Made by a program: the position numbers and the translations under genes
Notes under the pieces: generated by a model
The model's input: only the letters and a program-made list of their open reading frames with translations
The model's database searches: none
Told to the model about the DNA's origin: nothing
DNA from: Gammaproteobacteria bacterium
GTDB taxonomy: Bacteria > Pseudomonadota > Gammaproteobacteria > SZUA-152
Assembly: GCA_022627515.1 (NCBI GenBank)
Contig: JAKEGK010000030.1
Location: 1-39,717 of the forward strand
Length of the DNA: 39,717 nt
Direction of reading: 5' to 3'
Part shown: piece by piece, positions 1 to 39,717 of the stretch
Layout of the letters: each line of letters opens with the position of its first letter
How positions within the stretch are numbered: position 1 is the stretch's first letter

Positions 1-480
1 ATTGTGGTTGGCAAACAGGTGCTGACCGGCGCCAATGCGATAGCGGGCGAGTGGGGACACAATCCTGTGCCGTGGCCCGGCGCGGACGAATTGCCGGGTC
101 CCTTGTGTTATTGCGGGAAGCGGGGATGTATCGAGACTTTTTTATCCGGCCCCGGTTTGGCAAACGAGTTTTTTAATGTCACCGGCATGCAATACAGCGC
201 TGAAGCAATCGCGCAACAGGCTGAAGCGGGTGACATCAATGCGCGCGCCGCGCTGAAACGTTATGAAATCCGGATGGCCAAGTGCCTGGCGAGCGTCATT
301 AACGTGCTGGATCCGGACATTATTGTACTGGGGGGCGGCATGTCCAACATCAAACGTTTGTATCACAATGTGCCGCAACTATGGTGTCAATATGTGTTTT
401 CCGATACGGTTAATACCCGGTTGGTGGCGCCAGCATACGGCGATTCCAGCGGGGTGCGCGGCGCGGCCTTCTTATGGTAG
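1..480 (+). CDS. mak: Fructokinase / ROK-family sugar kinase, C-terminal part (5' truncated by window edge)
   Basis: This is the C-terminal ~159 residues of a ROK-family sugar kinase, open at the left window edge. It contains GEWGHNP and the ROK zinc-binding signature with the cysteines of CYCGKRGCIE, followed by LDPDIIVLGGGMSN and the terminal GDSSGVRGAAFLW. These match the Mak (YajF) fructokinase branch, which phosphorylates fructose with ATP in the cytoplasm, better than they match glucokinase or NagK. The reading frame runs in from base 1, so the GTG at base 4 is not the real start. The gene ends 60 bp before a convergent gene. Substrate is assigned from family resemblance only, because the N-terminal ATP site and sugar-binding half are outside the window. 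Confidence 0.88.
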   Translation: MVVGKQVLTGANAIAGEWGHNPVPWPGADELPGPLCYCGKRGCIETFLSGPGLANEFFNVTGMQYSAEAIAQQAEAGDINARAALKRYEIRMAKCLASVINVLDPDIIVLGGGMSNIKRLYHNVPQLWCQYVFSDTVNTRLVAPAYGDSSGVRGAAFLW

Positions 481-540
481 CCAGTCTTGGAGTAACAATG
501 ATAAGTGCTTGCCTGATGGATTTTTTGCGAACGCTCAGTG

Positions 541-1389
541 TTACCAGCCAAATACCACGCCTGTCAGCAGACTATCCAGGTTTTCAAATTCACCACTATC
601 AGTTAACCAAAGGCTCTCCTGGTTGGCTCCGAAACGCCGCAGTAAGGCAGCGGCTGCCTGTTTGCCTTCCGAGGAAACCAGCTTCTGAGCGATGATGTCT
701 TTTTTCTTATGCAGCCGCTGGCCGACCGTAATGGTCTGGTTGGGAAACGGCTTGCTTGCGGTGACAACCGTCAGGTTTTGTTTCTCGCGGGGATCCATAT
801 TGTAATAAAAGCTGTCGCGCAGCACGGCTGCATCGCACTTACCTTCTTTTAACGCCTCGAATACCTTGGCGAAACCTCCTTTGACTTCGTAGAGGCGCGG
901 TTGATAGACAGGATTGGCCAACAAATTATAAAAAGTCACGGTGCCCAGATTTGGTGACGCCAGCGCGCAAACTTTTAACGCCAGCAGATCCTTGATCTTA
1001 TGAATGGTGCGATTACCTTGTTTTCTGGCAACAACAACGAAACCCAGGGAACCCGGCAAACGCGCCACCGGAATATGGCTGATGTGTTTCATCCGCCAGG
1101 CGCTGAAATGCGGGCCATCGAAAACGATATCGTAATGTCCATTACGCATGTTGTTGGCGTATTCGGCCCAGCCGTCCGGATGCTCATAGACCACGCGTTC
1201 ACCGATCACGTAACTTAGATAGTTTACGAGCGGACCATAGGTTTCATATTCTTTTTTGGCATCCTCCCGGGGCGGCGCGGAAAAAATCAATTCGGCGTGT
1301 GAGTTCGAGGTGTAAATGAGGAGCAAAATAATGGCGCAACCTGACACAAGCGTTGGGAGTTTCATTTGATAGAGCAGTTTTGTAACCAT
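541..1389 (-). CDS. PhnD-like phosphate/phosphite/phosphonate ABC-type substrate-binding protein
   Basis: This is a periplasmic binding-protein fold of ~280 aa from the PhnD-like type-2 family. A hydrophobic signal segment ending near SNSHA precedes the mature start LIFSAPPRED. Family-like features are the early YGPLVNYLSYVIGERV helix, a YDIVFDGPHFSAWRM segment, and the later hinge region GKCDAAVLRDSFYY. No ABC permease or ATPase sits beside it, so it may be a sensor or an orphan binding protein rather than part of a phosphonate importer. The start is uncertain. ATG at 1389 has AAGG very close upstream, ATG at 1413 would add eight residues, and ATG at 1365 also leaves a good signal peptide. 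A 21-bp inverted repeat lies about 80 bp upstream. The ligand cannot be read from the sequence. Confidence 0.75.
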   Translation of the reverse strand: MVTKLLYQMKLPTLVSGCAIILLLIYTSNSHAELIFSAPPREDAKKEYETYGPLVNYLSYVIGERVVYEHPDGWAEYANNMRNGHYDIVFDGPHFSAWRMKHISHIPVARLPGSLGFVVVARKQGNRTIHKIKDLLALKVCALASPNLGTVTFYNLLANPVYQPRLYEVKGGFAKVFEALKEGKCDAAVLRDSFYYNMDPREKQNLTVVTASKPFPNQTITVGQRLHKKKDIIAQKLVSSEGKQAAAALLRRFGANQESLWLTDSGEFENLDSLLTGVVFGW

Positions 1390-1470
1390 ATCCTTGTTAC
1401 CAAACCCAATCATGACAGCGATAAATCAACCGCGAATCCGGTGACGGTTTTGCGCCGGTGGGTTGAAATC

Positions 1471-1491
1471 AGTTCGAAGACGGTTCGAACT
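1471..1491. promoter_or_regulatory. Operator-like perfect inverted repeat upstream of the PhnD-like gene
   Basis: AGTTCGAA and TTCGAACT are exact reverse complements separated by the 5 bp GACGG. No U-run follows on either strand, so a protein-binding site is more likely than a terminator. The regulator is unknown. Confidence 0.4.
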
Positions 1492-1726
1492 CAGGATTAA
1501 TCCCTTCCTGTTTTGCGCTATCGTTATTGCTGTTTCAGTGTAACAAATTTTTGCGGAATTACTATGTGAAAGGTAATAAATCTCTTCAATACCTTGATTA
1601 CAAAAGAGTTGTAGGCAAATGCCGGACAGGCTGGGGAGAATTTTGAGGCGCGCCGCTATTGTTGACTGGCTGTTTCTGGTTAATAGCTGTCAGCACTGTA
1701 ACTCCCAGGGTGATTCCGTGTCTTTA

Positions 1727-1732
1727 TATAAT
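1727..1732 (+). promoter_or_regulatory. Possible -10 hexamer (TATAAT) for the DUF255 gene
   Basis: An exact TATAAT lies 63 bp upstream of the TTG start at 1795. No good -35 hexamer is present 16-18 bp upstream, so this is a weak call based on the -10 alone. Confidence 0.25.
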
Positions 1733-1794
1733 ACTGAAGGCTAACGGTTACGAATTTCCAGCGAAATCAGACAAACATTTGCCCAGCACAGATA

Positions 1795-3678
1795 TTGAAA
1801 AGAGTTGCGGATTTGCAATTGAATAGACTATTACCCCGGATTTTTTTTCTGTTATGCCTTGCCTGGCCATTGCTGGTCAACGGCGATAGCGCACCTGGCA
1901 ATGCCATGCAGGGGCATGGTTCACCTTATTTGCGCTTGCATGAAAATGATCCTGTTGCCTGGCAGCAATGGGCGCCGCAAACCGTTGAATTGGCCAGACT
2001 GAAAGACAAGCTGTTGTTTGTCTCAATCGGTTATTTTTCCTGTCACTGGTGTCACGTCATGCAGCGGGAAAGTTTTAGCGACCAGGGGGTCGCCAGACTA
2101 TTGAATAGTAATTTTATTCCGGTGAAGGTCGACAGGGAATTGGATCCAGCGCTGGATGCCTACTTGATTGATTTTGTACAACGGACACGGGGCAGCGCCG
2201 GCTGGCCGCTGAATGTGATCATTACGCCTGACGGCTATCCCCTTCTCGGCATCACCTATTTGCCTAAAGCGCAGTTTTCCGCGTTATTGCAGCAGGTAAT
2301 TGCGCTTTGGAAAACCGATCCGGCCGCGCTTAAAGACCTGGCGCATCAGGCAGCTGAACAAATACGTGACGGCAGGCAACTTAAAACCTCAGCATTAAAC
2401 GAAAACACAGGCAAGCAGATGGCGGCCCGGTTTTTACAACAAGCCATGGAGATCGCGGACGAAATGTCCGGCGGTTTTGGCGATAAGAGCAAGTTTCCCA
2501 TGACGCCGCAACTCAACGTTTTGCTGAACGTGTATGAACGCAAACCCGAGACTCAGCTGAAAGCATTTCTGGAACTGACCCTGGACCACATGGCAACCCA
2601 GGGATTGCGCGATCATATCGGCGGCGGTTTTTACCGTTATACCATCGATCCCACCTGGCAGACCCCTCATTTTGAAAAGATGCTCTATGACAACGCGCAA
2701 CTCGCGCTGCTTTATATGCGCGCCGCGAAGTTGTTGAATCGAACCGATTATGCAGGCATTGGCCGCGAGACGCTGAATTTTATGTTGCGGGAGTTAAAGA
2801 CTCCGGAAGGCGCGTTTATTTCCAGCTTGTCAGCCGTGGACGGCGCCAATGTCGAAGGCGGCTATTATTTATGGCAGGAAGCGGATCTGAAGACGCTACT
2901 GAGCAAACAGCAATACGAGGTTGTGCATCTGCTTTGGAACATGTCAAGCAAGCCCGAATTTGACGCCGGCTACCTGCCCAAACATATTGTGCCGCCGGAT
3001 GAAGTGGCGAAAAAACTGGGCCTTCCAGATAATGATGTCTTGCAACTGATTGCCAGCGCGCAATGGAGGCTTTATCAGGCACGCCAGCAACGTTCTATTC
3101 CGCGTGATGACAAACAACTGGCCGGCTGGAATGGATTAGCCCTGCAGGCGTTAGTCGCCGGTGCAAGACAGGAACAGGCTGCAAAATACCAAGAAGCCGC
3201 CGGGCAGTTGCGCGACTATCTGGTGCGCATACTATGGGATGGGGAAAAGCTGCTGCGCGCCAAAAAGCGGCAGCAGGCATTGAGTGATGGGACACTGGAA
3301 GACTATGCCTTTGCCGCCATGGGATTGTGGCAATGGTATCTGTTAACCGGTGACGAGAAAGACCTGCAACTGGTTAAACAGTGGATCGATCTGGCGTGGC
3401 GGCTTTTTTATGATAAAACAGGCTGGCGCCTGACACAGCAATCGTTACTTCCCCAGAATCATGGAGAACCGGTTATCAAGGACGCCCCCCTGCCTTCGGC
3501 TTCATCCACATTAGTTGACCTGAGCCTGCAACTTGCGCAACGCGAAAATAACCAAGCGCTCTACGCGAAAGTAACCGAGGCGTTAAGTATCGGGCATGAA
3601 CAGCTGGCACAGAGTCCGTTCACCTATCCCTCGCAAATTGAATTGCTGTTGAATTATTCCGCCATAATGGCCGATTAG
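1795..3678 (+). CDS. Secreted DUF255 thioredoxin-fold / six-hairpin protein (YyaL, SSP411-like)
   Basis: This 627-aa protein starts at TTG. No in-frame ATG precedes residue 38, and only the TTG start preserves a hydrophobic signal segment (about residues 12-30). A DUF255 thioredoxin-like domain follows: SPYLRLHENDPVAW, then the conserved CHWCH with cysteines at 83 and 86, then VKVDRELDP and GSAGWPLNVIITPDG. The remaining ~450 residues are helical and resemble the six-hairpin glycosidase-like half of the YyaL/SSP411 family, including GGGFYRYTIDPTW and PHFEKMLYDNAQ. Many bacterial members lack a signal peptide, so export to the periplasm is noteworthy here. The CxxC suggests a redox role, but the substrate is unknown. 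The gene converges on the protease gene with a 48-bp gap. Confidence 0.85.
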   Translation: MKRVADLQLNRLLPRIFFLLCLAWPLLVNGDSAPGNAMQGHGSPYLRLHENDPVAWQQWAPQTVELARLKDKLLFVSIGYFSCHWCHVMQRESFSDQGVARLLNSNFIPVKVDRELDPALDAYLIDFVQRTRGSAGWPLNVIITPDGYPLLGITYLPKAQFSALLQQVIALWKTDPAALKDLAHQAAEQIRDGRQLKTSALNENTGKQMAARFLQQAMEIADEMSGGFGDKSKFPMTPQLNVLLNVYERKPETQLKAFLELTLDHMATQGLRDHIGGGFYRYTIDPTWQTPHFEKMLYDNAQLALLYMRAAKLLNRTDYAGIGRETLNFMLRELKTPEGAFISSLSAVDGANVEGGYYLWQEADLKTLLSKQQYEVVHLLWNMSSKPEFDAGYLPKHIVPPDEVAKKLGLPDNDVLQLIASAQWRLYQARQQRSIPRDDKQLAGWNGLALQALVAGARQEQAAKYQEAAGQLRDYLVRILWDGEKLLRAKKRQQALSDGTLEDYAFAAMGLWQWYLLTGDEKDLQLVKQWIDLAWRLFYDKTGWRLTQQSLLPQNHGEPVIKDAPLPSASSTLVDLSLQLAQRENNQALYAKVTEALSIGHEQLAQSPFTYPSQIELLLNYSAIMAD

Positions 3679-3726
3679 CAGGGAAATAATTCAACTATAG
3701 CGGCTCTACCGTTCCGCTACAGGCTG

Positions 3727-4914
3727 TTATTGGCGTTGCTGTTGCCGGGCCTGTTGTTCCGGACGCTGACCGACAACGCCTTCCAGCGTCACGGCTTTGC
3801 CCTCGCGCATGATATCGATATTGATTTTTGAATCCGGCTTGACGTTGGCAATGGTGTTCATTACCTCCTTGGAATTGTTAATTTCCTTGCCGTCAATTTT
3901 ATTGATAATGTCGCCGGGACGCAGCCCCGCCTGGGCCGCCGGACCACTGCGCAGTATTCCCGCCACAATAACGCCCTGCGTATTTTTTAAATGAAAGGAT
4001 TCCGCGAGTTCCGGCGTAATGTCCTGAACTTCGATGCCCAGCCAGCCGCGGATAACGCGGCCATGCTGGATTAATTGCTGCATGACTTCGATGGCAAACT
4101 TGCCGGGGATGGCAAAACCAATACCCTGATAGCCGCCGGATTTGGAAAAAATCGCGGTGTTGATACCGATCAGCTGCCCGAACGGATTAATCAACGCGCC
4201 GCCGGAATTACCGGGATTAATGGCGGCATCGGTTTGAATAAAGTTCTCATAGGTGTTGATGCCAACCGTATTACGCCCCATGGCGCTGATAATGCCCACT
4301 GTCACCGTTTGCCCGACGCCAAAAGGATTGCCGATCGCAAGCACCACGTCACCCACACGCGCTTCATCCGACTGGCCTATGGTAATTGCGGGCAGTTTTT
4401 CCAGGTTGATTTTCAGCACGGCAAGATCCGATTCGGGATCGGTGCCGACAACCGTGGCTTCGGCGCTATTTCCATCACGCAAGGCCACCTGAATTTCATC
4501 GGCGCCTTCCACAACATGATTGTTTGTAAGAATGTAGCCATTGTCGCTGACAATCACGCCGGAACCCAGGCTGCTTTCCAGGCGCTGCCGGGGCGCTATC
4601 TGATCGCCAAAAAAATAACGGAAAAACGGATCGTTAAATAAAGGATTAACACGTTCGGTAATAACTTTTGTGGTATAGATATTCACTACAGCGGGAGCTG
4701 CCATATCCACCGCGTCAGCATAAGACACCACACCGCTGGCCAGATTATTGGTCAAATTGAAACGAGGCGGCGCTGACGCTTCATTGAGTTCCACCACAGG
4801 CCGGCCCTGGCCAAGTAGGTCCGGGCGTAGAATCAGAATAATAAACGCCGCGGCAAGGCCGAAAATTACCGACTTGAAGATAAAAGCTGCTAACTTATTC
4901 TTTTGCATGTTCAT
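3727..4914 (-). CDS. degS: DegS/AlgW-type membrane-anchored trypsin-like serine protease with one PDZ domain
   Basis: This 395-aa protein has one N-terminal membrane anchor (residues ~9-29), then a trypsin-like domain and a single PDZ domain (~290-380). The catalytic triad is visible: His133 in TNNHVV, Asp163 in SDLAVL and Ser237 in GNSGGAL. A single PDZ plus the anchor fits DegS/AlgW, the periplasmic sensor protease that cleaves an anti-sigma factor (RseA/MucA) when misfolded outer-membrane proteins accumulate. The Gln/Arg-rich tail is unlike typical DegS. No rseA or mucA gene is in the window. The gene is divergent from the Nif3-like gene with only 65 bp between them, so their promoters must overlap or abut. 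A DegQ-like housekeeping role cannot be excluded. Confidence 0.9.
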   Translation of the reverse strand: MNMQKNKLAAFIFKSVIFGLAAAFIILILRPDLLGQGRPVVELNEASAPPRFNLTNNLASGVVSYADAVDMAAPAVVNIYTTKVITERVNPLFNDPFFRYFFGDQIAPRQRLESSLGSGVIVSDNGYILTNNHVVEGADEIQVALRDGNSAEATVVGTDPESDLAVLKINLEKLPAITIGQSDEARVGDVVLAIGNPFGVGQTVTVGIISAMGRNTVGINTYENFIQTDAAINPGNSGGALINPFGQLIGINTAIFSKSGGYQGIGFAIPGKFAIEVMQQLIQHGRVIRGWLGIEVQDITPELAESFHLKNTQGVIVAGILRSGPAAQAGLRPGDIINKIDGKEINNSKEVMNTIANVKPDSKINIDIMREGKAVTLEGVVGQRPEQQARQQQRQ

Positions 4915-4979
4915 TAATTTTATTACGATTGGGGCTAAGATACGAATTACAAGGCTTATAAATTGACAAGGAATAGTAA

Positions 4980-5738
4980 ATGGTTTTACTGCAAGAGCTG
5001 GTCAGTTATACCAACGGGTTCCTGGATATCCAGCGCTATCGCGATTATTGCCCCAATGGTTTGCAGGTGCAGGGCAAGAATGAGGTGCAAACCATAATCT
5101 CCGGCGTGACAGCGAGTCAAGCGTTTTTGGATGCCGCAATTACAGCAGGCGCTGATGCGCTGTTAGTGCATCATGGTTATTTCTGGAGTGGGGAAGATCC
5201 CTGCATAACAGGAATGAAACGCCAGCGTCTTAGGCGCCTGCTGGAAGCGGACGTGAGTTTACTGGCGTATCACTTGCCGCTGGATGCTCATTCTGACTAC
5301 GGTAATAACGCGCAACTCGGAAAAATTCTGCAATTTGCTGTCGCAGGCAGTTTTGGCCGTGGCCCGGGGGATGAAGTGGGACTGCATGGTTTCTTGTCCA
5401 ATCCCATGAGTCCAGGGGCTTTTGCGGAACATTTGAAGACAAGATTGGGCAGGGCGCCGATGCATATTTCCGGTGGAGCTAATGAAATTCGTAATGTAGC
5501 CTGGTGCACAGGAGCAGCTCAAAGCTATATAGATCAGGCGGTTAGACTTGGTGTGGACGCTTTTGTGAGTGGAGAGATATCCGAACAGACCGTGCATATC
5601 GCCCGGGAGTCGGGTATCCACTATTTTGCCGCTGGGCATCACGCCACCGAACGTTATGGGGTACAGGCGCTGGGCCAGCATTTGGCGGAGCGATTCGGTA
5701 TTGAGCATCGTTATATCGATATCGATAATCCGGTCTGA
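4980..5738 (+). CDS. Nif3-like dinuclear metal-centre protein (YbgI family)
   Basis: This 252-aa protein belongs to the NIF3/YbgI (GTP cyclohydrolase I type 2) family, which forms hexameric toroids with two metal ions per subunit. Metal-ligand motifs are present: HHGYFWSG (His64/His65), YHLPLDAH (Asp102/His104 region) and the C-terminal HHATERYG. The ATG is preceded by AAGGAA at a normal spacing. The length matches bacterial members. Biochemical function in the family is unsettled, with a proposed link to metal trafficking or DNA damage. Association with a Do-type protease gene is common in proteobacteria. Here no petABC genes follow. Confidence 0.9.
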   Translation: MVLLQELVSYTNGFLDIQRYRDYCPNGLQVQGKNEVQTIISGVTASQAFLDAAITAGADALLVHHGYFWSGEDPCITGMKRQRLRRLLEADVSLLAYHLPLDAHSDYGNNAQLGKILQFAVAGSFGRGPGDEVGLHGFLSNPMSPGAFAEHLKTRLGRAPMHISGGANEIRNVAWCTGAAQSYIDQAVRLGVDAFVSGEISEQTVHIARESGIHYFAAGHHATERYGVQALGQHLAERFGIEHRYIDIDNPV

Positions 5739-5935
5739 CGGCATTATATAACCAATTGAATTATATAGTTTATTAGCTCTCCATGTGGTTGACGGCCAAA
5801 TTGCAGGAAAAACCATAGCCAGGCATAACGTCTTACAGCACTTGTTACGCCGCCTCGAATCCAATAGAATTAGCCGCTTCTTTCCGGGCCTTGAAGCAAT
5901 GGAATTAACCAGTGCGCCCGGCGATTCAGCAAACG

Positions 5936-5965
5936 CTGAAGTTAGTTAAACTGAGGTTAGTTAAA
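5936..5965 (+). repeat. 15-bp tandem duplication abutting the rpmE start
   Basis: Two adjacent copies of CTGARGTTAGTTAAA (5936-5950 and 5951-5965) differ at one base (A or G at position 5). The second copy carries the GAGG that probably acts as the rpmE Shine-Dalgarno, two bases before the ATG at 5968. A recent local duplication or a tandem regulatory element are both possible. Confidence 0.6.
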
Positions 5966-5967
5966 CA

Positions 5968-6174
5968 ATGAAAGCCGAAATACATCCTGACTACAAGCCT
6001 GTTAATGTTACCTGCAGTTGTGGTAACAGTTTTCAAACCAACTCGACAGTGGGCAGAGACCTGCACATTGACGTGTGTGCGCAATGCCATCCGTTTTATA
6101 CCGGCAGACAAAAGATCGTTGATTCGGGTGGACGGGTTGACAAGTTCCGTCAAAAATACGGCAAACAAAAATAA
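5968..6174 (+). CDS. rpmE: 50S ribosomal protein L31 (zinc-binding type)
   Basis: This 68-aa protein is a ribosomal L31 of the Cys-containing (C+) type, with zinc ligands Cys16, Cys18, Cys37 and Cys40 (CSC and CAQC). It has the family start [11 protein letters not shown] and the ending [10 protein letters not shown]. It is a component of the large subunit at the inter-subunit bridge. The zinc-binding form is the one replaced by a Cys-lacking paralogue under zinc limitation in other bacteria; none is seen here. A strong intrinsic terminator follows about 80 bp downstream, so rpmE appears to be monocistronic. The start is preceded by GAGG in the duplicated element at 5936-5965. Confidence 0.97.
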
Positions 6175-6255
6175 ATCTTCATTGGCTGTTCCCGGGTTTC
6201 TCCGGTGTTATATTTTTGGCCGTGACGAGATAAATAACTTAAAACAATTTCTGCT

Positions 6256-6290
6256 AAAAAAGGCGTCATCATATTCAGGACGCCTTTTTC
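6256..6290 (+). terminator. Rho-independent terminator after rpmE
   Basis: A perfect 11-bp stem joins AAAAAGGCGTC (6257-6267) to GACGCCTTTTT (6279-6289) with an 11-nt loop, and the 3' arm ends in a T-run. It separates rpmE from the nuclease gene. Confidence 0.88.
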
Positions 6291-6380
6291 TGTTGTTATG
6301 CGATTTCATTATTGTGGTGCATTTCAAACCGCTCGGTACCCCCGTTCCAATTCGCATTGCCTGGCGTGGCGTCAAAATTG

Positions 6381-7172
6381 ATGCGATTTCTATTGAATAA
6401 AATCCTGCTGACGTTTTTGCTGATGTTGTTGGCGTTTCATGCCGCAGCAGAGCGCTGTGATCTTGAGCCGCCGTTTGATCAGAATAAAAAGGTTTTTCCG
6501 GCAAAAGTGCTAAAAGTTATTGATGGCGATACGCTCCGTTTGCAGGACGAGCGGTCGGTCAGGTTGATTGGCGTTAATGCTCCGGAAATCGATTATGAAA
6601 ACGGGCATTCGGAGCCACTCGCGGAAAAAGCGCGGGATTTTTTGCAAGCATTGATTGGCCAGCAGCAGGGGTTCATACTGATACAGTACGATGTGGAAAC
6701 TGAAGATCGCCATGGCCGGCAACTGGCTCATGTGTTTTCCCGGCAGGGAAGCAATATCCAGATGCAGCTCATCGCCAGTGGTCTGGGTGTCTGGATCGCT
6801 GTGCCACCGAACCTGCAGTACCTGGATTGTTATCGCGCGCAGGAAGAAAAGGCACGGCAACAAAAGCTCGGTGTATGGACTCAACAGTACCGGGCGCCGC
6901 GGGAAACTCTTTCCCTCGGCATTCAGGATCAGGGATTTATCTGGATGCGGGGAACCGTGACCCGCATCGGTCACGGTAAAAAATATCTCTGGCTGAATTT
7001 TGGGGAAGATGTTGCCGTTCAGGTGCATAAGGATGACTTGCCGTATTTTGCGGACCCGGCGTTCACCACATTGAAAAATAAAACTATCAGTATAAAAGGA
7101 TGGCTCTTTCCGTACAAAAAGCAGTTGGTGATGCGCTTGCGTCATCCCGCAGCGGTGGAAGTTTTGGACTAA
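6381..7172 (+). CDS. Secreted thermonuclease-family (SNase-like) nuclease
   Basis: This 263-aa protein starts at the ATG at 6381, which leaves a clean signal peptide (MRFLLNKILL to FHAAA). The longer reading frame from 6312 would add a non-signal-like leader. A staphylococcal-nuclease fold follows: VIDGDTLRL, then VRLIGVNAPE (Arg61 and Glu69 match the catalytic Arg and Glu of the family, and Asn66 stands where SNase has Asp40), then EDRHGRQLAHV. About 80 further residues form a C-terminal domain of OB-like character (FIWMRGTVTRIG to VMRLRHPA). The likely role is calcium-dependent cleavage of DNA or RNA in the periplasm. It lies between rpmE and a malic enzyme, as I recall for Pseudomonas genomes. 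Confidence 0.85.
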   Translation: MRFLLNKILLTFLLMLLAFHAAAERCDLEPPFDQNKKVFPAKVLKVIDGDTLRLQDERSVRLIGVNAPEIDYENGHSEPLAEKARDFLQALIGQQQGFILIQYDVETEDRHGRQLAHVFSRQGSNIQMQLIASGLGVWIAVPPNLQYLDCYRAQEEKARQQKLGVWTQQYRAPRETLSLGIQDQGFIWMRGTVTRIGHGKKYLWLNFGEDVAVQVHKDDLPYFADPAFTTLKNKTISIKGWLFPYKKQLVMRLRHPAAVEVLD

Positions 7173-7199
7173 TAAGTAACATAGAATGAGTAATTGAAT

Positions 7200-8453
7200 A
7201 TGAGTGATGATTTAAAAACTCGGGCCTTGCAATACCATGTGCAAGGAAAGCCGGGGAAAATCGCTATCCAGACGACTAAACCGTGTGAAACACAGCAGGA
7301 CCTTTCGCTCGCTTATACGCCCGGTGTCGCGGCCCCGGTGCGGGAAATCGCCGCGAATCCCGAACTTGCCTATAAGTACACCGCCAAGGGCAACCTGGTC
7401 GCTGTGATAACGGACGGTACCGCTGTCCTGGGGCTAGGCAATGTCGGGGCGTTGGCCGGCAAACCGGTAATGGAAGGCAAGGCAGTGTTGTTCAAGCGTT
7501 TTGCGGATATTGACGTTTTCGACATTGAAGTCAACGCGGCGAGCAGCGAGGAATTTATCAATACAGTCACAAACATTGCGCCGACCTTTGGCGGTGTCAA
7601 TCTGGAAGATGTTGCGGCGCCGCAGTGCTTTGAAATTGAAAAAGCCCTGATAGAACGCCTCGACATTCCGGTGTTTCATGACGATCAGCATGGCACGGCG
7701 ATTATTATCGCCGCGGGACTGCTCAACGCGCTGGAAATTCAGGGTAAAAAACTGCAAACCGCCCGGCTGGTATGCATTGGCGCCGGATCAGCCGGCATCG
7801 CGTCGATGCGTTTGCTGGTGGCGTTGGGTGCCGATAAAAATAATATATTTCTGGTTGACCGCAAGGGCGTTGTGCATTCCGGCCGCGATGATTTGAATAT
7901 CTACAAGCAGGAGTTTGCGCTGGACACGGAAAAAAGAACCCTTGCCGATGCCATGCAGGATGCCGATGCTTTTATTGGAGTTTCAGGGCCGGACCTGGTT
8001 TCCGCCGCGATGCTGAAAACCATGGCGCCACGGCCCGTCGTGTTTGCTTTGTCAAATCCGGATCCGGAAATCGCCTATGACGTGGCGGTTGCGGCGCGCG
8101 GCGACTTGATCATGGCGACCGGCCGAAGTGATTTTCCCAACCAGGTCAATAATGTTCTGGGCTTTCCCTTTATTTTCCGCGGCGCACTGGATGTGCGCGC
8201 GAGAATTATCAATGAACCAATGAAAATTGCCGCGGTACGCGCGCTTTCATTGCTGGCGCGCGAGCCGGTGTCGCCGGAAGTGTTGAAAGCATATAACCTG
8301 AAATCACTGGTGTTTGGCAAGGACTATATTATTCCCAAACCCTTTGATACCCGCCTGATGTGGTATGTTCCACCTGCGGTGGCCAAGGCCGCAATTGATA
8401 GTGGCGTGGCGGGACTTGGTTACCCGGCTCATTACCCACCGGTGCCGGTATGA
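7200..8453 (+). CDS. NAD(P)-dependent malic enzyme (oxaloacetate-decarboxylating), short form
   Basis: This 417-aa enzyme converts malate to pyruvate and CO2 with reduction of NAD(P). The ATG at 7200 is taken as the start; a TTG two codons upstream is possible. Motifs are [12 protein letters not shown] with the catalytic Tyr39, [18 protein letters not shown] with the catalytic Lys, the metal-binding [10 protein letters not shown] and the Rossmann GAGSAGIA (194-199). It resembles the N-terminal half of E. coli MaeB but has no phosphotransacetylase-like C-terminal domain, so acetyl-CoA control through that domain is absent. Cofactor preference cannot be decided by eye. It starts 27 bp after the nuclease gene and may be co-transcribed with it. 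Confidence 0.93.
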
Positions 8454-8509
8454 CGAGATTCTAATTATTAACCGGGTGAAAACCAGTTGGCAACACGGAA
8501 ATACCGGCC

Positions 8510-9028
8510 TTAATAGATGCCAAACGCGCTGACATCCGTTCCCGACGTCCGGTTTTCCGCAACATGGTATTTCTTGATCGCAGCTTCGAGTTTTTGCTGC
8601 TCGGTGAGTGACATGCCGGAATGCAAATAACGTTCTGCGGCGCGGTACACGGCTTCCAGTTGCTTAACCAGATAATTCAGATTGAGGATGGTTTTGGCGA
8701 GCGCATGCCGGTCGTTATCGCTCTCCCGCATGGCTGCCGCCTGTGCAACCGCCTGGCTTAGCTCGTCGGCGGATATATGGACTGCATAATTGGAGGAATC
8801 AAAATTTCGGTAAGCCTTTGTGGCGCTGATAATTCCGCGATGAGCGGTGGTCGAGTGGCCGGAACGTAAATAAGCGTCACATGCGGTGAGTACTTTGGTC
8901 AATTCTTCGGACTGATCGTGCAGAGCAAACAGGCTTTTGGCAAGAAAATGCCGGTCATTACCTTGCCAGATCAGACGCTTGGCTTCCAAAAAAGCGCTGT
9001 CCAGTTCCGCCTTGCTTGGTTTTCCCAT
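8510..9028 (-). CDS. Unrecognised protein with two tandem copies of a ~65-residue domain
   Basis: I do not recognise a characterised family. The 172-aa form starting at ATG 9028 (MGKPSKAELD) is preferred, because the longer frame to 9139 would overlap the upstream CBS gene. The protein is an internal duplication offset by 81 residues. NDRHFLAK at 24-31 and NDRHALAK at 105-112 align, each followed by an amphipathic helix, an AYLRSG or RYLHSG motif and a short basic helix. There is no signal peptide or membrane segment, so a small soluble helical cytoplasmic protein is expected. It lies 67 bp downstream of the CBS-pair gene on the same strand and is probably transcribed with it. Function unknown. 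Confidence 0.75.
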   Translation of the reverse strand: MGKPSKAELDSAFLEAKRLIWQGNDRHFLAKSLFALHDQSEELTKVLTACDAYLRSGHSTTAHRGIISATKAYRNFDSSNYAVHISADELSQAVAQAAAMRESDNDRHALAKTILNLNYLVKQLEAVYRAAERYLHSGMSLTEQQKLEAAIKKYHVAENRTSGTDVSAFGIY

Positions 9029-9095
9029 CGGGAACCCCCGGATTGTGGAGATTTTCGATACTATGGCCTTATTTTGATTAATTACACCAAAATGG

Positions 9096-9545
9096 CTATT
9101 GGCGCAATTGTTTTTCCCGTTTTTGCTCGATGGCGACAATATTCACGATATCATCGAGCTCTGATATCACCACATCCAGCAGATCGTCCACAGTAACGAT
9201 TCCAATCAGTACATTCTCGTCGTTCACCACGGGTACGCGCCGGATACCCTTGCCGCGCATAAGTTTCAGCGTATCATAAACATGGCTGGATTCCCGAGCT
9301 GTTATCAGATCCGCTGACATGACATCCCCGGCCGAAACGGTATTAATATCTACTTCTTTTGAAAGCAGTTCGATCACAAGGTCACGATCAGTGACAATTC
9401 CGACAGGTATATTGCATTCGTTCTGTACTTCGGTAATGACAATTGACCCGACATGATGCTCGCGCATCAGTTGTGCGAGTTCGGTTATGGAAGTGTCCCT
9501 GTCAGCTATAACCACATCGCGATTGCATATTTCTCCGGTAAACAT
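9096..9545 (-). CDS. Stand-alone CBS-pair protein
   Basis: This 149-aa protein is made of two CBS motifs. The first spans ~5-65 (VVIADRDTSITELAQLM to GIVTDRDLVIEL) and the second ~75-135 (DLITARESSHVYDTLKLM to GIVTVDDLLDVVI). CBS pairs bind adenine nucleotides and regulate partner proteins. With no catalytic domain attached, this is probably an energy-status sensor acting in trans. The start at 9545 is supported by the strong Shine-Dalgarno GAGAGGAG about 8 nt upstream; the longer frame to 9686 is not. It follows the APH/P-loop gene (gap ~150 bp) and precedes the duplicated-domain gene. A possible FNR/ANR site lies upstream of this minus-strand group at 11325. Confidence 0.9.
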   Translation of the reverse strand: MFTGEICNRDVVIADRDTSITELAQLMREHHVGSIVITEVQNECNIPVGIVTDRDLVIELLSKEVDINTVSAGDVMSADLITARESSHVYDTLKLMRGKGIRRVPVVNDENVLIGIVTVDDLLDVVISELDDIVNIVAIEQKREKQLRQ

Positions 9546-9692
9546 GGGTTGGCTCCTCTCGGGTTGTGGGTTTTTATCATTCTGGTGAATGGCAGCAGCA
9601 GAACGTATTTTCATTATGCTGTTAACCGCTGCTTCAGTGTTGATTCCGGTCAATAAAAGCAATTGCAAGCTAATGCGCAAATACAAATTTGT

Positions 9693-11261
9693 TTATACAG
9701 ATTTTGGTTGTAAAAGGGCTAATTCACGCGCCAGATCCTTGATATCAATCGCCTGCCCGGTATTCACCGGTACAACGTACTGTTGTTCGTCATCAGTAAA
9801 AGGCTGCGCGGTTTCGAGCTGGCGCTCCAGTACCTGCAGGGTCGCCTCCGATACCTCAGTGGCCTGAAGCGCGCGGGTGGTAATACGCTGTTTCAGAATT
9901 TTTTCATCAGCGCGGCAGTCCAGAATAACGAATTTAACATTGTGTTCAGCGGCAAGCTGCCGGAACCTGTTGCGCTGCGCCTGCTGCAGAAACGTTGCAT
10001 CAACAATAACGTTCCAATTGTTGCGAAGAATATGGTCGGTGAGCGCAAATAATTTAGCGTAGGTTTTTTCACTGGCCTCCCTGGTATAAATACCACGGTC
10101 GACGGCTGAATCGCTTTTATCCGAAGGTTGCAGATTGAAGAGTCTTTTACGCTCCACGTCAGAGCGCAAGTGAATGGCAAATCCATACTGGAACAACTGT
10201 CTGACAATGGTGGTTTTACCGGAGCCTGACAATCCGTGTGTAAGCATGAGCAGCGGCTTGCCAATGTGGCGGAATTTATCCGCCATTTTTATGAAATGAT
10301 GATAGTTTGCCAAACCCTTTTGCCGTTGGGCCAGGTTGCAATCCGGTTGATTGGCGCGGATGATTTCCACCTTGGCGCGCACCATGGCGCGGTACGCCAG
10401 ATAAAAACGCAGACAACTTAATCCATCATAGTCGCCGGTCAGGGTTAAATAATCGTTGAGAAAATGCGCGGCAAGATCCTCCCGTCCCCGCGCGAACAGG
10501 TCCATGACCAGGAAAGCAACTTCACTGATTACGTCGATCCACCGGAAGTCGGGATTAAACTCGATGCAATCAAAAGGCATGATCCTGTTTTTGAAAATGG
10601 CGATGTTGCCAAGATGCAGATCGCCATGACACTCGCGGACAAAGCCGTTTTTTTTACGCGTTACCAGTTGAACCGCGATTCTGGAAAACTCGGCGTTATT
10701 CCAGGTTTCTAGTTCGTCAAGAGCCTGAATATCCGGCTGTTCCGTTAAAAACCGCCGGCAATGCTGGTAATTGTCGCCAGTGGTCTGATGGATGACGGCT
10801 GGTTCGCCATATCGGGTATCCGGAGCGGCGCGTTTTATATTGCGATGGAAATTTGCGATAATTGCCGCAAGATCCTGAACGTGTTCCAGGGTAAGCTGGT
10901 GCTGCTCAATCAAAACATCCAGCTGCTGGTCACGGTCAAACTGGTGTAAGCGAACGGCGTACTCAATAGCTGGTCCCTTGCCGTTAATGGCTATTCCGGA
11001 TGTATCCCGGGTGATTGCCGCTACATCTATGTAAAGTTCCGGCGCGAGGCGTTTATTAAGACGCAATTCTTCGAAGCAATAGAACTTTCGTTTCTCAAGC
11101 GTCGTAAAATCCACAAAGCCGAGGTCGACGGGTTTTTTTACCTTGTACACGATTTTACCGGTGAGCAATACCCAGGAAATATGTGTTTCTATGACCTGGA
11201 CATGTGAAACGCCATGCAGGTGACAGAGGGACCGCTTCAGCGAGTTGATAAAATCAGGCAT
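9693..11261 (-). CDS. APH-like kinase fused to P-loop AAA/zeta-toxin-like ATPase
   Basis: This 522-aa bifunctional protein has an N-terminal aminoglycoside-phosphotransferase-like fold with CHGDLHLGN (HGD at 212-214) and MPFDCIEFN as the metal-binding Asp region. The C-terminal P-loop NTPase domain has Walker A GLSGSGKTT (343-351), and the later VIVDATFLQ resembles small-molecule kinases of the zeta/PNKP type. This fusion is widespread in proteobacteria and is usually annotated as AAA family ATPase or gluconate-kinase-like. Its substrates are unknown and resistance should not be inferred. It is divergent from the L,D-transpeptidase gene. The perfect FNR/ANR-type box at 11325-11338 lies about 29.5 bp (class II distance) from CATATT on the minus strand, which could serve as its -10. 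Confidence 0.87.
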   Translation of the reverse strand: MPDFINSLKRSLCHLHGVSHVQVIETHISWVLLTGKIVYKVKKPVDLGFVDFTTLEKRKFYCFEELRLNKRLAPELYIDVAAITRDTSGIAINGKGPAIEYAVRLHQFDRDQQLDVLIEQHQLTLEHVQDLAAIIANFHRNIKRAAPDTRYGEPAVIHQTTGDNYQHCRRFLTEQPDIQALDELETWNNAEFSRIAVQLVTRKKNGFVRECHGDLHLGNIAIFKNRIMPFDCIEFNPDFRWIDVISEVAFLVMDLFARGREDLAAHFLNDYLTLTGDYDGLSCLRFYLAYRAMVRAKVEIIRANQPDCNLAQRQKGLANYHHFIKMADKFRHIGKPLLMLTHGLSGSGKTTIVRQLFQYGFAIHLRSDVERKRLFNLQPSDKSDSAVDRGIYTREASEKTYAKLFALTDHILRNNWNVIVDATFLQQAQRNRFRQLAAEHNVKFVILDCRADEKILKQRITTRALQATEVSEATLQVLERQLETAQPFTDDEQQYVVPVNTGQAIDIKDLARELALLQPKSV

Positions 11262-11324
11262 TGTGCCGGAATGAAGGATTGATTTGCAGTATAGTTAATA
11301 TGCCATTGCCGCGATTTTGGCGTG

Positions 11325-11338
11325 TTGATGCACATCAA
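11325..11338. promoter_or_regulatory. Perfect FNR/ANR/DNR-type box between APH/P-loop and L,D-transpeptidase genes
   Basis: TTGATGCACATCAA matches the consensus TTGATNNNNATCAA at all ten defined bases. Toward the minus strand its centre lies 29.5 bp from CATATT (11302-11297), a class II arrangement for the gene starting at 11261. Toward the plus strand, no -10 at that spacing was found for the gene at 11384. Confidence 0.6.
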
Positions 11339-11383
11339 GATTTTGGCTGGACATCGGCTGATTCGTGTAGGCAATATAGAGAT

Positions 11384-12358
11384 ATGAAACAAGTTTTTAT
11401 CCTGTTAATAGGGATATTTTTACTGGCGAACCAGGATTCGAAGGCAAGCAGTTTTACATTACCAGTGAATGGCGATAATGTCGTTGGTTTCCTGCAATAT
11501 CAGGTGGTATCCGGCACGGAAACCCTGCTGGATGTCGCGCGCCGCTATAACGTCGGCTATAAGGAAATTGTGGACGCAAATCCCGGTGTCAATCCCTGGC
11601 TGCCGGGTGACGGGAAACGAATCACTATTCCCAGTCAATTTATTTTACCGCCTAAACCCTGGGAAGGCGTGGTGGTTAACCTGCCCGAGATGCGCCTTTA
11701 TTATTTTCCGCCCACCACCCAGTTTTCTGACCGGCGGGTTTTTACGGTGCCGTTAAGTATTGGCAAAATCAACTGGAGCACGCCGACGGGAAATTACCGC
11801 GTCAAGGAAAAAATCAAACATCCGTCATGGACGGTGCCGGAATCCGTTATTGCAGAGAACGGTCTGGAGCGTTATGGGAATCGCCGCGTCATTCCGCCGC
11901 TCGACGAGGAAAATCCATTAGGGGCATATGCTATTTTGTTAAACGAAGCAGGTTATTTAATTCATGGCACCAATAAGCCATATAGCATCGGCATGCGGGT
12001 AAGCCACGGCTGTTTACGCCTGTATCCTGAGGATATTGAAATGCTGTTTGATTACATTGAACGGGATATGCCGATACGCATCATCAATCAACCATACAAG
12101 GTCGGTACTCGGCAAAATGCCGTTTATGTGGAGATGCACAAGTTACTTGACGAGGATGTGAATAGACACCGAACGAATATTACGCCCGCGATCAGCGAAA
12201 TCATCCGCCAGATACCGGGACTCAGCATTCCGAAAACTGTGTGGCGTCACCTGGATCAAATAATATCCGATGCCTCCGGTCTACCCACTCCTTTGCTGAA
12301 GTTGCCCCAGCCTGAAGTCGTGCCTCAGACCCAAGCGGGTAAAATCAGCCGCAAATAA
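11384..12358 (+). CDS. L,D-transpeptidase with LysM domain (ErfK/YbiS/YcfS/YnhG-type)
   Basis: This 324-aa periplasmic enzyme starts at ATG 11384, which gives a clean signal peptide (MKQVFILLIG to QDSKASS). The longer frame from 11261 would not. A LysM peptidoglycan-binding motif spans about 38-84 (GTETLLDVARRYNVGYKEI to GKRITIP). The YkuD catalytic domain runs from ~95 to 235, with His194 in IHGT and the catalytic SHGCLRLYP (His208, Cys210). In E. coli this architecture belongs to enzymes that attach Braun lipoprotein to peptidoglycan or make 3-3 crosslinks. A lipoprotein with a C-terminal lysine is encoded convergently 35 bp away, which favours the attachment role. Which reaction dominates is inference. 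Confidence 0.93.
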   Translation: MKQVFILLIGIFLLANQDSKASSFTLPVNGDNVVGFLQYQVVSGTETLLDVARRYNVGYKEIVDANPGVNPWLPGDGKRITIPSQFILPPKPWEGVVVNLPEMRLYYFPPTTQFSDRRVFTVPLSIGKINWSTPTGNYRVKEKIKHPSWTVPESVIAENGLERYGNRRVIPPLDEENPLGAYAILLNEAGYLIHGTNKPYSIGMRVSHGCLRLYPEDIEMLFDYIERDMPIRIINQPYKVGTRQNAVYVEMHKLLDEDVNRHRTNITPAISEIIRQIPGLSIPKTVWRHLDQIISDASGLPTPLLKLPQPEVVPQTQAGKISRK

Positions 12359-12393
12359 TGATTAACCGTCAAACTGCTGCTTGATTAGCCCGG

Positions 12394-12714
12394 CTATTTC
12401 GCCATGGATTTTTCAAACATTTTTTCGGATTGAGCCGCCGCGTCCCTGGCCAGCGTCTTTGCTTCCCGGGCTTCTTTTAGAGCCTGATCCGCTGTGGATT
12501 GCGCGCCGTTAGCTGCGGATAAAGCCTGATTGGCCTTTGCCAGCGCCTCGTCAGCTTTTTGTTCCGCGCGCATGGCGATGGCTTTAGCTTCATCAGCACT
12601 GGCTTGCGCTGATTTAACCGCTGTTTCGAGTTCCGTATTTTGTCCGGTTGTCGTGCAGCCAATGAGCAACATTGCCGCCAGGCCGTTTGCGATGATTATT
12701 CGAGCGGTTTTCAT
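12394..12714 (-). CDS. Lpp/OprI-like alanine-rich coiled-coil outer-membrane lipoprotein
   Basis: This 106-aa protein has a lipoprotein signal peptide with lipobox LIGC (Cys20). The mature part of ~87 residues is Ala-rich with regular heptads (AKSAQASADEAKAIAMRA and on), typical of the trimeric alanine-zipper of Braun-type lipoproteins. It ends in EKSMAK, with a C-terminal lysine, the residue L,D-transpeptidases couple to diaminopimelate in E. coli Lpp. Mature E. coli Lpp is 58 residues, so this one would span a wider periplasmic gap. The start has a strong GAGGAGG Shine-Dalgarno. The +2 residue after the lipid cysteine is Thr, not Asp, consistent with outer-membrane sorting. It converges on the L,D-transpeptidase gene. 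Confidence 0.85.
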   Translation of the reverse strand: MKTARIIIANGLAAMLLIGCTTTGQNTELETAVKSAQASADEAKAIAMRAEQKADEALAKANQALSAANGAQSTADQALKEAREAKTLARDAAAQSEKMFEKSMAK

Positions 12715-12796
12715 GTTTGTAACCTCCTCAGTGTTAGAGTTTTTCCATTTTTATAACGTGGCGTATTTATACCGGTTAATTTATGGCGCAGCAACT

Positions 12797-12828
12797 ATGA
12801 TTCATTGACGAATGACCATGATTCATTG
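12797..12828. repeat. Two 11-bp direct repeats, 21-bp period, upstream of the Lpp-like gene
   Basis: ATGATTCATTG occurs at 12797-12807 and again at 12818-12828, exactly 21 bp (two helical turns) apart. They lie between the Lpp-like start (12714) and a possible TACAAT -10 (12840-12835 on the minus strand). The same-face spacing suggests an operator for a repressor. Confidence 0.4.
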
Positions 12829-12881
12829 GTTGATATTGTAGCTGATCATTGCCAGACACCCTATGACTAGCTAAATGTTTG

Positions 12882-12895
12882 TTGATGCATATCAA
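12882..12895. promoter_or_regulatory. Perfect FNR/ANR/DNR-type box upstream of the Lpp-like gene
   Basis: TTGATGCATATCAA matches all ten defined bases of TTGATNNNNATCAA. If TACAAT at 12840-12835 (minus strand) is the -10 of the lipoprotein gene, the box is centred near -60.5, a class I position. The qseB-like gene starts 460 bp away on the other side. Confidence 0.55.
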
Positions 12896-13220
12896 CAGTC
12901 TGGGACTGTGGTCATTCTCCAAAAATGGGCAAGTGCTTAGCTATAGTCATGCTGGTTAAACGAGCTGGTTAATAAAAAAACAGCGCACTCAAACGAATAT
13001 TAGCCTCGATTCCGCGTATCAGAATATATCGCGCCAGGTATTTGCCTCAAACGTTTTGCGTCGAACAGTCTTGCAATTTTCTCCCAGGGCACTGTTCAAC
13101 AAAATATAAAGTAACAAAAGGGAACGGATTAAACCACAAATAAGTTCTTGGAAATCAAGAATTTTAAATATGTGTAAAAGTGTCGTTTATACATCGCTGA
13201 ATCTCCGCGGCGTTGGCACA

Positions 13221-13248
13221 TTGGCCGCGACATTGGTTATGATATAAA
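13221..13248 (+). promoter_or_regulatory. Possible sigma-70-like promoter of the qseBC-like operon
   Basis: TTGGCC (13221-13226) and TATAAA (13243-13248) are separated by 16 bp, about 105 bp upstream of the response-regulator start. The match is moderate and was found by eye. Confidence 0.3.
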
Positions 13249-13352
13249 CCTGTTAGAACTGAGATAAGCAGGCCGGCATGAAGGGCAAGCGTGTTTTGCG
13301 GCAACGATAATAAGCGCTAACCAGTATCCAAAAAAATAAGGATAAAAAAGTC

Positions 13353-14015
13353 ATGAGACTACTACTTGTAGAAGACAATGAAAGTATCGGTAAAGGGATT
13401 CATTCGGGATTATCACAAGCCGGTTACGCGGTCGATTGGGTGAAGGACGGCATCACGGCGCAATCAGCATTGTCCAATGAAGCGTATGATATCGCGGTGC
13501 TGGATTTGGGATTGCCGCAGCAGTCCGGTTTGGATGTGTTGGCGGATTTAAGGGCAAAAGGCAATGCGGTGCCGGTATTGATTCTTACCGCACGGGATAC
13601 TGTCAATGACCGCATCATCGGGCTGGATCACGGTGCTGATGATTACATGGTAAAGCCATTTGACCTTGATGAGCTTAACGCGCGGATCAGAGCGATCCTG
13701 CGCCGCAGCAGCGGCAGATCCAATCCGAAAATCGTTCATGGTGATATCGAAATTGATCCGGCTTCGCATACGGTGACCAAGGCAGGCGAGGTTGTTGATC
13801 TGCCGCCACGCGCATTCGCCATTCTGCAAACTTTGCTGGAAAACGCCGGCCGCGTGATGTCGCGCACGCGCCTTGAGGAAAGCATGTACTCCTGGAAGGA
13901 TGAGATCGAAAGCAACGCCGTGGAGGTTCACATTCATACCATCCGCAAAAAACTCGGCAGCGAATTGATCCGGACTATCCGCGGCGTCGGTTATATCGTG
14001 GATAAACCTAAATGA
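13353..14015 (+). CDS. qseB: OmpR/PhoB-family response regulator, QseB/PmrA-like
   Basis: This 220-aa protein has a receiver domain (1-115) with the acidic pair in VEDNE, phospho-acceptor Asp51 in VLDLGLP, Thr in LTARD and Lys in VKPFDLDEL. A winged-helix DNA-binding domain follows (~125-218) with the VEVHIHTIRKKLG recognition helix and a terminal IRTIRGVGY. The ATG has AAGGAT upstream. It overlaps the next gene by 4 bp (ATGA), so the pair is translationally coupled. Resemblance is closest to QseB/PmrA/TctD-type regulators; the exact signal and regulon are not known from the sequence. Confidence 0.92.
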   Translation: MRLLLVEDNESIGKGIHSGLSQAGYAVDWVKDGITAQSALSNEAYDIAVLDLGLPQQSGLDVLADLRAKGNAVPVLILTARDTVNDRIIGLDHGADDYMVKPFDLDELNARIRAILRRSSGRSNPKIVHGDIEIDPASHTVTKAGEVVDLPPRAFAILQTLLENAGRVMSRTRLEESMYSWKDEIESNAVEVHIHTIRKKLGSELIRTIRGVGYIVDKPK

Positions 14016-15385
14016 ATATCTCGATTCGTAAACGGCTGCTGTTTAGTCTGTTGTCGTTGATTACCGTCGCTTCTGTTTTTACCTTAACCAAGAACTATTT
14101 TGATACACGCGAGGAAATCCAGGAACTGCTGGACGCGGAGCTGGCCGAGTCCGCGCGCGTGCTGCTGGAAATCAGCGCTCATGAATTATATGAGCAGATA
14201 GCCTACGAAGCGCAGCGGGAAAGCGGCGGCGTATCAGAGCATATCAACACGCACATTCACAAATACCAGCAGGAGATTGATTTCCAGATCTGGACCGCCA
14301 ATGGGCGTCTGGCTGTACGCTCCGAGTATGCGCCCACCGACATCCTGATCGACAAGGACGAAGTGTTTGGCGACAGAATGGTAAACGGGGAACGATGGCG
14401 TGTTTATTCGGTATCGGATGAGCACAAAACCATTCGTGTGCAGGTCGGACACCCCTATGCCGCACGGGACAGTTTGAGCAGCAGCATATCCATTCGCCTC
14501 ATCACTTCCTTTGGAATTATTCTGCCGTTAATGGCGGTATTGATTTTTGTGACTGTCGGACACGCCATGCAGCCGCTGAAAAACATTGCCAGACAAATCG
14601 AAAACCGCCGCTTTGATAATCTCCAGCCTGTGGATACGGCGCACGTGCCTTTCGAAGCCTTGCCGATGGTGAACGCGTTGAATTCACTGTTTAAACGCTT
14701 GCAAAACGCCTTTGATGAAATTGTATTGTTTACTTCCAATGCGGCGCACGAATTGAGAACGCCTCTGGCGGCCCAAAAAGTTCACGCCCAGTTAGCCATG
14801 CAGGCCAGGGATGACAAGACGCGCAATGAGGCATTGAAAGAAGTCGTGAATAGTATCGATCGCGCAACACATATGGTGGAGCAGTTGTTGACGTTGTCCA
14901 GGCTCGATCCCGAAGGCAGTCTGTGCAGCGGCAAAAACGCCAATCTATGTCATGTCGCGGAAGAACAAATGTCCGAAATCGGGATAACCGCGTTGGCAAA
15001 GAATATTGATTTAAGCCTGGAGGCTCCGAAGGATTGCCTGGTCCAGGGTGAACCCGTAATGATCGGTATATTAATACGCAATCTGGTGGAAAATGCCATT
15101 CGTTATACACCGGCTGGCGGCACAGTGACTGTGACAATTACCGAAGAACACCGGCACCGGCACTTGATTGTTGAAGACAGCGGGCCGGGTATTCCGGAAA
15201 CGGAATACGAAAAAGTTTTCAAAAGGTTTTACCGCGTGAATGAAGGGAATAATGAAGGGACAGGCCTGGGGCTCGCGATGGTGCAACGCATTATCGAAAT
15301 TCACCGGGCGGCAATTCAGTTTGGAAAATCACGTTATGGAGGATTAAAAGTCGATGTGTGTTTTGCGCAAGCGCAAACCGCATAG
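14012..15385 (+). CDS. qseC: Sensor histidine kinase, QseC-like
   Basis: This 457-aa membrane kinase has a first membrane segment at ~8-26, a periplasmic sensor loop to ~160, a second segment at ~162-183, a HAMP-like linker and a HisKA domain with His246 in SNAAHELRTPLAA. The HATPase domain shows the N box (LVENAIRYTP), the G1 box (DSGPGIP), the F box (FKRFYRV) and the G2 box (GTGLGLAMV). His246 is the same position as in E. coli QseC (449 aa). The partner is the regulator overlapping it upstream. The stimulus is unknown; QseC ligands should not be assumed. Confidence 0.9.
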   Translation: MNISIRKRLLFSLLSLITVASVFTLTKNYFDTREEIQELLDAELAESARVLLEISAHELYEQIAYEAQRESGGVSEHINTHIHKYQQEIDFQIWTANGRLAVRSEYAPTDILIDKDEVFGDRMVNGERWRVYSVSDEHKTIRVQVGHPYAARDSLSSSISIRLITSFGIILPLMAVLIFVTVGHAMQPLKNIARQIENRRFDNLQPVDTAHVPFEALPMVNALNSLFKRLQNAFDEIVLFTSNAAHELRTPLAAQKVHAQLAMQARDDKTRNEALKEVVNSIDRATHMVEQLLTLSRLDPEGSLCSGKNANLCHVAEEQMSEIGITALAKNIDLSLEAPKDCLVQGEPVMIGILIRNLVENAIRYTPAGGTVTVTITEEHRHRHLIVEDSGPGIPETEYEKVFKRFYRVNEGNNEGTGLGLAMVQRIIEIHRAAIQFGKSRYGGLKVDVCFAQAQTA

Positions 15386-15406
15386 CAATTTGCCGGCAAA
15401 AATCCG

Positions 15407-15766
15407 TTATAGGCAGTTTGATCCCAGTAAACCGCCGGCCGCGCTGCCGGCGGCATTCCATACCATATCCGGATAGCTATAAAGCGTTCCTTTTTTGCGC
15501 TTGTCATAGCTTTCTTTCGCGGCTCCCAGAGTCAGGGTCACGCTAAAACCGATCAATGCCGCATCACAGTTTTCCCGTCCGTCATCTTTGGCTGCCTTGG
15601 CGATTGCCGCGCTTACTGCTGTAGTCAATAGAAAGTGCGCGTATTTGTCTTTGGCAAACCAGTCATCGGCAGCATTATTTTTTTGCTGCGCCGCGCATCC
15701 ATGTAATATGGCCAACAACAGGACTAGAAAAAGTGTGAAAAACGCGCTTGAGATATCGTGCTTCAA
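15407..15766 (-). CDS. YfiM-like (DUF2279) small lipoprotein
   Basis: This 119-aa protein has a lipoprotein signal peptide with lipobox LHGC (Cys24). The mature part resembles the DUF2279/YfiM family, with DDWFAKDKYAHFLLTTAVSAAI, then GAAKESYDKRKKGT, then DMVWNAAGSAAGGLLG. The start is TTG at 15766 with GGAG six bases upstream; no in-frame ATG exists. Function in the family is unknown, and location is predicted to be an envelope membrane. The gene is convergent with the qseC-like gene, 21 bp from it. Confidence 0.72.
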   Translation of the reverse strand: MKHDISSAFFTLFLVLLLAILHGCAAQQKNNAADDWFAKDKYAHFLLTTAVSAAIAKAAKDDGRENCDAALIGFSVTLTLGAAKESYDKRKKGTLYSYPDMVWNAAGSAAGGLLGSNCL

Positions 15767-16101
15767 TATTGGCTCCGGAATTGTGACGGTGATTAGACTG
15801 ACCTATGCAAATTCAGAACGCGGACCGTGATTCTCTTCCATAATTGAGTGTAATCCACCGCCGATTAGTTCATAAGAGCGGCATTCCCGGCGATGTGCTC
15901 CATCGCCAGACGGGCGTATGTAACGCCAAAATAACTTACGATGTAGTTTTTTTAGTTAAACGCCGCCATTTGTCATTTGAGTGTCATCATCCCGCGTTAT
16001 GGTATGTTACTCATTTACATCAATAGGGTCCCCCCGCAAGTGATAAGGAAAGACTTTTGGTGTGCCATGGAAGGCGCTCTTAACAAAGCTCTAAATAAGT
16101 C

Positions 16102-16140
16102 CTTATTGATAGGCTCTTATTAATAGGTTCTTATTGGTAG
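16102..16140 (+). repeat. Three 14-bp tandem repeats (CTTATTNNTAG core)
   Basis: Units start at 16102, 16116 and 16130: CTTATTGATAGG, CTTATTAATAGG and CTTATTGGTAG, each offset by exactly 14 bp. Variation is limited to the two bases after CTTATT. Confidence 0.7.
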
Positions 16141-16161
16141 TTAATGGGTGTAACTGTTACA

Positions 16162-16194
16162 GGCCGAAGATTTCCCCATCTTCGGCCATTTTTG
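16162..16194 (+). terminator. Strong intrinsic terminator, plus-strand orientation
   Basis: GGCCGAAGAT (16162-16171) pairs perfectly with ATCTTCGGCC (16178-16187) around the loop TTCCCC, followed by ATTTTTG. On the minus strand no U-run follows, so it is not an obvious terminator for pgaCD. Confidence 0.85.
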
Positions 16195-16207
16195 TTTATG
16201 CTGAAAA

Positions 16208-17959
16208 TCAGACCGCAGCCACTTTTATGTGCCTGTCCAGTGATTCCACATTCTGGTCGATCACCGGATAATCTTCCTCATCGTAATGCAGATAAACTTC
16301 TTTGGTGTTTCTGAGGTAATCAACTTCCTCGTTGCTCAGTTGGGTGCGTTCACGTATCTGCTCGTTGGTCACCACCGGCGCTTTGCCGTGACGCCGGTTG
16401 CGCCGTCCGTAGCGTTTCTGGTTCCATACAATCCACACCGCCATCATTGCCCACATGACCAAAATGAGCGTTCCATAGTGAGCAATGTTCTGCAGCGTTT
16501 CCAGCCCGCCGGGAGATAACATTTCCTTTTTGAACAGGTAGCTGGCCGCTATCCAGACTAGCAGGCTGATGAGCGGCATAACCAGATATACCCACAAGCT
16601 CCATGAAACAAACATGATGACCAGCTCCGCGTATTTCTGCGTTTGGGGCACCAGGCGCCAGAACATGTCGCGTTTTTCGGGCTTTTTACGGGCTTCGCGC
16701 AGGCGCAATGGCGAATACAGGAGTTTGCGCCCCGGGCTTACCCAGACAGCATGGCGGGTCTTGCCCAGCTTTGCCAGTCCGCGGGGTACCGCAACAATCG
16801 TTGTCGCCGCGCTGATAGTCCAATAAATGGCGGGATACCAGATGGCCCAGAACAGATAACGGAACAATCCGCGCCGCTCATAAAGGCTGTCGAGCAGCAA
16901 GCCAACGGCAAATTGCGTGAGGCAAACCAGCGCCAGGGCAACACCGGTCCATTGCGGTATCAGTGTTTCAACCACCAGGGCATCAGGCCAGTAGTCGGCG
17001 GGGAGAGTATGAGTCGCCGCCCAGCACAACACGGTGAACGCAACCGAATAACACCACATGACACTGACCCAGTATTCCAGGCCCACCAGCCACATGCGGC
17101 GGTTTTTCCACTGGAAGATCTCCTTGCCGAATTTAATGGCGGCTTCAACTCCGCCCTGCGCCCAGCGCAAGCGCTGCTTCCAGAGTGATTTGACGGTTTC
17201 CGGCACCAGTATCCAGGTCAATGCCCGCGGTTCGTAACGTATGTCCCAGTAACGCAATTGCAGTTTCCAGCTGATGTCGATGTCTTCCGTCACCGTTTCG
17301 GACGACCAGTAACCGACATCATGCAGCGCTGACTTGCGGAAACACGCGTTTACGCCCGACACGGTGAACAGGCGCCCTATATTGCGTTGGGTCCGTTTTA
17401 CCATGCCGACAATCGCCGAAAATTCGCCGATCTGAATCCGCGCCAGCAAGCTGGTCTTGTTGATCACGCGCGGGTTTCCGGTCACCGCAGCAACGCGGGG
17501 GCTATCGAGGAAATGTTTGATCATCCAGAATAGCGCGTTTTTGTCCAGCAGGGCGTCGGCGTCGATACACATAATATAATCGGCGGTGCTGGCGAGCACG
17601 CCCGCGTTTAATGCCATGGCCTTTCCGTAGTTGCGCGTCAGGGTTACCACCTTGAGGCAGCCGATTTCCCTGGATAATTCATGGAGCATCTGGCCGGTGT
17701 TGTCAGTGCTGCCGTCATTTACCGCGATAATATCGAACGACGGATAATTGTTCTCCGCCAATTGTTGTATGGCGTCCTGTATGCAGCTTTCTTCATTGTG
17801 GCACGGGACCAGAATGGAAACATGGGGATAGTAATCCAGCTCAGGCGGTTTGGTCCGGTTACGTTCGCGCCGGTTAAAAAAGATGAGCGCGCCCGTCATC
17901 CAGTACACTGCCATAAACAACGGATAAAAGAATATGAAAACAAAAAATATAAAATCCAT
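16208..17959 (-). CDS. pgaC: Poly-beta-1,6-GlcNAc synthase PgaC fused to a PgaD-like domain
   Basis: This 583-aa inner-membrane family-2 glycosyltransferase polymerises UDP-GlcNAc into PNAG. The catalytic core (~1-415) has VPCHNEE, DADA (133-135), TED (224-226), QRLRW (262-266), N- and C-terminal membrane helices and the PgaC ending AVWVSPGRK. E. coli PgaC ends at about this point (441 aa). Here another ~140 residues follow with two membrane segments (~446-474 and ~495-513), then a basic and acidic tail with TNEQIRERTQLSNEEVDYLR. These match the order of E. coli PgaD (two helices, then a soluble YTPQEY..LAIPDE-like part), so the gene appears to encode PgaC-PgaD in one chain. It starts 2 bp after pgaB with TGGAGG upstream. 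Confidence 0.92.
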   Translation of the reverse strand: MDFIFFVFIFFYPLFMAVYWMTGALIFFNRRERNRTKPPELDYYPHVSILVPCHNEESCIQDAIQQLAENNYPSFDIIAVNDGSTDNTGQMLHELSREIGCLKVVTLTRNYGKAMALNAGVLASTADYIMCIDADALLDKNALFWMIKHFLDSPRVAAVTGNPRVINKTSLLARIQIGEFSAIVGMVKRTQRNIGRLFTVSGVNACFRKSALHDVGYWSSETVTEDIDISWKLQLRYWDIRYEPRALTWILVPETVKSLWKQRLRWAQGGVEAAIKFGKEIFQWKNRRMWLVGLEYWVSVMWCYSVAFTVLCWAATHTLPADYWPDALVVETLIPQWTGVALALVCLTQFAVGLLLDSLYERRGLFRYLFWAIWYPAIYWTISAATTIVAVPRGLAKLGKTRHAVWVSPGRKLLYSPLRLREARKKPEKRDMFWRLVPQTQKYAELVIMFVSWSLWVYLVMPLISLLVWIAASYLFKKEMLSPGGLETLQNIAHYGTLILVMWAMMAVWIVWNQKRYGRRNRRHGKAPVVTNEQIRERTQLSNEEVDYLRNTKEVYLHYDEEDYPVIDQNVESLDRHIKVAAV

Positions 17960-17961
17960 AA

Positions 17962-19518
17962 CTAACCTCCAGTACCGGCTAGCATTCCATTGGCTGTTCT
18001 ATCTTTTAGAATGAGTTCATCGTCAAATGTATAAAAGTCTTTATCCAGCGCGACGCCATAATCATTGATGCCCAAAGCACGGATCGTTTGCACTATCAGG
18101 GGAATGGCCGCGGTGTCGCTATTGCCGGCTTTGACCTGTATAAACAACTTGGTCGGTAAGCTCTTTGCTTCCTGAAGTTGTCTGCGCATCTGCTCGATTG
18201 ACCGGGATGCTGAAATTGACATCAGCACAAAATCAAAGCGGCTAAGGTCGCTGTTCTCACCATAACGCCCGAACTTTGTTTTTGGGTGGAAATAGGTCAC
18301 AATCTTGCGGATTTTTTCCGCATGCTCGCGTTTTTGGCCTTCCAGCACAACGCCGTTAAACCAGCTCAACCGCGCCATGTCCGTGAAAAATTCTTCCGGC
18401 CTTTTAACATCGATGTTTTCGGGAATATGCAGGTAAATGTGGCGTATGTTAGCCCGGTTGCGGAGTTGATGGGTTACACGGTTTAAGATGTCCGCCGCGA
18501 CTTTTATTTCCTGGTTGGGAAAAAAGGCATGTTTCCCGTCGGCGGAAAAAGGCGAAAGAATGACGGTATTAATATCGGTTTGCTGCAGATTATCGAGCAA
18601 TGATGACAGCAGTTTTTCCTGCATTGCCTGAGGCTGCCCGCTGAATTTATCCAGGCTTATTTCAGTGAAACGATGGGTCTGCGAAAGCAGAGGTTCGTAT
18701 CTCAGGTCAGCGATAAAATCATCCATTTCCGTGTCCCGCATGACCATAATGCGGTTGAGAACCGGGATGTTCGCCTCGCTGTTCGGGCCGTCATCCAGGG
18801 TTAACTGGAAGCGCATGCCCAGCAAATTGGCTTCTCCGGCCAGAACATTATCGTAACTGCCATAGGGCCAGGTAATGCCTATTGGCGATATATTCAGTTC
18901 CTGCCGGAAGCGTTCAATGGTAAGTTTCAGATCGGCGGTGACGCGCTGGCGGAATTTAATTTCGGTTTCATAAGTGCCGGTTACAGGCGAGTAGATGCGC
19001 GTGACACCTGCCGGAGCAAAATTGCCCTGCGGATTGGATTGTACATTGGTGTGCAATTCATGGCTGTGCGAAATAATTTCTATCAGCGGCCTGTTTTTAA
19101 GTTCGCGCAGCCCGGACCAGGAAATCAATTTGTCTTTATACTCATCCGGCGGGTTATTGCCATCGACCCAGCCGCTTACCACGCTCAATACCGATGGATA
19201 ACCATATATGTCCAGCAACGGCGCTATGAATTCCTGGTAACTCTTCAATCCATCATCAAAGGTTAACAATAAGGCTTTATCAGGCAGGGATGCCTGTTTG
19301 TTCATGACTTTATCCAGAAACGCAAGCGAGACGGGTTGATAGCCCTGGGTTTGCAGGTAATCCATTTGCGCCACGAAGGCGGACCGGCTGATCGCGTATA
19401 CATCGCCGGCGGGATTCGCAACCACGTCATGGTAGGTCAGTACGGTTAATACGCTTCCTGTTGCCGTGCTGCTGGCGAACAACAGGAGAATTGTCATGAA
19501 CCAGGGAGAGCGTTTCAT
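17962..19518 (-). CDS. pgaB: PgaB-like poly-GlcNAc deacetylase with shortened C-terminal domain
   Basis: This 518-aa exported protein has a Sec signal peptide (MKRSPWFMTI to TATGS) without a lipobox cysteine, whereas E. coli PgaB is a lipoprotein. The CE4 polysaccharide deacetylase domain (~25-290) has TYHDV, TFDDG (Asp88/Asp89) and SHSHELH (His151 to His156) as metal and catalytic ligands, plus WPYGSYD. A C-terminal PgaB-type TIM-barrel region (~300-518) follows but is only ~220 residues, against ~360 in the 672-aa E. coli protein. It should remove acetyl groups from PNAG before export. It overlaps pgaA by 4 bp (ATGA) and is coupled to pgaC downstream. Confidence 0.9.
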   Translation of the reverse strand: MKRSPWFMTILLLFASSTATGSVLTVLTYHDVVANPAGDVYAISRSAFVAQMDYLQTQGYQPVSLAFLDKVMNKQASLPDKALLLTFDDGLKSYQEFIAPLLDIYGYPSVLSVVSGWVDGNNPPDEYKDKLISWSGLRELKNRPLIEIISHSHELHTNVQSNPQGNFAPAGVTRIYSPVTGTYETEIKFRQRVTADLKLTIERFRQELNISPIGITWPYGSYDNVLAGEANLLGMRFQLTLDDGPNSEANIPVLNRIMVMRDTEMDDFIADLRYEPLLSQTHRFTEISLDKFSGQPQAMQEKLLSSLLDNLQQTDINTVILSPFSADGKHAFFPNQEIKVAADILNRVTHQLRNRANIRHIYLHIPENIDVKRPEEFFTDMARLSWFNGVVLEGQKREHAEKIRKIVTYFHPKTKFGRYGENSDLSRFDFVLMSISASRSIEQMRRQLQEAKSLPTKLFIQVKAGNSDTAAIPLIVQTIRALGINDYGVALDKDFYTFDDELILKDRTANGMLAGTGG

Positions 19519-20831
19519 AGGAATTTCCTGGTGTAGCTGGCCAGAAAGGAGCCTACTGTTTCGCGTTCGCCGTCATAGATACGGCTGGCTGCTTCCAGCC
19601 ACCAGCTAAATGAATGAACAGGGCTGAAATCGTACTGTTGTTCATAGCTGGCGCCGTACGTTGCGTCGGCGCCATAACCTTCCTGATCATACTGACCCAG
19701 GAATACTGACAAGTGGTCCACGTGACTGTCATAACGGGAATCGAAGATAAAACTGGTTCTATGCACCACGGCAATAGTAGTGTCGCGTTCCGGATTGAAA
19801 TAAACAGTATTGTCTAATGTATTGGTCGAACCTGATAACTCCAGTATCACACGTTGCTCGCGCGTGTCTGTCATTTCGTAGGCATAACCCAGCGAGGTGT
19901 AATAAGACTCTCTGTCATTGCTATCGGAAAATTCATAGGCGGAGTAAGAACCATACCATTCCCACCGGTAATCAATGGTATGGAAAAATGCTGAGATTGT
20001 AAGGCGGTCGGAATCGACGCCCAGTGCTTTTGCGCGCAGCGGCACGTCTTCCGCGAAAGAAGCATATTGCCCGAAAACTTCCCAGAGTAAGGTGGGGTGA
20101 TAGACCAGTGTTGTCGTCGAACCGTTGTCACCGCCTTCGTCAATGTCCGTGGAAAATTCCTGCTCAAGATACCATTTGGGATCAAACCAGTACATGACGC
20201 CGGCGCCCACCCGGTTGAGATCGCCGGTGTCAAACTCGGGATCGTCCGCGAAAGTGGTAAAATACCGGGCAAACCAGCGGGCGGCGGGTGCGAATTGCCG
20301 TGAATATTTTATTTCAAAAAAGTAATCCTGATTGCCGGCGTCGGACTGGCCGGTACCGGCTTTGACGTTAAGTTCCGGTTTGCGGTCAATGACAATGTCA
20401 TTCAGTAATGACTTGTAAAGTGTTTTGATATCTTCGTTTTCCGGGTAAGCCCGGGCGCCTTCCCGTAAAACGGCTAACGCTTCGTCAGTTTGACGGGCTT
20501 TTCTCATGCACTCGGCAACAGCGCCAATCAAATAATCTTCCTTGCCGGGGTGATTTTTAATGGGCTGGAATTTTTCCAGCGCTTCATCGCAGTCGCCTTT
20601 CCACCCTGAAATCACCACGTAGTCACGGCGTATGGGATAGTTATCCGGGTGACTGGCTAATAAATCTTTTAGAATCACCAACGCCGCGTCATGCTGATCA
20701 GCGTGCGCCAGTTCAACCGCACGTTGATGCTCAGACTCGACAGATTTTTTTTCTTCCGCTTCCTGTTGCGCCAATGCATGCTGTAGCGGAAATGGCAGAA
20801 TCAATGCCAGTAAAATTGTACTAAACCGCAC
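19515..20831 (-). CDS. pgaA: PgaA-like outer-membrane PNAG export porin with TPR domain
   Basis: This 438-aa protein has a signal peptide cleaved after about ALAQ, an N-terminal TPR-like helical part (~40-150: AVELAHADQHDAALVILKDLL, EDYLIGAVAECMRKARQTDEAL) and a C-terminal region of alternating beta strands with an aromatic-rich end (YTRKFL), typical of an outer-membrane barrel. E. coli PgaA is 807 aa, so the TPR part here is much shorter. GTG at 20831 is preferred because AAGGAG lies eight bases upstream. GTG at 20840 would sit directly against that site. It is the first gene of pgaA-pgaB-pgaCD and overlaps pgaB. Confidence 0.85.
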   Translation of the reverse strand: MRFSTILLALILPFPLQHALAQQEAEEKKSVESEHQRAVELAHADQHDAALVILKDLLASHPDNYPIRRDYVVISGWKGDCDEALEKFQPIKNHPGKEDYLIGAVAECMRKARQTDEALAVLREGARAYPENEDIKTLYKSLLNDIVIDRKPELNVKAGTGQSDAGNQDYFFEIKYSRQFAPAARWFARYFTTFADDPEFDTGDLNRVGAGVMYWFDPKWYLEQEFSTDIDEGGDNGSTTTLVYHPTLLWEVFGQYASFAEDVPLRAKALGVDSDRLTISAFFHTIDYRWEWYGSYSAYEFSDSNDRESYYTSLGYAYEMTDTREQRVILELSGSTNTLDNTVYFNPERDTTIAVVHRTSFIFDSRYDSHVDHLSVFLGQYDQEGYGADATYGASYEQQYDFSPVHSFSWWLEAASRIYDGERETVGSFLASYTRKFL

Positions 20832-21069
20832 AATCCTCACTCCTTATTTCAACGTGTAAAGATTTTTGACAGAGTGAAGTTTAGAGACGGCTAACTATTA
20901 CACACGCGGACAATGCTAATTGTGGTGTTTGCGCCGGCTTTAATACTTCTTGCTACGAATTACAGTTTTTTCTCCCAATAAATATACTGATGGGATTATG
21001 GTAATTGTGGTTAGCTATAGTAGTGAACCACGTACGTATTAGACGCTAAGTCGATGTTAGCACAAGCTA

Positions 21070-21088
21070 AGTGCTGAATTTAAGCACT
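21070..21088. repeat. Short inverted repeat upstream of pgaA/phoB
   Basis: AGTGCT (21070-21075) and AGCACT (21083-21088) are exact reverse complements around a 7-bp AT spacer. No U-run follows, so this may be an operator. The arms are short. Confidence 0.3.
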
Positions 21089-21152
21089 AAATCGTTAACC
21101 ACGATATATTTAGTGACGTCAAATATAACAGATTGTTTTAAATCATTTTTCA

Positions 21153-21178
21153 GCTCGTTATTTGATCAAATAACGAGC
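21153..21178. promoter_or_regulatory. 26-bp perfect palindrome in the pgaA-phoB intergenic region
   Basis: The half-site GCTCGTTATTTGA is followed directly by its exact reverse complement, centred at 21165/21166. No U-run follows on either strand, so it reads as a dimeric regulator operator rather than a terminator. It lies ~320 bp from the pgaA start and ~250 bp from phoB. Confidence 0.5.
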
Positions 21179-21311
21179 GGTTTGGCCAGTGGTTATAATT
21201 GCTGATATTCCATCGATGACAATTATATTACGTTACAGGTAAGGTTAACCCATTGAAAAACTGAATAATAATAAGCAGGTAGTGTTGCTTCCGGTCTTCT
21301 GGGCGCGGTAC

Positions 21312-21345
21312 CTGTAATAAATTTGTCATATAATTTTGATCTAAT
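21312..21345 (+). promoter_or_regulatory. Pho box and -10 of the phoBR promoter
   Basis: Two PhoB half-sites in direct repeat, CTGTAATAAATTTGTCAT (21312-21329), are followed by exactly 10 bp and then TCTAAT (21340-21345) as a -10. A third degenerate unit (TTTTGAT) follows in 11-bp phase. The layout equals that of pstS and implies phoBR autoregulation. Confidence 0.8.
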
Positions 21346-21425
21346 GCCAGCCATATCAATGGGATGACAGCGCTTTCCCGCTGTCGAATGTGATGATCGA
21401 GCCAACAAGCAAGTGCTGCGACGCA

Positions 21426-22121
21426 ATGATGAAATCCAATTACTTACTGGTCGTAGAAGATGAATCCGCCATTCGGGATATGGTGGGATTCACCTTGGAG
21501 CGTGCGGGATTTGACTGGTCCGGCGCATCCGACGTCTCAGAAGCCGATAACCAGATTAATACCCGTCAACCGGCTCTTATAATCCTGGACTGGATGTTGC
21601 CCGGCTTAAGCGGAGTCGATTTTGCGCGCCGGGTACGGCGAAATGCCGCAACCCGGGATATCCCAATCATCATGTTGACGGCGCGCAGTGAAGAAGACGA
21701 CCGTATAAAAGGCCTGGATGCCGGTGCGGATGATTACATTTCCAAGCCTTTTTCCCCGCGTGAATTGATTGCCCGGGTTAAAGCGGTGTTGCGCCGCAGC
21801 CAAAACAACGAGCCGGACAGCAATCTCCAGGTCAACGCCTTGCGCCTTGATGCCACCAGTCACCGGGTGACGATTGAAAATCATCCGGTGGATATGGGAC
21901 CGACGGAATTCCGATTGTTACATTTTTTTATGACTCATCCGGATCGCGTATACAGTCGCAGTCAGCTCCTGGACAGTGTATGGGGCAACAATGTCTACAT
22001 CGAGGACCGCACCGTGGATGTGCACATTCGCCGGTTGAGAAAAGTGCTGGCCGTTCATGGATATGATACATTAATCCAGACTGTACGCGGTACCGGCTAT
22101 CGTTTCTCTGCACAGGTATAA
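21426..22121 (+). CDS. phoB: Phosphate regulon response regulator PhoB
   Basis: This 231-aa protein has a receiver domain (1-120) with VEDES, phospho-acceptor Asp55 in [17 protein letters not shown] and [10 protein letters not shown] PhoB-type winged helix follows, with [38 protein letters not shown] and VRGTGYRF. These are hallmark PhoB segments. The ATG at 21426 is chosen; the frame extends to 21390, but PhoB proteins begin close to the receiver domain. phoR starts 3 bp downstream. It should activate pstS and its own operon through the Pho boxes described here. Confidence 0.95.
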
Positions 22122-22124
22122 CCA

Positions 22125-23453
22125 TTGTCTAATCCTTGGATCAAAGAGTTTTGGCGTGTCGCCGCGCTGGGGTTATTAGCCCTTGCCATCGGTTTGATAA
22201 TCAATCAGGTCCTGGCCTCATTATGGTTCGCAACAACCGCATATCTCGCGTGGCATGTCTATAACCTGTATCGCCTGGAACAATGGATCATCAAGCGTCA
22301 AACCACTTCACCACCCGATGCCAAGGGCATTTGGGGCGAGGTGTTTTACCATATTTACAAACTCCAGCGCCGCAACCGCAAACGGAAAAAGAAACTGACG
22401 AACATGCTGGCCCGTTTTCAGGAATCCACGTCCGCGATGCCGGACGCGACCCTGGTATTGAATGCGGAAAACGAAATTGAATGGTTTAACAAAGCGGCAA
22501 TAATGTTGCTGGGATTGAATAAAATCCAGGATGCCGGGCAGCGGATTGATAATCTGGTGCGCACACCGGCGTTTGTAAACTACCTGATGCGCGGTAATTT
22601 CCGGCGGCCACTGGAAATTTTTTCACCCGAAAACCGCAATATCCGCCTTTCCATCAATATTGTCGGATATGGCAAAAGCAAAAAGCTGATGATCGTGCGG
22701 GATGTTACCCGCCTGCACCAACTGGAAAACATGCGCCGCGATTTTGTTGCCAATGTCTCCCATGAACTAAAAACACCGCTCACTGTTATCAACGGCTATC
22801 TGGAAAATCTGATGGATGCCGGCGATGAAAATACTTCGCAATGGTACGGTGTGCTCGACCAAATGCATCAGCAAAGCGAACGGATGGCGCAAATCGTCAA
22901 TGATTTGTTGCTATTATCCCGCCTGGAAACGGATGACGACAGTCAGTCGCGGGATCCTGTCGCAGTTCCGGCGCTCATCACGGCGATTGTTGAGGATTTG
23001 AATTCTTTGATTAACGAAAAACAACAAACCGTCGAAATGGATTGCGACTTTGATCTCTGGCTGCAAGGTAATGAAAAGGAACTGTATAGCGCGTTTTCCA
23101 ACCTGATCGTGAATGCTGTAAAGTACACGCCTGAAAAAGGCAAGATCACCCTGCGCTGGCAATTAAAGGGAGGGCAGCCCTACTTTGAAGTAAATGACAG
23201 CGGTATTGGCATCGCGCCGGAACATATACCTCGCCTGACGGAGCGTTTTTACCGCGTTGACAAGGGGCGGTCGCGGGATCAGGGCGGCACAGGATTGGGT
23301 CTGGCGATTGTTAAACACGTAATGATTCGTCATAACGCTAAATTAATGATCAGCAGCGAACCTGGAAAAGGCAGCAGTTTCCGCTGCGCATTCGCACCGG
23401 ATCGCATTTTGATGAAGCAAGCCGGTCAGGTCCAAAGTCTCCAAAGCGGTTAA
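22125..23453 (+). CDS. phoR: Phosphate regulon sensor histidine kinase PhoR
   Basis: This 442-aa kinase has one N-terminal hydrophobic hairpin (~12-45), a basic linker (RRNRKRKKK), a PAS domain (~98-190), a HisKA domain with His213 in VANVSHELKTPLTV and a HATPase domain with NLIVNAVKYTP, DSGIGI, RFYRV and GTGLGLAIV. There is no sizeable periplasmic domain, as expected for PhoR, which reads Pst transport status via PhoU. The start is TTG at 22125, 3 bp after the phoB stop and without a clear Shine-Dalgarno, so translation is probably coupled to phoB. The next in-frame ATG would remove the membrane part. Confidence 0.94.
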   Translation: MSNPWIKEFWRVAALGLLALAIGLIINQVLASLWFATTAYLAWHVYNLYRLEQWIIKRQTTSPPDAKGIWGEVFYHIYKLQRRNRKRKKKLTNMLARFQESTSAMPDATLVLNAENEIEWFNKAAIMLLGLNKIQDAGQRIDNLVRTPAFVNYLMRGNFRRPLEIFSPENRNIRLSINIVGYGKSKKLMIVRDVTRLHQLENMRRDFVANVSHELKTPLTVINGYLENLMDAGDENTSQWYGVLDQMHQQSERMAQIVNDLLLLSRLETDDDSQSRDPVAVPALITAIVEDLNSLINEKQQTVEMDCDFDLWLQGNEKELYSAFSNLIVNAVKYTPEKGKITLRWQLKGGQPYFEVNDSGIGIAPEHIPRLTERFYRVDKGRSRDQGGTGLGLAIVKHVMIRHNAKLMISSEPGKGSSFRCAFAPDRILMKQAGQVQSLQSG

Positions 23454-23492
23454 AATTCCGCCATTCCTGTTTTATTTTTAAATCCCCAGGTT

Positions 23493-23526
23493 CTGTAATA
23501 AAACTGTCATATTTTTGTAACATAAT
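23493..23526 (+). promoter_or_regulatory. Pho box and -10 of the pstS promoter
   Basis: CTGTAATAAAACTGTCAT (23493-23510) is a close match to the two-heptamer PhoB site, followed by exactly 10 bp and then CATAAT (23521-23526) as a -10. A third unit (TTGTAAC) sits in phase 11 bp further on. The predicted start point is near 23533, about 35 nt before pstS. Confidence 0.85.
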
Positions 23527-23567
23527 CTGCCGCACCTGTTTATCTAAAAACCTGTTGGAGAAACGAA

Positions 23568-24545
23568 ATGAGGAGAGCATTACATAGGGCTCTGTATTTG
23601 CCTGCTGTACTGTCGGTTTTTATTGCTGATCCCATGCTGGCGGACACCAAGATTGATTCCGCAATTCCTGAATACTCAAAAGCCAGTGGCGTTTCCGGAA
23701 ACGTGTCCAGCGTGGGTTCCGATACTCTGGCTAACCTGATGACACTGTGGGCGGAAGAATTCAAACGCCTTTATCCGAATGTCAATATCCAGATCCAGGC
23801 CGCCGGTTCGTCAACCGCGCCACCTGCCTTGACCGAAGGAACATCCAATCTTGGCCCCATGAGCCGGAAAATGAAAGACAAGGAAGTGGAAGCGTTTGAG
23901 AAGAAATACGGCTACAAACCGACAGGCATCCCGGTTGCGATCGATGCGCTGGCGGTTTATGTGCATAAAGACAATCCCCTGAACGGCTTAAGTATTCCCC
24001 AGGTGGATGCCATTTTTTCCGGTACCCGTAAATGCGGCCATGACAACGATATTACCAAATGGGATCAACTGGAATTAGGCGGCGCTTGGAAGGGCCGCGA
24101 TATCCAATTGTATGGCAGAAATTCAGTATCCGGCACTTACGGTTATTTCAAGGAAAAAGCTTTATGTAACGGGGATTTTAAAAACAGCGTCAATGAGCAG
24201 CCTGGCTCAGCGTCCGTGGTGCAGTCTGTTTCCACTTCCTTAAATGGAATTGGCTACTCAGGTATCGGCTATAAAACCTCGGGAGTAAAAGCGGTGCCGC
24301 TGGCCAAAAAAACCGGCGATCCGTTTGTGGAAGCAACAGCGGATAATGCTATTGAAGGCAGCTACCCTCTATCACGTTTTTTGTATGTATATGTAAATAA
24401 GCATCCCAACCGTCCGTTATCACCATTGGTTCTGGAATTTCTGAAGATGGTGCTATCCCAGACCGGCCAGGAAGTCGTGGTGAAAGATGGATATATTCCG
24501 CTTCCCGCAAAAGTCGCGGATAAGTATCTTAAGCAGATCCAGTAA
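23568..24545 (+). CDS. pstS: Phosphate ABC transporter substrate-binding protein PstS
   Basis: This 325-aa periplasmic phosphate-binding protein has a signal peptide to about PMLA, followed by [12 protein letters not shown] and [23 protein letters not shown], which supply the phosphate-binding loop. [18 protein letters not shown] and [10 protein letters not shown] complete the site. It delivers phosphate to PstCA. GGAG precedes the ATG at normal spacing. Its own Pho-box promoter and a downstream terminator (24576-24600) allow much higher expression than pstCAB, as is usual for this gene. Confidence 0.95.
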
Positions 24546-24575
24546 GCAAAACATATAAATTGAACTGATTTTACG

Positions 24576-24600
24576 AAGCCCCTGTTGAGGGGCTTTATAT
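24576..24600 (+). terminator. Intrinsic terminator/attenuator between pstS and pstC
   Basis: AAGCCCC (24576-24582) pairs with GGGGCTT (24589-24595) around TGTTGA, followed by TATATT rather than a pure U-run. It probably gives partial termination after pstS. Confidence 0.7.
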
Positions 24601-24844
24601 TAAGGCTGGCCGTTTTATGGAAGTCGCGGACAGGATTCACTGACGGCCGGATATATTACATTTTTACGGCGGATTTCGTTTATAATGACGCGCTTGGCGC
24701 CGCAGTTTTAAACACTGATTGAAAAATATATTACTGCTGGCTTTTTGAATACGCTCTGAATATCCGTTACCTCCGCATTCAGCCATTAATTGAAATGCCA
24801 CAATAGATAAAACAATCGGCGGATGACGCATATGTCTGCAAATT
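24601..24844. other. Region between the pstS terminator and pstC
   Basis: No gene is seen here. A TATAAT hexamer at 24681-24686 could be a -10 for pstC, but no matching -35 or Pho box is present, so read-through from pstS may be the main source of pstCAB mRNA. Confidence 0.35.
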
Positions 24845-27112
24845 ATGCCTACTGAAAACACTTCGTTGCTGGAACATCGTAAGGAAGCGCTTGCCCGCCG
24901 GCGGAAATGGCGCACGTTCATCGATATTACGGCAAATTATGGAGTGGGCTTTGGGGGCGTAAGTGTCATCATTGCAATTGTGCTGATATTTTTCTATTTG
25001 CTTTATGTGGTGCTGCCGCTTTTCGCCAATGCATCAATTCAAGTCATGGGAGAATATTCTGCGCCGGGCGGCAGTGATTACTCTAGCGAACTCATTGCAC
25101 TTGAAGAGCAAAATGAAATTGGCGTGCGTTTTACTCATGGCGGCCATGCTATTTTTTTTAACGCCGGAACCGGGAATATAATCGAAGATGTAACCCTGGC
25201 CATCCCACCCGGGACAGCGATTACCAGTTTTACGCAGGGCAATCCCGTTACCCGCCTTGTTGCTTACGGATTGTCGAACGGCCGCGTCATTGTCGCGAGG
25301 CATCAGTATCAGCTTAGCTATCCCAGCGACCAGCGGGTTATAACGCCAAGGATAGAATATCCGTTCGGCGAAGAAGCGCTGCTCATCGATGAAAAAGGAA
25401 GAGCGATTAGTCAACTGGAATTGCGCGCAACCGGCGAAGCGTTGTCAGTGGTTGCGTTGCTGGAAGACGCTGAAGTGCTGATTGCGCATTATGACCGGCA
25501 GGAGTCACTGCTGGAAGAAGAAGTTTCCCTGCAACGCACGGTTTTTACCGTGGATCATGGCATGGATTTCGTGGAATACCTGTTGCTTGACAAGGAGCAG
25601 CGCAATTTGTATCTCGCGGACCGGTCCGGCGCGGTCCGGCACTATGACCTCAGTGACAGGGAAAGCGCCGTGCTGCTGGGCACCACCAGTGTTATTGAGC
25701 AAGGCGCGCAAATCAGCTGCTTCGCTTTTCTGGGCGGTGAATTGTCCTTGCTGGTTGGGGATACCAGGGGACGAATTTCACAGTGGTTTACTTCGCAAGA
25801 TGCGCTGGGCAACAAGAAACTGGTTCGGGTGCGTCAATTTCAGCTGGACAATTACCCAATCATTGCAATTGCGCGGGAAGAACGCCGCAAAGGCTTTGTT
25901 GCCGCGGATGACAAAGGCAATGTTGGTATTTTTCATTCCACGGCAGAGCGCCGCTTACTGGTGGAACAGACCCCGCAGCCCGTGAAATTTTTGGGGCTAT
26001 CACCAAGGGCCAATGCTTTGTTGATTGAAGACAAAGCAGGTTCCTACCGCTTCTGGAAAATTCATAACGAACATCCGGAAATTTCCTGGTCCTCCCTCTG
26101 GGGTAAGGTCTGGTACGAAAGTTATGGTGAATCCCGTTATATCTGGCAGTCTTCATCCGCAAGCAACGATTTTGAACCCAAGCTGAGCCTTACTCCGCTG
26201 GTGTTTGGCACGTTCAAAGGCGCTTTTTATGCCATGTTGTTTGCAGTTCCGCTAGCCATCATGGGCGCAATCTATACCGCCTACTTCATGGCGCCCCGCA
26301 TGCGCCGCATGGTAAAACCCAGTATCGAAACCATGGAAGCGTTGCCGACGGTAATTCTGGGGTTTCTGGCGGGACTATGGCTGGCGCCGTTTGTGGAAGA
26401 CCATTTGCCGGGAATTTTCAGCCTGCTGTTGGTTCTCCCCGTGGGCGTGCTGATAGCGGCTTATTGCTGGCATGCGCTGCCCGGCCGTATTAAACACCGG
26501 ATTCCCGATGGCTGGACCGCCGCGTTATTGGTCCCCGTGGTGTTGTTAATCAGCTGGATCTCGCTCTCTCTCAGCCAGCCGCTGGAACTATGGTTGTTCG
26601 ATGGCAATATGCGGAGCTGGTTAACGAATGAAATGGGTGTCAGCTTCGACCAGCGTAACGCGCTGGTCGTTGGTTTTGCGATGGGATTCGCCGTGATCCC
26701 TAATATATTTTCCATTGCGGAAGACGCCATTTTCAGTGTTCCCAAACACTTAACCATTGGTTCATTGGCGCTCGGCGCCACTCCCTGGCAAACAATGATG
26801 CGGGTTGTGCTGCTGACGGCAAGTCCCGGTATTTTTTCCGCTATTATGATTGGTCTTGGACGCGCGGTAGGGGAAACCATGATTGTATTGATGGCAACGG
26901 GCAACACCCCGGTGATGGATATGAGTATTTTCCAGGGCATGCGCACTCTGGCCGCGAACACAGCGGTTGAGATGCCCGAGTCGGAAGTTGACAGCACGCA
27001 TTACCGGGTGCTGTTTCTGGCGGCGCTGGTGTTATTCATGATGACGTTTTTGTTCAATACTCTCGCGGAACTTATCCGCCAGCGTCTCAGGGTTAAATAC
27101 AGTTCACTATGA
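24845..27112 (+). CDS. pstC: Phosphate ABC transporter permease PstC, long form
   Basis: This 755-aa inner-membrane permease has a first membrane segment at ~34-60, then a ~390-residue periplasmic region (~62-450) of repeated short beta blades (LLLDKEQRNLYLADRSGAVRHY, KGFVAADDKGNVGIF) that looks like a beta-propeller. The canonical PstC permease domain follows (~455-755) with EALPTVILGFLAG, GLGRAVGETMIVLMATGN and TMRTLA-like GMRTLAANTA. E. coli PstC is only 319 aa; the long form is known in gammaproteobacteria such as Pseudomonas. The ATG at 24845 lacks a clear Shine-Dalgarno. It overlaps pstA by 4 bp. Confidence 0.93.
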   Translation: MPTENTSLLEHRKEALARRRKWRTFIDITANYGVGFGGVSVIIAIVLIFFYLLYVVLPLFANASIQVMGEYSAPGGSDYSSELIALEEQNEIGVRFTHGGHAIFFNAGTGNIIEDVTLAIPPGTAITSFTQGNPVTRLVAYGLSNGRVIVARHQYQLSYPSDQRVITPRIEYPFGEEALLIDEKGRAISQLELRATGEALSVVALLEDAEVLIAHYDRQESLLEEEVSLQRTVFTVDHGMDFVEYLLLDKEQRNLYLADRSGAVRHYDLSDRESAVLLGTTSVIEQGAQISCFAFLGGELSLLVGDTRGRISQWFTSQDALGNKKLVRVRQFQLDNYPIIAIAREERRKGFVAADDKGNVGIFHSTAERRLLVEQTPQPVKFLGLSPRANALLIEDKAGSYRFWKIHNEHPEISWSSLWGKVWYESYGESRYIWQSSSASNDFEPKLSLTPLVFGTFKGAFYAMLFAVPLAIMGAIYTAYFMAPRMRRMVKPSIETMEALPTVILGFLAGLWLAPFVEDHLPGIFSLLLVLPVGVLIAAYCWHALPGRIKHRIPDGWTAALLVPVVLLISWISLSLSQPLELWLFDGNMRSWLTNEMGVSFDQRNALVVGFAMGFAVIPNIFSIAEDAIFSVPKHLTIGSLALGATPWQTMMRVVLLTASPGIFSAIMIGLGRAVGETMIVLMATGNTPVMDMSIFQGMRTLAANTAVEMPESEVDSTHYRVLFLAALVLFMMTFLFNTLAELIRQRLRVKYSSL

Positions 27113-28764
27113 TTAAGGATTGGATTAAATCCGGCAATCCCTGGATCTGGCTGACAGCGTCCGCAGTCAGCGTCAGCCTGATCCTGGTATTTGGATTGCT
27201 TTTATTAATCGCCACGCGCGGGCTTGCGCATTTCTGGCCAAAAGACCTGCTGGCGATAACCTACCTTGACCGTGCCGGGGAAACCAGGAATTTCATTGGT
27301 GAAATTCATGGTTCCGAAATTGTCAGCGCGGAACGGCTTCGCGATTCCGGTTTTGATATTAACGTGGATAACACACTCTATGAACGGTTGCTGTTGAAAA
27401 TCGGAAACCGCGATCTGGGCGGTCAGGATTTCAAGTGGGTTGTCCGGAGCCGTATCCAGCAACAATCCCTGCCGGCGGCTGTTTTCGCCGCGGAACGCCG
27501 GGAGTGGGGCAATTTCTACGGTTATCTTGTTGCGGTAAAACAGGAAGGTGAAATAGTTGCACAAGGCGAACATGCGGTCTCCGCCTTGGAGGAGCGGTTG
27601 GGCCGGGCCCAGGAGCTATACGAACAGATCCGGGATATCGAAAAGGATGAGATCGGCGCCATTAACTACGGCATGGAACGGCTCCGGTTGAAGCAGCGCA
27701 AAATGGAGCTGGATAAAAATGACAGCCCGGAAAATTTACAATCCATAGAACAGGAACGCAGTGAGTACCGGCAGCAATATGATGCCTTGCAGAATCAGTT
27801 GATAAAACTCTATAAGGACATCGAGCGTGACGCCATCGTAGCCAAAACGGCGGATGGACAGGAAGTTGATTTGCCCCTGGCGAAAATCGTCCGCGTTTAT
27901 TATCCCAATGCCATGTCATTATTTGGCAAAGTTCTATTTTATCTGGAAAAGATCCTGGAATTCGTCAGCGACGAACCAAGGGAAGCCAACACGGAAGGCG
28001 GTGTATTTCCCGCGATATTCGGCACTGTGATGATGGTTATGATCATGTCGGTAATGGTGACGCCCTTTGGCGTGGTGGCGGCGGTTTATTTGCGGGAATA
28101 TGCAAAACAAGGCATATTAACCAGGACGATCCGTATCGCCGTCAACAATCTGGCCGGCGTGCCTTCGATTGTATATGGCGTTTTTGGGCTGGGTTTTTTT
28201 GTGTATTTTTTGGGGGGCAACATTGACCAGTTATTTTTTCCTGAATCGGCGCCATCCCCGATGTTCGGAACCCCCGGCATATTGTGGTCTTCCCTTACAT
28301 TGGCCATTCTTACTGTGCCGGTGGTTATCGTTGCGACGGAAGAAGGCTTATCACGCATTCCCAAGGCCATTCGCGAAGGAAGCCTGGCGCTCGGCGCCAC
28401 CAAGGCGGAAACCTTGTGGCGTACAGTGCTGCCGATGGCGAGCCCTGCGGTCATGACAGGATTAATTCTGGCCATTGCGCGCGCAGCGGGTGAAGTGGCG
28501 CCGTTGATGCTAGTTGGCGTGGTAAAACTGGCGCCATCTTTGCCAATGGATGCCAATGCGCCGTTTCTGCACCTGGACCGGAAATTTATGCATTTGGGTT
28601 TCCATATCTATGATGTCGGGTTTCAGAGTCCCAATGTCGAGGCGGCGCGGCCCCTGGTGTATGCGACGGCATTACTGCTGGTGCTGGTCATCGTAGTGCT
28701 TAACCTGACCGCCATCGCGATCAGAAATCATTTGCGTGAAAAATACCGCTCGCTTGAACAATAA
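27109..28764 (+). CDS. pstA: Phosphate ABC transporter permease PstA, long form
   Basis: This 551-aa permease has a first membrane segment at ~13-35, then a large periplasmic insert containing a strong coiled-coil (~155-240, with RLRLKQRKMELDKND and SIEQERSEYRQQYDALQNQL). The permease domain follows (~295-551) with NNLAGVPSIVYGVFGLGFF, EGSLALGATKAETLWRTVLP and AIARAAGEVAPLMLVG, all typical of PstA. E. coli PstA is 296 aa. The start overlaps the pstC stop (ATGA). The coiled-coil and the PstC propeller-like domain are probably partners on the periplasmic face. Confidence 0.93.
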   Translation: MIKDWIKSGNPWIWLTASAVSVSLILVFGLLLLIATRGLAHFWPKDLLAITYLDRAGETRNFIGEIHGSEIVSAERLRDSGFDINVDNTLYERLLLKIGNRDLGGQDFKWVVRSRIQQQSLPAAVFAAERREWGNFYGYLVAVKQEGEIVAQGEHAVSALEERLGRAQELYEQIRDIEKDEIGAINYGMERLRLKQRKMELDKNDSPENLQSIEQERSEYRQQYDALQNQLIKLYKDIERDAIVAKTADGQEVDLPLAKIVRVYYPNAMSLFGKVLFYLEKILEFVSDEPREANTEGGVFPAIFGTVMMVMIMSVMVTPFGVVAAVYLREYAKQGILTRTIRIAVNNLAGVPSIVYGVFGLGFFVYFLGGNIDQLFFPESAPSPMFGTPGILWSSLTLAILTVPVVIVATEEGLSRIPKAIREGSLALGATKAETLWRTVLPMASPAVMTGLILAIARAAGEVAPLMLVGVVKLAPSLPMDANAPFLHLDRKFMHLGFHIYDVGFQSPNVEAARPLVYATALLLVLVIVVLNLTAIAIRNHLREKYRSLEQ

Positions 28765-28804
28765 ACGTGAACAATAAAAATGTGAGCATTGAACGAGGAT
28801 TGTC

Positions 28805-29650
28805 ATGAATAACGAAATGCCAAAAAGAACGCCCACGCATGCCATCGATATTGAAGCATTGGGGCGGATGCAGAGCCGGGTCGATCCTGAATCAGCCGAG
28901 ACCTGCCTGGAGGTAAAAAATCTCAGTCTCTTTTATGGGGAAAAACAGGCGCTATTTGACATTAACATGAAAATTCCCAAACAAAAGGTCACCGCTTTTA
29001 TTGGGCCAAGCGGTTGCGGTAAATCCACATTGCTGCGCTGCATGAATCGTATGAATGACTTGGTTGATGATTTGAAAATTAACGGCGAATTGTTACTGGA
29101 TAACGAAAACATTTATGCCAAATCGGTCGATGTTGCTGAATTGCGCCGCCGTGTAGGTATGGTTTTTCAAAAGCCCAATCCGTTTCCCAAGTCTGTCTAT
29201 GAAAATGTCGCTTATGGATTGCGTCTGCAGGGCATCAACAGCAGGCGCACACTGGACGAAGTGGTGGAGCGGGCATTGAAGCGGGCGGCATTATGGGATG
29301 AAGTACGTGACCGGTTGCATGACAATGCGTTGGGTCTGTCCGGCGGTCAGCAGCAACGATTGGTCATAGCCCGCGCGGTGGCCATTGAACCGGAAGTATT
29401 GCTATTGGACGAGCCGGCCTCCGCCCTCGATCCTATATCGACATTGAAGATAGAAGAACTTATATACGAATTGAAAGACAAATATACTATCGTGATCGTA
29501 ACCCACAATATGCAGCAAGCAGCCCGGGTTTCGGATTGCACAGCGTTTTTGTATATGGGTAAGCTGATCGAGTTTGGCGATACCAATCAGTTGTTTACCA
29601 ATCCCAGAAAAAAACAGACCGAGGATTATATTACCGGCCGCTATGGATAG
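28805..29650 (+). CDS. pstB: Phosphate ABC transporter ATP-binding protein PstB
   Basis: This 281-aa ABC ATPase has Walker [10 protein letters not shown] (67-75), the PstB-typical [10 protein letters not shown] after it, the Q-loop [22 protein letters not shown] segment, signature LSGGQQQRL, Walker [14 protein letters not shown] and switch His in VTHNM. It energises phosphate import through PstCA. A ~30-residue N-terminal extension precedes the ABC domain. It begins 40 bp after pstA. Confidence 0.96.
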
Positions 29651-29757
29651 GGTTCGCTATCGCACGAAATTGAATACGCGCTGTGTGCTGCTTAACGTTT
29701 TGATTATCGGGTGCGATCGTCCTACACTAAGATAAAGAGTTGAATCCGGAGTTTCAA

Positions 29758-30471
29758 ATGGATAAGAATTCACTAGGTCATCATATATCACAACAGTTCA
29801 ACGCTGAACTGGAGGACATCCGGTCCAAAGTACTGGCGATGGGCGGACTGGTTGAGCAGCAGATCCAGGATGCGCTAAACGCCCTGGTGACTGCCAATGT
29901 TGAACTGGCCGAGAATGTCGTAAAAAATGACGTCAAGGTTAACGCCCTGGAAGTGAATATCGATGAGGAGTGCGCACGCATATTGGCGCGCCGTCAACCG
30001 GCGGCAAGTGATTTGCGCCTGATCGTAGCGGTAATCAAGACTATTACTGATCTGGAGCGCATTGGCGACGAAGCGGAAAAGGTTGCGCGCATGGCGGCTG
30101 AACTTGCCAATCTGGAACGGCCGCGCAATCAGTATCATGAAACCCAGCATCTGGGGGAGAGCGTCCAGCACATGGTGCATGACGCCCTGGATGCCTTCGC
30201 CAGAATGGATGTAGAAGCGGCGTTAAAAGTCGCGCTCTATGATGAGGAAGTGGATCTAAAATACGAAGGAATTCTGCGTCAGCTCATCACCCATATGATG
30301 GAAGATCCGCGCTCCATCAAGCGGGTGATGGATGTGATCTGGTCCATCCGCGCCCTGGAACGCATTGGTGATCACGCCAAGAATATTTGTGAATACATTA
30401 TTTATCTTGTAAAAGGGAAAGATGTGCGCCACCTGGGATTTGATGTCATTGAAAAGGAACTGCGCCCCTGA
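29758..30471 (+). CDS. phoU: Phosphate transport system regulator PhoU
   Basis: This 237-aa all-helical protein is made of two PhoU three-helix repeats, each with the metal-binding E(D)xxxD pattern: NIDEECARILARRQPAASDLR with ITDLERIGDEAEKVA, then DEEVDLKYEGILRQ with IRALERIGDHAKNICEYI. It links Pst transport activity to PhoR and restrains the Pho response. ATG at 29758 is chosen because GGAG lies seven bases upstream; a TTG at 29740 would add six residues. It is the last gene of the pst-phoU cluster and converges on the ABC permease gene. Confidence 0.96.
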   Translation: MDKNSLGHHISQQFNAELEDIRSKVLAMGGLVEQQIQDALNALVTANVELAENVVKNDVKVNALEVNIDEECARILARRQPAASDLRLIVAVIKTITDLERIGDEAEKVARMAAELANLERPRNQYHETQHLGESVQHMVHDALDAFARMDVEAALKVALYDEEVDLKYEGILRQLITHMMEDPRSIKRVMDVIWSIRALERIGDHAKNICEYIIYLVKGKDVRHLGFDVIEKELRP

Positions 30472-30508
30472 AGCGCAGGCGCTTGCGGGCTTGATTCAAA
30501 GTCGCGGC

Positions 30509-31711
30509 TTATTCGGCGCGCAACGCATCCACAGGATCCATTTTCGCCGCATGCATCGCGGGCGCCACCCCGGCCAGCAGCCCGATCATTACTGATGTAA
30601 CCACCGAAAGCGCGGTAAAAAACGCGGAAAACTGGGTGGGAAGCGCGGGCAGAAACAGTTGTAATAAAAATGCCAGAGCAATGCCGGCGGCGATACCCGC
30701 GGCTCCACCCAATGTTGAAAGAACGGTGGCCTCACTTAAAAACAGCACCAATATCTGTTTCCTTTGAGCGCCCAGCGCGCGCAGCAAACCGATTTCTGAA
30801 GTACGTTCACGGACCGCAATGGTGGTGATGGTCAGTATGCCAACGCCGCCCACCAGCAGGGATATGCCTCCCAGCGCGCCGACCGCAAAGGTTAAAATGT
30901 TCAGTATGGAACTCAGCACATCCAGCATTTGTTGTTGCGTGGTAATGGTTACATCATTTCTGCCATGCCGCGCGATAAGGATCTCTTCAATGTTTTTAAC
31001 AATGACTTTCTCATCGAAGCCTTCCTTGTACAGCACGTCAATTTCCATGACTCCTTCACGGTTGAACAGCGCAAGTCCGCGCTGGGTGGGAATATACGCC
31101 GCGTCGTCCAAGTCGATGCCAAGCACCTGTCCCTTGGATTCAAGAACCCCGATAACCCGGAAGCGGTTGCCGCTGATGCGGACCAGCCGTCCCAGTGGCG
31201 GCTCATCCCCAAACAATTCCTGTTTTAATTTGTGGCCAAGCACCGCATAAGCCCGCGGGGCCTGGATATCATCTTCCGGCAGGAATTTGCCGGAACGTAT
31301 GGCGAAGCTGAACACAGTGGGGAATTCAGGTCCCACGCCATAAACGGTGGTGCGCCGGCTTTTTTTGCCCGCTTCCACTTCGGCATTACCCTGGACCACA
31401 GGGATGACCGCCGTGACATTGGGTATGCGTTTTAAGGCTTGCGCGTCTTCGATAGTCAGCGGCCGTTCGGCGCCAAACACGCCAACCGAGGAGCCGGCGG
31501 TGGTTACCCGGCCGGGATTAATCCCGATCAACGTGGTGCCGAATTGCGTGAATTCCGCCAGCACGTAACGGTGAATGCCTTCGCCGATGGAAGTCAACAA
31601 CATCACCGCTGTGATGCCGATGGTGATGCATAACATGGTCAGGCAGGAACGCAAACGGTGCGCGAGGATCGCGCCTTTGACCAGGTTGATATAATCGCCG
31701 GTTCTAACCAT
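30509..31711 (-). CDS. MacB/FtsX-type ABC transporter permease (second permease)
   Basis: This 400-aa protein has one N-terminal membrane segment (~21-43), a large periplasmic MacB-PCD-like domain (~45-270) and a C-terminal FtsX domain with three membrane segments and the conserved TTIAVRERTSEIGLLRALGAQRKQILVLFL, ending PVDALRAE. It is the distal gene of the operon adaptor-ATPase-permease-permease. Together with the first permease it would form a heterodimer, unlike E. coli MacB, where ATPase and permease are fused and homodimeric. A 214-bp palindromic element separates it from the first permease. Substrate unknown. Confidence 0.9.
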   Translation of the reverse strand: MVRTGDYINLVKGAILAHRLRSCLTMLCITIGITAVMLLTSIGEGIHRYVLAEFTQFGTTLIGINPGRVTTAGSSVGVFGAERPLTIEDAQALKRIPNVTAVIPVVQGNAEVEAGKKSRRTTVYGVGPEFPTVFSFAIRSGKFLPEDDIQAPRAYAVLGHKLKQELFGDEPPLGRLVRISGNRFRVIGVLESKGQVLGIDLDDAAYIPTQRGLALFNREGVMEIDVLYKEGFDEKVIVKNIEEILIARHGRNDVTITTQQQMLDVLSSILNILTFAVGALGGISLLVGGVGILTITTIAVRERTSEIGLLRALGAQRKQILVLFLSEATVLSTLGGAAGIAAGIALAFLLQLFLPALPTQFSAFFTALSVVTSVMIGLLAGVAPAMHAAKMDPVDALRAE

Positions 31712-31737
31712 CGCTCATCTGCCTTTACCCTAACGTT

Positions 31738-31951
31738 GCAAAAAACACATGCTACGCAGGTGAGCCGCCTCGGGCTTGGCCTTGTCGGACACGTGTAAAT
31801 ACATCCGTTCTTGTTTCGAAAAGAATGCTCGTGGGCGGCATCCATGCCGCCCAACGGTCCGCCAACGCCAAGCCCAAGACGGCTTCTTCAACGTGTCTGG
31901 AAAACTCACCCAACGTGAGGTTTACCACCATTGAAGGCATGTGTTTTTTGC
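31738..31951. mobile_element. 214-bp palindromic MITE-like element inside the ABC operon
   Basis: The ends are 15-bp perfect inverted repeats: GCAAAAAACACATGC (31738-31752) and its exact reverse complement (31937-31951). Imperfect arms continue inward: GGGCTTGGCCTTG near the left end is mirrored near the right end as GGGCTTGGCGTTG (minus strand). The centre holds GGGCGGCAT-CC-ATGCCGCCC, a perfect hairpin. The element could fold almost end to end. It contains no transposase, no clear target-site duplication was found, and it fills most of the gap between two permease genes of one operon, so the second permease must be transcribed through it or from a promoter in it. Confidence 0.65.
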
Positions 31952-32008
31952 GCGGCCATTTTCGGCATTTTGTGTTCATAACGGTCTTTTTTAATGCAAC
32001 TGTAAGGT

Positions 32009-33217
32009 TTACTTATGCGCCAGAGCTTCGATGGGATTTAATTGCGCGGCGCGCCTGGCCGGCATGGCGCCAAAAATCAATCCGGTAAGCATGGCGATGC
32101 CCGCCGCCCCGATTGCCGCCCAGAGTGGCGCACCCGCCGGAAACGCCGGATAGATATGCCGGATTATGGCATTGGCAATAAAACCGAGCAGCACGCCTGT
32201 CACGGCGCCCAAACTTGCCAGCATAGTGGCTTCCGTGAGAAACAACACAATGATCTTGTGTTGCGATGCGCCTAATGCCTTAAGTAAACCAATCTCGGCG
32301 GTGCGTTGCGAGATGGATACCAGCATGATATTCATAATCAGAATACCCGCTACGGCAAGACTGATTGCCGCGATGCCGGCAACCGCGTAAGTCAGTGCGC
32401 TGAGAATTTTATCGAACGTGGCCAGAATCGCGTCCTGGGTGATGATGGTGACATCTTCTTCACCCTGGTGGCGGCGTTTGAGGATGTCCGTAATATCGTT
32501 AATGACAAATGGGATCACGTCGCGGGTTTTGGCTTCAACCAGGATGCGGAATAACGAGGGCGTATTAAAAATCGATTGTGCCGCCGCGACGGGCGTAATG
32601 ACCAGGTCCTGTACATCCATCCCGATGGAACGGCCTTCAGAGGCGAGAATGCCGATAACGCGAAACCGGCGGTCACCGATCCGCAGCCATTGCCCGACGG
32701 GATTGGTGGTGCCGAACAATTCACGTTTTATGGTGCTGCCGATGACGCACACCGGCGGCGCCTGATCAAAATCAGTATCCGGCAGGAATTGCCCTGACGC
32801 CATTTTCCAGTGCCGCAATGGCAACAGCGAGCTGCTCGAGCCGAGAATCGGGGACTCGCGTTCCACGCCCTGCCAGGACACCGTGACAGATCCTACAACA
32901 AGGGGCGCAATCCGCCTGACGCCGGGAATTCTCAACAACGTTACGGCATCGTCATTGGTTAAATCGCGCGGTGTTTCACCAATGAATACCGATGGCGAAC
33001 CGCCCTTGGTTTCGCTTTTACCCGGAATCACGATGATCAGGTTGGTGCCGAGCGAGGCGAATTCATTAATGACATAACGCCGCGCGCCTTCACCCAAGGC
33101 GGTTAATACAATTATCGCGGCGACGCCAATCATCATCGCAACCAGCATGAGTATGGTTCGAAGCCGGTGCCGGCTAAGCGCATTCCAGGTGTAGTACAAG
33201 ACATCGAATATCCGCAT
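32009..33217 (-). CDS. MacB/FtsX-type ABC transporter permease (first permease)
   Basis: This 402-aa protein has an N-terminal membrane segment (~20-42), a periplasmic MacB-PCD-like domain and a C-terminal FtsX domain with ISQRTAEIGLLKALGASQHKIIVLFLTEA, ending NPIEALAHK. ATG at 33217 is chosen, 13 bp after the ATPase stop with AGGCGG upstream. The longer frame to 33304 would overlap the ATPase gene by 74 bp. It is homologous to the second permease (same architecture, similar FtsX motif), suggesting an old duplication. It should pair with the ATPase and the adaptor as a tripartite efflux or lipoprotein-type transporter. Confidence 0.9.
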   Translation of the reverse strand: MRIFDVLYYTWNALSRHRLRTILMLVAMMIGVAAIIVLTALGEGARRYVINEFASLGTNLIIVIPGKSETKGGSPSVFIGETPRDLTNDDAVTLLRIPGVRRIAPLVVGSVTVSWQGVERESPILGSSSSLLPLRHWKMASGQFLPDTDFDQAPPVCVIGSTIKRELFGTTNPVGQWLRIGDRRFRVIGILASEGRSIGMDVQDLVITPVAAAQSIFNTPSLFRILVEAKTRDVIPFVINDITDILKRRHQGEEDVTIITQDAILATFDKILSALTYAVAGIAAISLAVAGILIMNIMLVSISQRTAEIGLLKALGASQHKIIVLFLTEATMLASLGAVTGVLLGFIANAIIRHIYPAFPAGAPLWAAIGAAGIAMLTGLIFGAMPARRAAQLNPIEALAHK

Positions 33218-33230
33218 CGCTGGCCGCCTG

Positions 33231-33899
33231 TTAGCGTTCACGCTCAATGCAACCATCGACCATGCGGATCCGGCGCGCCGCGCGCTGGCCGATTTCCGGG
33301 TCATGGGTCACGATGACCAGGCTCATGCCCTGTTGATTAAGTTGTTCCAGGATGGCCACCACTTCGCGGCTGGAATGACGATCCAGGTTGCCGGTGGGTT
33401 CGTCGGCGAGAATCACCCCCGGCCGCATCACAGTAGCCCTTGCAATCGCCACACGCTGTTGCTGGCCGCCGGAAAGCTGGTCGGGACGATGGGATGCGCG
33501 ATCCAGTATGTCGAGGGACGCCAGCACGGCGCGGGCGTGCTCGCTGCGTTCGCGGGGATCGATGCCTGCCAGCAACATGGGCAGTTCGACATTTTCCTGC
33601 GCGGTCAAGCGCGGCAACAGTTGAAAGAACTGAAAAATGAAGCCAATTTTATTTTGCCGTGTAACCGCCAATTCGTCATCAGACAAGGAAGTGACTTCCT
33701 GATTATCCAGTTTATATGTGCCGCGCGTCGGCCGGTCCAGCAGGCCGATGACATTGAGCAGGGTGGACTTGCCGGAGCCCGAGGGACCCATGATGGACAG
33801 GTATTCTCCCCTGGCAATGGTCAGATTAACGTCCTGCAGGGCATGAACTGTCTGGTCTCCAACAATAAATTCGCGGTCTACGCCTTTGAGTTCAATCAT
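33231..33899 (-). CDS. MacB/LolD-type ABC transporter ATP-binding protein
   Basis: This 222-aa ATPase has Walker [10 protein letters not shown] (38-46), the MacB/LolD-typical [11 protein letters not shown], the Q-loop [21 protein letters not shown], signature [14 protein letters not shown], Walker [13 protein letters not shown] and the switch His in VTHDPE. These are the mechanotransmission-class (MacB/LolD/FtsE) hallmarks. It begins 8 bp after the adaptor gene and energises the two permeases downstream. Confidence 0.94.
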
Positions 33900-33907
33900 G
33901 CCGGCTA

Positions 33908-35065
33908 TTACCGGGGAGTTTCTTCCGCAATTTGCACTTCAATACCATCGCGCAATCCTTCAATGCCAATGGAGGTGATAACCGTGTCGCCGCCGGCGAG
34001 CCCGGATAACACTTCCGTATAACGCCAGTTGCCAATGCCGGTTGTTATTTTCCGTTTTTCCACTGTGTTGCCGGATTGACGCAGCGCGTAAACATGGTTG
34101 TCTTCAAAAATGGTTTCGGTTGGGATGCGTAATACGTTGTCTTTTCCAGCGAGGATAATTTCGGCATCCGCGCTGTAACCTGGCAGCAGGTTTTGATCAC
34201 CGATGACATGGTTAAAATATACCTCGACGTCCACAGTGCGCGCCTGTTTTTCAACATCCTGGATATAAGGTGAAATCCGTTGCACCGTTGCAGGGAATGG
34301 ATGATCGGGAAACGCATCCAGCATTATCCGCGCCGGCAGGCCTTCTCTGACCTGCGGGGCATCGACTTCATCAATGGGCGCCAGTACATAAATACACTGG
34401 TAATCAATCAGATCCACCACAGGCAGTGTCGGGATACCCATGGGTGAAGGTGTAACGAATTCGCCTAGTTCTCCGTTAACCTCGGCAACGACGCCGTCAA
34501 AGGGCGCCCTGATGATGGTGCGTTCAAGGGTTGCTTTGACAACTTCGACCCGAGACAGCGTCACGTTTTCCTTTTCCCTGGCGGCATCGCATGCGGCACT
34601 GGCGGCTTTGGCGTTACCTTGAGCCTGTTCCGCCTGTTCTTCCGATGCCAGTTTTTGTTTGAACAGCTTGGTTATCCTGGCAGCTTCCCGGTCCGCGGTT
34701 TCAAAACGGATACACGCTTCCCGGGCGATGGCTTTTGCCGCCTTGGTTTCGTTCTGCGCGAGCAAAAGTTCCGCCTTAACATCCCTGTTCCAGAGTTCCA
34801 CCAGTATTTCATCTTTTGTAACTTTCTGGCCTTCCTTGACCGCGAGGTTCGAAATCTGCCCGCCTATGTGGGGCGCGAGCCTCGCCCGCCGGCAAGCCGT
34901 TACTGTTCCAGCCCGGGTATTGGTGACAGTGGACTCAACGCTGCCAATCTCCACTTTTGTAACAGTGACAACCACAGGTTTGGTGCGGGTTAAGTAAGCA
35001 AAAAGACCGATAACAGAACCAATAAGAATGACAAGAACCAGCGTTTTATAGGTTGGTTTGGGCAT
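33908..35065 (-). CDS. MacA/HlyD-type periplasmic adaptor (membrane fusion protein)
   Basis: This 385-aa protein has an N-terminal signal-anchor (~8-26), a split lipoyl/barrel-sandwich domain (ARLAPHIGGQISNLAVKEGQKV and later RAPFDGVVAEVNGELGEFV), an alpha-hairpin between them (~95-175), a beta-barrel domain and a membrane-proximal domain. It would bridge the permease pair to an outer-membrane channel; no tolC-like gene is in the window. It is the first gene of the efflux operon. Four cysteines in the mature part, two of them in the hairpin, are unusual for this family. Confidence 0.9.
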   Translation of the reverse strand: MPKPTYKTLVLVILIGSVIGLFAYLTRTKPVVVTVTKVEIGSVESTVTNTRAGTVTACRRARLAPHIGGQISNLAVKEGQKVTKDEILVELWNRDVKAELLLAQNETKAAKAIAREACIRFETADREAARITKLFKQKLASEEQAEQAQGNAKAASAACDAAREKENVTLSRVEVVKATLERTIIRAPFDGVVAEVNGELGEFVTPSPMGIPTLPVVDLIDYQCIYVLAPIDEVDAPQVREGLPARIMLDAFPDHPFPATVQRISPYIQDVEKQARTVDVEVYFNHVIGDQNLLPGYSADAEIILAGKDNVLRIPTETIFEDNHVYALRQSGNTVEKRKITTGIGNWRYTEVLSGLAGGDTVITSIGIEGLRDGIEVQIAEETPR

Positions 35066-35133
35066 CGTAAGTGACTGAGTCAGGTGCTGACACGGTTGTG
35101 CCTGGATAGCAGAACGAAAGATGGTTTTTGGGA

Positions 35134-35577
35134 TTAATCAAAAATCCGGACCGCCAGTACATCGCAATCCGCATGATGCAATACCGCGTTTGCTGTCGAT
35201 CCCAGCAACAACTTTACTCCGTGCCGGCCGTGAGAACCAAGCACAATAAGATCAACTTTGTTTTCCTTTGCGTATTGCACGATTTCGTTAGCGGCATTAC
35301 CGAATTCATAGACAACATTCGTACCCTGCATGTTTAATTTTTTCAGCAGTTGCTCAATAGGCGCCTTGGCGTTATTGATTAACTCTTCATTGGGAATTGT
35401 GTAGGTGGGGGTAATCAATGCTGTTTCGCCGAATCCCATGTAGGGAAGATAATCGATAGTGTGAATGACAGTAAGCACGGTTTTGTTCGATAACACAAGT
35501 TCCTGCGCTTTTCGCAATATCTGCTCTGCCGAGTCCGTAAGATCGATTGCTGCCAGTATATTTGAATAGGTGCTCAT
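35134..35577 (-). CDS. Universal stress protein (UspA family)
   Basis: This 147-aa single-domain Usp begins YSNILAAIDLTDSAEQIL. The ATP-binding motif G-x2-G-x9-G(S/T) is seen in GSHGRHGVKLLLGSTANAVL, and the C-terminal strand is CDVLAVRI. ATP binding is therefore likely. ATG at 35577 is preferred over 35595 because GGAG lies about eight bases upstream. It lies next to the low-potential cytochrome genes, and in Pseudomonas several usp genes are anaerobically induced by ANR, but no FNR box was seen directly upstream of this one. Confidence 0.93.
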   Translation of the reverse strand: MSTYSNILAAIDLTDSAEQILRKAQELVLSNKTVLTVIHTIDYLPYMGFGETALITPTYTIPNEELINNAKAPIEQLLKKLNMQGTNVVYEFGNAANEIVQYAKENKVDLIVLGSHGRHGVKLLLGSTANAVLHHADCDVLAVRIFD

Positions 35578-35639
35578 GATATTGCTCCGCTGCAATGGCC
35601 TATAACCGACGTTTTACAAATAATGTTCTATAAACAACG

Positions 35640-36023
35640 TTAGTTGTTCTTTGCTCCTTGCTGAATCCATTGTTTAATCGAGTCGCGCTCCACTTGCGGC
35701 AAAATTTGCAGTGAACCGTGCGGCATGGTAATGGCTGGATCCGCCTTGCCCTCAATGGTCAGTACGAGGCTGCTGGACAGCGGGTTGCCCGGCACGATAA
35801 CCGGTCCAAACCTGGTGCCTTTCATCAATGTGTCATAGGTTTCCATATTAAGGCCGCTTTTTTTGAACCCCTCGCCTTCACTGTTATGACAGGAAAGGCA
35901 ACGGCTGACGAGAATTGGATTGACCTGTTTGGAAAAACTGACCTCACCCGTTGATGATTTGCCGCAACCGGTCAACAGGAAGAGTGTGATGCTCAACCAG
36001 AATAAGTAAACGATGCGCGCCAT
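35640..36023 (-). CDS. Monoheme c-type cytochrome lipoprotein (PSCyt1-like)
   Basis: This 127-aa protein has a lipoprotein signal peptide with lipobox LTGC (Cys20), then a single heme-binding CLSCH (42-46) and a possible methionine ligand in ITMPHG. The pattern NPILVSRCLSCHNSEG followed by SGLNMETYDTLMKG and VIVPGNPLSSSLV is typical of the planctomycete-type cytochrome C domain (PSCyt1), here standing alone. It should be anchored to an envelope membrane and transfer electrons in the periplasm. ATG at 36023 is preferred (GGAG five bases upstream) over the GTG at 36029. It is divergent from the soluble cytochrome gene. Confidence 0.88.
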   Translation of the reverse strand: MARIVYLFWLSITLFLLTGCGKSSTGEVSFSKQVNPILVSRCLSCHNSEGEGFKKSGLNMETYDTLMKGTRFGPVIVPGNPLSSSLVLTIEGKADPAITMPHGSLQILPQVERDSIKQWIQQGAKNN

Positions 36024-36110
36024 TTTCACTCCGGATAGGATTGCGTGTTAGCCGTGGCAACTGTAATCTCTATAAAAATAATAGTCTGATATTGTTGAAT
36101 TATTTGTTTA

Positions 36111-36124
36111 TTGATACAACTCAA
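36111..36124. promoter_or_regulatory. Near-perfect FNR/ANR-type site upstream of the cytochrome c gene
   Basis: TTGATACAACTCAA matches nine of ten defined consensus bases. Its centre is 29.5 bp from TAAAAT (36147-36152), five of six with a sigma-70 -10, which is the exact class II (-41.5) geometry for the gene at 36206. Confidence 0.55.
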
Positions 36125-36205
36125 GTAACTCTGGAATGATTGTAACTAAAATAATCACGTTCTACAAAAGAAGCTTAATCAAAACGAAAACATAAGGAGT
36201 TGAAC

Positions 36206-36511
36206 ATGAAAATGGTTGCTGGAGCATTAATGGTTGCCGTAACTTTGTGCATGAGCGATATGGCTGTTGCGGGTGATGCCGCAGCAGGCAAGACAAAGAG
36301 TGAGGCATGTGTAGGTTGTCACGGTATGAATGGCCATAGTAACAATCCAAATAATCCCAACCTTGCCGGGCAGAAGAAAAGCTATCTCATCAAGGCAATG
36401 AAAGATTACAAGGACGGCAAGCGCCAGGATCCAATGATGAGTTCACTGATGGCCGGATTAACCGACGCCGATATGGAAAATCTTGCTGAGTTTTACAGCA
36501 CGGTAAAATAA
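36206..36511 (+). CDS. Small soluble c-type cytochrome (class I, c553/c5-like)
   Basis: This 101-aa periplasmic cytochrome has a signal peptide to about MAVA, heme-binding CVGCH (35-39), PNLAGQKKSYLIKAM and a methionine ligand in DPMMSSLMAGL (Met77 or Met78), ending with the AEFYSTV helix. It resembles single-domain c553/c4-type electron carriers. ATG at 36206 is preferred, with AAGGAG six bases upstream; TTG at 36200 lies inside that site. The upstream class II FNR-like promoter suggests more expression at low oxygen. Physiological partners are unknown. Confidence 0.93.
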   Translation: MKMVAGALMVAVTLCMSDMAVAGDAAAGKTKSEACVGCHGMNGHSNNPNNPNLAGQKKSYLIKAMKDYKDGKRQDPMMSSLMAGLTDADMENLAEFYSTVK

Positions 36512-36522
36512 CTGGCAGGCAG

Positions 36523-36593
36523 GGCGGTTAGCTAAAGCTTTGCCGGATAAAAACAGCAACCGGATTTTAATTAGACTGTTTTTGCTAACCGCC
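36523..36593. terminator. Interrupted inverted repeat between convergent cytochrome c and HupH-like genes
   Basis: GGCGGTTAGC (36523-36532) and AAAAACAG (36549-36556) pair with the continuous CTGTTTTTGCTAACCGCC (36576-36593), the left arm being split by 16 bp. The right arm includes the last codons of the HupH-like gene. It may serve as a bidirectional terminator, but efficiency is doubtful. Confidence 0.4.
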
Positions 36594-37008
36594 TGTCCAG
36601 CACAGTTACACTGTATTCAACATCCTCGCGTTGCGCGGGAAGGATGCTGGGCACATACGATATATAGATTGACTTGGTCAGTATGGCGCCTGTGTTATTG
36701 ATATGACGCACCCACCACACGCCATGAATATTGGTTTCCTGTATCTGGTCGCAGCCAAAAATCGTCAACGTGGCGGAAACCTCGCCTTTACCCAATATTT
36801 CCTTCAATCTTTCCTCACACTCTTCATCGCAAGGCGTGTTATTCAGGTCAATAATCGTTTCCTGCCCGGTTTTTAACAGATTGTGTAATGCTGTTTTTAT
36901 TTCTGACAGGATTGTTATCAAAGGGCTGCCCTGTTTTTTAACCATGGCAGAATCAAAGGAAACTACATTAGGATTCTTCATATCTGTATGTTGCATTTTC
37001 ATAACCAT
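36571..37008 (-). CDS. Half-length HupH/HyaF-like hydrogenase-associated protein
   Basis: This 145-aa protein matches the C-terminal conserved region of HupH/HyaF hydrogenase expression proteins in the run GKGEVSATL, then ETNIHGVWWVRHINNTGAIL (88-110) and SYVPSILPAQREDV. Full-length HupH/HyaF proteins are ~285 aa, so only one such domain is present. No hydrogenase structural or hyp genes are in the window. ATG at 37008 is preferred; ATGs at 37002 and 36996 are possible, and the longer frame to 37146 would run through the upstream FNR-like site. The role here could be hydrogenase maturation with genes elsewhere, or assembly of another metalloprotein. Confidence 0.72.
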   Translation of the reverse strand: MVMKMQHTDMKNPNVVSFDSAMVKKQGSPLITILSEIKTALHNLLKTGQETIIDLNNTPCDEECEERLKEILGKGEVSATLTIFGCDQIQETNIHGVWWVRHINNTGAILTKSIYISYVPSILPAQREDVEYSVTVLDRRLAKTV

Positions 37009-37114
37009 CTCTTTCCCAGGCCAAAGTCCACGTGGCAATATTGGAGAAATTGTTCCAACCGCTCTTGCGCAGTTATTCAATGTTAAATTTAAAATCTTTA
37101 CGACACAAAATACC

Positions 37115-37128
37115 TTGATATAAGTCAA
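37115..37128. promoter_or_regulatory. Near-perfect FNR/ANR-type site upstream of the HupH-like gene
   Basis: TTGATATAAGTCAA matches nine of ten consensus bases. On the minus strand TTAAAT lies at class II distance but is a weak -10 (four of six). The site is ~107 bp upstream of the ATG at 37008. Confidence 0.45.
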
Positions 37129-37348
37129 AAGCACTTTTATCAACACGGGTATTTTATGAGTAGTTTGGTAAAGATCAAATAAAACCAGCCATCGGAACAG
37201 CCGAAATATAAGTAATTTATTATCGAATTAACAGATTCACGGGGATTTGAATTAACTTCTGTGAACGTTTACCGTCCATGGCGCGGGTCTGGTTCAGGAT
37301 GTCCCGCGGCGCAACGATAAACGGTAAAACAGCCTGCGCCTGGAAAAT

Positions 37349-38509
37349 TCACTGTTTTGGCGCATATACCCGCAGCTTTAATGCCTTGAGTTCCTGTTCG
37401 ATGTCATCCGGGATATCGGTGCCCCGGGAACCCGAATAGGAAAAGGTAATATAAGCTTCGTATTCGTCATAACATTTCTGCGCGTAGGGGTGGGAGGTAT
37501 ATTGCAGCATGCACTCTTTCAGGTACATGTCCGCCAGTGAATAATAAAAACTGTAGTCAGTGGACCGGTCAATGATAGCAAGCCAGTAGAGTATGACGGG
37601 AATTTCCTCCCTGGGCGGCAGCGTATTCAAATAATGGTATAGTCGCCCCCGTAACCAGACACGTGAGACTTTTTCTTTTTTGCTGGGAAAGTCAGCGGCG
37701 CCTGGATCATGCAGCGGCCCCAGAATTTTATCAACATAAAGCTTTAATTGCGCCATGTCCGGACTTGCTGCGGCGGAAACCTGTTGTTGCCTTAAATCTT
37801 CCAGGCCAGCCAGCCATTCTTCAAGGTTTTTCCGGCTGTACTTGGTATGGCGGGGGTTATCCCGTAATTTGGTTAATTCATTTAAAGCGTCTTCCGGCCG
37901 GTTATAAACCTGGGTATTGATGGTCAGAATCCGTTTCATCACGGTCATTAAGTCGGCTTCCGACAATTCTCCAGCTGATGTTAGATATTTAAGGTAGTGA
38001 GCCATGGCCGTAACGTAATTGCGGGTCATATAACTGAATTCGGCAAATTGAAGATCGTTGCCAAACCGGTCTCTGCCTACATCACTGAATAAAGTGCGCA
38101 GTTGCGGATCCTGCGTGTGGCATGAACTGCAAACTGAAACAAATTCCTTGACAATATTTATTGCATGCCGGTAATTGTCGTGTTTCATGGCAACCATGGC
38201 GTCCGCCAGCTGAGTATGAATGACTTCGAAGGAAATGCGGTATGTGGGTGACCTGATATCAAAATGCGGCTTTGCTTCGTTAAACAAGGTGTCGAGTTTC
38301 GAGACCGCGTCATTCAATTGTTGCCGCCCGGCGGATTGCTCCATTGCCTTTTCATCGAAAAGCACCGGAAATAATCCCTGCACGGTCTGGCCGATCTTCA
38401 CCATGATCTCGTTTACGGATACCGCGGAACTTTTTTCAAATAAATTGGTGGTGGCGATGAGAGCCAGAACCACCACGGATGCTATGACAAGCCATTTAGC
38501 GTGTTTCAT
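37349..38509 (-). CDS. Unrecognised membrane-anchored monoheme protein: cytochrome c'-like domain plus helical-repeat domain
   Basis: I do not recognise this 386-aa protein as a named family. It starts with a signal anchor (~5-23), followed by a helical domain (~32-135). A single CSSCH (127-131) lies in the last helix, the arrangement of cytochrome c' four-helix bundles. The remaining ~240 residues are helix pairs with aromatic residues (EFSYMTRNYVTAMAHYLKYL, PVILYWLAIIDRSTDYSFYYSL), like TPR/alpha-solenoid repeats, and end without a membrane segment. It should sit in the periplasm. AGGTGAT precedes the ATG. A class II FNR-like site lies 64 bp upstream, suggesting expression at low oxygen. 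Functions from NO or ligand sensing to assembly scaffold are possible. Confidence 0.78.
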   Translation of the reverse strand: MKHAKWLVIASVVVLALIATTNLFEKSSAVSVNEIMVKIGQTVQGLFPVLFDEKAMEQSAGRQQLNDAVSKLDTLFNEAKPHFDIRSPTYRISFEVIHTQLADAMVAMKHDNYRHAINIVKEFVSVCSSCHTQDPQLRTLFSDVGRDRFGNDLQFAEFSYMTRNYVTAMAHYLKYLTSAGELSEADLMTVMKRILTINTQVYNRPEDALNELTKLRDNPRHTKYSRKNLEEWLAGLEDLRQQQVSAAASPDMAQLKLYVDKILGPLHDPGAADFPSKKEKVSRVWLRGRLYHYLNTLPPREEIPVILYWLAIIDRSTDYSFYYSLADMYLKECMLQYTSHPYAQKCYDEYEAYITFSYSGSRGTDIPDDIEQELKALKLRVYAPKQ

Positions 38510-38572
38510 ATTATCACCTGTAATTGATAGGCTTTGGATGTTCTCATGATAGACCAGGTTACATGACCGGTT

Positions 38573-38586
38573 CTGATTTAAATCAA
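38573..38586. promoter_or_regulatory. Near-perfect FNR/ANR-type site upstream of the monoheme gene
   Basis: CTGATTTAAATCAA matches nine of ten consensus bases. On the minus strand, TATCAT (38551-38546) starts 28.5 bp from its centre, within one base of the class II spacing, so a FNR-dependent promoter for the gene at 38509 is plausible. Confidence 0.5.
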
Positions 38587-38766
38587 ATTTAAGACCAAGG
38601 TATTGATGGATATTACGGTATTTGGCAACTTCCGCAGGTCTCGGCCCGGCGTACTAAATATTAACGTATTAACGCGTTTTAAGCAGTTATGGCCTGGATT
38701 AGCTGAACGTTGTCAATGCGCACCGGCTGGCGCCGGTTTGAATGCATCGTAATATCTGATTGCAAG

Positions 38767-39216
38767 CTATTTCTCGTTACCTTTCTTTTCCCGCTTTTTA
38801 AAGCGTTTGTCCCATTTTTTGAATTTCTTGCGGCAGTACTTGTCCAGTGACTCGTAACTGTCGAAATATTTTTTGTAATCTTCCTCGGCCGGGCCATCAA
38901 ATTCACAGCAATCATTGGAGTGCTCACGGCAGATTTGCGGCCGTTTTTCATAAATTCCGCAACCGCCATCCGGCTGCAGATGCAGGCAGGGATTCGCGGC
39001 GCTCAGGAACCAGCCATCGTCGTCCTGAAAGACACTGACATTCCTGTGCGACACCAGCCACAACAGGTAATCGTAGTCCATCATGGATCGCGGCGTTTCG
39101 AGTTGCTGCGTAACGTAAGTGCAGCAAATGGAGTGTTTGCACAAAGTACATTTGTTTTCCGGAGTTACTTTGATATTTTTCGGTAAATCTTTAATAGTAA
39201 AAAACTCAAATGCCAT
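38767..39216 (-). CDS. YkgJ-family cysteine-cluster protein
   Basis: This 149-aa protein has the YkgJ (CxxCxxxxCC) cluster: CTLCKHSICC (Cys23, 26, 31, 32), NPCLHL (Cys77), GGCGIYEKRPQIC (Cys86, Cys96) and DCC (103, 104). The family is predicted to bind zinc or an iron-sulfur centre. The C-terminal 30 residues are very Lys/Arg-rich. There is no signal peptide, so it is cytoplasmic. It is encoded just downstream of ppk1 on the same strand (149-bp gap) and may be co-transcribed. Function unknown. Confidence 0.85.
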   Translation of the reverse strand: MAFEFFTIKDLPKNIKVTPENKCTLCKHSICCTYVTQQLETPRSMMDYDYLLWLVSHRNVSVFQDDDGWFLSAANPCLHLQPDGGCGIYEKRPQICREHSNDCCEFDGPAEEDYKKYFDSYESLDKYCRKKFKKWDKRFKKREKKGNEK

Positions 39217-39364
39217 TGTATTAGTGCCTGTATTAGAGCTCTGGACTTTCCGGATTCGGTTGGATGCTGACTTCGGTAAACATAATGGTTAATCGCCAAT
39301 ATGTAAAGTTGTTCCAAATGCCGGGGTGCGCCATAGCGGAATATACCGGCGGTGTAAGCCGTGT

Positions 39365-39717
39365 TCAGGATTGCTGGGCCAGTGTATCCAGCAATGTGAT
39401 TTGCGCGGTAAAAGGTTCTTCGTTTTCGGCGGGCGCGGTTTTGGTAAAGGTGCCGTCCGGGTTTAATATCCAGGACTGTTTATTGTCTTTCAGGTAATAG
39501 TTAAGGTCGTTAATGACCTTCTCCTGTATGCTCTTCAAGCGCAGAGGGAAACAGACCTCAACGCGCTGGAATAAATTGCGTTCCATCAAATCCGCGCTGG
39601 AAGCGTATATTTCCGGTTCGCCGCCATTTTCAAAGTAATAGATGCGGGTATGCTCGAGAAATCTTCCGACGATGGAGCGCACTTTTATGATATCCGAAAC
39701 ACCGGTAATACCCGGCC
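39365..39717 (-). CDS. ppk1: Polyphosphate kinase 1, C-terminal part (5' end beyond the window)
   Basis: This is the last ~117 residues of PPK1, which polymerises ATP gamma-phosphate into polyphosphate. VRSIVGRFLEHTRIYYFENGGEP is the conserved phospholipase-D-like C-terminal region, followed by IYASSADLMERNLFQRVEVCFPL. The frame is open to the right edge of the window, so the GTG at 39682 is not the start. The tail after KSIQEKVI is longer than in E. coli PPK and ends TLAQQS. It lies on the far side of the cytochrome group from the pst/phoU cluster; its promoter, and any Pho box, are not visible. Confidence 0.95.
   Translation of the reverse strand, partial: PGITGVSDIIKVRSIVGRFLEHTRIYYFENGGEPEIYASSADLMERNLFQRVEVCFPLRLKSIQEKVINDLNYYLKDNKQSWILNPDGTFTKTAPAENEEPFTAQITLLDTLAQQS

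Follow-up and report, generated by a model that had tools for sequence, protein, structure and literature searches.

The window, that is, the whole stretch of 39,717 nucleotides of gammaproteobacterial DNA analysed here, carries on its minus strand a gene (37349–38509) that, judging from its open reading frame, its homologues and a structural model, encodes a protein of 386 residues made up of a signal sequence, a heme c bundle of the class II type and a TPR-like solenoid. The Sec signal sequence covers residues 1–29 (38423–38509, minus strand, as are all features of the gene), with uncertain cleavage in the window copy. It is followed by a four-helix bundle and linker (residues 30–142; 38084–38422), delimited by an AlphaFold model and by fold matches to cytochrome b562 and engineered cb562, and by the TPR-like helical solenoid (residues 143–386; 37352–38083), assigned from the model and from generic matches of the TPR and 14-3-3 type. 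The open reading frame has exactly one CxxCH, C127-S-S-C-H131, within the motif CSSCHTQD (residues 127–134; 38108–38131), whose conservation and alignment to the CxxCH of cb562 mark it as the putative heme c attachment site, with His131 as the proximal ligand. Met36 (38402–38404) is the predicted distal heme ligand, and Cys333 (37511–37513) and Cys346 (37472–37474) are probable disulfide partners. In an alignment of 68 sequences the single CxxCH sits at the same position in all 67 heme-bearing members, and the window protein is 54% identical to the copy in a sister genus and 36–44% identical to those of other Gammaproteobacteria. The conservation of the bundle CxxCH and of the helical C-terminal half is far beyond chance.

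Pfam and NCBIfam searches with the window protein returned no family above cutoff, the cytochrome b562 family (PF07361) scoring 12.9 bits over residues 54–131 against a cutoff of 30, and a sequence search of the PDB returned no significant family, its best b562 chain reaching an E-value of only 0.72. The Cytochrom_C_2 family (PF01322) gave no match in the window protein and none in the window's genome. Weak matches to TssR_C (E 0.05) and sigma70 (0.13) were dropped as chance. The combination of a class II bundle with a solenoid was found described nowhere in the literature searched, of which subscription papers were only partly covered. Thus, the statement of the initial annotation that no described family has such a build held up in the Pfam, NCBIfam, PDB sequence and literature searches. 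Exported bacterial proteins that join a heme bundle to a helical scaffold are so far uncharacterised as a type, and none of the family libraries searched covers them; the protein is a cytochrome of the class II kind that is novel by its fusion to a helical-repeat domain.

Upstream of the gene lies a protein with a CxxCxxCC metal-chelating domain (38767–39216, minus strand) and downstream one with a HupH_C domain (36571–37146, minus strand), in both cases with synteny only in the sister genus. Further along are a small monoheme cytochrome c (36200–36511, plus strand; Cytochrom_C, E 1.3e-9), a PSCyt1-type monoheme cytochrome (35640–36029, minus strand; E 1.6e-9) and a UspA-like protein named by sequence reading (35134–35595, minus strand), the same gene being present at one homologous locus, L012; Usp genes recur in further homologous loci. 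No hydrogenase genes were seen near the HupH_C-domain gene, which itself stands beside the cytochromes. The series of CxxCxxCC, cytochrome, HupH_C, UspA and MacAB-like transporter genes was discarded as an operon clue, being confined to the window and the sister genus. Elsewhere in the window lie an AAA_33/zeta-toxin-like kinase domain fused to an APH-like phosphotransferase domain (9693–11261), a pga-like poly-GlcNAc operon (16208–20840) with glycosyltransferase and PgaD-like domains in one open reading frame (16208–17959), and a PhoB/PhoR-like pair followed by a PstS-like protein, two long BPD_transp_1 permeases and an ABC ATPase (21390–30471).

Heme bundle, repeat domain and export

The folds and the heme ligation of the family are predicted. 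In an AlphaFold model of the whole protein, built from an alignment of 13 sequences (pLDDT 82.3, pTM 0.76), the bundle helices span residues 32–50, 59–86, 88–109 and 113–130, and CSSCH closes helix D, in agreement with the initial annotation, which had placed a lone CSSCH in the last helix of an N-terminal bundle. Structure prediction and fold search concur that this half resembles the four-helix bundle of b562/cb562: structures of cb562 are the top Foldseek matches (prob 0.99, TMt 0.61–0.68), and VIA-align superposes residues 30–130 of the model onto residues 1–101 of 5xzj_A (Z 10.6, rmsd 2.2, 89 aligned), Z values of 10–12 being attainable by helical bundles without kinship, so that the correspondence of the ligands carries more weight than the score. 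The offset of this alignment maps Met36 onto Met7 and His131 onto His102 of b562, the two ligands of the iron in that protein, and at the heme end a sequence alignment likewise pairs CSSCH with the CxxCH of engineered cb562. Sequence profiles link the family to b562 only marginally, with E-values from about 0.08 upwards.

Position 36 is Met and position 127 Cys in 67 of the 68 sequences, and Cys130 and His131 are kept in every one; the sole exception, a Coxiellaceae copy (L022), has lost both Met36 and Cys127. A remote subfamily (L061, L062 and L064) retains the Met and the CxxCH, and a profile of L061 and L062 recovers the window protein at E 2.9e-9 in a reciprocal profile search. A conserved Met36 at the distal position predicts a six-coordinate, low-spin His/Met heme, which would be of the c556/b562-like kind rather than the open, five-coordinate cytochrome c' type. 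The heme of cytochromes c' is five-coordinate, and in the cases compared in PMC11365222 the distal residue is Leu16, Tyr16 or Phe16. Thus, of the cytochrome c' arrangement originally proposed for this protein, the bundle and the placement of the CxxCH stand, whereas the distal residue is a conserved Met and the closest solved fold is that of b562/cb562. The conserved Met turns an apparent candidate gas sensor into a candidate for electron transfer.

The C-terminal half, when modelled alone, is a confident all-helical structure (pLDDT 90.6, pTM 0.87), and its 244 residues match the roughly 240 residues of helical repeats that had been noted after the bundle. Its fold search returned only generic helical-repeat matches, for example to the TPR proteins Sti1, LGN and LapB and to proteins of the 14-3-3 type, and whole-domain alignments have an rmsd of 12–18, so that superposition is limited to sub-blocks; the Pfam TPR profile has no match in the window protein. 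The repeat domain is also found by itself. One genome (G007) encodes, besides a full-length family protein, a secreted paralogue of 294 residues (L006, 1333–2217) that consists of the repeat domain only and has the same YSGS-type motif at its end, and at two loci from the same type of 1.4 Mb Coxiellaceae genome (L022, 7905–8996; L029, 1489–2580) the repeat domain is kept and the heme site lost. This persistence without heme suggests that the domain has a function of its own. Loss of the heme-attachment system was ruled out as the route to heme-site loss in Coxiellaceae, given the presence of CcmE.

The N terminus is hydrophobic in all 68 homologues, with A-x-A following it in 21 and a lipobox-like motif in three. 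No clear cleavage site is seen in the window copy, so an uncleaved anchor is possible there. As far as these sequences indicate, such an anchor would not be a family trait, though conceivable in the window copy, and the membrane anchoring assumed in the initial annotation is unconfirmed. In addition, positions 333 and 346 are both Cys in 65 of the 68 sequences and both Ala in the same remaining three, the pattern that a disulfide bond in an exported protein would produce.

Distribution and link to cbb3 oxidase

The family is common in Bdellovibrionota and sporadic in Gammaproteobacteria. Matches were found in 11 of 369 genomes sampled from the window's class, in 2 of 398 from its phylum, namely the window's own genome and a spurious one (L034 of G477, rejected as a helicase-like protein), and in 105 of 192 genomes from the phylum of the genome carrying locus L021, searched as Bdellovibrionota, with many matches of full length and some in tandem pairs. 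Relatives are common in predatory-type bacteria. A contig scan of genomes with the single window sequence gave no matches and an alignment-based scan found the homologues; tblastn against plasmids gave no match. In the tree, the window-type Gammaproteobacterial copies adjoin L021, L087 and L097 (SH-aLRT 99), and this position beside Bdellovibrionota copies suggests either transfer or shared descent, with long branches blurring the details. At four Bdellovibrionota loci (L081, L089, L093 and L095), tandem pairs of family genes adjoin SelO and CoA-binding genes; the two members of a pair belong to different clades, which indicates an old duplication.

The neighbourhoods of homologues were surveyed in 40 stretches taken from the Bdellovibrionota search, which were picked by family score irrespective of neighbourhood. 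What recurs is a cbb3 oxidase cluster comprising DsbD_2, CcoG, CcoP, CcoQ (a gene of 60–72 residues, named by its place only), a fused CcoNO and CcoI. In these stretches together with L021, 10 family genes have CcoNO or CcoN/CcoO next to them and an eleventh has CcoG. CcoNO or its companions adjoin the gene at L079, L080, L083, L086, L087, L092, L099, L111 and L117; at L085 a second family gene stands beside a CcoG-like open reading frame, with CcoO 2–3 kb further; and at L021 the family gene is followed by those for a diheme cytochrome, COX1 and FixO. Where the arrangement is divergent, DsbD_2 and CcoG are closest to the family gene, with CcoP, CcoQ, CcoNO and CcoI beyond them. The chance estimate for proximity to cbb3 genes assumed 0.5% per locus. 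On the tree, the cbb3-neighbour label needs 8 changes and is thus scattered over several deep lineages, having been retained or gained repeatedly. Neighbouring cbb3 genes are absent from about three-quarters of the loci in Bdellovibrionota and from every locus in Gammaproteobacteria, including that of the window, and most loci have no neighbours in common. Genes for CBS-domain proteins also recur nearby, at 16 loci, as do those for beta-CASP metallo-hydrolases and PAS histidine kinases, at 9 loci each, and those for Usp proteins. The architecture, the single heme site, the conserved Met and the recurrence of cbb3 genes next to the family gene within one phylum are all read from sequence.

The family and the oxidase also co-occur. 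In 43 genomes of the Bdellovibrionota search, a strong CcoO match is present in 21 of 23 carriers (all except G785 and G907) and in 2 of 20 non-carriers (Fisher p 5e-8), a contrast confounded by ancestry and size, since the non-carriers mostly have smaller genomes and may represent distinct lineages. Among Gammaproteobacteria, FixO is matched in all 10 heme-bearing carriers of one set and also in the window's genome (G000), G002, G004 and G007, the match being only weak in G004, G059, G075 and G338. The window's genome has a canonical CcoO, with CcoN and CcoG, and the FixO match of G004 belongs to a divergent COX1/FixO-like cluster. The Coxiellaceae genome G127, which has a heme-less copy, contains CcmE and gives no CcoO match, and a heme-bearing mate from its family does have a CcoO match. 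Non-carriers from the same family as the window's genome mostly have FixO matches; thus, a cbb3 oxidase does not require the family protein. Three loci (L122, L123 and L124, from G004, G059 and G075) hold an unusual heme-copper oxidase cluster in which a divergent COX1 and a FixO-like protein of 317–331 residues are accompanied by an FGE-sulfatase-domain and a thioredoxin-like gene, with a second COX1 piece in L122.

Proposed role and alternatives

With moderate confidence, we propose that the protein is a periplasmic class II cytochrome (c556/b562) that is docked by its solenoid and feeds electrons to a cbb3 oxidase, or matures it, under low oxygen, a function suggested by gene context. The exported apoprotein would receive one heme c at CSSCH, and ligation of the iron by His131 and Met36 would make this a low-spin heme suited to electron transfer. 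Through the fused TPR-like solenoid, the heme would then be docked to a partner in the membrane or periplasm, most likely a heme-copper oxidase of the C type (cbb3) or one of the proteins that supply or assemble it, so that electrons might be passed to the oxidase, or its maturation helped, at low oxygen. We infer the docking, the electron transfer and the same role for the window copy. The cbb3 oxidases are respiratory enzymes of microoxic niches, and their copper supply is aided by CcoG, CcoI and CcoS (PMC8267372). A heme-containing scaffold for a periplasmic complex, as suggested earlier, is in line with the TPR-like domain and with the cbb3 genes that recur next to the family gene.

Within the same context, the protein could instead be a cbb3 assembly factor, whose solenoid would hold an oxidase subunit or a copper-handling protein and whose heme would give or take electrons in maturation. 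TPR-type domains are a characteristic feature of chaperones and assembly factors, which counts for this unlikely reading, as does the fact that DsbD_2 and CcoG lie nearest in the divergent arrangement; CcoG reduces cupric copper and CcoI exports copper (PMC8267372). However, a conserved His/Met heme has no known necessity in cbb3 assembly factors, and the genes that directly follow at L021 are those of a cytochrome c and of oxidase subunits, not of maturation proteins. A carrier role is preferred over that of an assembly factor. The recurrence of CBS, Usp, beta-CASP and PAS-kinase genes nearby, with a UspA-like gene near both the window copy and L012, would suit a redox protein acting in a general response to low oxygen or energy stress, with partners other than cbb3, but these neighbours are mostly cytoplasmic and widespread and their counts are raw, and we regard such a role as improbable.

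The sensing or scavenging of NO or CO put forward in the initial annotation is weakened by the Met predicted to face the heme iron in 67 of 68 homologues, where the cytochromes c' compared in PMC11365222 have Leu, Tyr or Phe, and no NO-metabolism gene is among the recurrent neighbours of the loci surveyed. A protein that senses, carries or scavenges these gases like cytochrome c', with its scaffold relaying the signal or delivering it to a complex, would nevertheless accord with the bundle and CxxCH placement of cytochrome c'-alpha. A conserved sixth ligand need not bar gas binding: the small anammox cytochrome pair NaxLS is called NO-binding in the title of its paper, as cited in PMC8388095, and the Met here might be displaced. 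In addition, the family profile weakly touches PDB entries 6r6m-o, labelled 'small soluble cyt c' (E 0.02–0.09). Taken as a whole, we hold a gas-related role to be quite improbable; the heme protein probably moves electrons in low-oxygen respiration and is probably not a gas sensor.

The oxidase-linked cytochrome may be taken one step further, though doubtfully: it could be an undescribed, phylum-wide component of cbb3-type respiration, its scaffold holding a His/Met cytochrome at the oxidase or at a bc1-cbb3 supercomplex. Found chiefly in Bdellovibrionota, it would apparently be shared with some Gammaproteobacteria. If the link to cbb3 is right, an unrecognised partner is added to the main low-oxygen oxidase of many bacteria. 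Class II cytochromes are known as small free-standing proteins; here one is fused to a large, putative docking domain, and the fusion occurs in over half of the genomes sampled in the phylum searched as Bdellovibrionota.

Comparison with known systems

Like TPR scaffolds, the family has a predicted solenoid, which matches them in parts, but it lacks a Pfam TPR match and only sub-blocks superpose. With cytochrome c' of the alpha type it shares the bundle fold and a CxxCH near the end of the last helix (67 of 68), and it differs at the sequence level in having a conserved Met for the non-coordinating Leu, Phe or Tyr of cytochrome c', as well as in its fused solenoid. The resemblance to cytochrome b562 and engineered cb562 lies in the four-helix bundle and in the axial ligands, a His at the end of helix D and a Met early in helix A; in contrast, the heme b of b562 is non-covalent whereas the heme of the family would be covalently bound via CxxCH, PF07361 scores far below cutoff, and a solenoid is fused to the bundle. 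As for cytochrome c556 (PF01322), the family is set apart by the fused solenoid and by the absence of a PF01322 match, hhalign against this family giving a weak probability of 58 over the last 37 columns only. Nevertheless, sequence and model together point to the same features in both, namely export, a CxxCH at the end of the bundle and a Met in helix A, which in several of the aligned PF01322 members follows a YRQ motif.
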